Shown in pieces: positions 1 through 54,873 of a DNA stretch of 54,873 bases. Source of the stretch: Planctomycetota bacterium (GTDB taxonomy: Bacteria; Planctomycetota; Planctomycetia; Pirellulales; Thermoguttaceae). Location of the stretch: positions 1 through 54,873 of the forward strand of contig JAKPGL010000051.1 in assembly GCA_029550925.1 (NCBI GenBank), given 5' to 3'. The notes under the pieces are model-generated. The model did not search any database and had not been told where the DNA came from. It worked only from the letters and a program-made list of their open reading frames with translations. Position 1 is the first letter of the stretch. Each line of letters starts with the position of its first letter. Made by a program: the position numbers and the translations under genes.

Positions 1-603
1 CTGGTGCTTCATCAGTTTGACCTGACCTTTCGGATTCAAGCGGAAGGCCGAGAAATCGTTCTCACGCCGCTTCCCGAACGGATTGCCCTGGTGCGAAGTT
101 ATCCGGGAGGTGAAAATCTCCAACAGCGGACGCACCAGATGGCGCAGGCGGCGCCGACAGCCGAAATCCGAGTGAGCGGCGATAAAATATGGGTCCGGGG
201 CCGAGTCGAAGACCACCACCGAATTGCCGCGGCTTTGGACCCGACCCGCAAATCCTCAGACCCTTTTGCAGAATTGGAAAGACTCCTGAAGGCTCCTGCC
301 CCATCTCCAACCAAACCCGCCGCGTCTTCTACATCCAAGCCGGGCGCTATCGACCAAATCCGTGTGGATAGTCTTCGGATTCGGAATAAACCGCTGGGCG
401 AGGTGCTGGACTTCCTGAGCCGTCGGCTTGGGTTGGAATTCCGAATCGACGAGGCGACGCTTCGGAAGGCTGGGGTGAGTCTGGATCGGCAGATTTCTCT
501 GGAAGTGCAGCAAGCCAGCGTGGATGAACTTCTGGAGAAGATTTTCCAGCCGCTGGGGCTGCGATTTCAACGTCGTCGGCACGTGGTGGAAGTCCGTCCC
601 TGA
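1..603 (+). CDS. C-terminal part of an STN-like domain protein (5' end outside window)
   Basis: The frame is open to the first base, so this is probably the tail of a longer gene; a GTG at 4 is possible but has no visible ribosome site. The first ~85 residues look like a beta-rich region. A Ser/Pro/Ala/Lys linker follows at about 95-115. The last ~80 residues resemble the STN (secretin/TonB short N-terminal) fold: a stretch around IRNKPLGEVLDFL, then QISLEVQQASVDELL and a final strand pair ending HVVEV. Such domains are common in exported planctomycete proteins and in secretin or FecR-type systems. I cannot assign a specific role. Confidence 0.6.
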   Translation: MVLHQFDLTFRIQAEGREIVLTPLPERIALVRSYPGGENLQQRTHQMAQAAPTAEIRVSGDKIWVRGRVEDHHRIAAALDPTRKSSDPFAELERLLKAPAPSPTKPAASSTSKPGAIDQIRVDSLRIRNKPLGEVLDFLSRRLGLEFRIDEATLRKAGVSLDRQISLEVQQASVDELLEKIFQPLGLRFQRRRHVVEVRP

Positions 604-647
604 TGCGCCGTTCCTACTCCCCGAACTCCGATCGCCTGCGCAAAGGG

Positions 648-682
648 CCAAAAATAAAGAGGGCGACCGAGAGGCCGCCCTC
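648..682 (-). terminator. Rho-independent terminator for the divergent cheY
   Basis: On the minus strand a 7-bp GC stem (GAGGGCG at 659-665 pairing with CGCCCTC at 676-682) is followed by TTTATTTTT. It lies about 90 bases past the cheY stop. The plus strand has no T-run after the stem, so it should act on minus-strand transcripts. Confidence 0.7.
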
Positions 683-774
683 CTAGACGATCCGTTTCGT
701 CGTCCCGTCTTCACCATCGGACCCGCCGCATCTCGGACGCGGGCAGACGGCGGTTTGGGAACAAAAGTCCTTCC

Positions 775-1134
775 TTAGCAGCCGTGCTTTTCCAGTTTCT
801 CCCGCAGGACATCGGCCGTAAAAGGTTTGACCAGATAGTCGGACACCCCGGCCTGAATGGCCTGCATGACCCGTCCCTTTTCGGCTTCGGTAGTAACCAT
901 GATGATGGGAACTTTGGGGTCTTGCGCCCGGATGGCCTGAACGACTTCGATGCCGCTTTTGCCCGGCATGTTCCAATCTGTTAGCACCAGGTTGAATACG
1001 CCGGGTTGGAATAGGGCGACGGCTTCATTGCCATCGGCGGCCTCCACGGCATCTTTGACCCCGACCGCCTCAAGCGAACGCAAGATGATCTTGCGCATGG
1101 TGCTGGAATCGTCAGCAACAAGAACCTTCGTCAT
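775..1134 (-). CDS. cheY: CheY-type single-domain response regulator
   Basis: A 119-residue stand-alone receiver domain. The acidic pair is D8/D9, the phospho-acceptor is D53 (in LTDWNMPG), the switch threonine is T81 or T82 and the conserved lysine is K103 (LVKPF). No output domain follows, as expected for a CheY that binds the flagellar switch or acts as a phosphate sink. It is divergent from the cheW-to-cheD block, with about 790 bases between, and has its own terminator downstream. The motif MPGKSGIEVVQAIR is typical of chemotaxis CheY. Role in the local signalling chain is inferred from family and position. Confidence 0.92.
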   Translation of the reverse strand: MTKVLVADDSSTMRKIILRSLEAVGVKDAVEAADGNEAVALFQPGVFNLVLTDWNMPGKSGIEVVQAIRAQDPKVPIIMVTTEAEKGRVMQAIQAGVSDYLVKPFTADVLREKLEKHGC

Positions 1135-1927
1135 ATCGAGACCCTTTCTCAGAAAAGATCCGAAATGCCAATAAGAAAAGACATGGAAAAACCAGGAAAA
1201 GTAGTACCAATTCAGCCGGTTGAAGGGAGAACGCCTATTTTATGTCCTCCGGGGGGCGGTTTTGTTCTTGCCGCGAAAATGGGGCAACCCGCCTTTGTTC
1301 CCGCATAGGCGGCAGTCCAGAAATTTCTCGCTCCTCAGAAACGTGGAGAAGACCTAGGACGAGAAAACCGGTCTGCAGCGTGTGCAGGAACGCGAAACTT
1401 CTCCATTCGACTGAATGGTTACGAAAAGTGTTTAAGAAAGCTTAGAATACCCTCTGGCCGGATGCAACTGTTCGGATTCTTTTTTACACAAGAGAGGGTA
1501 AAAAACGCCTTTTTATTGGGCGCTATTGGGCGGCCTTTCCCCCCAGTCTGGCTGCGAAACGTCCTCCGAAAGGGAAAAATCGGTACATCTCCTTTTTTCG
1601 GTCCGGAGTGCGTCTTTCACCCCGTCCGGGCCGGCCAAGCCTTGGACGGGGTTTCTTGCGGGTTCTAAAAATATCGACCGTGGCAACAGGAGAGGAAATG
1701 CAGAAAATGCCGGTCGTTCACTTATCCAACATCCGCCTCTAAGCATTAGAAATACCTCTTTTAAGCCGCATTCAGGAATATTCCAACCTATACACCTATA
1801 GAAACAGAAAGTGTATGCGGAGCATATTCAAAAATACAGCTTCCGCTGCGTCAGGACGTCATCTCCCAAGAGAGAAATTATCTGGTGTGCTACTGAAAAT
1901 AGTTCCTTTTTCGAGAGAGGTGCGACC
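1135..1927. other. Long intergenic region between cheY and cheW
   Basis: No convincing gene. It must hold the divergent promoters for cheY and the che block. The only clear structure is a hairpin at 1619-1652 (listed separately). Short frames here lack ribosome sites and family features. I could not identify a sigma-28 or sigma-54 promoter with confidence. Confidence 0.5.
1619..1652 (+). promoter_or_regulatory. GC-rich hairpin in the leader of the che block
   Basis: ACCCCGTCC (1619-1627) pairs perfectly with GGACGGGGT (1644-1652), followed by TTTCTTG. It could be a weak terminator or leader structure about 275 bases before cheW. The T-run is poor, so the function is uncertain. Confidence 0.4.
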
Positions 1928-2422
1928 ATGGCTACCTCGCTTCAAGAATCTGTTGTTTTAGAAGGTCGGCATCAAGAGAGCGTCGGTTCGTTGCAACTGG
2001 TTAGCTTTCGATTGGGGCAGGAGGAATATGGGATCGAAATTACCAAAGTGCAGGAGATCATCCTGATGGGTGAGATCACCCATCTGCCCCAAACGCCGCC
2101 GTATATCAAGGGTTTGATCAATCTGCGGAGCACCGTGATTCCGATTGTGGATTTGCGTTTGCGGTTTGGTCTGCCGCCGCAGGACCCCACCGAAGACACC
2201 CGGATTATGGTGATCAATGTTCGCGGAAAGATCATCGGCGTTATTGTGGATGCGGTGAGCGAGGTATTGCGGATTTCCAAGGAGCAGATCGCCCCTCCAC
2301 CGCCCACGGCGGCAGGGAAGGGACGGGAATATCTGACCGGCTTGGTCAAACTGGAAAACCGTCTGTTGATCCTGCTGGACATCGAAAAACTTTTTACCGC
2401 GGAGGAAACCAACATCGGATAA
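1928..2422 (+). CDS. cheW: CheW chemotaxis coupling protein
   Basis: A 164-residue protein with one CheW domain (about residues 18-155): LVSFRLGQEEYGIEI, the PPYIKGLINLRSTVIPIVDLR motif region, and GVIVDAVSEVLRI. CheW links receptors to CheA. The frame continues upstream to 1811, but the ATG at 1928 is chosen because AGAGAGG lies just before it and homology starts there. It is the first gene of the rightward che block and ends 58 bases before cheR. No receptor gene is near, so partner MCPs must be elsewhere. Confidence 0.93.
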   Translation: MATSLQESVVLEGRHQESVGSLQLVSFRLGQEEYGIEITKVQEIILMGEITHLPQTPPYIKGLINLRSTVIPIVDLRLRFGLPPQDPTEDTRIMVINVRGKIIGVIVDAVSEVLRISKEQIAPPPPTAAGKGREYLTGLVKLENRLLILLDIEKLFTAEETNIG

Positions 2423-2480
2423 CCGTCCGGGAAAAGGACCTTTTTCCGGCCTCATCCTCAAGGGATGTAAGGGAAAAAAG

Positions 2481-3383
2481 ATGAAGGAAGCTCACAGTTC
2501 GATTCTTCCGATCCCGACGTTTGGAAACCTGGAACAGGTCAGCGACGCCCAACTGACCCGTTATGCGGAACTGATTTACCAAAAAACGGGGATCCGGATT
2601 TCGCCGCAGAAGAAGATGTTGCTTTCGAACCGGCTGCGTCGTCGGCTTCGGGATACGGGGATTGCGGATTTCGAGGCTTATTATCAGCACTTGAAGAAGC
2701 TTCCTTCGGGCGATCCTGAATGGAACGCCTTTTTGCAAGAGATTACGACCCATGAAACCTATCTGTTTCGGGATGAGGTCCAGTGGCGGTGGTTTCGGCG
2801 GGAGTATTTGGCGCAGATAGCGTCCGACGCCCAAGCCGGCCGACGGCAACGGAGTTTGCGTATCTGGTCAGCCGCCTGCAGCACCGGCGACGAGGTTTAT
2901 ACGATTGCCTGCTGCATTGCCGGGGGGCTGCTGAACTATCAGCAATGGAACATCACCATTCTAGGCACGGATATCGGAGCGGGCGCCGTGGAGCAGGCTC
3001 GGGCCGGGGTGTTCGGCGAGCGTGCGATGCGGCTTGTGCCGGAAGAAGACCGTCGGCGATTTTTCGTCAAGGCGAAGGATGCGGCCGTTTGGCAGGCCGG
3101 TCCAGCGCTGAAGGGGATGGTTTCCTTTCGGCAACACAACTTGCTGGAGCCGCTTCGATTGCCGCCGTTTGACATGGTCTTTTTGAAAAACGTATTGATC
3201 TATTTCGACGCCGCTTCGAAGAAGCGGGTTTTGGAAAATGTTCGGGCCGCGATCAAGCCAGGCGGTATGCTGATTACCGGAGCAGCCGAAGGGGTCTCGG
3301 AGTTCCTGCGGGATTTTGAGCGGCTCAGTCCCTGGCTGTATCGTCGTCCCGCGACGCAACGATCGACGGAGGTTCGTCGATGA
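2481..3383 (+). CDS. cheR: CheR chemoreceptor glutamate methyltransferase
   Basis: A 300-residue protein. The N-terminal helical domain (about 20-85) contains KTGIRISPQKK, and the SAM-binding domain follows. Visible motifs are TTHETYLFRD (89-98), the SAM loop WSAACSTGDEVYTIA starting near 129 (the usual GEEPY is GDEVY here), LGTDI, and FLKNVLIYFD. CheR methylates receptor glutamates using S-adenosylmethionine. Its stop overlaps the cheA start by four bases (ATGA), which suggests translational coupling. No CheB methylesterase gene is present to reverse the reaction. Confidence 0.94.
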   Translation: MKEAHSSILPIPTFGNLEQVSDAQLTRYAELIYQKTGIRISPQKKMLLSNRLRRRLRDTGIADFEAYYQHLKKLPSGDPEWNAFLQEITTHETYLFRDEVQWRWFRREYLAQIASDAQAGRRQRSLRIWSAACSTGDEVYTIACCIAGGLLNYQQWNITILGTDIGAGAVEQARAGVFGERAMRLVPEEDRRRFFVKAKDAAVWQAGPALKGMVSFRQHNLLEPLRLPPFDMVFLKNVLIYFDAASKKRVLENVRAAIKPGGMLITGAAEGVSEFLRDFERLSPWLYRRPATQRSTEVRR

Positions 3384-6300
3384 GTCCTTCAGAAACGCCC
3401 GTGCGTGATGAATTTTACGAAAGTCTTCTGGGCGATTTTTTGGACGAATCCGCCCAACTGCTAGATCGCCTGAACGAAAACCTGTTGAAGCTGGACGAGT
3501 GGGTTCAGGCCTATGAGGGGCAAACGCCGCCTCGATGCGACGAAGAGCTTTTGCACGAGATGTTCCGGGCCGCCCATAGCCTGAAGGGCCTTTCGGCGAT
3601 GCTTGGCCTTCAGGACATCAACCAACTGACCCACAAGGTGGAGAACGTCTTCGACGCCGCTCGGAAAGACCAACTTCCTATCACCCGGGATGTGGTGAAT
3701 CTGATTTTCGAGGCGGTGGATCGGCTGGGGGCGTTGGTGGCCGCCCTGAAAGATCCCAACGCCGAACCCGTGGCGTATGAAGAGGTTTTGGAAAAAATCC
3801 ATCAACTCCTTAGCGCCTGCGGGGCGGAACGAGGCGCATCCACCCAGGCCGACGCCGAACGGGCCTTGGCCGCCCTCGAACAAGGAGTTCAAGCCCTGGG
3901 TGATGCAATGGGCGCTCCATCTGGACCGGCCGACGCCTCTCCATCTGGCGAATCCTCTTCTGCGCAGACGCCGATCGCTGCTTCTGCCGGGCCGGAAAGC
4001 GGCGCGGAAATCGGCGAACAACCAACTCCTGCGCCAATGGCCCCTCCTCCCTCCTCCGCAGCGGAAGAAACCGGGGAGATCGTCGATCCCCTGCAAGGCA
4101 TCGAAGACGAACCGAACTTGCCCACAAAATATGTAGGCATCTTCATCGACGAAGCCGATCAAACCCTGGACCAACTGACCGAAATCCTCTTGGCTACGGA
4201 AGGCGCCGGCCAACGAGAAACCATCGAGAAGCTGTTAGTCCTGTCGCACCAATTGAAGGGGTCGGCGGCTTCGATTGGTTTGCACCGGGCGGCCAAATTG
4301 TCGCATCTGATGGAAGATGGTCTGCAAGATCTGTTGGCCAATAATCTCCTTCTGAATCCTCCTTTGACCGATGCCTTGCTTCGATGTACCGACGCCCTCC
4401 GACAGTTTATCCAAACTCTTCGGGAAGGGCGTCCTAGGACAGAACATTTCGGGCAGGCGGTTCGAGAACTCTTGGCGGCCCAGCAGGCGGCGCATCCTGG
4501 CGGCGCTAATAGCTCGGGCGGCGGCGGGGAAAGTTCTCGGCAAATGGGAGGAAGTTCTGGTTCTTCTCCCTCGGCGTCCGGATCGGCCTCTGCGGGCGCG
4601 CCTGCTCAAGGGGGGAGTTCTCCTCGGCCTGCTTCCCGCGCCTCCCAGCACGCTGCGCCGTCCGGAGGACCTTCGACGGATTCTGTCAGTCCAGCGTGGC
4701 GGAAGCAGGTAACGGCAAAAATTCCCGAGGGCGTTCGGGCGATTATCGGCGAAGTGTATTTTGAAGCCCATCTGCCTTTAGTGGGGCTGAAAGGCAGACT
4801 TATCTACGAAAAACTCATCCGGCAGGGAGAGGTTTGCCAATTCGATCCGTCGCCGGAAACTCTCGACGAAGCGGAAGAATTAGAGAAGGTCTCTTTTGCC
4901 CTACTGACCGAGCAACCGATTTCAGCGATCCAGACTCAGTTACAGATTGCCGGGGTGGATCGGATGGCGATGGAAACCTGGCCGCCTCAGACGGAAACGC
5001 CGACCAGCGCTCCTATTGCTCCAAACTCCACAAAGTCCGCCGAAACCGCTCGGCCTGTATCCAGGGCGTCCGCGGGAGCGTCGGCGGGGTCATCGGTTGC
5101 CGGCAAATCATCTGGTGGTCCGGCGTCCGCCCCAAGTTCATCGGAACCGTCCAGCGCCGAGGCGGCGAAACCGACCGAAACATTACGGGTGGATATAGAA
5201 CGGCTCGATCAGTTGATGAACTTGGCAGGCCAATTGGTCATCAACAAGGCCCGTTTCAGCCGACTGAACGACGCCCTAAAAGGCGTGCTTTCCGGCAAGA
5301 ATCCGTTGCAGGTGTTGGAGAGGATATCGGTGGCTTTGGAGGCGCTGGGGCAGGCCAATGGGGCGGAAACGCTCGACGCCCATATCCAGGTGGAAGGATT
5401 CCGAGCGGCGGTGCGTCGGCTCCTACCTGACTTGGAAGACCTCCACAAAGAACTCCAGATACTTCCTCGGGTCCGACAGGCCGTCTATGAACTTCAGGAG
5501 GCCGTCCATCAGCTCGACCGGGTTACCGACGGTTTGCAGCAAACCGTCATGCAGACCCGCATGGTGCCGATCGGCCCGCTGTTCACCCGATTCAAACGAG
5601 TGGTGCGGGACATAACACGCCTGAGCGGCAAAAGCGCCCAACTGGTGATCCTGGGTGAAAAAACCGAATTGGACAAGCGGATGATCGACGAATTGGGCGA
5701 TCCGCTGATCCATTTGGTTCGCAACGCGGTGGATCACGGCATCGAACCGCCCGAGGTGCGAGAGTCGTTGGGCAAACCCCGCCAAGGTACGGTTACTTTG
5801 GAAGCCTTCCATCGGGGCAATAACATCGTGATCCGGATATCGGACGACGGTCGAGGTTTGGACGCCGATAAAATCCTCCGCAAAGCGATCGAAAAAGGAA
5901 TGGTCACCCCGGCCGATGCGGAAAAGATGACCCGACAACAGATTTACCAACTCATTTGGCAGCCCGGATTGAGCACCGCCGAAAAGGTAACCGAGGTTTC
6001 CGGACGCGGCATGGGGATGGATATTGTGTTGTCGAAGATCTCGGACCTGAACGGGACGGTGGAGATCGATAGTACGCCCGGCGTGGGCACGACGATGACC
6101 ATTAAATTGCCGCTCACCTTAGCCATCCTGCCCAGCCTGATGATCCAAATCGACGGCGATACGTTCGCCCTGCCTATCGAAGCGGTGGTAGAAATCGTTC
6201 ATTTGGATAAGTCTAATATGTACACTATCCAGGGAGAATGGACCGCTCGAGTCCGCGACGCCGTGATTTCGGTGGTCCATCTAAGCGATGTGTTCACCTG

Positions 6301-6565
6301 GAACCAAGCCGCCGCCGCTCCCACGGAAAAGTCCGACCAAACGACGTTAGTGATCCTGGGCGATGCAGGTCGGCAAATCGGGTTGGCGGTGGACCACGTG
6401 TTGGGCGAAGAAGACGTGGTCATCAAGTCGATTTCGGAAAATTACCGTAACGTGCCGGGAATCGCCGGCGCCAGCATTTTGGGCGACGGCCGGGTGGCTT
6501 TGATTTTGGATGTCATCGCGCTGGTGGAGATGGCGTCCGGCCGACACAGCGTCAGTTCTTGTTAG
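3380..6565 (+). CDS. cheA: CheA histidine kinase with two Hpt domains
   Basis: A 1061-residue sensor kinase, much longer than the usual 650-700. The order is: Hpt1 with phospho-acceptor H66 (AAHSLKGLSAM); Ser/Pro/Ala linker; Hpt2 with H290 (SHQLKGSAASIGL); a second low-complexity Ser/Gly linker (about 375-450); a P2-like response-regulator-binding region (about 455-540); another linker; dimerisation domain from about 605; HATPase with N box near 777 (VRNAVDHGIEPP), G1 near 821 (DDGRGLD) and G2 near 874 (SGRGMGMDI); and a C-terminal CheW domain from about 912. Both Hpt histidines sit in the normal HxLKG context. Two phospho-acceptors may let it feed the two receiver proteins encoded in this block; that is inference. 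Confidence 0.95.
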   Translation: MSPSETPVRDEFYESLLGDFLDESAQLLDRLNENLLKLDEWVQAYEGQTPPRCDEELLHEMFRAAHSLKGLSAMLGLQDINQLTHKVENVFDAARKDQLPITRDVVNLIFEAVDRLGALVAALKDPNAEPVAYEEVLEKIHQLLSACGAERGASTQADAERALAALEQGVQALGDAMGAPSGPADASPSGESSSAQTPIAASAGPESGAEIGEQPTPAPMAPPPSSAAEETGEIVDPLQGIEDEPNLPTKYVGIFIDEADQTLDQLTEILLATEGAGQRETIEKLLVLSHQLKGSAASIGLHRAAKLSHLMEDGLQDLLANNLLLNPPLTDALLRCTDALRQFIQTLREGRPRTEHFGQAVRELLAAQQAAHPGGANSSGGGGESSRQMGGSSGSSPSASGSASAGAPAQGGSSPRPASRASQHAAPSGGPSTDSVSPAWRKQVTAKIPEGVRAIIGEVYFEAHLPLVGLKGRLIYEKLIRQGEVCQFDPSPETLDEAEELEKVSFALLTEQPISAIQTQLQIAGVDRMAMETWPPQTETPTSAPIAPNSTKSAETARPVSRASAGASAGSSVAGKSSGGPASAPSSSEPSSAEAAKPTETLRVDIERLDQLMNLAGQLVINKARFSRLNDALKGVLSGKNPLQVLERISVALEALGQANGAETLDAHIQVEGFRAAVRRLLPDLEDLHKELQILPRVRQAVYELQEAVHQLDRVTDGLQQTVMQTRMVPIGPLFTRFKRVVRDITRLSGKSAQLVILGEKTELDKRMIDELGDPLIHLVRNAVDHGIEPPEVRESLGKPRQGTVTLEAFHRGNNIVIRISDDGRGLDADKILRKAIEKGMVTPADAEKMTRQQIYQLIWQPGLSTAEKVTEVSGRGMGMDIVLSKISDLNGTVEIDSTPGVGTTMTIKLPLTLAILPSLMIQIDGDTFALPIEAVVEIVHLDKSNMYTIQGEWTARVRDAVISVVHLSDVFTWNQAAAAPTEKSDQTTLVILGDAGRQIGLAVDHVLGEEDVVIKSISENYRNVPGIAGASILGDGRVALILDVIALVEMASGRHSVSSC

Positions 6566-6575
6566 GGAGTCGCTT

Positions 6576-7190
6576 ATGAATTCTCTGTCCACACAGTCGG
6601 AAAAGGTACAGGTCCTTCACGAACTGTTGGCCGCCGCAACCCATGAGGCGTCGGCCTCCATGTCTCGTTGGACCAATGGTCTGATCAACTTGTCCCTGGA
6701 CGAAGTCCGGGAATTACCGTTGGATGAAGTGGTCGCCGATCTGGACCTGGATGACCGATTGCTCACAATGGTGGTGCTCAGCCTGGAAGGGCTGTTAGGC
6801 GGGGCGATGATTTTGACCTTCGACGAACAGAACGCCCGCCTATTGGCCGCCGCACTCCTGAATCAGCCGGTCAACCAGCAACCCGAATGGACGGACCTGG
6901 AAAAATCCGCTCTCACGGAAACAGGCAATATCTTGGCCTGCGCCTATATGAGCGCCTTGTCCCGCCTGATCGGAGAAGATTTGATCCCCACGGCCCCTTA
7001 TTTCCTCCAGGACTACGGCGCCAGCGTGCTTCAGCAGGCCCTCCTGCCGCAGGCAATGTCCGGAGATCAAATCTTGGTGTGCCGAACCGGCTTTCACCGG
7101 CACGGCGAAAACCTCAACTGGCGGGTGTTGTTTGTGCCGAACCATAACCTACGCGAGGCGATGGAAAAGGCCATCCGCACCGCCGTTTGA
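6576..7190 (+). CDS. cheC: CheC-family CheY-P phosphatase
   Basis: A 204-residue protein of the CheC/FliY/CheX family. The phosphatase consensus [DS]-x3-E-x2-N-x22-P is complete in the second half: S111, E115, N118 and P141. The corresponding first-half site (around 28-40) is degenerate, so only one active site is evident where classical CheC often has two. The ATG at 6576 follows GGGAG, 11 bases after the cheA stop. CheC removes phosphate from CheY-P and in other bacteria binds CheD, whose gene is next. Together they would supply adaptation. Confidence 0.85.
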   Translation: MNSLSTQSEKVQVLHELLAAATHEASASMSRWTNGLINLSLDEVRELPLDEVVADLDLDDRLLTMVVLSLEGLLGGAMILTFDEQNARLLAAALLNQPVNQQPEWTDLEKSALTETGNILACAYMSALSRLIGEDLIPTAPYFLQDYGASVLQQALLPQAMSGDQILVCRTGFHRHGENLNWRVLFVPNHNLREAMEKAIRTAV

Positions 7191-7256
7191 TGCGGCCAAT
7201 CGCATGGAGAACAATTTCCTCGTTTGCAATTCCCAACCTTCCCCTAAGGAAAATCC

Positions 7257-7748
7257 ATGAACGCCCTGGCAACGGAAGAGGAAATTCAAACTGCGACCGT
7301 TGGAATGGGACAAATTGTTGCCGCTCGGAAGCCTGCCCGACTTTCTTCGGTGTTGGGTTCCTGCGTTGGAGTGGCGATTTATCACCCCCGACTTGGCGTG
7401 GGTGGGTTGGCGCACGTGGTGTTGCCGCACGCCAACGGACGATCGGACAATCCAGGCAAGTTCGCCGATACCGCCGTGCCAGCCCTTATCCAGGAATTAT
7501 CGAAGCTGGGAGTTCCGCTGGCGGGGCTAGTGGCCAAAATTGCCGGCGGCGCCTGTATGTTTCAGATGCGCGGCCCATTGCAAATCGGAGATGCCAATAT
7601 CGAAGCCGTCCGACAGGCCCTTGCGAAGGCCAACATCCGACTGGCGGCGCAACATGTCGGCGGAACTGCGGGGCGGCGAATCGTTTTTGATTGCGCCGAC
7701 GGAACTCTCCGCGTCGAAATCGCCGGACGACACGTCGAAACCGTTTGA
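7257..7748 (+). CDS. cheD: CheD chemoreceptor glutamine deamidase
   Basis: A 163-residue CheD. The catalytic Cys is C36 (LGSCVGVAI) and the His is H53 (GGLAHVVLP). Their spacing of 17 equals that of Thermotoga CheD (C27/H44). The third residue, Thr in Thermotoga, is S30 here by position. CheD deamidates receptor glutamines and is inhibited by CheC. It follows cheC by 66 bases. With no CheB in the block, CheD/CheC may carry most local adaptation functions (inference). Confidence 0.93.
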   Translation: MNALATEEEIQTATVGMGQIVAARKPARLSSVLGSCVGVAIYHPRLGVGGLAHVVLPHANGRSDNPGKFADTAVPALIQELSKLGVPLAGLVAKIAGGACMFQMRGPLQIGDANIEAVRQALAKANIRLAAQHVGGTAGRRIVFDCADGTLRVEIAGRHVETV

Positions 7749-7826
7749 TGAATATGCCAAAATCGGACCTTCAAAAAAATGAGAATGAGATAGTCCCTCA
7801 TGGATAACATTCGGAAGGAGATGGCC

Positions 7827-8210
7827 ATGCCCAGGACTTTATTGGTGGTCGATGACGCCCTGATCATCCGCCACATGATCAAAGAGACCGTCGAACCAGC
7901 GGGTTGGACCGTCGTGGGCGAGGCGGCCAATGGGCAGATGGCCGTTCAACAATATGAAGTGCTTCGTCCCCAGGCGGTTACCCTCGATCTGGTCATGCCA
8001 GAGTACGACGGTCTGTACGCCCTGCGGGGAATCCTCGCTATAGACCCCTCGGCCAAAGTGTTGGTCGTCAGCGCCCTGGACCAGAGAAGCGTCTTGAGAG
8101 AATCCTTCAAACTGGGCGCTTTTGACTTCTTGGTCAAACCCTTCGACAAAACCCTGCTGCTCAAATCGCTCGATAATATGGTCCCGGCGGAAGAAAAAGT
8201 CTCTGTCTAA
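7827..8210 (+). CDS. Second CheY-like receiver protein
   Basis: A 127-residue receiver with acidic pair D9/D10, phospho-acceptor D54 (VTLDLVMPEYDG), switch residue S82 and lysine K104 (FLVKPF). There is no output domain. The GGAAGGAG ribosome site sits 6 bases before ATG 7827; the earlier ATGs at 7800 and 7821 are badly placed relative to it. It closes the che block and differs clearly from the divergent CheY, so it is not a recent duplicate. It could be the motor-binding CheY or a CheA phosphate sink. Confidence 0.85.
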   Translation: MPRTLLVVDDALIIRHMIKETVEPAGWTVVGEAANGQMAVQQYEVLRPQAVTLDLVMPEYDGLYALRGILAIDPSAKVLVVSALDQRSVLRESFKLGAFDFLVKPFDKTLLLKSLDNMVPAEEKVSV

Positions 8211-8231
8211 CTTTCCGCCCTTCAGGGAACT

Positions 8232-9221
8232 CTATGGAGAAGTTGGCTTAAACGGCGCCGGCGGTGGGGGGGCTTCTGAAGCAGCCGGACATTGGGCCTG
8301 AAACTCCAGCAACGCCCAAGCCGATCTCTCCAGGTCCATCGGCCCTCGTTTCACTTCAATCCGAACCCCGTAGGGATAAAGATGGGTGGTTTTCACCCGG
8401 ACCAAAGGCCCGCCCGTCTGTTCCAGATGCAGCGAGGGTTGATGGGCGAAAGGTGGACAAAAGGCGATGTGGACAATGGCTGTCCGTTGACCGGGCAAAA
8501 AATCCACCCGCACCCAGCCGCTCCGCACCTCGACTCCGTCGGGCGTCCGGGTCCGGATCAGTTGTTCCAAGAGTCCTTCGGGCCAATGTTCCAAGTCCGG
8601 TTGGGGAAGATTCGACCTACGGAGCGTCGCCCCTGGGAACCCCGCAACAGGAGGAGCTTCGTTGGGGGAGAACATAAACATTCTTTTATGTTTCGGCAAA
8701 CCTGGGTGGAGTCGGCCTCGGAGCCAGCCTTCGACCGCCCATCCCCCTAGCACCGTCCCCCACAAACCGAACAGACCGACGGCAGAAGCGCCGGGAACAG
8801 TTAAACAAAGAGCTATCCCTACGAGGCATCCCTTCGTCAGCCAATTTAGCCGACCGCTGGGGCTGGTTTGTCCTTCCGTCTGTCGGCCAATCCTCTGATC
8901 CCCGAACCGAGCCGACGGGCCGTCTTCCTCCTGGCCCCCGCCGCTCTTCCATAGAGATAAGAGCGGGTCTGCGGAGAACAACTGCCAACTCCATCTGGCC
9001 AGGAAAGCCAGCAGCCAGGCGCCCAAACCCACGGCGGCTAGCCAGGGGGGTTCCAACGGCTGAACCAGCGCCCCTGCCAGGCGTCGGTACGCTAAAAGCC
9101 CCGTCCCGAAACATAAACTGCCCAAAAGCCCCCAACCGATCAGTCGGCCAACGAGGAAGTGGACTTCGGGGAAAACAGAAGCCGGCCTTGTCCAGGTTGC
9201 CGTCGTCTGAACCGAACTCAT
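8232..9221 (-). CDS. Hypothetical membrane protein downstream of metK
   Basis: A 329-residue protein I do not recognise. Predicted membrane segments lie at about 27-45, 60-77 and one or two between 128 and 165. The C-terminal ~150 residues are soluble and beta-rich with several Trp/Pro, ending in a proline-rich tail. AAGGAA precedes the ATG. It starts 65 bases after the metK stop on the same strand, so the two may be co-transcribed. The C-terminal region contains PDGVEVRSGWVRVDFLPGQR, the kind of segment seen in planctomycete-specific proteins. No function is proposed. Confidence 0.6.
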   Translation of the reverse strand: MSSVQTTATWTRPASVFPEVHFLVGRLIGWGLLGSLCFGTGLLAYRRLAGALVQPLEPPWLAAVGLGAWLLAFLARWSWQLFSADPLLSLWKSGGGQEEDGPSARFGDQRIGRQTEGQTSPSGRLNWLTKGCLVGIALCLTVPGASAVGLFGLWGTVLGGWAVEGWLRGRLHPGLPKHKRMFMFSPNEAPPVAGFPGATLRRSNLPQPDLEHWPEGLLEQLIRTRTPDGVEVRSGWVRVDFLPGQRTAIVHIAFCPPFAHQPSLHLEQTGGPLVRVKTTHLYPYGVRIEVKRGPMDLERSAWALLEFQAQCPAASEAPPPPAPFKPTSP

Positions 9222-9286
9222 AAGTTCCTTCCCGGAGAGGAGGCAGGATGCATCCTACTCCAGCCGCTGGTCTCTGAGAGACCCTC

Positions 9287-10486
9287 TTAGGACGCAGCCA
9301 TCCGGGCCGAAGCGGGCCGAAGGCCGAACGCCTCCGCCAACTGGGCCGCCCGATGCGTCCGTTCCCAGGTGAATTCCGGCTCACTGCGTCCGAAGTGGCC
9401 GCCGGTCGCCGTCTTCCGATAGATCGGACGCCGCAAATCCAGGTCCTCGATGATCCCGCCCGGCGTCAAAGGAAACATCTCCCGAACCAGTTCGCACAGC
9501 CGATCCTCTTCCACAACGCTTGTGCCTTTGGTATCGATCAACAGACTGACCGGCTCGGAAATGCCGATGGCATAGGCCAACTGCACCTGACATTCCTCGG
9601 CCAACCCGGCGGCGACGATGTTTTTGGCCACATGACGGGCCATGTAGGCGGCACTGCGATCCACCTTGGTGGGGTCTTTGCCGCTGAATGCGCCTCCGCC
9701 GTGCGGCGCCCAACCGCCGTAGGTATCCACCATGATCTTCCGACCGGTTACGCCCGTATCGCCGTGCGGCCCGCCGGTTACAAACCGCCCGGTGGGATTC
9801 ACATGATAGACAATTTTTCCTTCCACCAACGACTTGGGCAACACCGGCTTGACGACTTCCTCGATCACAAATTCCCGAATTTCCTTCTGCTTGACCGAGG
9901 CGGCATGTTGCGTAGAAACCACCACCGTATCGATCCGAATGGGTCGTTGGCCTTCATACTCGATGGTTACCTGGCTTTTGCTGTCCGGCCGGAGCCAATC
10001 GACTTTGCCTTTCTGCCGCAATTGGGTAAGACGATTGAGAATCCGATGGGCCAGGGCGATCGGCAAGGGCATCAACTCCTTGGTTTGCCGACACGCATAC
10101 CCGAACATCATCCCCTGATCCCCCGCGCCCAGGCCCTTTCCTTTGGCCGTATTCTCGTCCACACCCTGAGCAATGTCCGGACTTTGCCGACGCAGACTCA
10201 CCAACACGGCGCATGTGTCCGCGTTATAGCCCATCTCGTCGCTGGTATAACCCACCTCCCGGATCACCTGCCGAGCTACTTCCGCATAGTCGATCTTGGC
10301 TTGGGTCGTGATTTCGCCCGCCACCATCGCCAAGCCGGTAGCCACCAACGTCTCGCAGGCCACCCGACTGTTCGGGTCCTGGCCGATCAAGGCGTCCAGG
10401 ATGCCGTCGGAGATTTGGTCGGCCAATTTGTCCGGATGTCCCATACTCACTGCTTCGCTGGTAAACAGATATCGCCGCTTTGCCAC
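9287..10486 (-). CDS. metK: S-adenosylmethionine synthetase
   Basis: A 399-residue enzyme making S-adenosylmethionine from methionine and ATP. Family motifs are [51 protein letters not shown] and [16 protein letters not shown]. The frame extends to 10564, but GGAGGTG lies six bases before the GTG at 10486, and the protein then begins [11 protein letters not shown] as expected. Its product feeds the methyltransferases CheR and RsmG and one-carbon metabolism. The upstream 440 bases show no SAM riboswitch that I can recognise. Confidence 0.97.
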
Positions 10487-10927
10487 TGCAAACACCTCCG
10501 TTAGGTCTAGATTTTCCGGAATATCTCTACGGATGGTAGAAACAATACTTCTGTTCTTCTGCACCTAGGAATAGAAACCAACCTTGTCCTTCCTAAGGAC
10601 CGGCGGGGCCTTTGGGCATAGCTGTCCCTTTTTCTTCCCACCCAATGGCATCCATGCTTCCGATCCAGAAATTCCTCAATCCGAATCCGCCATTATAAAA
10701 TCCCACGCCAGCCTCTTCAATCGAAGGGGGGAGTTTTTCCCGGGCCAATTCTCCGATTCTTTTTCCCTGCCATCTTCTCAGGTTGGCAGGAATGGGGCGG
10801 AGCATTTCCTTTCGCCTACCCCTTTAGAATATGGCCAATCCCCCCGAATGCACACGCCTTGTTTCTTTCTCCCAGCAGACCGTACAATAATGAATCTTGA
10901 AAGTTCCTCCAATGGATCGGAGAAGGA
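10487..10927. other. Divergent intergenic region between metK and uvrA
   Basis: About 440 bases with no gene; both promoters should be here. No strong hairpin, repeat end or riboswitch-like fold was seen. GGAG (10919-10922) is the likely uvrA ribosome site. Confidence 0.5.
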
Positions 10928-13900
10928 ATGGCGGTTAGTCAGTTCATCATCCGAGGCGCCCGGGAGCATAATCTCCAGAACCTCTATCTAGAGCTTCCGC
11001 GGAATCGGCTGATCTGTTTTACCGGCGTCAGCGGCAGCGGCAAAAGTTCCCTGGCCTTCGACACCCTCTATGCCGAAGGCCAGCGCCGCTACGTGGAGAG
11101 TCTCTCCACCTACGCCCGCCAATTCTTGGGCCAAATGCCCAAGCCGGACGTGGATAGCATTTCCGGCCTCAGCCCGGCCATTTCCATCTCTCAAAAAACC
11201 GGAGCGGTCAATCCCCGGAGCACCGTCGGCACGATTACCGAAATCTATGACTATCTCCGGGTGCTTTTTGCCCGAGTGGGGCGGGGCCACTGTCCCCAGT
11301 GCGGCCGACCCATCACCGCCCAAAACCGGGAAACCATTTTACAGGAAATCGCTTCCTTACCTGCTGGCAGCCGACTGTTGATTTTAGCCCCCCTGGTTCG
11401 GGGCCAAAAGGGCCACTATCAAGACCTCTTCGAAGACCTCCGCCGACAGGGATTTATTCGGGCGAGGGTCGATGGCCGGGTCGTCTCCCTGGAGGAAGAC
11501 ATCCAACTGCAAAAGACCGTCCGGCACTGGATCGAGGTGGTGATCGACCGGCTCACGCTGAGCGGCGACTTTCGGCCCCGATTGGCCGAGGCGGTCGAAC
11601 TGGCCCTCCGGGTCGGCGAAGGCGCCCTGATTGCCGCGGTGGAACAGAGCAGGGGGGCCTCCTCGGGAAATGGCAAGTCAGGCTCAGAGGCGGAGAAGTC
11701 GGCCTGGCGGGACATTTTGTTTTCCGCCGCCTATGCCTGCACCCATTGCCGACGCAGTTTCGAGCCGCCCAGCCCCCAACTTTTCAGTTTCAACAGTCCC
11801 CAGGGAATGTGCCCGGCCTGCGAAGGGTTAGGACAGATATACACCTTCGACCCCGCTCTGCTCATCCCCAATCCGAGCCGATCCTTCCAGCAAGGCTGCA
11901 TTGAGCCGATCGGCCGGTGGCAAGACCTCGGTCGATGGCGACGCCATATCTACCGCGGGGTGGCCGAAACCCTAGAGCGCAAATACGACCTTCCCCCCGG
12001 TACCATCCTGGAAACCGCCTGGGAAGAACTGGACCGAAAGTTCCAAGACGCCCTGCTGTGGGGCACCGGCGAGGAACATATCACCTTCACCTGGCGGGCC
12101 GGTCCCAGCGGCTACAAATGGGGCGGTACCTTCGAGGGAATCATTCCAGAACTCCTCTCCCAATACAAAAGCACTTCCAGCCGAATACACCGCCGGGCTT
12201 TGGAAAAATACATGCGAATCATGCCCTGTGCGGTCTGCGGCGGTCAACGACTGAACGAGCAAGCCCGCTCCGTAAAACTCGCCTCCGCAGCGGCCCGGTT
12301 CGCCGACGCCCCCTGGAAATCGCTGCCCGAACTCTGTGCGCTCTCGATTGCCGAGGCCGACGAATTCTTCCAACACATTCAGCTCGATCCGATCGGCCTG
12401 AAAATTGCCGAGGAATTGCTCAAAGAAATCCGCACCCGATTGCAATTCTTGCGGAACGTGGGCCTGGAGTATTTGACGTTGGATCGTTCCGCCCCCACCT
12501 TGGCCGGCGGCGAACTGCAACGGATTCGACTGGCCAGCCAGATCGGCGCCGGCCTGGTCGGCGTCCTTTACATTCTGGACGAACCGTCCATCGGCCTCCA
12601 CGCCCGTGATAACCGCCGATTGCTGGACACATTGGCCGCCCTGCGCGACCAAGGCAATACAGTCGTAGTCGTAGAACACGACGAAGAAACAATCCGCTCG
12701 GCCGACTGGATTGTGGACTTTGGCCCAGGTCCAGGCGTTCGCGGCGGCCAAATCGTCGCCCAAGGCGCCCTGGAAGACATCCTCCAAGAGCCGGAAAGTC
12801 TGACCGCTCAGTATCTCACCGGTCGGCGGACCATTCCGGTGCCCGGCCAGCGTCGGCCGGTGCCGGATAGTTTCCCCTCGAAAACGCCGGATAGTTTTGG
12901 CTGGCAAGAGTCCGAAAGTTCCCCCCCTCCCCCAGCGAGAGGACCTTCCTCTGTCCCCTCTCCCCTGGCGGGAGGACCTTCCTCTGTCCCCTCTCCCCTG
13001 GCGGGAGGACCTTCCTCTGTCCCCTCTCCCCTGGCGGGAGAGGGTAGGGTGAGGGGGCCCGGTAGCAAAGGCTGCCAGCCCAGGGAAGATATTGAGGCAG
13101 ATACCCCGGCAGCGACCCCTTCACCCCGCCCCCTTTCCCACGGTAGGCAGAGGGAAGAAGGGCCCCCCTCACCCGGCGAGCTTCACACGCCGGCTTCTCC
13201 CGCGGAGGGGAAAGGCAAACTGCGGCAACCGGCTGCCATATCACCGACCCCTTCGGACGGTCTGCCCGGCTGGTTGGTGGTGCGAGGGGCCGCCCATAAC
13301 AATCTAAAAAACATCGACGTTCCTATTCCGCTTGGCCGGTTTGTCTGTGTTACCGGCGTGAGCGGTTCGGGCAAAAGCTCGCTTGTTAGCGACATCTTGA
13401 TCGAGGCCCTCCATCGGGACCTCAACGGCGGCCAGGGCAACCCCGGCGCCTACCGAGCCATCGAAGGGCTTGAGCATTTGGACAAAATGATCGCCATCGA
13501 TCAGTCGCCCATTGGGCGAACGCCCCGCTCCAATCCGGCCACCTATATCAAATTGGCCGACGACATCCGGGACCTCTTCGCCCAGTTGCCCGAGGCCAAG
13601 ATGCGAGGCTTTGGGCCGGGGCGGTTCAGTTTCAATGTGCGCGGCGGCCGATGCGAAGCCTGCGAAGGCCACGGGGCCGCCAAATTGGAAATGGACTTTT
13701 TGGCCGACATCTGGGTTCCCTGTCCCGTGTGCGAAGGCCGGCGATTCAACCGGGAAACCTTGCAGGTCTGCTTCAAAGGCAAATCCATCGCCGATGTGCT
13801 CGACATGGATGTTCAGGAGGCCCTCCAACTTTTCGAAAACCAACCCAAAATCCGCCATAAACTGCAAACCCTGCACGATGTGGGCCTGGACTATCTGAAA

Positions 13901-16900
13901 TTGGGTCAGCCGTCGCCCACGCTTTCCGGCGGCGAAGCGCAACGGATCAAGCTGGCCCGAGAACTGGTCCGACCCAGCACCGGTCGAACCCTCTACATCC
14001 TAGATGAACCGACCACCGGACTCCACTTTGCCGACATCGAACTGCTGCTCCGAGTCCTGCAAGGTTTTGTCGATTCAGGCAATACCGTCTTGGTGGTCGA
14101 ACACAACATGGAGGTGATCAAGACGGCCGATTGGATCATCGATCTGGGTTTGGAAGGCGGCGATGCAGGCGGGCGGATCGTCTGCATGGGGCCGCCGGAA
14201 AAGGTCGCCCAATGTGCGGAGTCCTATACGGGCCAAGCGCTCCGGGGCTATTTGCCCGCCTTTCAGGGACAAAAAACTGCCGGGCGCAGCCTCGTGCGAA
14301 TCAGCCGGTCTGGGCAGACAGGGAAATCGGCAGGTTCGCCTCCGGCCCCGGCCGCCGCTTCCGCCTCGAAACCGGGCCGAAAAAACTCCCCCGGCAACGG
14401 CCAGGTCAAACAGGCCATCCGGCTGCGTGGCGCCCGCCAAAATAACCTCAAAGGCATTGATGTCCTGGTGCCGCACGAGCGGATTACCGTCTGCTGCGGG
14501 CCAAGCGGATCGGGCAAAACCTCCCTGGCAATGGAAACCCTTTACGCCGAAGGTCAGCGACGGTACGTCGAAAGCCTCAGCCCCTACGCCCGGCAGTTCG
14601 TCAGCCAAATGCCCAAGCCGAAGTTCGAGCATATCGAGGGCCTATTGCCCGCCGTGGCGATTGAGCAGAAGCACCTCGGCCATACGCCCCGTTCGACGGT
14701 GGGCACGGTAACCGAGATCTACGATTATCTTCGGGTGTTGATGGCTCGACTTGGCCAGCCCTATTGCCCCGAGTGCGATCTCCCCGTAGGGACCCAGACC
14801 GCGGATCAGATCACTGCGAAACTGATGAGTTTGCCGTCGGGGACCCGGCTGTATCTGGCCGCCCCGGTCGATCTGGAACAGGGAGAAACCTATGAGGCGT
14901 TTTGGTGTCGGCTGCGAGCGGAAGGCTATGTGCGGGTGCGAATCGACGGCGTAACCTATCCCCTGGAGCAGATTCCTGACCTGGAACGGCGTCGAAAACA
15001 CACGGTGGAAGTGGTGATTGATCGGATCACAATTCGGCCGGACCAACGGCGTCGGATTGCCGGCAGTGTGGAGAACGCCCTGGCGATGGGGAAGGGGGTG
15101 TTGCGGGTCGTGTACGTTGTGGAAGGATTTCCGGAGCCGTTCTGGCGCACCGAGGTCCATAGCCAGCATTTGGCCTGCCCCCGGTGCGGCCGAAGTTTCG
15201 AGCCGCTCACCCCGCACCATTTTTCGTTCAATAGTTCGATGGGGTGGTGCCCGGCCTGCCAGGGATTGGGCGTGCAGATCGGCGCGGATCCTTCCGCCTT
15301 GATGCGGGATACGAAACGTTCGCTTGCCCAAGGGGCCTTGCTCGTCTGGCCCGCGCCGGAGCATCCGCTCTTTGCGCCCATGCTAGAGGCATTCGCTCAG
15401 GCGATCGGCATCCCTACCGATCAACCGGTCGAGCAGTTCAACGCCCGCCATCGGCGTCTCCTTCTGCAAGGGACCGGCGAGCAATGGTTCGAGACGACGG
15501 CGGAATCGGCCGCCGCGGCGATTTCGGGACAAGACCAGAGCCATGTTTCCGGGCTCTTCCCGAAGGGCGGTGCGCCGTGGCTTTTCCGTTTCCAATACAA
15601 GGGGCTGGTCCGCGCCTTGGAGGAGGCCAGCCGGGTCGCCCCGACGCTCCGGAGCCGACTGGACCATCTGGTGGCTGAGGTGGAATGCTCTGTCTGCGCC
15701 GGAAGCCGACTCCGGGACGATGCGGCCGCTGTGCGTCTGCGAGGCCGAACCATCGACGAAATCTGCCGATTGCCTCTGGGCCGATTGCTGGAGGAAATCC
15801 GGCAGTGGTCGCTTACCGACAGAGAACAAAAAATCGCCGGCGAACTGCTGGAAGAAATCCGGGGCCGGTTGCAATTTCTGGTCGATGTGGGCTTGGAGTA
15901 TCTCAACTTGGCCCGGCCAGCAGCAGAACTCTCCGGCGGCGAGGCGCAGCGAATCCGGTTGGCCGGCCAGTTGGGCCGGGCCTTGTGCGGCATCCTCTAT
16001 GTCCTGGACGAGCCGACCATCGGCCTCCATCCCCGCGACAACCATCGACTGCTCCGGGCCTTGGCCAAGCTGCGGGACCTGGGAAATACCCTGGTGGTGG
16101 TCGAACACGATCGGGAGGTGATCCGGCAGGCCGATCTGCTTTTGGATTTTGGTCCAGGAGCAGGTCAATACGGCGGGCAGATCGTGGCGCAGGGATCGCC
16201 GGCGGTGGTAGCCCGACGGCGTGGTTCGGTAACCGGACCGTACTTGTCCGGCCGAAAAGCCATCCCGATTCCGCTGAACCGCCGGATGCCGTCTCAGGCG
16301 GTCGATTCGCCAGCCGATCCAACCTCCCCGCAGACAACTTCCAGAAATCTTCGCAATCGAAAGGCCTCTTCAGCCAAGAAGAAGGTTGTCCCGTCGGACA
16401 AAGGCCAACCAGAGGTCGGCTGGCTGGAGATCGTCGGCGCCCGGCATCACAATTTGAAAAACATTACCGTCCGGGTTCCCCTGGGCGTATTGACGGTAGT
16501 AACCGGGCCGAGCGGCAGCGGTAAAAGCTCCCTGGTAGAAGAGATATTGTATCGGGCCTTGGTCCGCCAGCTCCACCATGCCAGCACCATGCCCGGCGCC
16601 CATGACACAATCCGGGGCGTGGACCAGATCAACAAGGTCATCTGGGTGGATCAGCAGCCGATCGGACAGACGCCCGCTTCCAACCCAGCCACTTTCACCG
16701 GACTGTTTGATCTCATCCGGGAGCTTTTCGCCCAATTGCCGGACGCCAAACTGCGCGGCTATGCGCCGCGGCGATTCAGCTTCAATGTGCCGGGCGGACG
16801 ATGCGAGAAGTGCGAAGGCATGGGACAAATCAAGGTCGAAATGCATTTTTTGCCGGATGTGTGGGTTACCTGCGACCAGTGCCAGGGCCGCCGGTACAAT

Positions 16901-18526
16901 GCCGAGACGTTGGCCGTCCGTTACCACGGCAAATCCATCGCCGATGTGCTGGAGATGTCTTGCGGCCAGGCGTTGAAACTGTTTGAGAACCTGCCGAAAA
17001 TCCGGCGGATTTTGCAGACGTTGTGCGATGTGGGGTTGGATTATCTGGCGTTGGGCCAACCGGCCAATACGCTATCGGGCGGCGAATCGCAGCGAGTAAA
17101 ATTGGCCGCCGAACTGGCCCGGCCAGAAACCGGTCGGACCCTCTACCTGCTGGATGAACCGACTACCGGGTTGCATTTCGAGGACATGAAAAAGCTGCTG
17201 GATGTGCTCCAGCGTCTGGTCGATCTGGGTAATACGGTGGTGGTGATCGAACACAATCTGGATGTGATCAAGTGCGCCGATTGGGTCATCGACCTAGGCC
17301 CGGAGGCCGGCGAGCAGGGCGGTTATGTCGTCGCCGCCGGCACGCCGGAAGACCTGGCCGACTACGCCCGAAAGTACCGGGCGGCCATGCAGCAATCGAC
17401 GGATGGTCGCCCGACCAGAGGCCTCGGCAAGGTGGATGGCAATGGCGCCGGAATGTTCCGATCCTACACCGCCGAGTATCTGGCGCCGGTTTTGGAGGCC
17501 GGGCCTTATGAAAGGCGGTCTCTCTATGATCCAGCCGCCCTGCACCAACCCCGACCCAATGATATGGACCTGGAAGATGTGGGCCGGGCGGTGCGGATGC
17601 CTTGGGAAGTCGATGGTCCCCGGTGGCACTGCCAGGATCGGGTCGGGCGGAACGGTCGGCCTTGCCGATGGGATGGACGCATCTTGGCCGAGGTCGTCCA
17701 ACGAATCGAAAACTCCCGCCATTTCGGCCCCACGAACTGGAACTCCCGGAGTGTGGTGGAAATTTGCGGCCGACGGAAAACCGACGGCTGGTTCTTCCAT
17801 GCAATCACCGGCGAAGAATGGCTGCTGAAGATGAAATTCCGTACCGCCCGCCGCACGTTCCAACGGGAAGATTTGATCGCCCGTCTGGACCTAAAGCCCC
17901 TGAACGATATGCCGGAGTTGCCCATCTACGGCACGGAACCTCGAGTCCGGTGTCGGAACCTGACCGGCCCCTGGCAGGAGATCGAACTCCGGGTGCATAG
18001 TTATCAGGAGATCGACCGCCCGGAGTTTTGGCAATTTTTGGACCAAGCCATCGAAGGCTTTCAGCGGGTGGTGCAACGGGTTGATCAAAAGCCGGAAGAC
18101 CTCCGTCCCTGGAAGGCGTTGGGGCGGGCCTGGCACCTGGCCCGACGAGGTTTCCGCCGCGGCGCCGCCCCCCAATGGGAACCGGCGGTCCTGGAGAAAA
18201 TCTTGGACCTGCTCGCCCAGGCCGCCCCAAAGGCAACATTCGCGTGGACCAATAAACAAATGGTCCCCGTGAGTCTGCCGGGACGAACTTCCCCCTGGGC
18301 GATCGTCTATACCAAAAAACCCGAGGCGGTCTATCTGGAATTGATCGGGCCGGCTGGCCGATTCGCCCTCGGAGAAGCAACCGGCTTGGCATACAAAGCT
18401 CAAATGCGTCCCCGTCAGGCCGACGGCGACCATCTGCGACTAGCCTTCCGCACTCTGGCTGACATCCCCGTCGAAGCCTTGCTTCAGTTCCTCGGAGAAC
18501 ACCAGGCGGCCGTCAGCTCGGAATAA
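10928..18526 (+). CDS. uvrA: Double-length UvrA: two UvrA proteins fused in tandem plus a C-terminal extension
   Basis: A 2532-residue protein; ordinary UvrA is about 940. Copy 1 (about 1-1110) has Walker [10 protein letters not shown] near 33, the first zinc module CxxC-x19-CxxC (CTHC...CPAC), signature LAGGE, a repeat-rich linker (about 663-775), a second Walker [10 protein letters not shown], zinc module CEAC...CPVC and [12 protein letters not shown]. Copy 2 (about 1160-2195) repeats the plan with [13 protein letters not shown]...[29 protein letters not shown]...CDQC and [12 protein letters not shown]. All four ATPase sites look intact. UvrA works as a dimer that loads UvrB at DNA damage, so this looks like a covalent dimer. 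Residues about 2196-2532 are an extension of unknown function. The copies differ throughout, so this is not an assembly duplication. GGAG precedes the ATG. Confidence 0.95.
12941..13039 (+). repeat. Three perfect in-frame 33-bp repeats in the uvrA linker
   Basis: Units at 12941-12973, 12974-13006 and 13007-13039 are identical, each coding [11 protein letters not shown]. They contain CCCTCTCCC and GGCGGGA, and the last unit runs into GGGAGAGGG, giving a CCCTCTCCC/GGGAGAGGG inverted pair of the kind seen in dispersed bacterial palindromes. More Pro/Ser-rich, similarly biased sequence follows to about 13250. The length is a multiple of three, so the frame is kept. Confidence 0.9.
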
Positions 18527-18641
18527 TTTTCTGGCGGCGGCGTCTTGCAGGAAGGTCGGTAGGTATTCTGCATCGGATTCCTTTGCGCCTGGGATACAGA
18601 ACCAACGTCTGAACCCGCCGGACAGAAGGAATAGAGTAAGG

Positions 18642-19628
18642 TCAGTGCTGGGAAGGAGGGTCGCTTTGCTGGGCTAGATAATCCCGCAGGCGCAGGACAT
18701 TTTCCGGCGGGGTCTCGTAGGGCAAGGCGCCGGTGCCCATCGAGACGTTCGGTCGGCCCTGAACCAACCGAAGGATGCGATCCGCCTCGGCCTGGATTTG
18801 CGGCCATGTACCGTGGGCGATGATGAAGGCATCGGTATTGATGCGAACATGGACATCTGTTCTGTCCCATATTTTGCGCATAAACGCCGCTTGATCCGTC
18901 TCATAGGGGGCGACCACGTAGGAAGTGCCGGTTTCGAGGATCGCATCCAGGATCGGAGTGGTATCGCCGCCGATGATGCAAGGGACGGGATGTCCCAGGA
19001 CCTCGGCCATTCCTTGCAAAATGGCCTTTAGCGCCGGTAGTTCCACCCGGCGGAAATTGGCCGGCGAAAGCATGGGCGGACAGGCAGCCGACTCGAAAAA
19101 CGCCACATCCAAGCCAAGTTGTCGAACGGCTTTGGCCAGCGCAATTTGGCCGGGCGCAAGGTGCAAGAGGGCCTGGGCGACCTCGTCGGGCCGACTGGCC
19201 ACATCCAGCAGTATGTTTTCAAATCCGACCAGATTGCAGGCGATGGAAAACGGCCCACTGACCGGCGCCCGCACCAGCGCCTCGGGAAAGGCGTCTTGCA
19301 ATCGGCGTGCGACGCGCAGAGCCATAGGCAGTCGGCCGTCGCTGGCCGGGTCCAGAGGCCGGAGGTGAAAAAGGCCAGCAATCGAATCGAACAGCGGCTT
19401 TTTGATAGCGGGAATGCCGACGCCGGTGGGCGGTTCGACCCGGGCGCCATACGCCTCGGCTTCCAGATTATAGATGTCGATGCCGGGCATGATGGGCCGC
19501 TGCCGATACAACCGATAAGCCGCCGCATGGGCCTCGAAGATCAATTGTTCATCTCTGGAGACTTCCCAAGGCGTTCGGCCAATCAGCGCCGCCGCATGTT
19601 CATAAACGGAAGGCGAAAGTTCCATCAT
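18642..19628 (-). CDS. URO-D-family protein lacking the zinc-site motif of corrinoid methyltransferases
   Basis: A 328-residue member of the uroporphyrinogen decarboxylase superfamily (TIM barrel). The start is ATG 19628, after GGAAGGG; the longer frame upstream is a shadow of rsmG. The family feel comes from the segments RLQDAFPEALVRAPVSGPFS, ALLHLAPGQIALAKAV and the C-terminal NVSMGTGALPYETPPENVLR. The His-x-Cys and final Cys used for zinc by MtaA/MtbA/CmuA relatives are not seen: the matching places read GGDT and MGTG. It therefore probably has another chemistry. It lies 71 bases after rsmG on the same strand. It is not an obvious haem-pathway HemE. Confidence 0.75.
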   Translation of the reverse strand: MMELSPSVYEHAAALIGRTPWEVSRDEQLIFEAHAAAYRLYRQRPIMPGIDIYNLEAEAYGARVEPPTGVGIPAIKKPLFDSIAGLFHLRPLDPASDGRLPMALRVARRLQDAFPEALVRAPVSGPFSIACNLVGFENILLDVASRPDEVAQALLHLAPGQIALAKAVRQLGLDVAFFESAACPPMLSPANFRRVELPALKAILQGMAEVLGHPVPCIIGGDTTPILDAILETGTSYVVAPYETDQAAFMRKIWDRTDVHVRINTDAFIIAHGTWPQIQAEADRILRLVQGRPNVSMGTGALPYETPPENVLRLRDYLAQQSDPPSQH

Positions 19629-19699
19629 GGTTTTCCCTTCCCCAGAAATGGGCGCCCTTGGCAAAGGATAACACGTTACGCCTATAGCAGAAGACCTTC

Positions 19700-20458
19700 T
19701 CAGCAGGAGCGGAGTCGGCACTGTTTTTGGTCGAGCATCCGATCCTCCGGACAGAGTTGCAGCAGAACGCTTTCCGCCCCCGTGCTGGGAATGGTGTAGG
19801 TCTTCAGCTTCCGCAGTGCCAGGCCGTGGGCCAGGCCGTAATGCCGAGCTTCGCCTCGTTCCTGCACCCAACCGGGGCCTTTGAGGACCAGCATCCGGTC
19901 GAACTGAGGCCAATAAGGCTTGAACCACTTGAGCAATTCCTTCAGAGGTGCGACCGCCCGAATGGTCAGCGTATTGAATTGTTCTTTGGCCAGGATTTGT
20001 TCCGCCCGCCCGTGAAACACCGATGCCTTCAACCCGAGCTTTTGGATGATTTCCTCGGCGACGCGGGCCTTTTTCCCGATCGACTCGGAAAGGCAAACCC
20101 GCAAATCCGGCCGAAGAATGGCAAGCAGAGCGCCCGGCACGCCGCCGCCCGAACCGACATCCAGCACCTTTTCGCCCTGCTGTAAAAACTCGGCAAAAAC
20201 CAGTGCGTCGAGAACGTCCCGGCCGACGAACTTTTCGTAGTCGGTATGCCGGGTGAGGTTCACCTTTTGGTTCCAGTCCCAAAGCAATTGGGCAAACCGG
20301 TCCAGAAGGGCCGACTGGTCGGCGGGAAGCTGGATACCGTATCGGACCAACGCCGCCGCGAAACTGTCCCCTGAAATTGGCGCGGTCGGACTGGGGGAGG
20401 AACAGTCCGTAGGCAACGTCTTGTCTGGATTGCAGAAAGGATCAGGTTCCATTAGCAT
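19700..20458 (-). CDS. rsmG: 16S rRNA (guanine-N7)-methyltransferase RsmG
   Basis: About 252 residues. RsmG (GidB) uses SAM to make m7G527 in 16S rRNA. Motifs: WNQKVNLTRHTDYEKF, the SAM loop VLDVGSGGGVPGALLAI, LSESIGKKARVAEEI, and VAPLKELLKWFKPYW. The start is uncertain: ATG 20458 and ATG 20452 are both close to the family start, but no clear Shine-Dalgarno sequence is present. The N-terminal ~30 residues are Pro/Ser-rich and not conserved. The frame further upstream (to 20731) is not supported. Confidence 0.9.
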   Translation of the reverse strand: MLMEPDPFCNPDKTLPTDCSSPSPTAPISGDSFAAALVRYGIQLPADQSALLDRFAQLLWDWNQKVNLTRHTDYEKFVGRDVLDALVFAEFLQQGEKVLDVGSGGGVPGALLAILRPDLRVCLSESIGKKARVAEEIIQKLGLKASVFHGRAEQILAKEQFNTLTIRAVAPLKELLKWFKPYWPQFDRMLVLKGPGWVQERGEARHYGLAHGLALRKLKTYTIPSTGAESVLLQLCPEDRMLDQKQCRLRSC

Positions 20459-20733
20459 AGAAAGAAATAAAAGGGCGCATGAAAACAGTGGTTCCGGAGG
20501 AATCGGCAGATTTTTCCGTATTCTCTGGAGTGCTCGGTCATTATAGGTTATTCTACTGAATTCCTGCGTGCGCGGGAATGATGTCCACAAGAATACCGCC
20601 GGCGAAAGAATACCACCCGAAAAAATGCCTCGTTGATACGCCCATGACAAAAGGGGCGAACCACTTGCCTGCCCGCTTGATGTAGCGTTGTTTCCTTCCC
20701 CAACATTTCCTTTTCTTTCTGGAGGTTGCAATC

Positions 20734-22071
20734 ATGCGTCGAACGATTTCGCGGCGAACATTGCTGAAGACGGCGAGTGTAGCCGGAGTAGGGGCTTTGT
20801 TGAACCCGGCTCGGGTATGGCCGATGGGCCAGTCGCCCAATGAGCGGCTTCGGTGTATCGGCATTGGGGTGGGAGGCCGAGGAGCGGCCAATGTGAATGA
20901 CTGCGCCGCCGCCGGCGCCGAGTTTGTGGCCCTGTGCGATGTCGATGACCGGCGGGCCGGTGAAACCTTCAAACGGTTCCCCAACGCCAAAATCTACAAG
21001 GACTTCCGTAAAGCCTTGGAGGAACTGGAGCAACGCTGCGACGCCGTGGTCGTTAGCACGCCCGATCATACCCATGCCCCGGCGGCGGCCATGGCCCTCC
21101 GCATGAAAAAACACGTCTATTGCGAAAAGCCGCTCACCCATAATGTCTATGAAGCCCGCCTGCTGACCGAACTAGCCGAGAAAAACAAACTGGTTACCCA
21201 GATCGGCACGCAAATTCACGCCGGCGACAACTACCGTCGGGTGGTCGAATGGATTCAGGCTGGGCTGATCGGCCCGGTGGAAGAGGTGCACGTCTGGCAT
21301 CCGGTGCGATATAGTCCCGGCGATCGGCCGAAAGACACGCCGCCCTGTCCGCCAGGGCTGGATTGGGACCTGTGGCTGGGGCCTGCGCCGGAGCGGCCCT
21401 ATCACCCGGCTTATGTGCCGGGCAGTTGGCGAGGCTGGTGGGATTTCGGCAACGGCGGCATCGGCGATTTCTTCTGCCATTATGTCGATTTGGCCTTTTG
21501 GGCCTTGGACCTGAAGTATCCAACCCATGTAGCTACCGAAGGCCACCAGCCGGTCCATCCGGAAAGCTGCGCCCAATGGCTGACCGTTCGGTATCAGTTT
21601 CCCGCCCGGGGCAAGTTGCCGGCGGTACGACTGACCTGGTACGACGGCGGCAAACAGCCCGCCTGGGAGGAGTTGGACCGTCGGCTGGCCGAGATGACCG
21701 GCATCCAAGAACAGATACCCCGCCAAGGAGCCGGGGTCCTATTTGTCGGGAAAACCGGCATGGCCCTGGCCGACTACGGCGCCCGGCATCTACTGCCCAA
21801 AAAGAAGTTCGCCGACATGAAACTGCCCGCGCCGACCATCCCGAGGTCCATCGGTCATCATCGGGAATGGGTCGAGGCGTGCAAAACGGGCGGCAAAACG
21901 ACCTGCCATTTCGGCTATTCCGGCCCGCTCACCGAGTCGGCCCTGTTGGGCAATGTTTCGTACCGGGTCGGCTCGCCGCTGGAGTGGGACGCCGCTGCGA
22001 TGAAAGCCTCCAATTGTCCCCAAGCCGACCGCTTCCTCCGCCGAGAGTATCGCCGGGGGTGGACGTTGTAA
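20734..22071 (+). CDS. Tat-exported Gfo/Idh/MocA-family oxidoreductase
   Basis: A 445-residue protein. The N-terminus has a twin-arginine signal (ISRRTLLKTA, then a hydrophobic stretch to about residue 25), so it should be exported folded. The Rossmann fold follows: IGIGVGGRGAANV (about 42-54), ALCDVDD, and the NAD(P)-family motif HVYCEKPLTHN. The C-terminal domain is the large planctomycete type with WDLWLGPAPERPYHPAYVPG and WWDFGNGGIGDFFCHYVDL. These enzymes oxidise or reduce sugars and related polyols; the substrate cannot be read from sequence. Planctomycetes carry many such paralogues. CTGGAGG precedes the ATG. Confidence 0.9.
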   Translation: MRRTISRRTLLKTASVAGVGALLNPARVWPMGQSPNERLRCIGIGVGGRGAANVNDCAAAGAEFVALCDVDDRRAGETFKRFPNAKIYKDFRKALEELEQRCDAVVVSTPDHTHAPAAAMALRMKKHVYCEKPLTHNVYEARLLTELAEKNKLVTQIGTQIHAGDNYRRVVEWIQAGLIGPVEEVHVWHPVRYSPGDRPKDTPPCPPGLDWDLWLGPAPERPYHPAYVPGSWRGWWDFGNGGIGDFFCHYVDLAFWALDLKYPTHVATEGHQPVHPESCAQWLTVRYQFPARGKLPAVRLTWYDGGKQPAWEELDRRLAEMTGIQEQIPRQGAGVLFVGKTGMALADYGARHLLPKKKFADMKLPAPTIPRSIGHHREWVEACKTGGKTTCHFGYSGPLTESALLGNVSYRVGSPLEWDAAAMKASNCPQADRFLRREYRRGWTL

Positions 22072-22082
22072 GTAGGACTGAG

Positions 22083-22160
22083 CCTCGGACGTTGGTCCGA
22101 GAGTGAAAAGGGTTAAAAGGAGCTTCGGACATTGGTCCGAAGGTTAAAAGGGTTAAAAGG
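22083..22160 (+). repeat. Two tandem hairpin units after the oxidoreductase gene
   Basis: Two units of about 40 bases. Each has a stem-loop (CTCGGAC-GTTG-GTCCGAG at 22084-22101 and CTTCGGAC-ATTG-GTCCGAAG at 22123-22142) followed by AAAAGGGTTAAAAGG. The stems differ in sequence yet remain paired. A third hairpin (GCCGCTCC/GGAAGCGGC) follows near 22181-22202. They may stabilise or end the upstream mRNA. Confidence 0.7.
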
Positions 22161-22264
22161 CTGCGCTGAAGGTGAAAGAGCCGCTCCCGTTAGGAAGCGG
22201 CCTGCGATAAGCGACCAGCCACCGATGCGCACCGATTCGACATATCCTGGAGGATCGATACTCC

Positions 22265-23089
22265 ATGCCGCTCCTGGAGCCTGAAGAATACATTGAACAG
22301 GCCTATTTCTTCCGCGCCCTGCGGGAACGCATGCACATGGGCGTTTCTACGCAAGAGCTGCTAGCCATTTTACGGCATGAGGTGTTGGGCATTACCAAGC
22401 TGCCGATGGCCATTGATTTCATGGCTACGGAACTTCGACACACCGGCGGGTTTGCCGGTGCGATGCGTCGGCTCAACCACTACTTCACGCCGTTCCAAAC
22501 TTTCGTCATGGCCGAGGCCGAACGACCGGAAGGAAAATTCGACTTCCGAATCGGCCTGGAAATCCTCGAAAAAGAAGCAGAGTACCGGGCCAAAGGCGTC
22601 ACGCCCCAAGGTCTGTTTCTGTATCAATTCGAGGCGTTGTGCCGAAATCGTCTCGGATACGACGAAGGCTTGGACGCTATGGCACAAGACCCCATGTACG
22701 ACGACGCCTGGCGGGAATGGATCCATACGGTTCGTCGGCAAATCGGCCTGGTCGATCTGGCCGACATGATCTACGTGCGCAGCGAAGAATACCTGAAAAC
22801 GCACGACCATCCAGGTAAACCGATCCTGTTTGGCGAAAAAGAAGGCCGCATTGCCCTGGCCAACCGGAAACGAGACCCGCTGTATCTATTTTCGGCCCTG
22901 TCCCGGCAGTTGGGCTATCCGAGCGTGCCCCGGCCGCGCCCCGAAGACGCCGCTCCACAGCTTATTCCGCAGCTTATGCGGCGAATGGAACGCGTCGAAA
23001 CCCGGCTGAAACTGCTGGAAGAAGAACTCCGCGGCGGCATCGACATTAGCCGATTCTTCGGCCCGCCAAAACCGGAAGGGGAAGGGTGA
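22265..23089 (+). CDS. Conserved hypothetical protein with C-terminal coiled coil
   Basis: A 274-residue soluble protein without signal peptide or membrane segment. GGAGGATCGATACTCC precedes the ATG. It is mostly helical. Near the C-terminus a short coiled coil (about 238-260, MERVETRLKLLEEELRGG) is followed by a Pro/Gly tail. The sequence is composed normally and clearly coding (well-balanced third positions, no stops over 825 bases). I do not recognise a family; it has the feel of a planctomycete-restricted cytoplasmic protein. It stands alone between the oxidoreductase and pduS, with a 500-base gap after it. Confidence 0.65.
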   Translation: MPLLEPEEYIEQAYFFRALRERMHMGVSTQELLAILRHEVLGITKLPMAIDFMATELRHTGGFAGAMRRLNHYFTPFQTFVMAEAERPEGKFDFRIGLEILEKEAEYRAKGVTPQGLFLYQFEALCRNRLGYDEGLDAMAQDPMYDDAWREWIHTVRRQIGLVDLADMIYVRSEEYLKTHDHPGKPILFGEKEGRIALANRKRDPLYLFSALSRQLGYPSVPRPRPEDAAPQLIPQLMRRMERVETRLKLLEEELRGGIDISRFFGPPKPEGEG

Positions 23090-23606
23090 AACCATGTAGC
23101 ACCGGGCGGAAACTCCACACCCCGGCAGAGCCGGCAGACCCAGGGCTTTTGGCCGATCTTGGAGAAATCGTCGAGAAAAATTGGCCTTGGATTCGCCGAA
23201 AGACGCTACAAAAGAACATCCTCTTGTCGCATCCGGTTCGATAAGCTTCCCACTTCTTCATGCCAACGGCCTGCCAGAGTTGGTCCATTGTTTCCCCCCT
23301 CTTTTTAACAAGAATTGGATGGGAAAAGGCTTATGTATTTATGCATTTTACTCGTCTCCTTCCGTCGTGCAATACAGCGGATATATTTTTTGCTAGATGG
23401 AAAGGAAAATAACTATTTAGAGGGGGGGCTTCCCCGTAATTTTGGCGATCCTTAAAAAAGAAAACCGTTTGGCGTGGGACAATAGAATAGAGAAGGTTTT
23501 CCGCATAAATGTATGGCCGGAAAACTACCCTTCGGTCTCCCGGCAAGCTATACTAGGAAAACTAGCCTTCGTGAGGATAAAGAGGATAAAGAGGATCAAA
23601 CAGATT
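23090..23606. other. Intergenic region upstream of pduS
   Basis: About 517 bases, AT-richer than its surroundings after 23280, with no convincing gene. It probably holds the pduS promoter. A run of three copies of a 9-base unit AGGATAAAG (last copy altered) at about 23574-23600 precedes the start and repeats GAGGA, which may serve as ribosome-binding sequence. Confidence 0.5.
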
Positions 23607-24938
23607 ATGCCGAAAGTAACGGTCGAAGAGGTACGGCAGGCCGGGGTGGTCGGCGCCGGTGGGGCAGGGTTTCCGACCCATGTGAAGCTGACGGCCCAAG
23701 CCGATACGGTGCTGCTGAACGCCGCCGAGTGTGAGCCGCTCCTGCACAAAGATAAGGAATTGCTCCGGCACGAGACCGACGCGGTGCTTGCCGGATTGGC
23801 CGCCGCCATGGAGTTGGTCGGCGCTCGGCGGGCGGTGATCGGCATTAAAGAGAAATACCATGAGGTAATCGACTGCTTGCGTGCTCGGCTTGGCAAGGGG
23901 ATGGAGTTGGCCCCGCTGCGGGACAGCTACCCGGCAGGCGATGAGATGATCCTGGTATATGATGTGTTGGGTCGGGTCGTGCCGCCGGGCGGCTTGCCCC
24001 TGCACGTGGGGGTGGTGGTTACCAATGTCGAGACGGCCTTCAATATCGCTCGATCTAGCCAGGAGCCGGTTACGGAAAAATACCTTACCGTCGGCGGAGC
24101 GGTCCGAGAACCAATCACCCTCCGGACGCCGATAGGCGTTACGATCGGCCAGTGTGTCGAGGCTGCCGGCGGCCCCACGGTACCCAATCCCTACTACATG
24201 ATCGGTGGGGTGATGATGGGCCGACTGGAAACCAATCCGCAAACCCTGGTCGATAAAACCACCGGCGGGATCATCGTGCTGCCGGAAGACCATCCGGTCA
24301 TCCAACGGCGATTACAAAATTGGGCGCAAATCGCCCGGATCGGACGTTCCGCTTGTGATCAGTGCAGTTTCTGCACCGAACTTTGCCCCCGTTGGCTCCT
24401 GGGCCATCCGATCGAGCCGCATCGGGCCATGCGAAGCCTGGGCTTCAACCTGGTCGGCCAGGCCAATGTGCAGGGAACGCTCTTTTGCTGCGAGTGCAAC
24501 CTGTGCAGTTTGTATTCCTGTCCGGAAGGTTTGGACCCGAAAAACGTCTGTGCAGAAAATAAACGTCGGCTCCTGGCGGATAAACAACGCTGGACCGATC
24601 CGCCGTTTGTACCGGATCGGCCCCGGCTGCACATGGCCAACCGCAAAGCGCCGATGGCTCGCCTGATACATAAACTGGCCCTGACCGGCTTCCGAAACGA
24701 AGGCCCATTACAAAGCGAACTTTTAACCACCCGCCGGGTGGGAATTTTGTTAAAACAGCATGTCGGAGCGCCTTGTACGCCGGTGGTTCAGCCCGGCGAC
24801 CGGGTCCGCAAAGGACAATTGGTAGGCCAGCCGCCAGAACAAAACGGCAAACCCGCCCTTGGCGCCCCGGTCCACGCCTCGTTGGACGGCCGGGTAACCG
24901 CGGTGGAGGAAAAAGTCGTTTGGATTGAAGCAGACTAA
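23607..24938 (+). CDS. pduS: PduS-type NADH/flavin/Fe-S electron-transfer protein (RnfC-like)
   Basis: About 443 residues. Order: an RnfC/Nuo51-like nucleotide and FMN region with GAGGAGFPTHVK, an SLBB-like part (TVGGAVREP), then two cysteine clusters for [4Fe-4S] centres (CDQCSFCTELCP and CCECNLCSLYSCP), and a C-terminal lipoyl-like hairpin (PVVQPGDRVRKGQLVG). In Pdu microcompartments PduS passes electrons from NADH to reduce cobalamin. The frame opens at 23442, but ATG 23607 starts at the family N-terminus after repeated GAGGA. RnfC is the main alternative, but the next gene is PduT-like and no other rnf genes are here. Confidence 0.88.
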   Translation: MPKVTVEEVRQAGVVGAGGAGFPTHVKLTAQADTVLLNAAECEPLLHKDKELLRHETDAVLAGLAAAMELVGARRAVIGIKEKYHEVIDCLRARLGKGMELAPLRDSYPAGDEMILVYDVLGRVVPPGGLPLHVGVVVTNVETAFNIARSSQEPVTEKYLTVGGAVREPITLRTPIGVTIGQCVEAAGGPTVPNPYYMIGGVMMGRLETNPQTLVDKTTGGIIVLPEDHPVIQRRLQNWAQIARIGRSACDQCSFCTELCPRWLLGHPIEPHRAMRSLGFNLVGQANVQGTLFCCECNLCSLYSCPEGLDPKNVCAENKRRLLADKQRWTDPPFVPDRPRLHMANRKAPMARLIHKLALTGFRNEGPLQSELLTTRRVGILLKQHVGAPCTPVVQPGDRVRKGQLVGQPPEQNGKPALGAPVHASLDGRVTAVEEKVVWIEAD

Positions 24939-24962
24939 CCAGCAGGAAGAGTGGACACCATT

Positions 24963-25046
24963 GGCTCAGGCTGGACAGCCTAAGCTACGTAACCCCGTAA
25001 CGCCGCCTGTTTAGGCGGCGACGTACCGCCCGCTGTTTAGCGGGCG
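24963..25046 (+). repeat. Hairpin array after pduS (one B-type and two A-type modules)
   Basis: A B module (CAGGCTGGACAGCCTAAG within 24963-24993) is followed by two A modules: CGCCGCCTGTTTAGGCGGCG (25001-25020) and CGCCCGCTGTTTAGCGGGCG (25027-25046). Each A module is an 8-bp stem with a GTTT loop. The array lies between pduS and pduT. Confidence 0.9.
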
Positions 25047-25111
25047 CCAGGAGCACCATACCAACTCCCTCACACGGCAAAAATCAATTAAAGTAGAAGG
25101 TCCGTAGTTCA

Positions 25112-25684
25112 GTGAGTAAACCCATGTCCGTACCTAAATCCATTGGAGCAGTGGAACTATCCAGCATCGGCCTGGGCTACCAGGTCGAAGACACGATGCT
25201 CAAAGCGGGCAAGGTAGAACTGGTGATTGCCCGGACGATTTGTTCGGGCAAATACCTGATCGTAGTTGCCGGCTCCGTGAGCGACGTGGAAGCTGCGGTG
25301 CGCGCGGGCGTTCAGGAGGCCCGCGACGCCCTGATCGACTCGTTGATCTTGCCGAATGTGCATGAATCGGTCTTCCCGGCGCTTGGCCAATCGGTGGCTT
25401 TGCCGCACGATCACCAGGGCGCCTTGGGGGTGGTGGAGACGTTTGGCGGGGTGAGCGTTCTGGCGGCGGCGGATGCGGCGGCCAAGGCGGCCAATGTAAC
25501 GCTGTTCCGGATTCATGTGGCGATGGCCTTGGGCGGCAAGGGGTTTTTGCTCCTCACGGGCACGGTGGCGGATGTTCGGGCCGGGGTGCAGGCCGCAGCC
25601 GAAGAGGCCCGACGCCGCGGCCTGTTGGTCTCCGAAGTGGTGATCCCACGCCCCCGAAAAGAACTATTGGCCGAATACCTCTAA
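25112..25684 (+). CDS. pduT: PduT-type tandem BMC-domain shell protein with Fe-S ligand cysteine
   Basis: A 190-residue protein with two BMC domains (about 10-95 and 105-185), as in PduT (184 residues). Shared segments include ARTICSGKYL, DSLILPNVHESVFPAL, GVVETFGGVSVLAAADAA and the terminal VVIPRPRKEL. C44 matches Salmonella Cys38, which holds a [4Fe-4S] cluster at the pore of the PduT trimer. GTG 25112 follows AGAAGG at 11 bases; ATG 25124 is an alternative start. It pairs with pduS, but no other shell or enzyme genes of a microcompartment are in this window. Confidence 0.92.
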   Translation: MSKPMSVPKSIGAVELSSIGLGYQVEDTMLKAGKVELVIARTICSGKYLIVVAGSVSDVEAAVRAGVQEARDALIDSLILPNVHESVFPALGQSVALPHDHQGALGVVETFGGVSVLAAADAAAKAANVTLFRIHVAMALGGKGFLLLTGTVADVRAGVQAAAEEARRRGLLVSEVVIPRPRKELLAEYL

Positions 25685-25805
25685 TTCCTTTTCCTATTCT
25701 TTCTATTTTTTCTATTTTCTCAATTCTATCCGGCAATAAAGGGACGCCCTCTGGCCTTGAAAAGCATTTCTTGGCGTCCACATCTTGTACTAGTCTGTCG
25801 TCAGA

Positions 25806-25827
25806 CACAATATATTGTGCCTTTTTT
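25806..25827 (+). terminator. Possible terminator downstream of pduT
   Basis: The perfect palindrome CACAATATATTGTG (25806-25819) is followed by CC and TTTTTT. The stem is AT-rich, so it is weaker than usual. A second inverted pair GGACGCC/GGCGTCC lies at about 25741-25780. A pyrimidine-rich stretch runs from 25685 to 25725. Confidence 0.45.
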
Positions 25828-25989
25828 GTGTTTTAATGTGTAAGATACTCCTCTAATGGAGGAAAAGGGTCGGAGAGTTTTTGAGTTTTTTTTCAAAATT
25901 TTGAGAAACTTTCCAAACCCTTCTGGGTTAGATTGCTCAGTGGTTGTTGGGATTTTTCGTGTGGTCCTTATGATGAGAAGGAGTGGAAG

Positions 25990-26526
25990 ATGCGTAACGT
26001 CGTCTGTGGATTGTTGGTGGCTGGATTGGCATTGGCGATGGGCGGGTTGCTTCTGGCTGCTGAGGGGAAAAAACCCAAGCCGCCTCGGCCCGAAGGAGCA
26101 CCAGAATTCGGTCGGATGGATCCGTTCGCCTTGCTTAGCCGGTTGAATCTCTCCGAGGAACAAAAACAAAAAATCGAAAACCTCCGCAAAGAGTACGAGC
26201 CGAAATTGGCCGAACTCCGTGCGAAGCTCGAGGGCATCCTCACCGAGGAGCAAAAGAAAGCTCGCGAAGAAGCCATCAAAAAGGCCAAAGAATCCGGCAA
26301 AAAAGGCCGGGAACTCTTCGAGGCGATCCGCAACGCCTTCCAACTGACCGAAGAGCAACAGAAACAGATGCAAGAAGTCAGAACTCAAATGACCCAACTG
26401 ATGCAAGAAATTCGGGGCAAAGTCGAGGAAATCCTTACCGAGGAACAAAAAGCCCAACTTCGGCGGTTCGGCTTCGGCCCAGGCCGTCCGAAAGGCAAAC
26501 CCGGCGTGAAACAAGAAAAACAATAA
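25990..26526 (+). CDS. Exported helical protein with repeated LTEEQ motifs
   Basis: A 178-residue protein. Signal peptide residues 1-23 (Leu/Ala/Gly-rich, cleavage near LLLAAEG). The mature part is helical, Lys/Glu/Gln-rich, with four spaced motifs of the type [LI][TS]EEQ (LSEEQ, LTEEQ three times). This pattern recalls Spy/CpxP-like LTxxQ periplasmic proteins and the many similar planctomycete exported proteins, but I cannot confirm homology. The tail is basic. The ATG at 25990 has GGAGTGGAAG before it; the longer frame from 25933 lacks a signal peptide. It ends about 170 bases before a strong terminator. Confidence 0.7.
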   Translation: MRNVVCGLLVAGLALAMGGLLLAAEGKKPKPPRPEGAPEFGRMDPFALLSRLNLSEEQKQKIENLRKEYEPKLAELRAKLEGILTEEQKKAREEAIKKAKESGKKGRELFEAIRNAFQLTEEQQKQMQEVRTQMTQLMQEIRGKVEEILTEEQKAQLRRFGFGPGRPKGKPGVKQEKQ

Positions 26527-26693
26527 CCTCCCACATTTTGTGAAACAGGGTTGAGGCCGAGGTATTCGGCCGACTCGGAAAATCCAGGAATGCCCCACGA
26601 AAAGGTTCGGTTGGTTTTCTCCTCATGCGAGAAATGAACCGCTAAACTGTTTCGGGAGGGCTGCTTTCTGGAGCTCCGTGCAACTCAAGGCAG

Positions 26694-26735
26694 AGCCGTC
26701 CGCAGGTTCCCGCCAGCGGACGGCTTTTTGTTTTT
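26694..26735 (+). terminator. Strong Rho-independent terminator
   Basis: AGCCGTCCGC (26694-26703) pairs perfectly with GCGGACGGCT (26716-26725), followed by TTTTTGTTTTT. It would end transcripts from the LTEEQ-protein gene. The ~170 bases between stop codon and terminator contain smaller hairpins and could be a long 3' UTR or a small RNA. Confidence 0.85.
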
Positions 26736-26836
26736 CCACCGGAGGATATACTAAAAGCCGGGGGGTTTTCCTAGGAATAACTCCTTCGGATTCCACCTTT
26801 CGGAGCATCCACGGAGCGCATCCAAAAGGCGATTGC

Positions 26837-27808
26837 ATGACAGCGGCGGGATGGCAATGGGTAGTGCTGGCGTTTTTGGCCGCGGTGGGCGGGGTGATCG
26901 GCAGTTTCTTGAATGTGGTCGTTTATCGGCTGCCGGCTGGCCGGAGCATTGTTTGGCCTGGTTCACATTGTCCCGGCTGTGGGCGTCCGATCCGCTGGTA
27001 TGACAATCTGCCGGTACTGAGCTGGTTTTTGCTTCGGGGACGGTGTCGGGACTGCGGGGGGGCGATTTCCTGGCGCTATCCGGCTGTGGAAGCGGCGACC
27101 ATGGGGCTATTTCTCCTCTTAGGATGGTGGGAACTGATGGGCGGCGGTGGACATTTGCCGGAACGACCGCTCCGGCTTGGTTCGACCATCCTATGGACGC
27201 CCTACACGGTGCGGGAATTGGCAGCCCTGTATGTGTATCATCTGATGCTTTGTTGCACTCTGTTGGCTGCCGCCCTGATCGAGCATGACCATCCGAAGGC
27301 GGGCGGTTCGGTATGGGTTCGGCTTTTTTTGCCGGGTGGAGTGTGGGGAATCGCGGCGGCTTTTGTTTGGCCCACCGTGCATCCTGTGCCAGCGGTCGGC
27401 CCCGGGCCGGTGGGTTGGATGGGCGGACTGGTAGGAGTCGTGGACGGCCTGGTGGGACTGGCTGCGGCGGCAGGACTCGGTCTGCTTTGGGGATTGCTGT
27501 CCGCTCTGCTGAGAATTTCCTCCCGGAAAAAACTGGGAACGACAGGATTTTGGACGCCGGTGGCGGGGGCAACCGGTTTAGTCGGCTTATATCTGGGTTG
27601 GCAGGCCGGCTTGGCCGTGGGGCTGATAAGCGGCCTTTTCTGGATGCTCAGCGGTGTGGCAGCCCGATACGTCTTCCCCCCTCGAACCGACCCTGGCCAA
27701 CCCCGTCGAGCCTTTCCGATTCCATTTTCCGCCTGGCTTGCCGGGGGAAGTCTGCTGTGGGTCCTTTTTTGGAACCAGTGGATCGCTTGGGGCAAAGCTT
27801 TTGTTTAA
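26837..27808 (+). CDS. Prepilin peptidase-like protein with an apparently degenerate peptidase domain
   Basis: A 323-residue multi-spanning protein. The N-terminal methyltransferase-type domain is typical of type IV prepilin peptidases: [12 protein letters not shown], then a CPGC...CRDC double pair (about residues 45-73) around [14 protein letters not shown]. The C-terminal A24 peptidase region has several membrane helices, but the first catalytic Asp motif (ID...PD) reads IEHDHPKAG, and the second motif GxGD is absent. The usual downstream sequence does not contain a replacement that I can see. So cleavage activity is doubtful. The ATG at 26837 is chosen from the family N-terminus; the long frame from 26678 crosses the terminator. 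No pilin genes are near. Confidence 0.78.
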
Positions 27809-27936
27809 CTGGAGTTTTGCAAACTTGAGATTTCCACCGATCTTGTACACTATCGACCCTCAAAAATCTCGGGATTTTTGACGGACCTGTTCCGTGTACG
27901 AACACCTGAACAAGCCCATATTGCAAAACTCCAGTT
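27807..27936. repeat. 130-bp foldback element with 16-bp inverted ends
   Basis: AACTGGAGTTTTGCAA (27807-27822) is repeated exactly inverted at 27921-27936. Inside is a near-perfect inner pair (TTGTACAC and GTGTACGA) and a central palindrome TCAAAAATC-TCGG-GATTTTTGA (about 27860-27881). The whole region can fold into one long hairpin. It begins within the stop codon of the prepilin peptidase-like gene. It could be a small mobile element or a terminator-like structure. Confidence 0.75.
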
Positions 27937-28046
27937 TGGTTTAAAATACATCTGCCTCCCGGGTCTTCCCTTTGGCCCTCTGTTCTCTTGTTGCGAAGCG
28001 CCTTTTTATCCCACCAGTAGCCCCACTAGGAAAAGGAGACCGAACG

Positions 28047-30716
28047 ATGCGGCGCCCCCAATTGGCCTTTTCGCAAGGAAAGAAGTGTTGGACGGCGGCG
28101 GTTTGGTTGCTAGCCGTCGGGCTGTTTTGTCAGGTAAGCCAATCGGCAGACGACCCGGCCGAATCGTTCGACTATTTCCGAAATTCCTGGAATGTGGTTG
28201 GCCTGAAGGATTATCAATATGGAGCTCGAATTACGCCGGACAACGCCATCCTGCTTGCCGACGGCGGCAGAGTGGAGTTTTGGTTCGGCGCGCAGCAAGA
28301 GCCGCTCTCCAGGAAACAAACCAAACGCTGTCTGGAAGGCTGGTTGCCGGTCATTCTGCTTCAGGCCCAGGAAGGCCAGGTGCGCTATGAGTTCTGTTAT
28401 TGGGCCGCCCCGCTGCCAACGGTCCAGGACTGGCAAAAGGCGTTCTATTGGCCCACCGAAGGGGAAAACTTCTTGGTCTGGGCCAAGGTAACCGCCACGA
28501 ACCAGGGCGACCGATTGGCCGAGGCGAAGGTCCGGGTCCGCATTGGACGGCCGAAAACCGGCCAGCAAACCGAGGAGCAATTCGGCTGGGCGCTACCGGG
28601 CGGGGCGTCGCAAACGGCCGTCGTTCGGGTCCCTTTCTTCCCGGAACCTAAGCCGGAGCGGTTTGCCAAGGAGGCCCCGAACCTCTGGCTGGATCGCACG
28701 GTGCAGTTTTGGAAGGGGCTTTTGCAGAACGAGCAGGCGGCCCGGATCCAGGTACCGTGTCGAAAGGCCGCCGAAGCCCTTCTGGCCGCTCATGTGTGCC
28801 AGATGTTGGTAAGCGATCACGGTCGGCTCCACGGCGGCGAAGGATTTTACGACGAGTTCTACATCCGGGACGGCGCCTATCAGATCATGGAGTTGGAAGA
28901 GGCGGGGCTTTGGGACCCGGCGGCCAAGGCCATCGAGTTTTACCTGAAAGCCCAGCGTCCGGACGGCCGATTCGAGACGCAGCGCAACCAGTTCGACGCC
29001 AACGGCCAGGCGGTCTGGACGCTGTGGCAGTACTGGAAGATCACCGGCAACAAAAGTTTTCTGCAGCGGGCCTATCCGGCGATGGTGCGGGCGATGGAGT
29101 GGACCAAGAAGGCCCGGCGGGAGGCACCGGCCAATAGCCCATTTGCCGGCCTTCTGCCTCCGGCACCGGCCGACGGCGAATACCTCTGGGACGGCAAACA
29201 TCATATTGTCGGCTACGACTTTTGGAACCTTCGGGCAATGGAGCTGGCAGCGGATGCGGCTCAAGTCCTGGGCCGGGCCGAGGAAGCCAAGCAATGGGCC
29301 GACGAGGCGGCTCAATACCGGCAAGCTATCGAGGCGGCATGGCGGCGGACCGGCCTGGCCTACTTCCCGCCCAGTTGGGAAAAAGAGGGTACCCACTGGG
29401 GCAATACGGAAACCCTTTGGCCAACGCCGATTTGGCCAGCGGAGGATTCCCGGGCCTCTGCCCTGATCCAGCATGTGCGCGGGGAGCATGGGGGCGGCTA
29501 TTGCGAGGGGATCATTCGCTGGTTAGGCGCCGCCGGAGCCATTCATCCGTACATGAGCGCTTACACCACCATGGCCGATCTGGTCCGAGGTCGAGATGAA
29601 CAGGTGGTCGAAGATTTCTATTGGTATTTGCTCCATAGCACAGCCACCCATGCGTTTCCGGAAGGTATCTTCTACAGGCGGCGGTTTGCCTGGAGCGATA
29701 CGATTCCGCATCCGACCGGGGCGGCCAACTATGCCCTGATGCTTCGGCACATGCTGGTACATGAACAAGGCCAAGAGCTGCACCTGCTTCGGGCGGCGCC
29801 GGACTGGTGGCTTGGGCCGGGACAAAAAATCCTGGTCCAGCGGGCGCCCACGCATTTTGGGCTGGTGTCGATGGTGGTGGAAGGGCTGCCTGACGGGGTG
29901 AAAGTCTCCCTCCAAGGGCCGGACCGGGAAAAACCTCGCCGGATGCTGCTGTTTTTGCCAGAAAACCGACGGCTGCTAGAGCCGATCCCGGGTTGCCAGG
30001 TGGTTTATCGGACGGCGCAAAAACAGCGGTGGGATTTTCCCACCGTGGTGCGGAAGTATGAGGCAGTGGCGCCGCCGGCCAAGCAGGCGATTGCCTGTCT
30101 GGTGGCTCTGCCGCTGGGGCAGCCGATTCGGGCGGATAAGTGCGTGTTTCTGGACCTCTCGAAGGCGGCCAATACGGACCCGTTTACCGGGCCGTTCGGG
30201 GTACTCAATCCGGGCGAAGACCTGCTGATGAAAGGGTTGCCGGTAGGCCGAACCACGGCGGACGGCGTGCCGTTTGAAATCCTCGACCCGGCCAAAAACG
30301 AGGGCCGGGCGTTGGTGGTCCTGCATTCGCCGCGGGCGCCGAAACCAGAGCGGTTCCCCAAGGAGGTGGAAATCCTGGTGGGGTGCCAGGGCCGACGGCT
30401 CTTCCTGCTGGGCAATGTCCACGGGTGGGACCCCCAGGACGGCGGCGCCGAACCCACCGGGGCAGTGGCCGAGTATGTCCTCTGCTATGCGGACGGCCAA
30501 AAGCAAACCATCCCGCTTATTACCGGACAGACGATCGACGATTGGGCCAGCCCGCCGGACGCCACGGATGTTCGGACTGTACTGCGCGGCAAAAGGTGGC
30601 ACCTGAACCTGCTGGCAGTGCAACTCCGGCCGGTCAAGGTGGAAAAGCTGATTTTCCGGGATTTAGGCACCCCGGCTGCCCCTCTGCTTGCCGCCGCCAC
30701 TGTCGAACAAGAATAA
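28047..30716 (+). CDS. Exported six-hairpin glycosidase-like protein
   Basis: An 889-residue protein with a signal peptide (cleavage near residue 31, ...CQVSQSADD). After a beta-rich N-terminal part (to about 230) comes an (alpha/alpha)6-type region (about 230-600) recalling glucoamylase, GH37/GH63 or rhamnosidase folds: GEGFYDEFYIRDGAYQIM, AIEFYLKAQRPDGRF, FDANGQAVWTLWQYW, and the repeated pattern of helices with Trp and acidic residues. A beta-rich C-terminal domain follows (about 640-889). Such proteins cleave or modify polysaccharides; the family and substrate cannot be fixed here. GGAG lies 8 bases before ATG 28047. It stands alone. Confidence 0.75.
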   Translation: MRRPQLAFSQGKKCWTAAVWLLAVGLFCQVSQSADDPAESFDYFRNSWNVVGLKDYQYGARITPDNAILLADGGRVEFWFGAQQEPLSRKQTKRCLEGWLPVILLQAQEGQVRYEFCYWAAPLPTVQDWQKAFYWPTEGENFLVWAKVTATNQGDRLAEAKVRVRIGRPKTGQQTEEQFGWALPGGASQTAVVRVPFFPEPKPERFAKEAPNLWLDRTVQFWKGLLQNEQAARIQVPCRKAAEALLAAHVCQMLVSDHGRLHGGEGFYDEFYIRDGAYQIMELEEAGLWDPAAKAIEFYLKAQRPDGRFETQRNQFDANGQAVWTLWQYWKITGNKSFLQRAYPAMVRAMEWTKKARREAPANSPFAGLLPPAPADGEYLWDGKHHIVGYDFWNLRAMELAADAAQVLGRAEEAKQWADEAAQYRQAIEAAWRRTGLAYFPPSWEKEGTHWGNTETLWPTPIWPAEDSRASALIQHVRGEHGGGYCEGIIRWLGAAGAIHPYMSAYTTMADLVRGRDEQVVEDFYWYLLHSTATHAFPEGIFYRRRFAWSDTIPHPTGAANYALMLRHMLVHEQGQELHLLRAAPDWWLGPGQKILVQRAPTHFGLVSMVVEGLPDGVKVSLQGPDREKPRRMLLFLPENRRLLEPIPGCQVVYRTAQKQRWDFPTVVRKYEAVAPPAKQAIACLVALPLGQPIRADKCVFLDLSKAANTDPFTGPFGVLNPGEDLLMKGLPVGRTTADGVPFEILDPAKNEGRALVVLHSPRAPKPERFPKEVEILVGCQGRRLFLLGNVHGWDPQDGGAEPTGAVAEYVLCYADGQKQTIPLITGQTIDDWASPPDATDVRTVLRGKRWHLNLLAVQLRPVKVEKLIFRDLGTPAAPLLAAATVEQE

Positions 30717-30881
30717 GTCCGGTTCTTCTGTGGGCCATTGGGACCGGTAAGGTCGTTGACGCTTCGGGGCTCTTCCTTTAAATTATCTTTTTCTGGTTTC
30801 TACGCGGAAATTCTACCGGAGCAACCACTTGGATATAGATTCCATCCTGAAAAGATACTACTGCCAGTGAACGGAGGATCC

Positions 30882-32951
30882 ATGAATCGAGCAGCAAGCG
30901 TTGAACAATTGGCTATCAATACGATCCGCACTTTGTCGATGGATGCCGTGGAAGCGGCCCGCAGTGGGCATCCCGGCACGCCCATGGCCTTAGCGCCGGT
31001 CGCTTATGTGCTGTTTCGGGAACGGCTCCAGTACGATCCGGAGCGGCCCCATTGGCCGAATCGGGATCGGTTTGTGTTAAGCTGCGGCCATGCGTCGATG
31101 CTTTTGTATGCGGCGTTGCACTTGGCGGGCGTCAAACAGCTTGGGCCGGACGGGCAGCCGACTGGCGAACTAGCGGTTCCTTTGGAAGCCATTCGGCAAT
31201 TCCGGCAACTGGGCAGCCGATGCCCTGGCCATCCGGAGTATGGCCACACCAGCGGCGTGGAAACCACGACCGGGCCGTTGGGCCAGGGGGTGGCCAACAG
31301 CGTCGGTATGGCCATTGCCGCCAAATGGTTGGCCGGCTATTTCAATCGGCCCGGTTTCGAGCTGTTTAACTTCCGGGTTTATGCCCTTTGCAGCGATGGC
31401 GACCTGATGGAGGGCATCGGCTCGGAGGCCGCCTCCCTGGCCGGCCATCTGCAACTGGATAATCTCTGCTGGATCTATGACGATAACCGGATCACGATCG
31501 AAGGCCCCACTTCGCTCGCCTTCAGCGAAGATGTTGGGATGCGGTTTGCCAGCTATGGCTGGAATGTGCTGCGGGTGGCCGACGTGAATGAACTGGGCTG
31601 TTTGCGGAACGCATTGGCGGGGTTTGATCGAGAAAGCCAACGGCCTACCTTGATCATCGTCCGAAGCACGATCGCCTGGGGCGCCCCGACGAAACAAAAT
31701 CATCATGAATCCCACGGAGCGCCGCTGGGCGATCAGGAGGTCCGGGGAGCGAAAGCCTTCTACGGTTGGCCGGAAAACGAACAGTTTTGGGTCCCGTCTG
31801 AAGTCCTGGAGCATTTCCGAGCGGCGAACTTGGCCACTTCCCATGAACAAGCCGACCAGTGGTATGCCCTGCTGGCCGAGTATCGCAAGGCGTATCCTGA
31901 CCTGGGCGCGGAGCTTCAGTGTCTGCAAGAAGGCCGATTGCCCGACGGTTGGGACGCTCAGTGGCCCGCCTTTCCGGCAGATCCGAAGGGAATGGCCACC
32001 CGGGTGGCTTCCGGCAAGGTGCTCAATCATGCGGCCCGGCGGGTTCCGTGGCTTTTGGGTGGCTCGGCCGATCTGGGACCGTCCAATCGCACCGAACTTG
32101 CCTTCCCCGAAGCCCACGGCGATTTTTCCGTTACCAACCCATCGGGGCGGAATTTCCATTTCGGCGTGCGGGAACATGCGATGGCCGGCGTGTGCAACGG
32201 GATGGCCCTGTGTGGGCTTCGTCCGTATGCGGCGACGTTTTTTGTGTTTACCGATTACATGCGGCCGTCGATGCGGCTTGCGGCGATGATGGGCCTGCCA
32301 GTGCTTTACATCCTGACGCACGATTCCATTGGGGTAGGCGAGGATGGACCGACACATCAGCCGGTCGAACACCTGGCCGCCCTGCGGGCCATCCCCAATA
32401 TGATGGTCATTCGGCCAGCCGACGCCAATGAAACCGCCGAGGCGTATCGGGTAGCATTGCAACGGCGGGACGGACCGACCGCCCTGGTGCTAACCCGGCA
32501 GAACTTGCCGGTGCTGGACCGAGCGAAATTGGCTCCGGCTTCTGGGTTGGCAAGGGGGGCATATATTTTGTCCGAGGCGGCTGGCGGAAAGCCGGAGGTA
32601 CTGTTGATCGGCACGGGGAGCGAAGTCTCCCTTTGTCTGGCCGCCCAGGAAAAACTTCAGGCCGATGGCGTCCCGGCACGGGTGATCAGTATGCCCAGTT
32701 GGGAGCTATTCGAGGCGCAGCCGGCGGAATATCGGAAAGAGGTATTGCCGCCCGGCTGCCTGGCCCGGGTGGCGGTGGAAGCAGGGATTCGGCAAGGTTG
32801 GGAACGTTACCTTGGTCCCCAGGGCCGGTTCGTGGGTATGGAGAGCTTCGGCGTTTCGGCCCCGGAAAAGGTGCTGTACAAGCATTTCGGCATTACGCCG
32901 GAAGCGATTGTCGCCTGCGTCCGAGAGGCCCTGCACGCCCTTCGGCAGTAA
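30882..32951 (+). CDS. tkt: Transketolase
   Basis: A 689-residue thiamine-diphosphate enzyme of the pentose phosphate pathway that moves two-carbon units between sugar phosphates. Motifs: ARSGHPGTPMALAPVAY, the TPP-binding SDGDLMEGIGSEA with the following ASLAGHLQLDNL, SIAWGAP-like segment with NHHESHGAPLG, then the pyrimidine domain with HFGVREHAMAGVCNGMAL, and LTHDSIGVGEDGPTHQPVEHL. The ATG at 30882 has CGGAGG before it; the frame extends to 30738 without support. The length matches bacterial transketolases. No other pentose-phosphate genes adjoin it. Confidence 0.97.
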   Translation: MNRAASVEQLAINTIRTLSMDAVEAARSGHPGTPMALAPVAYVLFRERLQYDPERPHWPNRDRFVLSCGHASMLLYAALHLAGVKQLGPDGQPTGELAVPLEAIRQFRQLGSRCPGHPEYGHTSGVETTTGPLGQGVANSVGMAIAAKWLAGYFNRPGFELFNFRVYALCSDGDLMEGIGSEAASLAGHLQLDNLCWIYDDNRITIEGPTSLAFSEDVGMRFASYGWNVLRVADVNELGCLRNALAGFDRESQRPTLIIVRSTIAWGAPTKQNHHESHGAPLGDQEVRGAKAFYGWPENEQFWVPSEVLEHFRAANLATSHEQADQWYALLAEYRKAYPDLGAELQCLQEGRLPDGWDAQWPAFPADPKGMATRVASGKVLNHAARRVPWLLGGSADLGPSNRTELAFPEAHGDFSVTNPSGRNFHFGVREHAMAGVCNGMALCGLRPYAATFFVFTDYMRPSMRLAAMMGLPVLYILTHDSIGVGEDGPTHQPVEHLAALRAIPNMMVIRPADANETAEAYRVALQRRDGPTALVLTRQNLPVLDRAKLAPASGLARGAYILSEAAGGKPEVLLIGTGSEVSLCLAAQEKLQADGVPARVISMPSWELFEAQPAEYRKEVLPPGCLARVAVEAGIRQGWERYLGPQGRFVGMESFGVSAPEKVLYKHFGITPEAIVACVREALHALRQ

Positions 32952-33002
32952 TGGCGCCAGGTCTGCGGCAATCCCAAAGGATTTGGCGTGGATTCGGCTA
33001 TT

Positions 33003-33770
33003 TCACTGGACCGGTTGGCCGGCGCGGAAAGTGCGTTCGGAAAGTTTTCGGCCTTGCTCGTCCCAGGTGATGGCTTTGCCGTCGGGTCGGCCTTGCTTGT
33101 AATGGACTTGGGTCTTCATTTGGCCGTTAGGATGCCATTCGGTAACCGGTCCGTCAAGCTGGTTTTGGACGTAAGTTTCTTCGCGTAGTTTTTGGCCCTG
33201 CTCGTTCCAGTAGATCCATTTGCCGTGGCGTTGGCCTGCCTGGTATTCTTCCTGGCGGATGGGTTTATCCGGTTGACCTGGCCTCCAATAGGTCCACACG
33301 CCGTCCAATTGGCCGTCCTTGTAGGTCCCCATTTTCGCTTTGGCGCCGTCTTCGTAGTAATAGACCCATTCGCCGACTCGTCGGCCGTCTTCATATTTGC
33401 CTTCGCAGAACTTTTGGCCGTTCGGATGCCATTCGGTGTAGAGACCGTGGTTGACGGTAGAGGCGTCGCTGAAGTATTTGACCGTCCTTTCGATCCGCAC
33501 TTTCCCGTTGGGAAATGTGTCCCGTAGGGTCCGGACATCCACCAGTTTCGGCGGCGGGATGGAGGGGTCTGCCTTGGGTTTCGGCGTCAAAAGGTTTTTC
33601 AGATCGACCTCCGGCCCAGCGGCGGTGGGAGACGTTGTCGTTTTTTCTTTTTCCTGTTCCTGACGTTCTTGCTCGGCGAAGAACTCCTCGGCCCGATCTT
33701 TGCCGCACCCGCTGAGGAACAAACACAACAGAACCGCCAGAAAACCCAAAGGCAGTAGGCTCGTTTTCAT
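33003..33770 (-). CDS. Lipoprotein with MORN-type repeats
   Basis: A 255-residue protein. The N-terminus is a lipoprotein signal with lipobox LSGC at about residues 18-21. A Glu/Gln-rich linker follows (about 25-60). From about 80 onward there are about six repeats of the MORN-variant type: YTEWHPNGQKFCEGKYEDG, WVYYYEDGAKAKMGTYKDG, WTYWRPG, WIYWNEQGQK, VTEWHPNGQMK, ITWDEQGRK. Such repeats are found in YwqK-like proteins; they are mostly protein or membrane contact modules. GAGGAG precedes ATG 33770. An IS66-type element is inserted 38-46 bases upstream. Confidence 0.85.
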   Translation of the reverse strand: MKTSLLPLGFLAVLLCLFLSGCGKDRAEEFFAEQERQEQEKEKTTTSPTAAGPEVDLKNLLTPKPKADPSIPPPKLVDVRTLRDTFPNGKVRIERTVKYFSDASTVNHGLYTEWHPNGQKFCEGKYEDGRRVGEWVYYYEDGAKAKMGTYKDGQLDGVWTYWRPGQPDKPIRQEEYQAGQRHGKWIYWNEQGQKLREETYVQNQLDGPVTEWHPNGQMKTQVHYKQGRPDGKAITWDEQGRKLSERTFRAGQPVQ

Positions 33771-33815
33771 GGTCGATGTTTCTCCTCGAACGAGAGCTTC
33801 GGAAAATCCTTTCGG

Positions 33816-33971
33816 GTAACATTTCAGCCGAATGCAAAGGAGGCTTATTTTAAGGCGGAATTTACCCGGGATTGTCACTGCCGCTCTAGCGGCAGTCCAG
33901 AACACTCTTCAAACACCTGGATTCCCGCTTGCGCGGCAGTGACAAGGTACTGCATTCGGCTAAAATGTTCC
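33816..33971. mobile_element. IS66-like non-autonomous inverted-repeat element, copy 1
   Basis: 156 bp. Left end GTAACATTTCAGCCGAATG (33816-33834) is inverted at 33951-33971 (ending CGGCTAAAATGTTCC). It is flanked by the direct repeat CCTTTCGG (33808-33815 and 33972-33979). Its interior pairs CACTGCCGC with GCGGCAGTG. Ends starting GTAA and 8-bp target duplications are known features of IS66-family elements. It has no open frame. Confidence 0.85.
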
Positions 33972-34127
33972 CCTTTCGGGAGGCAACCCAAGGCACACCT
34001 CTCTTTTGAATTGTTGCATATAGAGAAGCTTCCGTCTATGGAACGGAAAGGGCTTCCTCCCCCAATCTAGGGCCGAGACATGTTCGGTTCTAGGAGAACA
34101 TCCCCTCCTTGTGGGGGGGCACAGAAA

Positions 34128-34212
34128 TAAGAGGCTCTAACAAAACGGCCTTTCCTACTCACTTCCTCCAGCGAGGAAAATAGGTCGGCATCGTTTTGTT
34201 AGAGCTTCTAAA
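34128..34212. repeat. Second inverted-repeat family (II), copy 1
   Basis: About 84 bp. TAAGAGGCTCTAACAAAACG at the left is inverted at the right (CGTTTTGTTAGAGCTTCTAA, about 34192-34211) with two mismatches. A small hairpin (TCCTCCAGCGAGGA) sits in the middle. A related copy in inverted orientation is at 54716-54811 and a diverged, interrupted one at 41449-41537. Confidence 0.8.
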
Positions 34213-34416
34213 TGCCAACCGTAATCCGGTGGTATCCCCCCCTGGGAAAGAACGTGCCCGGGGCATCCCCCCTCGGTAGCTAGGGATCCGTCCATTTGGC
34301 GACAACCGAGGGAAAGCTCAGGGACGCCGTTTGCCTGGAAATGAGACGGCAGATTTTCTTCTCCTCAACAGAGATGGCGTGCTGCCAAACCGATGGGTGT
34401 TCTTTTAACGCACTCA

Positions 34417-34444
34417 ATAGAAAAGGGGGCCTCAGAGGCCCCCC
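34417..34444 (-). terminator. Minus-strand terminator-like hairpin
   Basis: GGGGGCCTC (34425-34433) pairs with GAGGCCCCC (34435-34443). On the minus strand it is followed by TTTTCTATT. It is about 360 bases downstream of the HU gene stop, so it may end that transcript or be part of an unrelated repeat. Confidence 0.55.
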
Positions 34445-34497
34445 TGAAAATAGTCATGCCGAGAGTCTGGAGATACGCCGGAAGCCCCCTCTGAATT

Positions 34498-34602
34498 GAG
34501 CCGGTTGCGTTGTGGGACGTCAACCACTATAGCTTTGGAAGCCTAGCGTCATGATTCCTATCGCAAGCGGTTGTAGGTCGGAAGCGACAACGCAACCGGC
34601 TC
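34498..34602. repeat. 105-bp element with 16-bp perfect inverted ends
   Basis: GAGCCGGTTGCGTTGT (34498-34513) is exactly inverted at 34587-34602. The 8-base sequence CTGAATTG occurs at both sides (34491-34498 and 34605-34612), slightly offset from the ends, so it is only a possible target duplication. No open frame is inside. Confidence 0.7.
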
Positions 34603-34799
34603 CGCTGAATTGGCAGAGAGGCAGGATTGGGAGAGAGAATCCTGTTCGGAACCCCCTCCTACCGGCTTTTGCCTCGGCCAAGCCGAAAGGGATGGATGTC
34701 AAAATCCTTTTAGACTCCAAGCGCAAAAATCCCCGCCGCCCCTTACAGAACAAGAGGGGAGCGAAGAAACGCGTGGAAGCCTTTTCCGGCTAGGTCCCG

Positions 34800-35123
34800 C
34801 TATTTCACCATATCTTTCAGGGCCTTTAACGGCCGAACACGCACACGAACCGTAGCCGGTTTGGCCGGGATGTCCCGAATCTCGCCCGTGAGGGGGTTTC
34901 GGACGCCTTTGCGGGCCTTTTGGGCGGGAATTTTCTTCTTGACGATCTTGACCAAACCTGGGATGGCGAACACGCCAGGGCCTTTGAGGGCCTTTTTGAT
35001 CTGGTCGGCCAACGCATCCAACACAGCAGCTACCTGTTTGCGAGTCAGTTGGGTAGCTTCGGCAATGTTACCGACGATCTGACTCTTCGAGGGCGCCTTC
35101 GCAGTACCGGCTGCTTTTGCCAT
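34800..35123 (-). CDS. HU-family DNA-binding protein
   Basis: A 107-residue member of the HU/IHF family. After a basic, Ala-rich N-terminal tail (about 14 residues), the helical dimer part KSQIVGNIAEATQLTRKQVAAVLDALADQIK is followed by GVFAIPGLVKIVKKKIPAQKARKG, which corresponds to the GxGxF region, and by the DNA-binding arm with RNPLTGEI and VRVRPLKALKDMV. It binds and bends DNA, shaping the nucleoid. A near-perfect ribosome site (AAGGAGG) lies 9 bases before the ATG. It lies alone, with long gene-free regions on both sides. Confidence 0.9.
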   Translation of the reverse strand: MAKAAGTAKAPSKSQIVGNIAEATQLTRKQVAAVLDALADQIKKALKGPGVFAIPGLVKIVKKKIPAQKARKGVRNPLTGEIRDIPAKPATVRVRVRPLKALKDMVK

Positions 35124-35747
35124 AGTTGCAAGTCCTCCTTGGAAAAAAGACTACAAAAAAACAGAATCGACGTACCGAATTGCCCCATTTTTTGAAAAAC
35201 TAGGTTCCCTGCGGGGAACACTCCCGCAAAATAATCGCCTTGTGGGGACCCAGTTTGACCGGCTCGTTCGTCTAAAAGCCGGGTTCTCGGAATAATTCAA
35301 TCTTACCTTTATTCGACAAAATGGATGGATGTAAAAAAACCTCGGCCCATTTTCAGAGCGGCGTCATGCGGCAACTTTGTGGTGATTTATGGCATTTTTT
35401 TCAAAAATTGCAAGAGGCTGAAGCCAAAAATTCTTAAAATTTCCTGGATCAGAACGGAAAAAACGACGTGGGGCCAAGACCGATCTTTCTAAAAACCATC
35501 GTGAGTTTTGCCGAAATCTATGGGGATACCGCTGTAGAACGCTTGTGCGCCGTCCGAGCTGTTGTTGTCTTAACTGCTTGTTATTTAAGCACTTGCAGAT
35601 TATAATTCCCGTCCGGGTAGCGGCAACCCTCTATCAACAGAAAACCGCGACTATGTTGCAATCCAGGCTGTCTAGCCTGGCCTGTCCGCCGGCTGGACAG
35701 CCGGTGTTCCCTACAAGCAGAATCCCTTCTGGAGAGGACCAATAGGC
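35124..35747. other. Intergenic region between the HU gene and kdsB
   Basis: About 620 bases without a gene. It holds the divergent promoters. A small perfect hairpin GTTCCC-TGCG-GGGAAC lies near 35204-35219. Two hairpins related to the array modules lie at 35666-35702 (listed separately), just ahead of kdsB. Confidence 0.5.
35666..35702 (+). repeat. Two hairpins related to the array modules, upstream of kdsB
   Basis: CCAGGCTGTCTAGCCTGG and, after CCTGTCCG, CCGGCTGGACAGCCGG. Each is a perfect stem around a GTCT or GGAC loop, the same loop and its reverse complement as in the larger arrays, but without the flanking GTAACG. They lie about 45 bases upstream of the kdsB start. Confidence 0.75.
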
Positions 35748-36533
35748 GTGAAGAAATTGCCTACGGCAGAAGTTTCGTCGAGGTGTCGGAGTTATTTGGT
35801 CATTCCGGCCCGATTGGCTTCGACTCGGCTTCCGCGGAAGATGCTCCTGCGGGAGACCGGCAAACCATTGATTCAACACACCTATGAGTCGGCGATCCAA
35901 GCTGAACACCCTCTAGGGGTATGCGTAGCCACCGATTCGGAGGAGATTTTCGACGCCGTCCGGGCCTTTGGAGGTCAAGTGCGGATGACCGACCCGGCTG
36001 CCGCCAGTGGCACCGACCGGGTGGCCGAGATCGCCCGCTCCATGACCGAGATCGACCTGTTCGTCAATCTCCAGGGCGATGAACCGGAACTAGGCGGCAA
36101 GGCCATCGATCTAGCCATCCGCCTGTTAGAACAGAATCCCCAGGCAAGCATGTCCACCTTAGCGACCCCGATCCGCTCCCGCCGGCAGTGGGAAGACCCC
36201 GCCTGTGTAAAGGTGGTTTTCGACGCCCAGGGCCGGGCCATGTATTTCAGCCGAAGCCCCATTCCTTACCCCCGCCAGTGGGAGGATAGCCTCCTGGAGG
36301 CCGATCCGCCGATTTTTTACCAGCATATCGGCCTGTACGTGTATCGCCGGGAAGTATTGTTGGATTTGGCCCGCCGACCTCCTTGCCGATTGGAACAGGT
36401 CGAACGCCTTGAACAACTCCGAGCTTTGGACGCAGGTTACACCATCCTAGTGGGGGTCATCGACTACCACGGTTCGGGAATTGATACGCCAGAAGACTAC
36501 CGGGCCTTTGTCGAACGTTGCCGAACCGGCTAG
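35748..36533 (+). CDS. kdsB: 3-deoxy-manno-octulosonate cytidylyltransferase (CMP-KDO synthetase)
   Basis: A 261-residue enzyme that joins CTP and KDO to CMP-KDO for lipid A/inner core synthesis. Motifs: VIPARLASTRLPRKMLL (about 17-33), ATDSEEIFDAVRAFGG, ASGTDRVAEIA, VNLQGDEPEL, ALYFSRSPIPY-like region (AMYFSRSPIPY) and the C-terminal EQVERLEQLRALDAGY with GIDTPEDYRAF. The start is GTG 35748 with GGAGAGG upstream. CTP synthase, making its nucleotide substrate, is the next gene. This order is also known from chlamydiae. It indicates that the organism makes KDO-containing lipopolysaccharide. Confidence 0.95.
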   Translation: MKKLPTAEVSSRCRSYLVIPARLASTRLPRKMLLRETGKPLIQHTYESAIQAEHPLGVCVATDSEEIFDAVRAFGGQVRMTDPAAASGTDRVAEIARSMTEIDLFVNLQGDEPELGGKAIDLAIRLLEQNPQASMSTLATPIRSRRQWEDPACVKVVFDAQGRAMYFSRSPIPYPRQWEDSLLEADPPIFYQHIGLYVYRREVLLDLARRPPCRLEQVERLEQLRALDAGYTILVGVIDYHGSGIDTPEDYRAFVERCRTG

Positions 36534-36560
36534 AATGTCTCTTTTTGGAACAGACTGATC

Positions 36561-38805
<2,245 letters not shown>

Positions 38806-38822
38806 CCAGACGGTCCGAAATG

Positions 38823-39884
38823 TTACCGAGAGGCCTTTTCCGATCGACTCGAACGCCGCCGCAGCAGGGCAATCACCATCACCAGCCCCCCGCCGGCAAC
38901 AAGCAGCCAAACACTGGTCGGCTCCGGAATCACTATCGGCGGCCCCAAGAGCCCGGCGACCGTGGCTAAATACCCCACCACCCCACGGGTCATCTGCGTC
39001 GCATACGCATAGTCAATATAAAGATAAGGATTGCCCTGGTAGGTCCAGGTTTGCGCTTGGCCCAGGCTGTTCACGGTATAATCGGTGAGTTGGTGATAGT
39101 AGGGATTGGCATAGGCGCTCATGGCATATTCGATCAACAGGGCCGAGCCTTGGCCAAAACCAGCAAACGGCACATGGTCGCTATAGCCCATCACGCCGGT
39201 GATCGGGGTAATCGTGGAGTAGGTGCTCAGGGCGTTGGCCAAGGCGTTTTGGGTGCCGTCGGGCGAGCCTGTATTGGCCCGGGTAATCCAGGCTTTGTTC
39301 TGATACGTCGGCGAGACATGATTGAAGGCGATCATATCCAGAGAGAGCATCCCCCGGATATTGTCCCCGGCGTGGGCGCCGGCATATCCGTAGCTGCCGA
39401 TCAGGCCGTCTTCCTCCCGGTCAAAAGCAATAAAGAGAATCGTGCGCTCGAATTGGTATTGGGACAGGATCCGAGCCGCCTCCAGCACCGCCGCCACCCC
39501 GCTGGCGTTATCGTCCGCTCCAGGGCAATCGACCGAGTCATAATGGGCGCCAACAATGTAAATTTGCTGCGGATATACCTGTCCGGGAAGCGTCGCCACA
39601 ACGTTCGAATAGGCAGCCCCTCCATAAGTTCCATTATCATACCCGGTCGAAAGCCCAAAGCCGCTTAACGTGTTGTAAATGAATGTCTTGGCCGAGTCAT
39701 GATCCGGTTTGCCGTCGTTGCGGTTATTGCCCTGATGGGTGTAAAGCCCATTTTGCAGATAGTTGGTGTAATAGGTTTCGCTTACTTGGTTGACAAGGGC
39801 CTGGATCGGATCGGCCAATCCAGGAGCGACGGCCCCCAGGAGCAGGCCCATTGCAAGAAACATTCGGAAAAGCACGTTCTTCAT
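38823..39884 (-). CDS. Exported M28-family metallopeptidase with PEP-CTERM anchor
   Basis: A 353-residue protein. Signal peptide residues 1-24. The M28 (Zn aminopeptidase-like) metal ligands and catalytic acid are visible: H114 (GAHYDS), D124 (GADDNASG), E157/E158 (DREEDG), D183 (SLDMIAF) and H264 (YYHQLTDY). The C-terminus is PEP-CTERM: an EPT motif about 25 residues from the end, then a hydrophobic helix and Arg-rich tail, which directs sorting and anchoring by an exosortase. GGGAG precedes the ATG. It stands alone, convergent with pyrG. The exosortase gene must be elsewhere. Confidence 0.9.
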   Translation of the reverse strand: MKNVLFRMFLAMGLLLGAVAPGLADPIQALVNQVSETYYTNYLQNGLYTHQGNNRNDGKPDHDSAKTFIYNTLSGFGLSTGYDNGTYGGAAYSNVVATLPGQVYPQQIYIVGAHYDSVDCPGADDNASGVAAVLEAARILSQYQFERTILFIAFDREEDGLIGSYGYAGAHAGDNIRGMLSLDMIAFNHVSPTYQNKAWITRANTGSPDGTQNALANALSTYSTITPITGVMGYSDHVPFAGFGQGSALLIEYAMSAYANPYYHQLTDYTVNSLGQAQTWTYQGNPYLYIDYAYATQMTRGVVGYLATVAGLLGPPIVIPEPTSVWLLVAGGGLVMVIALLRRRSSRSEKASR

Positions 39885-40027
39885 GGTCTATAGTCTCCCC
39901 GAACCTGGCCCCCTTCTATTATCCTTTGCCGCCAGGGGGAAGGAAAGCCCCCAAATGAGATAAATAGAGGCGGTCGATAATTGGTGGTCAGGGGGTTTAG
40001 CCCAGCAGGGGCGGGAGAAAGACCGGC

Positions 40028-41305
40028 TTACACGCGGCGGATGATGAGGCTGATGTTTTGGCCGCCGAAGCCGAAACTGTTGCTCATGGCCGCCTCGCAG
40101 CGGGCCTGCCGGGCGGTGTTGGGAACGTAGTCCAGGTCGCAATCTGGGTCGGGTTCTTGGTAGTTGATCGTAGGCGGCAGGACCTGGTCCCGCAGGGCGA
40201 GAAGACAAATAATCAGTTCCACCGCCCCCGACGCTGCGATCAGATGGCCCGTCATGCTCTTGGTGCTCGACATGGGAATTCGGTAGGCGTCTTGGCCGAA
40301 CACCTGTTTGATCGTGAAGGTTTCGATCCGGTCGTTGAGCTGTGTGCTGGTGCCGTGGGCGTTGATGTAGTCGATCCGGTCCACGGGAGCGGCGTCGGCC
40401 AAGGCCATGCGCACGCAGGCCGCTGCGCCCCGACCTTCGGGATGGGCGTCGGTAACTCGGTAGGCGTCCGCCGTGGAGCCGTACCCGCACACTTCACCGT
40501 AAATCCGAGCGCCGCGCCGACGGGCCTGTTCATACTCCTCCAGCACCACAAACCCGGCGCCCTCGCCCATGACAAAGCCGTCTCGGGTCCGGTCGAACGG
40601 TCGGGAAGCCCGTTGCGGCTCGTCATTGCGGGTGCTCAGGGCCGTCAGCAGGGCAAAGCCGCTCACCCCGAACACATGGATCATCGTATGCGTCCCGCCG
40701 GCCAGCATCGCATCTGCATGGCCGCGGCGGATCAGTTCCACGGCTTCGCCGATGGCCTGGCTGCTGGCCGCACAGGCGGTGATGCAGTTGTAATTGGGGC
40801 CTTCGGCGCCGAACAGCCCGGCCAAACAGGCGCCCAGCACTTCGGGCGTCTGTTTGGTCTCTTGGTCGGGATCGAGAAGCGTAAGTCCTCGGCGGGCAAA
40901 GGCGGCAATGTCTAAACCGCCTTCCGGTCGGAGGGCGGCGGCCATCATTTCTGTAAACGGTTCAAAGGCCCGGTGGCCTTCGCCGCTGCCGGTATAGACG
41001 CCGAAACGGTCCGGCCGAATACGGGCGTCCAGGATGCCGGAATCTTCCACGGCCTTTTTGGCCGCTCCTAGAGCAAAACTAACATGCCGTCCATACGGCG
41101 CCCACTCGACCGGGTCCAAGCCCACCTGCCGAAGGTCCCAGTCTTTCACTTCGGCGGCAATTCGGACCGGGAAATGGCTGGCGTCGAACTGGGTGATCCA
41201 GCCGACCCCCGACTCGCCGCGCAACAGCCGCGTCCAGACCGTCTCTATCTCCGCTCCCAGAGGCGTTACCCACCCGATTCCGGTTACTACAACCCGTCGT
41301 TTCAT
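40028..41305 (-). CDS. fabF: Beta-ketoacyl-ACP synthase, FabF type
   Basis: A 425-residue condensing enzyme. The catalytic triad is C178 ([11 protein letters not shown]), H317 (INAHGTST) and H354 ([11 protein letters not shown]). The start [17 protein letters not shown] and the end [17 protein letters not shown] are typical. It elongates acyl-ACP in fatty acid synthesis. It is slightly longer than E. coli FabF (413), with extra sequence around residues 115-165. No acyl carrier protein or other fab genes lie beside it, so a role in a separate acyl or polyketide-like pathway cannot be ruled out. The start codon is clear but its ribosome site is weak. Confidence 0.9.
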
Positions 41306-41448
41306 TCCAAAATGGTTTTATTCAAAGACGTTTCAGAAGTAGAAATCCGAAGGAAACCTAAGTGCGTCCATCGGCCCTCCTCCATCGCCCTTCGCGTACC
41401 ACTTCTCCTAGGGCGTCAGAAGGCGACTCCTTTGGACAGGGATTTAAA

Positions 41449-41537
41449 GGCCTCGAACAAAATGACCTTTTCCCCAACCTGCGCCGGGTGGGGGCGTGCT
41501 TTCGGTTCTTTGGCGGCTTCATTTTGTTAGAGGGTCT
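41449..41537. repeat. Family II inverted-repeat element, diverged copy interrupted by an insertion
   Basis: GGCCTCGAACAAAATGACC at the left is inverted at the right as TCATTTTGTTAGAGGGTCT, close to the family II ends. Its last bases are split by the IS66-like element at 41538-41748: the sequence after that element, GAGGCTCTTA, completes the end. About 40 bases inside the element do not match the other copies. Confidence 0.65.
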
Positions 41538-41748
41538 GTAACCTTTTAGCCGAATGCAGTACCTTGTCACTGCCGCTCTAGCGGGAATTCAGGTCAGGGT
41601 TCTTTGAGGCGGCTACATTGTTATTCTTCGTTATTTCCTCCCAAGTAGCGGCTGCAAGAAGCCTAGATGGGGCGCTAGAGCCACAGTGACAATCCTGGGC
41701 AAATTTCGCCCTAAAATAAATCTCCTATGCAATCGGCTAAAATGTTAC
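41538..41748. mobile_element. IS66-like non-autonomous inverted-repeat element, copy 2
   Basis: 211 bp. GTAACCTTTTAGCCGAATG (41538-41556) is inverted at 41728-41748 (ending CGGCTAAAATGTTAC). The flanks are GAGGGTCT (41530-41537) and GAGGCTCT (41749-41756), one mismatch in eight. Internal ends match copy 1 in reverse orientation (CAGTACCTTGTCACTGCCGC and CAGTGACAATCC...AAATTTCGCC), but the core is about 55 bp longer. It sits in the end of a family II element, next to the Topo VI A stop codon. Confidence 0.85.
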
Positions 41749-41755
41749 GAGGCTC

Positions 41756-42910
41756 TTAATCCAGCCAATCCCGATCTCGAAGTCGTTTGGGCGTATATTC
41801 TTCGGTAACGTAGCTGATGTCCTTGGAAATAAGGGCTTCCACCTCGAGTTTGAAGCCGTTGTCCAGCAGTTGTTTGATCTCTTTTTGCCACTCTTTTTTG
41901 TGTTCAAACCAGGGATATTTGGCGATCTGTTTGGCCCGGCGCCGATCGGTTTCGTTCAGGGTGATCCGCACGCTGGGCGACAGGCCGCACTCCTCGAAGT
42001 CTTTGGCTCGCAGTCCCAGGAAACGGGCGGCCGGGATGGCCATCCGCTGCGACTCATAGGCCAGATTGATCGAACCTTGTTTGATGACGCTGTAAATGTA
42101 ATATCCCCAAGGATCGTTATCCAGCAGGCAATAGACGGGCAGTTTCAGTTCGTGGTGCATTCGGTAGAGTAAGCGTCGGACGCCGCGCGGCGGCTGGCCG
42201 CCGCCGTGCGTCAGGATGCAGTGGTGTTTCTTCCAGAATTTATCTTCGTTGAACCGCCGCCAGACCGTATCTTTTTCGACATGAAGAATAAATCGAGCGT
42301 TGCACTTTCGGAATTGGATCACCTCCGGCTCCACGATGGACGGGATGCTGTAGCCGCCCGACCCCATGCGGGAACAGTCGATCACATCGCCGCTATCGAC
42401 CAAGACAAGTTCGCCGACCATCGCACCGGCGTTTTTGGCGTAGAGGTGCAATTCTTCCCGCAGGGCGTTGAGCAGCACTTCGAGGTCTTCGATGGCGCCG
42501 TCGGATTCTTCCTGATCGTCGAAGGTTTCCTCTCGGGCGCCTTCGATGGTGTGTTTCAGCAGATAGTACATACCACGAAGGCTCGTGGTTTTTCCTTGGC
42601 CGATCAGCCGGACCGCCCCGCTGGCTACCAAAAGCGTCTGCATGAACGATCGGGCCTGATTCAGATTGAATAGACGCCGACGGTTGGCGGCCGACCCCAT
42701 CTCGATAAAGCCCTTTCGGGCGTTATAGCGAACATTAGAAAGCGTTCTGGCCGGCACGTCCAACGCCGGGTCCCGCCCCGCCTCGGCCGCCGCCACCACC
42801 TTCTCGGCCAGCCGCTGCAACCGCTCGAATGTCTTCCGATCCTGGGGCGGAAGCCGGGATGGATCGATCGCCGTCTTTTCCACTTCGGTTTGCGAACTAC
42901 GCTTGGCCAT
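41756..42910 (-). CDS. top6A: DNA topoisomerase VI subunit A (Spo11-like)
   Basis: A 384-residue catalytic subunit of type IIB topoisomerase, better known from archaea. The DNA-cleaving Tyr is in TSLRGMYYLLK (Y115/Y116; Y116 by alignment with Spo11). The Toprim metal site is visible as E212 (LHVEKD) and D264/D266 (LLDNDPWG). The N-terminal ~70 residues carry Lys/Gln/Glu-rich sequence. It makes double-strand breaks held as covalent phosphotyrosine intermediates while subunit B uses ATP. It is 77 bases downstream of top6B on the same strand, so the pair is likely one transcript. Its stop codon abuts a repeat insertion. Confidence 0.95.
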   Translation of the reverse strand: MAKRSSQTEVEKTAIDPSRLPPQDRKTFERLQRLAEKVVAAAEAGRDPALDVPARTLSNVRYNARKGFIEMGSAANRRRLFNLNQARSFMQTLLVASGAVRLIGQGKTTSLRGMYYLLKHTIEGAREETFDDQEESDGAIEDLEVLLNALREELHLYAKNAGAMVGELVLVDSGDVIDCSRMGSGGYSIPSIVEPEVIQFRKCNARFILHVEKDTVWRRFNEDKFWKKHHCILTHGGGQPPRGVRRLLYRMHHELKLPVYCLLDNDPWGYYIYSVIKQGSINLAYESQRMAIPAARFLGLRAKDFEECGLSPSVRITLNETDRRRAKQIAKYPWFEHKKEWQKEIKQLLDNGFKLEVEALISKDISYVTEEYTPKRLRDRDWLD

Positions 42911-42987
42911 GACTTTCCACTCAATAGGTCAGGAATTTCGTTGTCTTTTCTCCCAAGGAGAGTTTCTCTAGGATACCTCCAACCGAT

Positions 42988-45081
42988 TTAGGCGGACGTT
43001 TCGGCCTGCTCCGCCGCCGGGTCCGATCCGGGAAACGATAGGTTGCCGTCCGGATCGACCACCAACACCCCGCCGCCGTAATCTTCGGCGCTAAGCTCCT
43101 GGGGAGTTACGGGGCGTCCATGCTCGTCCAACTCCACGTCGGCCTCAGCGGTCTTCCGCTTGGCCACGCTCACCAACTTCTCATAGAGTTTTTCTCGGTC
43201 CACGGGGGTGATGACGCTGACGGCCGTGGCCACCTCGCCCAAATACCGTAAGAACAGGTTCCGGCGTTGGCCTTCGTGCTGGGCCCGCTGGCGACGGCGC
43301 AAATACATCCCCAATTTTCGGCCCACCGCCTGCAGGGCCAATCGCAACTCCTTCTGGATTTCCGGATACGCGGCGATGGCCTCCTTGGATTCGCTGGTAA
43401 ACGGGACCCACACGCTGGCAATATGGACCATCACCGTTACCGGCCCGGTGGGCAAGGAACCCCGCGTCTGTTGCAACCCATAGGTCCGCCAATTCGTCTG
43501 CATGATCGTTTGCGTGATCGCACAGGCGCCGGCCTGGAAAAGCAGCGGCACCCGGTTGGCGTACCGCAGCACGGTCATCGTTTGCCCCTCGAACAGGTTG
43601 ACGTTCCGCATAGCCTCATAGAGCCGGTTGCGCTGATCTTCATTCAAGTTGTCCGGCATGATCCGACGCGGAAGCTGGGCCTCCTGGAGGATTTTGTCGG
43701 CCGCCGACGCCCCCATGCCGTCGAACGTGCTGGCCAAAAACTGCCGAAGCGTCCGGGCGTCGGTCTCGGCGATGATTTCTTCAAACGCCTCTCGGCTGAT
43801 CCGCTGGATGGGCGGGGCGCCGCCGTAGGCCAATCCGACCTCGATAATAAACGGATTGCCCCGATACACCGCCGGCGGGCGGGTGGCCGCCGCATAAAAC
43901 TCCGCCGGCACCATCTGATGAAGCGCACGCAGCAGCAGTTCTTCACCGATCGGCCAAACACAGTCCGTGGCGGGCGGCGGAATCCGGGTCTGTTGGATCG
44001 CCTGATAAAGGGCTTCGACCTCCTGACGGCCGAGTCGGCGGGGATTGGCCCGGCTGCTCAGCTTGGCCGCCTCGCAAATCCGTCGGGCGCCGCCGGCGCT
44101 AACACGCGAAAACGAATCCGTCAAAAACTGCGATAACGTCTTCACGCCGCTTTCCCGAACCATCGACGCCAACACCCCCAATTCCACGCCGTAAGGGTGC
44201 GGCTTGATTTCTTTCGGCTCCGGCGGCAATTGCTCGGTCAGGCGCGGATACGTCGTCTCTTGACCTTCCGGGTCCTGGTAGTGGATCGTTACGTGCGGAT
44301 TGGCCAAGGCCGTCAGCTCCAGATATTCATCCACACTGCCCCGGCCCCGTTGGTACCGGGCCTCCAGCTCGATGGTTACCCGGGTCCCATGATCCACCTC
44401 GATCCAGGCGATCCCCCGTTTTTCCATATATTGCCGACCGGCGTCGTTGGGCGGAATGTCTTCGCCTTCGCCTCGGCCGTTGAGAATTTCGGGCACGTTC
44501 CGCTTGGTGTCGATCTGGATTTCGTAATAATGGGCCGGTTTCGTGCGGGCGATTTTAGAAACGATTTTTACCGGTTTGCCCGTGGTCAATAACCCGTACA
44601 TCCCGGCCGCCGAAATCCCGATCCCCTGCTGCCCGCGACTCATCCGAAGCCGATGAAACTTCGATCCATACAAAAGTTTACCAAAAATGAGCGGAATCTG
44701 CTTTTTGACAATCCCCGGACCGTTGTCCTGGACATCGACCCGAAAGCGATTTTCGCCGGTCGGCTGGATCTGGACCCAGACCTCCGGCAGGATGCCGGCC
44801 TCTTCGCAGGCATCCAGGGCGTTATCGACGGCTTCTTTGACGGTGGTGAGTAGTGCTTTTCGGGGGTTGTCGAACCCCAAAAGGTGGCGATTTTTGGCAA
44901 AAAATTCGCTGACCGAGATTTCCCGCTGCTTGGCTGCCAGGGCCTGAGCCGTGGTCCGAGCATTTCCTGTCGAAGAGGCGTTTCTGGTGTCCCCATTAGA
45001 GGGGATTTTGGCTGCCTGAATCGCGCCCTCCTGCGGGTCTCCTTCTTTTTTTTCCGAAATGACAATCCCTTTGCGTTCCAT
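42988..45081 (-). CDS. top6B: DNA topoisomerase VI subunit B
   Basis: A 697-residue ATPase subunit. The GHKL fold (about 65-300) shows EAVDNALDACEEAG (N87), VQDNGPGI, the G-loop GQQGIGISAAGMYG, then a helix-two-turn-helix region with SDSFSRVSAGGARRIC-like sequence (DSFSRVSAGGA) and the transducer domain with GSLPTGPVTVMVHIAS, ending in a Glu/Asp-rich tail. It drives strand passage with subunit A. The start is uncertain: ATG 45081 is used; TTG 45087 and a ribosome site are not clear. The N-terminal ~55 residues before ISVSEFF are low-complexity and specific to this protein. Confidence 0.95.
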   Translation of the reverse strand: MERKGIVISEKKEGDPQEGAIQAAKIPSNGDTRNASSTGNARTTAQALAAKQREISVSEFFAKNRHLLGFDNPRKALLTTVKEAVDNALDACEEAGILPEVWVQIQPTGENRFRVDVQDNGPGIVKKQIPLIFGKLLYGSKFHRLRMSRGQQGIGISAAGMYGLLTTGKPVKIVSKIARTKPAHYYEIQIDTKRNVPEILNGRGEGEDIPPNDAGRQYMEKRGIAWIEVDHGTRVTIELEARYQRGRGSVDEYLELTALANPHVTIHYQDPEGQETTYPRLTEQLPPEPKEIKPHPYGVELGVLASMVRESGVKTLSQFLTDSFSRVSAGGARRICEAAKLSSRANPRRLGRQEVEALYQAIQQTRIPPPATDCVWPIGEELLLRALHQMVPAEFYAAATRPPAVYRGNPFIIEVGLAYGGAPPIQRISREAFEEIIAETDARTLRQFLASTFDGMGASAADKILQEAQLPRRIMPDNLNEDQRNRLYEAMRNVNLFEGQTMTVLRYANRVPLLFQAGACAITQTIMQTNWRTYGLQQTRGSLPTGPVTVMVHIASVWVPFTSESKEAIAAYPEIQKELRLALQAVGRKLGMYLRRRQRAQHEGQRRNLFLRYLGEVATAVSVITPVDREKLYEKLVSVAKRKTAEADVELDEHGRPVTPQELSAEDYGGGVLVVDPDGNLSFPGSDPAAEQAETSA

Positions 45082-45354
45082 AAGCAATCATCGCTCAATT
45101 AGGAAGAAGAAACCGACTTCCCTTATAAAGTTTATCGATTATAACGATTGGAGAGGCAGGTGCCCAGGGATGTTTGACGCCCAAACGCTAAGAAAAATAA
45201 ACCTTGCCATAAAGATTTACTCCCTCTCACCTATAGAACCGACATAGGTTATGGGAAGCCCACAGTTGGGGCAACGTGGGGAAGGTGTGTCCCCGTTCCC
45301 GTAGATTGGTCAAAAACAACCCGAACCTTTTTGGTCTCTTCAGGAGGATCATTC
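45082..45354. other. Divergent region between top6B and small exported gene
   Basis: About 270 bases, AT-rich near top6B, no gene. It should hold both promoters. CAGGAGG at 45341-45347 is the ribosome site of the next gene. Confidence 0.5.
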
Positions 45355-45663
45355 ATGAGGCAAAAAATTGCGGCGGGGATGGTCGGTTTGGCGGTGTTGG
45401 TCGGTCTGGCAGTCGGCGCCGCCTGGGCGGACGGTACCCATGTAACTTTCCAAAACGGTTATGGATACTATCTCCAACCGGGGCCTGCCCCGTTGGGGGC
45501 CCAACTGTATCCGTGTCCTCGGCCTGTGCCGCCGGTGGTGGGGTACACCTATATTACCTACCAACCGCTGGCCCCCCATGAGTTCCTTTATAAACACCAT
45601 CGAAAATACAAAGTGTATCATTCGGAGGACCGCCCCACACGCGTGTTTGTCTGGTGGCATTGA
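45355..45663 (+). CDS. Small exported Tyr/Pro/His-rich protein
   Basis: A 102-residue protein with a signal peptide (residues 1-26, ending GAAWADG). The mature part is rich in Tyr, Pro and His (NGYGYYLQPG, HEFLYKHHRKYKVYH) and carries one Cys. No known domain. CAGGAGG is 8 bases before the ATG at 45355; the longer frame from 45331 lacks a ribosome site. A second small exported protein of similar composition follows 130 bases later, so they may be a functional pair. Function unknown. Confidence 0.7.
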   Translation: MRQKIAAGMVGLAVLVGLAVGAAWADGTHVTFQNGYGYYLQPGPAPLGAQLYPCPRPVPPVVGYTYITYQPLAPHEFLYKHHRKYKVYHSEDRPTRVFVWWH

Positions 45664-45793
45664 TTCCCCATAGGCCGTAAAAAAAGAGGGCAACCGTATC
45701 CCGTGGACTGTGTTGGGACCCAGTCGGTTCGACGGGTGGCTTTGTCTCGGAACGTCGGAAACCAAAACCTAGCGAATAGAAGGACCAGACGCC

Positions 45794-46219
45794 ATGAAAC
45801 GGTGGATTCTTGGAGCAGTCGGAATCGGTGTGTTGGCTTTGGCCGCCGATCTCTGGGCGGGCGATCCTTGTCAGACGTGCTCTCCCAACGGCGGCATTGT
45901 GCGGGGAGATCATTCCCGGTTGCACCAGACCATGATGGGCGCACTAGCCCAGCGACGGGCGCAAAACACTTCCTGGCACGACTACTATTACGACCCTGCC
46001 TGGGGGATGCCCGTTGCTGTGGTAGTGCCGCCTCAGGCCAAGGCACAAACCAATTGGGGTTGGGGCGTCGGCAATACACGGGTAACCGGCATCCCGCATC
46101 AATACCAGCCCGGATATCCAGCCGAAGGCATATACGATCGGCGTCTTTTCCGGCCCACCCCTCCTTGGCCAAGCGACACCACCCAATTCGGCTACTATTA
46201 CATTCGAGGACCGTGGTAA
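45794..46219 (+). CDS. Small exported protein rich in Tyr, Trp and Pro
   Basis: A 141-residue protein. Signal peptide residues 1-22 (cleavage near LWAGDPC). The mature N-terminus holds CQTC, which could bind metal or form a disulfide. The rest is rich in Tyr, Pro, Gly and Trp (WHDYYYDPAWGMPVAVVVPP, NWGWGVGNT, FGYYYIRGPW). No known domain. AGAAGGACC lies before the ATG. It resembles the preceding small protein in composition but not clearly in sequence. It ends about 190 bases before the minus-strand gene. Confidence 0.68.
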   Translation: MKRWILGAVGIGVLALAADLWAGDPCQTCSPNGGIVRGDHSRLHQTMMGALAQRRAQNTSWHDYYYDPAWGMPVAVVVPPQAKAQTNWGWGVGNTRVTGIPHQYQPGYPAEGIYDRRLFRPTPPWPSDTTQFGYYYIRGPW

Positions 46220-46405
46220 GTCGCCCGCCCCACTCTGATCGGCAGGCTGCGGCAGGTTCCAAAGCAAGCGGGGGGAGTCTCTTTCCAAACAGAAGCTCCC
46301 CTGCAGTGCGGAGGGTTGGCCCGTACGAGGTCCTTTTGCTGGGCCTGGTCAACCAGGGGGCCAACCTCGGGTAAACGCCCATCGAGCGAACGGCCTCCCA
46401 TGGAC

Positions 46406-47104
46406 CTATTCCACCGGAGGAGTAAACAGTTGGCCTCCGGACAGATGCCCCGGGGAGACGTATTTCAGGCCCTGGCGGCGGCACTGGGCGCGGACGGCGG
46501 CTGCGGCGGCTCGTTGGCCCATCCGCTCCCATCGCATGTCCCAAAAGGCCCCGGCTAAACTCAACAGGGCCAGTCCGGCGGCGGTCCAGCTCGCCGCCCG
46601 TAGAGGGATGGCAAACAGCAGCGCCCGGTCTTTGGCCCGTTGGAGTTGTCCTTCTTGTTCGTCGAAGATGCGATCCCGCCGGCGATCCGGATCAACCTGT
46701 TGGAGCTCTCTTCGCGGCGAGCTAGGCGGACGGGCAAGTTCCAACTGCTCCATCGCCTGTTGGGCCTCGGCAAAATCCTGCATGAATTTTTCCTGCCCTT
46801 TCCACGCCAGCACCGACAGGACCGCCAACAGCCCGATCCCCAAGCCCCACAGGACCGCCCGACGCCGCCGCATCTGCCGGACGCAACGGGCGCAAATCAG
46901 CGCTGACAGTTGCACCAATTGGTGATAGACCGTCCGACCTTGGAAGATTTTGGCGAACTCCCCAAGTTCCCATTTCCGAGGCAACTCTCCATAATGGGTC
47001 CGCCGGGCGTACGCATGATAGTCGAACGGTTCCAGGTTTTCCCTGGCCCCGCACCGGGCGCACACCTCTCGGCCGGAACTCTCTCCCGCCTGAACTGCTG
47101 CCAT
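46406..47104 (-). CDS. Membrane protein with two zinc-ribbon-like cysteine pairs
   Basis: A 232-residue protein. Cysteine pairs C15/C18 and C71/C74 (both CARC) probably bind one zinc together. Two membrane helices follow at about 83-101 and 161-187, separated by a Gln/Glu/Arg-rich region (about 103-160) that may form a coiled coil. After the second helix is a short cytoplasmic tail. I do not recognise a family. It is convergent with the small exported gene to its left and divergent from DUF1638 with a 300-base gap. The role may be in membrane-linked protein contact; this is a guess from layout only. Confidence 0.65.
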   Translation of the reverse strand: MAAVQAGESSGREVCARCGARENLEPFDYHAYARRTHYGELPRKWELGEFAKIFQGRTVYHQLVQLSALICARCVRQMRRRRAVLWGLGIGLLAVLSVLAWKGQEKFMQDFAEAQQAMEQLELARPPSSPRRELQQVDPDRRRDRIFDEQEGQLQRAKDRALLFAIPLRAASWTAAGLALLSLAGAFWDMRWERMGQRAAAAAVRAQCRRQGLKYVSPGHLSGGQLFTPPVE

Positions 47105-47403
47105 GAATCTCTCTATTCCTCTTGAAGCAGAAGGGAAAAAAGCATCTAGCCGACCCGCTCGCCTTTTCGGCTTCCTTCGGAGAATTCTTCTTTTATCGTA
47201 ACCTACCTTGCAGAATCCTCCAATGAGAGGGACAATTTTTAGGATGCCCCTTTATGGAAGTCCCAAAGGTTGTCTTTGGCCCTATCCATAAGGCCCAGAA
47301 AAAAGGCGATTCCGACGCAACGACTTAACTTCTAGCGTAAAAACAAGTTATACTTCCTGCGGCGAAGCGAATTCCTTACTTTCCAACCCCAGCAGGGTTT
47401 CCG
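47105..47403. other. Divergent intergenic region before the DUF1638 gene
   Basis: 299 bases, no gene or clear structure seen. It should carry the promoters of both flanking genes. Confidence 0.5.
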
Positions 47404-48207
47404 ATGCGGCTAAAACTGATTGCTTGTGAAATTTTGTATCGAGAAGTTTGTGCGGCGGCGGCCCGGTCGATCAACCAGGTGGACCTGGAGTTTTTGCCCA
47501 AGGGGTTGCACGACATCGGCCCGACCGGTATGCGACAGCGGATTGCCGAGGCGATTGCCGCTGTGGATTCGGCCCGGTATGAAGCGATCCTCTTGGGGTA
47601 TTGTCTATGTTCCAACGGCATTGTGGGACTTCGGGCGGGGGCCGTCCCGCTGGTGGTCCCCCGCGGCCATGACTGCATGACGCTTTTTTTCGGCTGCCTC
47701 CAGCGATACTTGGACTACTTCCATAAAAACCCAGGTACGTATTTCAAGACCATCGGCTGGATCGAACGGGGCGAACAGTTGGAGCAGCTTTCCTCCGCCG
47801 CCATTCAAAACCAGTTGGGCCTGAACCTTTCGTTCCAGGAACTGGCGGCCCGTTACGGCGAAGAGAACGCCCGCTTTCTGGCCGAGCAATTGGGCAACCT
47901 GACCCGCAACTATCGGCAAATCACCTATATCGAAATGGGTGTGGGGCCGGAGGCCCCGTTTGTCCAAAAGGCCCGCCGCGAGGCTGAAGAAAAAGGATGG
48001 CGGTTCGAGCACGTCCGCGGGGACATGAGTCTGTTGCAGGCGTTGGTCGATGGCCCATGGGACCAGGAGCGGTTTTTGGTGGCGCCGCCGGGGCATGAAA
48101 TCGCTCCGTGTTTCGACGATCAACTGATCCAGGCCAAGCCGATCCACACGCCCAGCTCTGAACCCGCCCCTCCAAATCTAGCGGACCTCTCCCCATCTTC
48201 CCGGTAA
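47404..48207 (+). CDS. DUF1638 domain protein
   Basis: A 267-residue cytoplasmic protein. The DUF1638 pattern is clear: KLIACEILYREV at the start, EAILLGYCLCSNGIVGL (about 60-76) with conserved cysteines, and LVVPRGHDCMTLFFGC (about 82-98). The C-terminal part has FEHVRGDMSLLQALVDGPW. DUF1638 proteins are often encoded near corrinoid proteins and URO-D-type methyltransferases; here such a gene lies about 4.3 kb further (52460-53479) but not adjacent. The start ATG has only a weak ribosome site. It is followed 16 bases later by ydcF, so the two are likely co-transcribed. Confidence 0.82.
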   Translation: MRLKLIACEILYREVCAAAARSINQVDLEFLPKGLHDIGPTGMRQRIAEAIAAVDSARYEAILLGYCLCSNGIVGLRAGAVPLVVPRGHDCMTLFFGCLQRYLDYFHKNPGTYFKTIGWIERGEQLEQLSSAAIQNQLGLNLSFQELAARYGEENARFLAEQLGNLTRNYRQITYIEMGVGPEAPFVQKARREAEEKGWRFEHVRGDMSLLQALVDGPWDQERFLVAPPGHEIAPCFDDQLIQAKPIHTPSSEPAPPNLADLSPSSR

Positions 48208-48223
48208 CGTCGAGGAACCGCCC

Positions 48224-49000
48224 ATGGACATTTTGTATTCGATCGCCAGCTATCTGGTGGAACCTTATACATTGCTGCTTTTGTTTCTTTGGTGGGCCGT
48301 CTTGTGGATGGTGTGGCGAAGCGAGCCGATCCGCGGCAAAGGTCTGGTGTTTACCGCCGTGCTCTTGCTGACGATCGCCTCTATGCCCGTCAGCGGTCTG
48401 TTGGTCAGTTGGCCGTTGGAAAGTCGGTATCCCTATCAGACCACCCGGCCGGAAGGCGGAGAAGTGATCGTCGTCTTAGGCGGCGGCGTGCGCCTTTTGG
48501 ACCCGAACCGGCAGAAGGTTTTCCCGGCGGAAGACACCGCCGAACGGTGCCTTCACGCCGCGGAACTGTACGCCGCCGGACCAGCGTGTCCGGTTCTCAC
48601 GGCCGGCGGCAAAGTGACGCCGGTGGAGGAGAAAGGACCGCCGTTGGCCCAGGCCATGGCCGACTTCCTCCGACTGCTGGGCGTGCGCGAGCAAGACATC
48701 CTCTTGGAAGAGTATTCCACGAACACGTATGAAAATGCGGTCTTTGCCGTGGCAATCATGCGGCAGCGGGGCTGGCAGCGGGCCATCTTGGTTACCGACG
48801 CCCTCCACATGGAACGGGCGCGCCGGACGTTTGAACACCAAGGAATCGAGGTCCTACCCTCGCCCTGTCGGCCCACGACGGAAACGTTCGAGTGGTCGTG
48901 GGAGTATCTAGCGCCCAGCGTGGGCGGGCTGGTCATGCTGAAACAGGCCGCCCATGAATGGATCGGCCTGCTGTGGTACAAACTGAACGGCCGGATTTAG
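48224..49000 (+). CDS. YdcF/ElyC-family (DUF218) membrane protein
   Basis: A 258-residue protein with two N-terminal membrane helices (about 14-32 and 40-62), then the DUF218 domain: GGEVIVVLGGGVRLL (about 78-92), VLTAGGK, ILLEEYSTNTYENAV and AILVTDALHMERARRTFEHQGIEV. The family includes E. coli ElyC/SanA/YdcF, some of which act on envelope carbon lipids; precise chemistry is unclear. GAGGAA precedes the ATG. It follows the DUF1638 gene closely. The next gene is convergent, so it ends the transcript. Confidence 0.85.
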   Translation: MDILYSIASYLVEPYTLLLLFLWWAVLWMVWRSEPIRGKGLVFTAVLLLTIASMPVSGLLVSWPLESRYPYQTTRPEGGEVIVVLGGGVRLLDPNRQKVFPAEDTAERCLHAAELYAAGPACPVLTAGGKVTPVEEKGPPLAQAMADFLRLLGVREQDILLEEYSTNTYENAVFAVAIMRQRGWQRAILVTDALHMERARRTFEHQGIEVLPSPCRPTTETFEWSWEYLAPSVGGLVMLKQAAHEWIGLLWYKLNGRI

Positions 49001-49090
49001 ACGACCGGAGTGAGCGAACTGCCCGGCGTCCCGCCATGTTCCAGGCTCGGCGTCCCTCCGGCGCAAACCTCGCACCGGCTTTTCCAGCGT

Positions 49091-49723
49091 TTAGCCTTTC
49101 GCCTGCTGGCCGAACAGGGCTTCCAAACACAACTGCGACCAGGTTTCAAAGGCCCCGGCCTCTTGCAACAATTGGCTCACCGGCAGAAAGCCGCTCTGGC
49201 AGATGTCTTTTTCTCTTGGCCGGACTGCCGGTTGTTCCACCTCCGCCAGATAGACCAGCCCCAAATGGACCCGGCCAACCTCGGTCAGATCGTCGTTGAT
49301 CAGCCCCGCACACCGTAGGCGATACGGCGTCTGGATGATCACTTCCTCGTCCAATTCCCGGCGCATGCCGTCGCCGAACGGGTCGCCGGAACCGTTGGCG
49401 GCGTCGGTAACCGAAATATGGCCGCCGACGCCCACGCTCCGCTTATGATGGAGGCGTCCTTCGCCTTGTCCGGCGCCGCGGGTGTATTGAAAAAGCATCT
49501 CCCCCTGGGCCGGGTCCCGATACAAAAAAATCACATACGGAATCAGTTGTTTCCAACCCGGGTCCTGTTCCACTTCCGCCCGAGGCCGATAACTCAGATA
49601 GTCCGGCTCTAGCAGTGCCGGCACATACCGCTCCACTTGCCGGGTGAACCCCTGAAAATACCCCAGTTCATGAAACCGCCGGGTCGGCGTAACCAACACC
49701 TGTTCCGAAAACGTTTCCGACAC
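49091..49723 (-). CDS. NUDIX-like phosphoesterase
   Basis: About 210 residues. The Nudix box G-x5-E-x7-REUxEExGU is recognisable with a long insertion: VGGHISV, then DPFGDGMRRELDEEVII, where Arg-Glu-Leu-Asp-Glu-Glu provides the metal-binding glutamates. A typical Nudix N-terminus (YVIFLYRD) precedes it. Such enzymes hydrolyse nucleoside diphosphates linked to another group; the substrate is not clear. GTG 49723 is chosen as start because AAGGA lies 8 bases before it; TTG 49777 is the longer choice. It is alone and convergent with ydcF. Confidence 0.78.
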   Translation of the reverse strand: MSETFSEQVLVTPTRRFHELGYFQGFTRQVERYVPALLEPDYLSYRPRAEVEQDPGWKQLIPYVIFLYRDPAQGEMLFQYTRGAGQGEGRLHHKRSVGVGGHISVTDAANGSGDPFGDGMRRELDEEVIIQTPYRLRCAGLINDDLTEVGRVHLGLVYLAEVEQPAVRPREKDICQSGFLPVSQLLQEAGAFETWSQLCLEALFGQQAKG

Positions 49724-49898
49724 GTCCTGGTTCCTTTGCCAGTAGTTCCCCAAAAACTCTCTTCCTATCTTCTGCAAATCCCCTGCCGGAAGGAAGCCCC
49801 CCCGCGGTTTGTGCTTGAGAGAAGCCTACCGGCGTGTAAAAATAGGGGGAAATATCCCGGCGGCGGCTTGCAGACTCGAAACAAAGCTGCCCGATCCC

Positions 49899-49914
49899 TC
49901 GGCTGAAGTGTTAC
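49899..49914. repeat. Solo inverted end resembling the IS66-like element
   Basis: TCGGCTGAAGTGTTAC is the reverse of GTAACACTTCAGCCGA, differing by one base from the copy 1 end. I found no partner end within about 200 bases, so it may be a remnant or chance. It lies 36 bases before the PQQ-propeller gene start. Confidence 0.4.
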
Positions 49915-49949
49915 GTCGAGCGGTTTCCTTCTACCCAAAGGAGTCCTGA

Positions 49950-51320
49950 ATGTTCGAACGTGTTTTTTGGCGATGCTTTTGGAGGCTTTCAGTGTGGATT
50001 GGGGGGCTAAGTGGGTTGGCAATCGCTGGGGCTGCGCTGGCGGCGGAGCAAGACGCCGGACGGCCCCAAACCGCCGCCGCCCGCTTCGATCTGCCAAGGT
50101 TTTTGCCCAATCATGGCAATTCGGTCTATGAGATTCGGGGCCTGTATCGGCAGTGGCCGGCCGAAGGGCCGAAGGAGCTTTGGCGTCGGCAGGTGGGCCA
50201 CGGCAAATCGGCGGTCGTCGAGGCCAAGGGGCTGGCCTTTACCGCCGCCGAAACCGAAGAAAAACAATGGGCGTTGTGCCTGGACCCCAAGACCGGCCAA
50301 ATACGCTGGAAACACCTTCTGTTGGCCAAACCGAATCGCCATTTTGAATGGGGGCCGGTTACCTCGCCGGTCGTGGATGGCGATCGGGTCTATTTTATCC
50401 CGTATCTGAACCATGAGGGCGATGTCTGGGAGTTGCGGGCGCCGGTCGTGTGCCTGAAGACCGACGGCACAGAACTTTGGCGTCGGGACCAGGAGGTCTG
50501 GGCCACCGAAGGCGCCACCCCCCTGGTGGTCGGCGATCTCCTCTATATCGGGGCGGACAATCCGGAGCGGGTGGTCTTGGCTGCCTTGGACAAATACACC
50601 GGCAAAATCCGCTGGACCGTTTCCGTCCCGCCAAAAGGCGACCGGGAACTCGGCGCCCCCGCTTCGCTCACCTATCAAGTCGTGGACGGCATCCCGCAGG
50701 TGATCGTAGCCACCTATGGCACGAAAGAAATCCTCGGCGTCCACGCCGAAAAAGGAGAAATCATGTGGCGCTATCCCTACCCGGCCGGCATTACCATCGG
50801 ACTGATGAGTACGCCGGTTGCCGTCGGACCCTATCTTTTCGTCTGCGCCGGCGAGGGTAAAAATCGCAATTTCTCGGCGTGTCTGCGAATGAAAGCCGAC
50901 AACGGCAAAATCGCCTATGAAGAACTCTACCGCAGCACCGAACTGCAAATCAATTACTACAACACGCCGGCCATTTATCAGGACGCGGTCTTCGGCTTTG
51001 GCGGGGCGCACCGGTCCGGCTTCCTCCATTGCACCAACCTGACCGATGGCAAATTGCTCTGGCGAAAGGATAGCCCCGATTGGACCAGCGATCGAAACCT
51101 GGTGATCGCCGACGGCCTGATCTTTGCCATCACCAAAAATGAAGAACTGGTCTTGGCCGAGGCAAGCCGAGAAGGTTACAAAGAACTCGGCCGCGTCAAA
51201 CCGGGCATCGCCCTCGGCCGACCCCAACAACCCACCATCGCCAACGGCCGATTGTACCTGCGGGGCAACGAGTGGGTCGTCTGCTACCAGGTCGGCCCTC
51301 TGCCTGACGACAGCCCCTAG
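49950..51320 (+). CDS. Exported PQQ-type beta-propeller protein
   Basis: A 456-residue protein. A signal peptide (residues 1-31, LAIAGAALAAEQ) is followed by PQQ-like propeller blades in which Trp-containing strands recur: LDPKTGQIRWKHL, LKTDGTELWRRD, LDKYTGKIRWTVS, HAEKGEIMWRYP, TDGKLLWRKD. The blade pattern of a Gly-x-x-x-Trp closing strand is clear. Such proteins may bind PQQ or serve as protein-contact scaffolds (BamB-like). No PQQ-dehydrogenase cysteine ring or metal site is obvious, so an enzyme role is not shown. The ATG follows AAAGGAG. An array of hairpins follows the stop. Confidence 0.85.
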   Translation: MFERVFWRCFWRLSVWIGGLSGLAIAGAALAAEQDAGRPQTAAARFDLPRFLPNHGNSVYEIRGLYRQWPAEGPKELWRRQVGHGKSAVVEAKGLAFTAAETEEKQWALCLDPKTGQIRWKHLLLAKPNRHFEWGPVTSPVVDGDRVYFIPYLNHEGDVWELRAPVVCLKTDGTELWRRDQEVWATEGATPLVVGDLLYIGADNPERVVLAALDKYTGKIRWTVSVPPKGDRELGAPASLTYQVVDGIPQVIVATYGTKEILGVHAEKGEIMWRYPYPAGITIGLMSTPVAVGPYLFVCAGEGKNRNFSACLRMKADNGKIAYEELYRSTELQINYYNTPAIYQDAVFGFGGAHRSGFLHCTNLTDGKLLWRKDSPDWTSDRNLVIADGLIFAITKNEELVLAEASREGYKELGRVKPGIALGRPQQPTIANGRLYLRGNEWVVCYQVGPLPDDSP

Positions 51321-51369
51321 CCCCAAGCAGCCCCAGCGGGGAAGGCCCTCCGTAGCAACACCATCCTCC

Positions 51370-51510
51370 GTAACGTCGTCTGTCCAGACGGCGTCTCAGG
51401 CTGGACAGCCTAAGTTACGGAACGCCGTCTCCGTAATGTCGTCTGTGTAACGCCGTCTATGTAACGTCGTCTGTCCAGACGGCGTCTCAGGCTGGACAGC
51501 CTAAGTTACG
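51370..51510 (+). repeat. Hairpin array after the PQQ-propeller gene
   Basis: Two complete A modules CGTCGTCTGTCCAGACGGCG (51374-51393 and 51465-51484), each followed by a B module with CAGGCTGGACAGCCTAAG. Between them are incomplete A fragments (CGCCGTCT, GTCGTCTGTG). It lies in the convergent space between the propeller gene and folP. Confidence 0.9.
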
Positions 51511-51520
51511 GGGCGTTGGG

Positions 51521-52438
51521 TTACACGGCGGTCGGGGGGCCGATGGGGCCGTCCATGCCGCCGGCCGATTCAAACACCACCAGCGCCTGCCGCACCAAGG
51601 CCACATCATGCACTCGCAGGATTTGCACCCCTTGCCGGGCCAGGGCCAGGGCCGCTCCAATGGTGCCCCAACGGCGGTCCGCCTCCAGGTCGCCCAACAC
51701 CTGACCGATGAACCGCTTGCGCGACGGCCCGACTAACACCGGGCAGGCCAAACCATGCAGCCGCCAGGCATTTTGCAACAGGGCCAAATTGTGCTCCAAC
51801 TGTTTGCCGAACCCAATGCCCGGATCCACGGCGATCCGTTCCGGCTGGATTCCGGCGGCCAGGGCGGCGTCCCGACGCACCCGAAGAAAATCGTACACTT
51901 CCCCCACCACGTCCGCATAGTGCGGGTTGTCCTGCATGGTCTGCGGCGTACCTTGCATGTGCATAAGGCAAACCGCCGCTCCGGTTTCCACCGCTAGCGG
52001 CAACATAGCCGGGTCGCCGCGCAGGGCGGTTATGTCGTTCAGTATCTCTGCGCCGGCGCGGAGGGCCTCTCGGGCCACCGCCGCTTTGTACGTGTCGATG
52101 GAAATGGGAATGGAGAGCCGCCCGGCCAGTGCCTCCAAAACGGGCATCACCCGGCGAAGCTCCTCGTCGGCGGAGATCGGCTGGGCATAGGGCCGGGTGC
52201 TTTCGCCGCCAATATCCAGGATGTCGGCTCCCTCGGCCGCCAGCCGCCATGCATGATCCACAGCAGCCTGGGGTTCTAGAAACTTACCGCCGTCGGAAAA
52301 ACTATCCGGCGTAACATTGAGCACCCCCATCAGCAGGGGCCGACGCCCAAACTCTAGCCGCCGGGTGCGAAGCTGCCAAAAGTCGGCCCGCACCGGCCCC
52401 CTGGAAACGTCTTGCAGAGGAAAATCTGATTCCGGCAT
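51521..52438 (-). CDS. folP: Dihydropteroate synthase
   Basis: A 305-residue enzyme that joins 4-aminobenzoate and a pterin diphosphate in folate synthesis. Motifs: MGVLNVTPDSFSDGGKF, DIGGESTRPYA, SIDTYKAAVA, AEILNDITALRGD, VDPGIGFGKQ, GPSRKRFIGQVLG and the terminal VHDV. ATG 52438 is used, with GGGGAG 12 bases before; GTG 52456 would add six residues. It starts 21 bases after the stop of the URO-D-family gene on the same strand, so both are probably one operon. That may link folate and corrinoid methyl transfer chemistry (inference). Confidence 0.95.
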   Translation of the reverse strand: MPESDFPLQDVSRGPVRADFWQLRTRRLEFGRRPLLMGVLNVTPDSFSDGGKFLEPQAAVDHAWRLAAEGADILDIGGESTRPYAQPISADEELRRVMPVLEALAGRLSIPISIDTYKAAVAREALRAGAEILNDITALRGDPAMLPLAVETGAAVCLMHMQGTPQTMQDNPHYADVVGEVYDFLRVRRDAALAAGIQPERIAVDPGIGFGKQLEHNLALLQNAWRLHGLACPVLVGPSRKRFIGQVLGDLEADRRWGTIGAALALARQGVQILRVHDVALVRQALVVFESAGGMDGPIGPPTAV

Positions 52439-52459
52439 GCCAGCGACGCTCCCCACTTC

Positions 52460-53479
52460 TTACAGAGTAGGCTTGACCGAGCAGGCGAACTCGTACATCG
52501 CCCGCACGTTCGCCTCCGGAGTGTCACGGGGTACTTCGCACCCGGCGGCCACGATGTACCGGTTGCCAGCCTCCTGGGAGCACTGGGCCAGGGCCTGCTG
52601 GATGGTGTCCGGCGTGCCGTTTCGGAGGGTGCGCACCGGGTCGATGTTGCCGTCCAAGACTTGTTCCAGGCCCATAACCTGCCGGGCCTTGGCCACCGGA
52701 ACCATATAGTCCAGATCGACCAGATCGCATCCGAGCTGCCCCACCCCGGCCAAAATGCGGTTGATATTGCCGCAGATGTGCATCCGCACCTTGGCCCCCA
52801 TCTGGTGCAGCGCATCGACCATTCGTTTTTCGTAGGGCCAGACGAACTCTTCGTAGATTTGAGGGCCGACCAGCGAGGCCGCCGCATCGCCCACGCCCAT
52901 CAGATCAATGCCGGCTTCTATCTGGGCGCGAGCAAACCGGAGTTCCATCTCCAGGACAAATTCAAACAGGTCCCGGACAAACTGCGGATCGTCGTAGAAA
53001 TCGAGCATCAGGCGGTTGATGCCGCGCAGGTCGGCCGCTTCGGCGCAGGGGCCTTCGATCCATCCTTCGATAAGCAATTGGCCGCCCACACGCTGGCGAA
53101 AAAGCGCCGCCGCCTGCACCCGATCGTGCATCCGTCCGCCGGCCAACGGGTCTGGCATTTTCAGGCCCAAAAGCTGCTTTTTGTCGGCCAACAGGGCGTT
53201 TTGTTCGTCGATGGCCGGCGGCTGATTGTCGAACCATTGGATCGTCGCCCCGCAGTCGGCCGCCTCCCGTGTGGGGTCCGAAATGCACGACACATAATCA
53301 AAACCGAACTTCTCGGCCGTCCGAATCTGCGCCTCGACCAGAATGCGATAGTCGGTTACATATTGCCGGTACGGCACGCCGAGCTGATCGCCGGCAAACA
53401 TCATCGTAATCGGCATCAGCGGCAGCCGATCCACCGACCGACCTTCCAACATCGCCATGATCCGTTCGTAGCCGGTCAT
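52460..53479 (-). CDS. URO-D-family corrinoid-type methyltransferase with zinc motif
   Basis: A 339-residue TIM-barrel protein of the uroporphyrinogen decarboxylase superfamily. The zinc-ligand pattern of MtaA/MtbA/CmuA-like methyltransferases is present: MHICGN (His-x-Cys) and the later AAGCEVPRDTP (Cys). ATG 53479 is chosen since GAGGAG is placed before it; a longer frame reaches 53527. Such enzymes move a methyl group between a corrinoid protein and a thiol such as coenzyme M or another acceptor. No corrinoid protein gene adjoins. It is followed immediately by folP. A degenerate GTAAC-ended element occupies its upstream region. Confidence 0.85.
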   Translation of the reverse strand: MTGYERIMAMLEGRSVDRLPLMPITMMFAGDQLGVPYRQYVTDYRILVEAQIRTAEKFGFDYVSCISDPTREAADCGATIQWFDNQPPAIDEQNALLADKKQLLGLKMPDPLAGGRMHDRVQAAALFRQRVGGQLLIEGWIEGPCAEAADLRGINRLMLDFYDDPQFVRDLFEFVLEMELRFARAQIEAGIDLMGVGDAAASLVGPQIYEEFVWPYEKRMVDALHQMGAKVRMHICGNINRILAGVGQLGCDLVDLDYMVPVAKARQVMGLEQVLDGNIDPVRTLRNGTPDTIQQALAQCSQEAGNRYIVAAGCEVPRDTPEANVRAMYEFACSVKPTL

Positions 53480-53506
53480 CGTCCGGGTCTCCTCGAAAGG
53501 TTCTCG

Positions 53507-53613
53507 GTAACGCTTCGGCCGAATCAAGAAAACTCCCCAGGCGGAAGTCTCACAGGGTCAGGAAGACTTCCGCCGACAGGCAGAAAGGTGTCTCCATTGG
53601 GCTGAAAGGTTAC
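53507..53613. repeat. Degenerate GTAAC-ended inverted element with internal hairpin
   Basis: GTAACGCTTCGGCCGAATCA at the left and CCATTGGGCTGAAAGGTTAC at the right resemble the IS66-like ends (about 14 and 17 of 20 positions). The interior carries a perfect 10-bp inverted pair GCGGAAGTCT/AGACTTCCGC. The flanks show no clear 8-bp duplication. It lies 28 bases upstream of the URO-D gene start. Confidence 0.5.
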
Positions 53614-53794
53614 GGCCATTGTACTCAGGGTGCGTGGGTTTGAATAGATTGGCCCGGCGCAAGGGGAAGCCTCTTCGCTTTGACCGGACTGCCTCCTCAC
53701 CCAACAGAAAACCTGGCAAAATGATAGCAAAGGTGATGAAGGCAAAGATCATGGTATTGGCGTTTCGGGACCGTTTGGAAGAAAGGAAGAAACG

Positions 53795-54310
53795 ATGGAC
53801 TTTTTCGAGTTGATCAAGCGGCGGCGTTCCATCCGCAAATACAAGCCGGATCGCGTCCCCGCCGAGGTGTTGGAAAAGATTTACGAAGCGATTCGGCTTG
53901 CACCGTCGGCCGGCAATTTGCAGGCGTATGAGGTGTTTTTGGTGGAGGACCGGGAGCGGCTTGGGCAATTGGCCGAGGCGGCGCTGGGGCAGGATTTTCT
54001 CCGGCAGGCGTCGGCGGCCTTGGTGTTTTGTGCGGCCCCGCGCCAGGCGGGCCGTGAGTATGGGCGTCGGGGAGAAACGCTGTACGCCCTGCAAGACGCC
54101 ACGATTGCATGTACATACGCCCATCTTGCCGCCGCCGCCCTTGGACTAGGCAGCGTGTGGATCGGCGCCTTCGACGACGAGGCGGTTTGGCAAGTCATCG
54201 GGGCGCCGAAAGGACTGAAGCCGGTGGCTGTGTTGCCTGTGGGGTACCCGGCCGAAAATCCTCCGCCCACCCCTCGGCGAAACTGGAAAGATTTCGTCCA
54301 TCCTGTATAG
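53795..54310 (+). CDS. Nitroreductase-family FMN oxidoreductase
   Basis: A 171-residue small nitroreductase. The start DFFELIKRRRSIRKYKPDRVP gives the FMN-phosphate arginines (RRSIRKY). Then APSAGNLQAYEVFLVED, and near the C-terminus AALGLGSVWIGAFDDEAV and AVLPVGYPAE, which build the FMN site. These dimeric enzymes use NAD(P)H to reduce nitro compounds, quinones or other acceptors; the natural substrate is unknown. AAAGGAAG precedes ATG 53795. A separate frame upstream is not supported. It is convergent with cutA. Confidence 0.92.
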   Translation: MDFFELIKRRRSIRKYKPDRVPAEVLEKIYEAIRLAPSAGNLQAYEVFLVEDRERLGQLAEAALGQDFLRQASAALVFCAAPRQAGREYGRRGETLYALQDATIACTYAHLAAAALGLGSVWIGAFDDEAVWQVIGAPKGLKPVAVLPVGYPAENPPPTPRRNWKDFVHPV

Positions 54311-54334
54311 CCCCTTAGTGGTTGGACTGACCTA

Positions 54335-54664
54335 TTATTCTGGGGGCCGAAGTTCCTGCTTCAGCCAGGCAAGATACTCCGGCAGACCGGCCAGGATCGG
54401 GACGGCTAAGACCTCCGGGGTTTGATAGCTGTGTACCTCTCGGATGGCCGACTCGACGGCCCTGTAAAGCTCCTGTCGGGTCTTGGCCAGACAGAGCCAT
54501 TCCTGGCTTTGTTCCTGCTGGCCTTGCCACCAATAATGACTTTGGAGGGGACCGAGGATTTGCACACAGGCGGCCAGACGCTTCTCCAGTAGGGTTTTGG
54601 CAATGGCGGTCGCCTTTTCCGGGTTGTCGATGGTCGTCAGCACTTGGATAAATTCGGTGGTCAT
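54335..54664 (-). CDS. cutA: CutA-like divalent-cation tolerance protein
   Basis: A 109-residue CutA1 homologue: FIQVLTTIDNPEKATAIAKTLLEKRLAACVQILGPLQSHYWWQ matches the conserved first half in order (TTxxNxxxAxxIAxxLxxxxLAACV and a SxYxW element), and the later QEWLCLAKTR and IREVHSYQTPEVLAVPI complete it. CutA forms very stable trimers and is linked to copper and other metal tolerance. ATG 54664 is chosen over an upstream GTG from the family start. It is followed by a family II repeat upstream. Confidence 0.93.
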   Translation of the reverse strand: MTTEFIQVLTTIDNPEKATAIAKTLLEKRLAACVQILGPLQSHYWWQGQQEQSQEWLCLAKTRQELYRAVESAIREVHSYQTPEVLAVPILAGLPEYLAWLKQELRPPE

Positions 54665-54715
54665 ACGGTGGTCCCCCACGCCTTGAAAAAGAAGGCTTTT
54701 TCTCCAGAAATTCTC

Positions 54716-54811
54716 TAAGAGGCTCTAACAACACGAAGCTCCAAAAGATTCGACCTATTCTCCCTCTCTGGAGGAAATGAGTAGGAAAGGCCGTTTTGTT
54801 AGAGCTTCTAA
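54716..54811. repeat. Family II inverted-repeat element, copy 2
   Basis: About 96 bp. TAAGAGGCTCTAACAACACG at the left and CGTTTTGTTAGAGCTTCTAA at the right. In reverse orientation it matches the 34128 copy across GGCCTTTCCTACTCA and CCTCCAG...AATAGGTCG. It lies 52 bases upstream of cutA. Confidence 0.8.
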
Positions 54812-54873
54812 GAGTTTCCTCTATGGGCAAATGGCAGCAATCGTCTATAATAGTAACATATCCTTCTATGTTT

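Follow-up and report, generated by a model that had tools for sequence, protein, structure and literature searches.

A pduS-pduT pair in Thermoguttaceae as a probable satellite of a PVM-type microcompartment locus without its lactate/malate dehydrogenase gene, and a putative route of NAD+ recycling

In Citrobacter, PduS is an NADH-dependent protein with FMN and two [4Fe-4S] clusters that binds PduT; midpoint potentials of -150 mV for PduS and +99 mV for the PduT cluster run downhill to the shell, and passage of electrons out of the shell has been proposed for the two proteins (PMC2982820). Outside the Pdu microcompartment, PduS/PduT are described from the B12-free organelles GRM1, GRM3 and GRM5, and their function in B12-free microcompartments has been called an open question (PMC6325248). 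GRM5 has a class II aldolase in common with the Planctomycetes-Verrucomicrobia (PVM) microcompartment. PVM loci usually end with a lactate/malate dehydrogenase (LDH) gene behind the aldolase; since, apart from the aldehyde dehydrogenase gene, nothing else in the locus could regenerate NAD+, the core alcohol-dehydrogenase role was predicted for it (PMC4207490). Satellite loci may hold shell proteins together with enzymes (PMC4207490, PMC8217296), and a shell gene with BMC-associated genes beside it would be termed 'satellite-like' (PMC4207490).

Here we analyzed a pduS-pduT pair (pduST) in a planctomycete of the family Thermoguttaceae. The window, that is, the whole stretch of DNA under analysis, comprises 54,873 nucleotides (contig JAKPGL010000051.1 of assembly GCA_029550925.1) and contains the following features:

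23549..23554, + strand: TATACT, possible -10 element of the pduS promoter, recognized by eye at the corresponding position in the two congeners
23607..24938, + strand: pduS, ATG start to stop, 443 aa, a flavoprotein with an FMN domain and two [4Fe-4S] motifs
24354..24521, + strand: PduS dicluster region, C250 to C305, with CxxCxxCxxxC and CxxCxxCxxxxC
24723..24920, + strand: C-terminal RnfC barrel-sandwich domain of PduS, aa 373-438 (PF13375, 1e-14)
25001..25046, no strand: pair of palindromes in the pduS-pduT gap, copies of a dispersed repeat and considered extraneous to the system
25112..25684, + strand: pduT, GTG start to stop, 190 aa, a tandem BMC-domain (BMC-T) shell protein
25241..25243, + strand: codon of PduT C44 within C-S-G-K-Y, predicted pore [4Fe-4S] ligand, one per protomer

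An earlier note on this DNA had described the pair, and its coordinates, domains, Fe-S motifs and pore cysteine C44 were all confirmed. Homology to the congeners opens at the ATG of pduS (residues 1-443 aligned), which makes a longer TTG ORF from 23442 an unlikely alternative. PduS matched Complex1_51K (2.4e-44), SLBB (5.7e-07), the 4Fe-4S dicluster domain Fer4_17 (6.3e-12) and RnfC_N (1e-14), all four components of the make-up given in PMC6325248. Both tetracysteine motifs, which Citrobacter PduS also carries (PMC2982820), are retained in all 80 aligned homologues. The NCBIfam rnfC model scored 227.5 bits, below its cut-off of 246, and the nearest PDB sequences were RnfC-type chains (9eri, 7zc6 and 8ahx). 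With the RnfC/NuoF family PduS shares the FMN-binding fold; it differs in the C-terminal position of the barrel domain, and no Rnf genes are among the identified neighbors.

PduT, for which ATG 25127 is an alternative start, comprises two PF00936 stretches (Pfam, 3.3e-41), and its best PDB matches include 3n79 (3.7e-41, deposited as PduT) and 3pac (4.1e-44, 'shell protein'). The pore-cysteine motif C-P/S/A-G-K/R/S-Y/F (PMC6325248) accompanies these tandem domains, with C44 retained in 53/54 homologues. At 121 bits against the 250-bit cut-off of the eut_PduT equivalog, the product of 25112-25684 is, judged by sequence, a PduT-like protein and not a member of that curated group. Since both proteins score under the nearest NCBIfam equivalog cut-offs, the names PduS and PduT were assigned from domain and motif content and from the pairing of the genes. 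The pair of the Pdu microcompartment has the same domain make-up, two tetracysteine motifs, pore cysteine and gene adjacency as this one, which differs in lying away from the main locus and in that no B12 enzyme was recognized in that locus.

The earlier note had considered the pair to be without the rest of a microcompartment, which proved wrong at genome scale. PF00936 has six matches in the 4.9-Mb assembly: two PduT domains, two BMC-H genes on contig C173 and two domains of a BMC-T on contig C17. On C173, the gene order is deoR, pduL, BMC-H, BMC-H, ackA, BMC-P, aldehyde dehydrogenase, BMC-P, RpiB-like, BMC-P and class II aldolase. Of the components that the note had proposed to look for, BMC-H, BMC-P, an aldehyde dehydrogenase and an aldolase are present here. 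Because its parts, PduL and aldehyde dehydrogenase among them, are those of the PVM locus of PMC4207490, this is a complete PVM locus, on a contig other than that of pduST; its gene order is that of 19 loci outside the family, and the PVM organelle is the only recognizable microcompartment of the genome. A complete locus, which the note had thought would make the pair ordinary if immediately adjacent, is therefore present in the same genome but not next door to pduST. The C173 locus departs from the described PVM system in two respects. First, the LDH gene that counts towards PVM membership is absent behind its aldolase, and genome-wide Ldh_1_C matched only a 36% homologue, on contig C7; since LDH is missing, we term the locus a PVM variant, not standard PVM. 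From deoR to the aldolase, no oxidoreductase was recognized except the aldehyde dehydrogenase. Second, it is accompanied by two satellites, pduST and a DapA-family aldolase with a BMC-T (L008; DapA/BMC-T pair count 12/15). The situation also differs from GRM loci, where the pair lies inside the locus together with a glycyl-radical enzyme; none was recognized in the PVM main locus here.

These genomic data bear on two alternative assignments of the pair. PduS could be a cobalamin (corrin) reductase as in the Pdu organelle, in line with its family name and homology and with the reduction and binding of cobalamin by Citrobacter PduS (PMC2982820). We consider this quite improbable: the only BMC-H genes detected in the genome lie in the PVM locus, within which no B12 enzyme was recognized, and the same holds for the PVM locus of G024, a relative assembled as one contig in which main locus and pduST are ~2 Mb apart. 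Alternatively, pduST might serve the DapA-family aldolase and BMC-T of the same genome as a separate organelle. Neither BMC-H nor BMC-P genes were seen in that second satellite, and G024, which has pduST and the main locus, contains four BMC domains in total, leaving no room for a second BMC-T; the idea is barely credible on these grounds.

Across the family, pduST follows shell proteins. Shell domains were detected in 75 of 81 Thermoguttaceae genomes. PduS, counted at ≥53% identity with fragments included, occurred in 65/75 of these versus 0/6 genomes without shell domains (Fisher 2.5e-5, kinship ignored). For PduT, where fragments and a single 42% homologue lacking the cysteine were also scored, the counts were 64/75 versus 0/6 (Fisher 3.8e-5, kinship ignored). 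Sixty of the 75 contained both and six neither (G006, G023, G037, G056, G068 and G070; 72-92% complete). The shell-less genomes belong to three genera, and their best PduS-like matches were 33-35% identical or weaker. In the class-wide set of 148 genomes, PduS was found in eight, at ≥68% identity in five and 33-38% in three; the same five, four of the family plus Aquisphaera insulae JC669 (G192), contain PduT.

Gene positions point in the same direction. By script, pduT was located within 456 bases downstream of pduS in 51 of 80 named pduS loci, with at least two more by genome search; in L109 and L113, pduT missed by ORF picking was found beside pduS in this way. In some family genera the two genes are on separate contigs. 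pduST immediately precedes the deoR of a PVM-type locus in L114, L120, L121 and L123; in L054 (G004), 2.8 kb and two ORFs separate the end of pduT from the deoR that follows; pduST lies behind the aldolase in L128, as does pduT alone in L051. As pduST thus occurs beside or inside the PVM loci of some relatives, satellite and main locus look like parts of one unit. We conclude with high confidence that pduS-pduT is a satellite of the PVM microcompartment locus of its genome, a possibility already raised in the earlier note. In keeping with satellite BMC loci (Axen 2014; Sutter 2021), a shell gene lies away from the complete locus of the same genome, and a satellite as such is ordinary.

The note had also suggested a small Fe-S redox pair with another role. 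A free-standing pair acting outside any microcompartment would agree with the isolation of pduST in the window and in most relatives, and with one genome of unstated completeness (G234, L143) in which PduT is the only BMC-domain protein. That case is the single one among 22 further pduS genomes searched, the other 21 containing additional BMC proteins. None of the six shell-less family genomes keeps pduS or pduT, and several genomes have pduST inside or adjoining a PVM locus, which together make a free-standing role highly improbable.

The satellite assignment directs attention to the position behind the aldolase. Of the 112 class genomes outside the family that contain the aldehyde dehydrogenase, 19 contributed the main loci fetched initially, and LDH occupies this position in 19/19 of them, with one additional ORF in between in L078. 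In the family, 20 main loci were fetched irrespective of LDH, and all 16 whose sequence can be read beyond the aldolase lack it there. Genome-wide, PVM-type LDH (69-73% identity) was detected in only 3/81 family genomes, all from genus g35; two of these three have PduS, one has PduT in pieces, and in the third LDH lies right behind the aldolase (L166). Among the 148 class genomes, 116 contain the PVM aldehyde dehydrogenase (E 1e-60 or better) and 110 LDH; the overlap is 108/116 in the whole set and 108/112 outside the family. The eight aldehyde-dehydrogenase-positive genomes without LDH are four Thermoguttaceae plus G156, G199, G175 and G147. The latter four, from three families, have neither pduST nor LDH and represent 4/111 pduST-negative PVM genomes, so LDH absence does not need pduST. 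In the class, LDH accompanies 1/5 pduST-positive versus 107/111 pduST-negative PVM genomes (Fisher 4.7e-5, kinship ignored).

A comparable pattern was observed in Phycisphaerae-type pduST loci (7/10 classed as Phycisphaerae, 3/10 only as Planctomycetota), where LDH is absent from eight and present in two of the ten readable past the aldolase (of 20 stretches), in a set that was collected via PduS, and hence comes without a pduST-negative baseline, and consists mostly of MAGs of unstated completeness. The eight LDH-less genomes showed no LDH match above 39% elsewhere. pduST and LDH occur together in genus g35, in two Phycisphaerae-type genomes and in Aquisphaera insulae. Many of the genomes retain further LDH/MDH homologues (30-42% identity); the pduST source genome has one. 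As for a replacement oxidoreductase in LDH-less loci, no dehydrogenase was found by Pfam among eight ORFs behind the aldolase, four of them without a family; these ORFs, not always the nearest, came one each from L160-L163 (pduST-negative) and L180, L181, L186 and L193 (pduST-positive).

In these counts, L039 was scored as LDH-less, its 28% match (E 5e-5) being a GFO/IDH/MocA-like protein. Loci with sequence ending too early (L048, L049, L056 and L199 of the family; L188, L191, L192 and L194-L198) and L189, which is not a PVM main locus, were left out. L128, a partial family locus with pduST behind the aldolase and no LDH, and L166, fetched because of its LDH, stand outside the 16, and L169 (class, LDH present) outside the 19. 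The absence of the PVM dehydrogenase from the lineage was beyond the view of the earlier note.

We studied the history of both traits using an aldehyde-dehydrogenase tree, on which pduST changes four times and LDH eight times. In the four independent pduST contrasts, LDH changes in the opposite direction in 0-3 and never in the same one (p 0.25-1, not significant); a sign test needs at least six pairs that differ in LDH to reach 0.05. The sister group of g35 LDH consists of LDH sequences from seven further families of the order (SH-aLRT 90-92, unstarred), a placement about where an inherited Thermoguttaceae LDH would be expected; a partial copy from an eighth family (f9) falls elsewhere in the tree. 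PduS of g35 (L098 and L107), in turn, branches from within the family sequences (support 91, unstarred). These placements suggest an ancestor with LDH and then repeated losses. In the aldehyde-dehydrogenase tree, the two Phycisphaerae-type loci with LDH are interspersed with loci that lack it; taken together with the g35 placements, the arrival of pduST seems to have preceded several later losses of LDH. The PduS of Aquisphaera clusters with a Phycisphaerae sequence in a clade composed largely of family sequences, and the Aquisphaera aldehyde dehydrogenase clusters with those of the family to which this species belongs; this difference in affiliation suggests horizontal transfer of pduST. Contamination is a possible alternative: the listed value for the Aquisphaera genome is 6%, though it is the record of a named strain and its two stretches have similar GC values (0.669 and 0.685).

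As the best explanation, held with modest confidence, we propose that pduST is a PVM satellite that recycles NAD+ by electron export and renders LDH dispensable. The organelle would process methyl-pentoses (L-fucose or L-rhamnose) in a PVM-type shell into which a PduT trimer inserts, its pore carrying a [4Fe-4S] cluster, with PduS docked on the inner face of PduT. Lumenal aldehyde dehydrogenase, converting lactaldehyde to lactyl-CoA, would yield NADH for oxidation by PduS, and electrons would pass from FMN via the two PduS clusters and PduT to an acceptor in the cytosol. NAD+ would thereby be regenerated in the lumen with no need to reduce a share of the substrate, making LDH redundant and open to loss more than once. 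When the Citrobacter PduS/PduT data are combined with the predicted role of PVM LDH, electron export is the expected means of NAD+ recycling in a PVM organelle that has PduS/PduT but lacks LDH. We infer assembly of the pair into the PVM shell, electron direction, acceptor and the causal tie to LDH loss. pduST may thus be a putative stand-in for LDH as NAD+ recycler, and given the satellite link, we judge this electron-export role reasonably probable. The oxygen lability of the Citrobacter PduS clusters (PMC2982820) would be awkward in an aerobic host and counts against the proposal.

A competing view accepts pduST as a PVM satellite and assigns it a role other than NAD+ recycling, such as inward electron transfer, cluster supply or a pore function, with LDH loss as a coincidence. 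The four pduST-negative PVM genomes without LDH, the lineages in which pduST and LDH occur together and the nonsignificant tree-corrected contrast all agree with it. It fits less well with the lack of LDH in 16/16 family and 8/10 Phycisphaerae-type loci compared to 4/111 pduST-negative class genomes, and with a main locus in this genome in which, from deoR to aldolase, the aldehyde dehydrogenase is the only recognized oxidoreductase. Overall, we regard a non-recycling role as unlikely, if a serious contender. Extending NAD+ recycling by electron export to the wider lineages, we tentatively suggest, with somewhat less than even confidence, that in Thermoguttaceae and, separately, in Phycisphaerae-type lineages a transferable pduST turned the PVM organelle from internal redox balance to a cytosol-wired state, with LDH lost repeatedly.

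The activity of PVM LDH also merits consideration. An arginine at the substrate position of the LDH/MDH family favors dicarboxylates. The motif AGLRRKP is present in the matching stretch of 23/25 PVM-type LDH copies, and by this rule PVM LDH may be a malate-type shuttle, not a lactaldehyde reductase.

What is new is the apparent replacement of a core enzyme, which we did not find in print. Neither PduS/PduT in a PVM organelle nor an LDH swap appeared in literature titles or abstract openings among the matches listed. The main text of the 2021 catalogue (PMC8217296) contains neither 'PduS' nor 'PduT', and its supplements may list BMC-T satellites of PVM loci. Unlike the satellite loci in the sections of Axen 2014 and Sutter 2021 drawn on here, the present one combines an electron-transfer enzyme with coincident loss of a core enzyme. 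A predicted NAD+ recycler has seemingly been swapped for PduS/PduT in the same organelle, with some living lineages holding both. If true, this would be a natural replacement experiment identifying PduS/PduT as an NAD+-recycling electron exporter and not only a corrin reductase. Matched relatives make the electron-export idea testable, and the proteins offer parts for wiring engineered shells to the cytosol.

Lastly, we assessed the surroundings of the pair. Upstream of pduS are a GFO/IDH/MocA-type gene and a gene without Pfam match; downstream of pduT are genes with an LTXXQ motif, with a prepilin-peptidase N-terminal domain and with similarity to glycosidases. The earlier note had placed the pair between unrelated genes. 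In 6/6 loci of other genera, no neighbor travels with pduST except for a 27% match in L095 to the common GFO/IDH/MocA family, several kb from pduST. Within the genus, two downstream genes are also found in both congeners. The rhamnosidase-type glycosidase at 27972-30716 (weak PF17389 match, 27.4 bits versus a cut-off of 24.5) was rejected as a partner, as it is not beside pduST in 8/8 relatives' loci compared.

The hairpin array that the note had placed in the gap is real, consisting of perfect stem-loops at 25001-25020 and 25027-25046. We rejected it as a regulatory part of the pair because the CTGTTTAG/CTGTCTAG palindrome is a dispersed repeat, recurring in the window at 36648-36796 and 38567-38696, and is missing between pduS and pduT in the two congeners (G031 and G054). 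Rfam at gathering scores gave no match at 20000-40000 of the window. Compared by eye in three congeneric genomes, pduS and deoR promoters share a -10-like resemblance only, and we do not claim a shared operator. The pattern ATACTRGRAAR, drawn from those -10 sites, occurs once in the window versus 0.10 expected.

The window's genome carries a second shell satellite on another contig, C17, where a DapA-family aldolase gene is directly followed by one for a tandem BMC-domain shell protein (BMC-T):

L008 (contig C17), 8280-10015: DapA/DHDPS-family aldolase gene, then BMC-T gene

Counting this locus, the two genes adjoin in 12 of the 15 loci compared; the exceptions are L204, which lacks a DapA match, and L208 and L214, which carry another BMC type. 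In L209, the adjacent genes lie on opposite strands. Such a satellite may supply the PVM organelle with an additional aldehyde or sugar acid. In a literature search with 39 matching papers, the word dihydrodipicolinate appears in none of the 10 that were listed.

Four PVM loci without the lactate/malate-dehydrogenase-type gene (L160, L161, L162 and L163) came from pduST-negative genomes. In L178, from genome G048, the pore cysteine of a PduT homologue (42%) is replaced by serine, and this genome contained no PduS match; pore cluster and PduS partner may have been lost together. A PduS (60%) also occurred in a Candidatus Schekmanbacteria MAG (L159, genome G242), from which the single BMC stretch examined, L189, is not a PVM locus.

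Two further features lie in the window:

27972-30716: glycoside-hydrolase-like protein, 914 aa, 2.3 kb from pduT
25001-25046, 36648-36796 and 38567-38696: dispersed composite repeat, palindromes plus adjoining unit

The first weakly matches the alpha-L-rhamnosidase hairpin domain (27.4 bits against a cut-off of 24.5), and its gene was not found adjoining pduST among the relatives compared. The repeat palindromes, with the core CTGTTTAG or CTGTCTAG and variable stems, are adjoined by a GGCTCAG...CTAAGCTACGTAACG unit, and the composite looks like a REP/MITE-type family.
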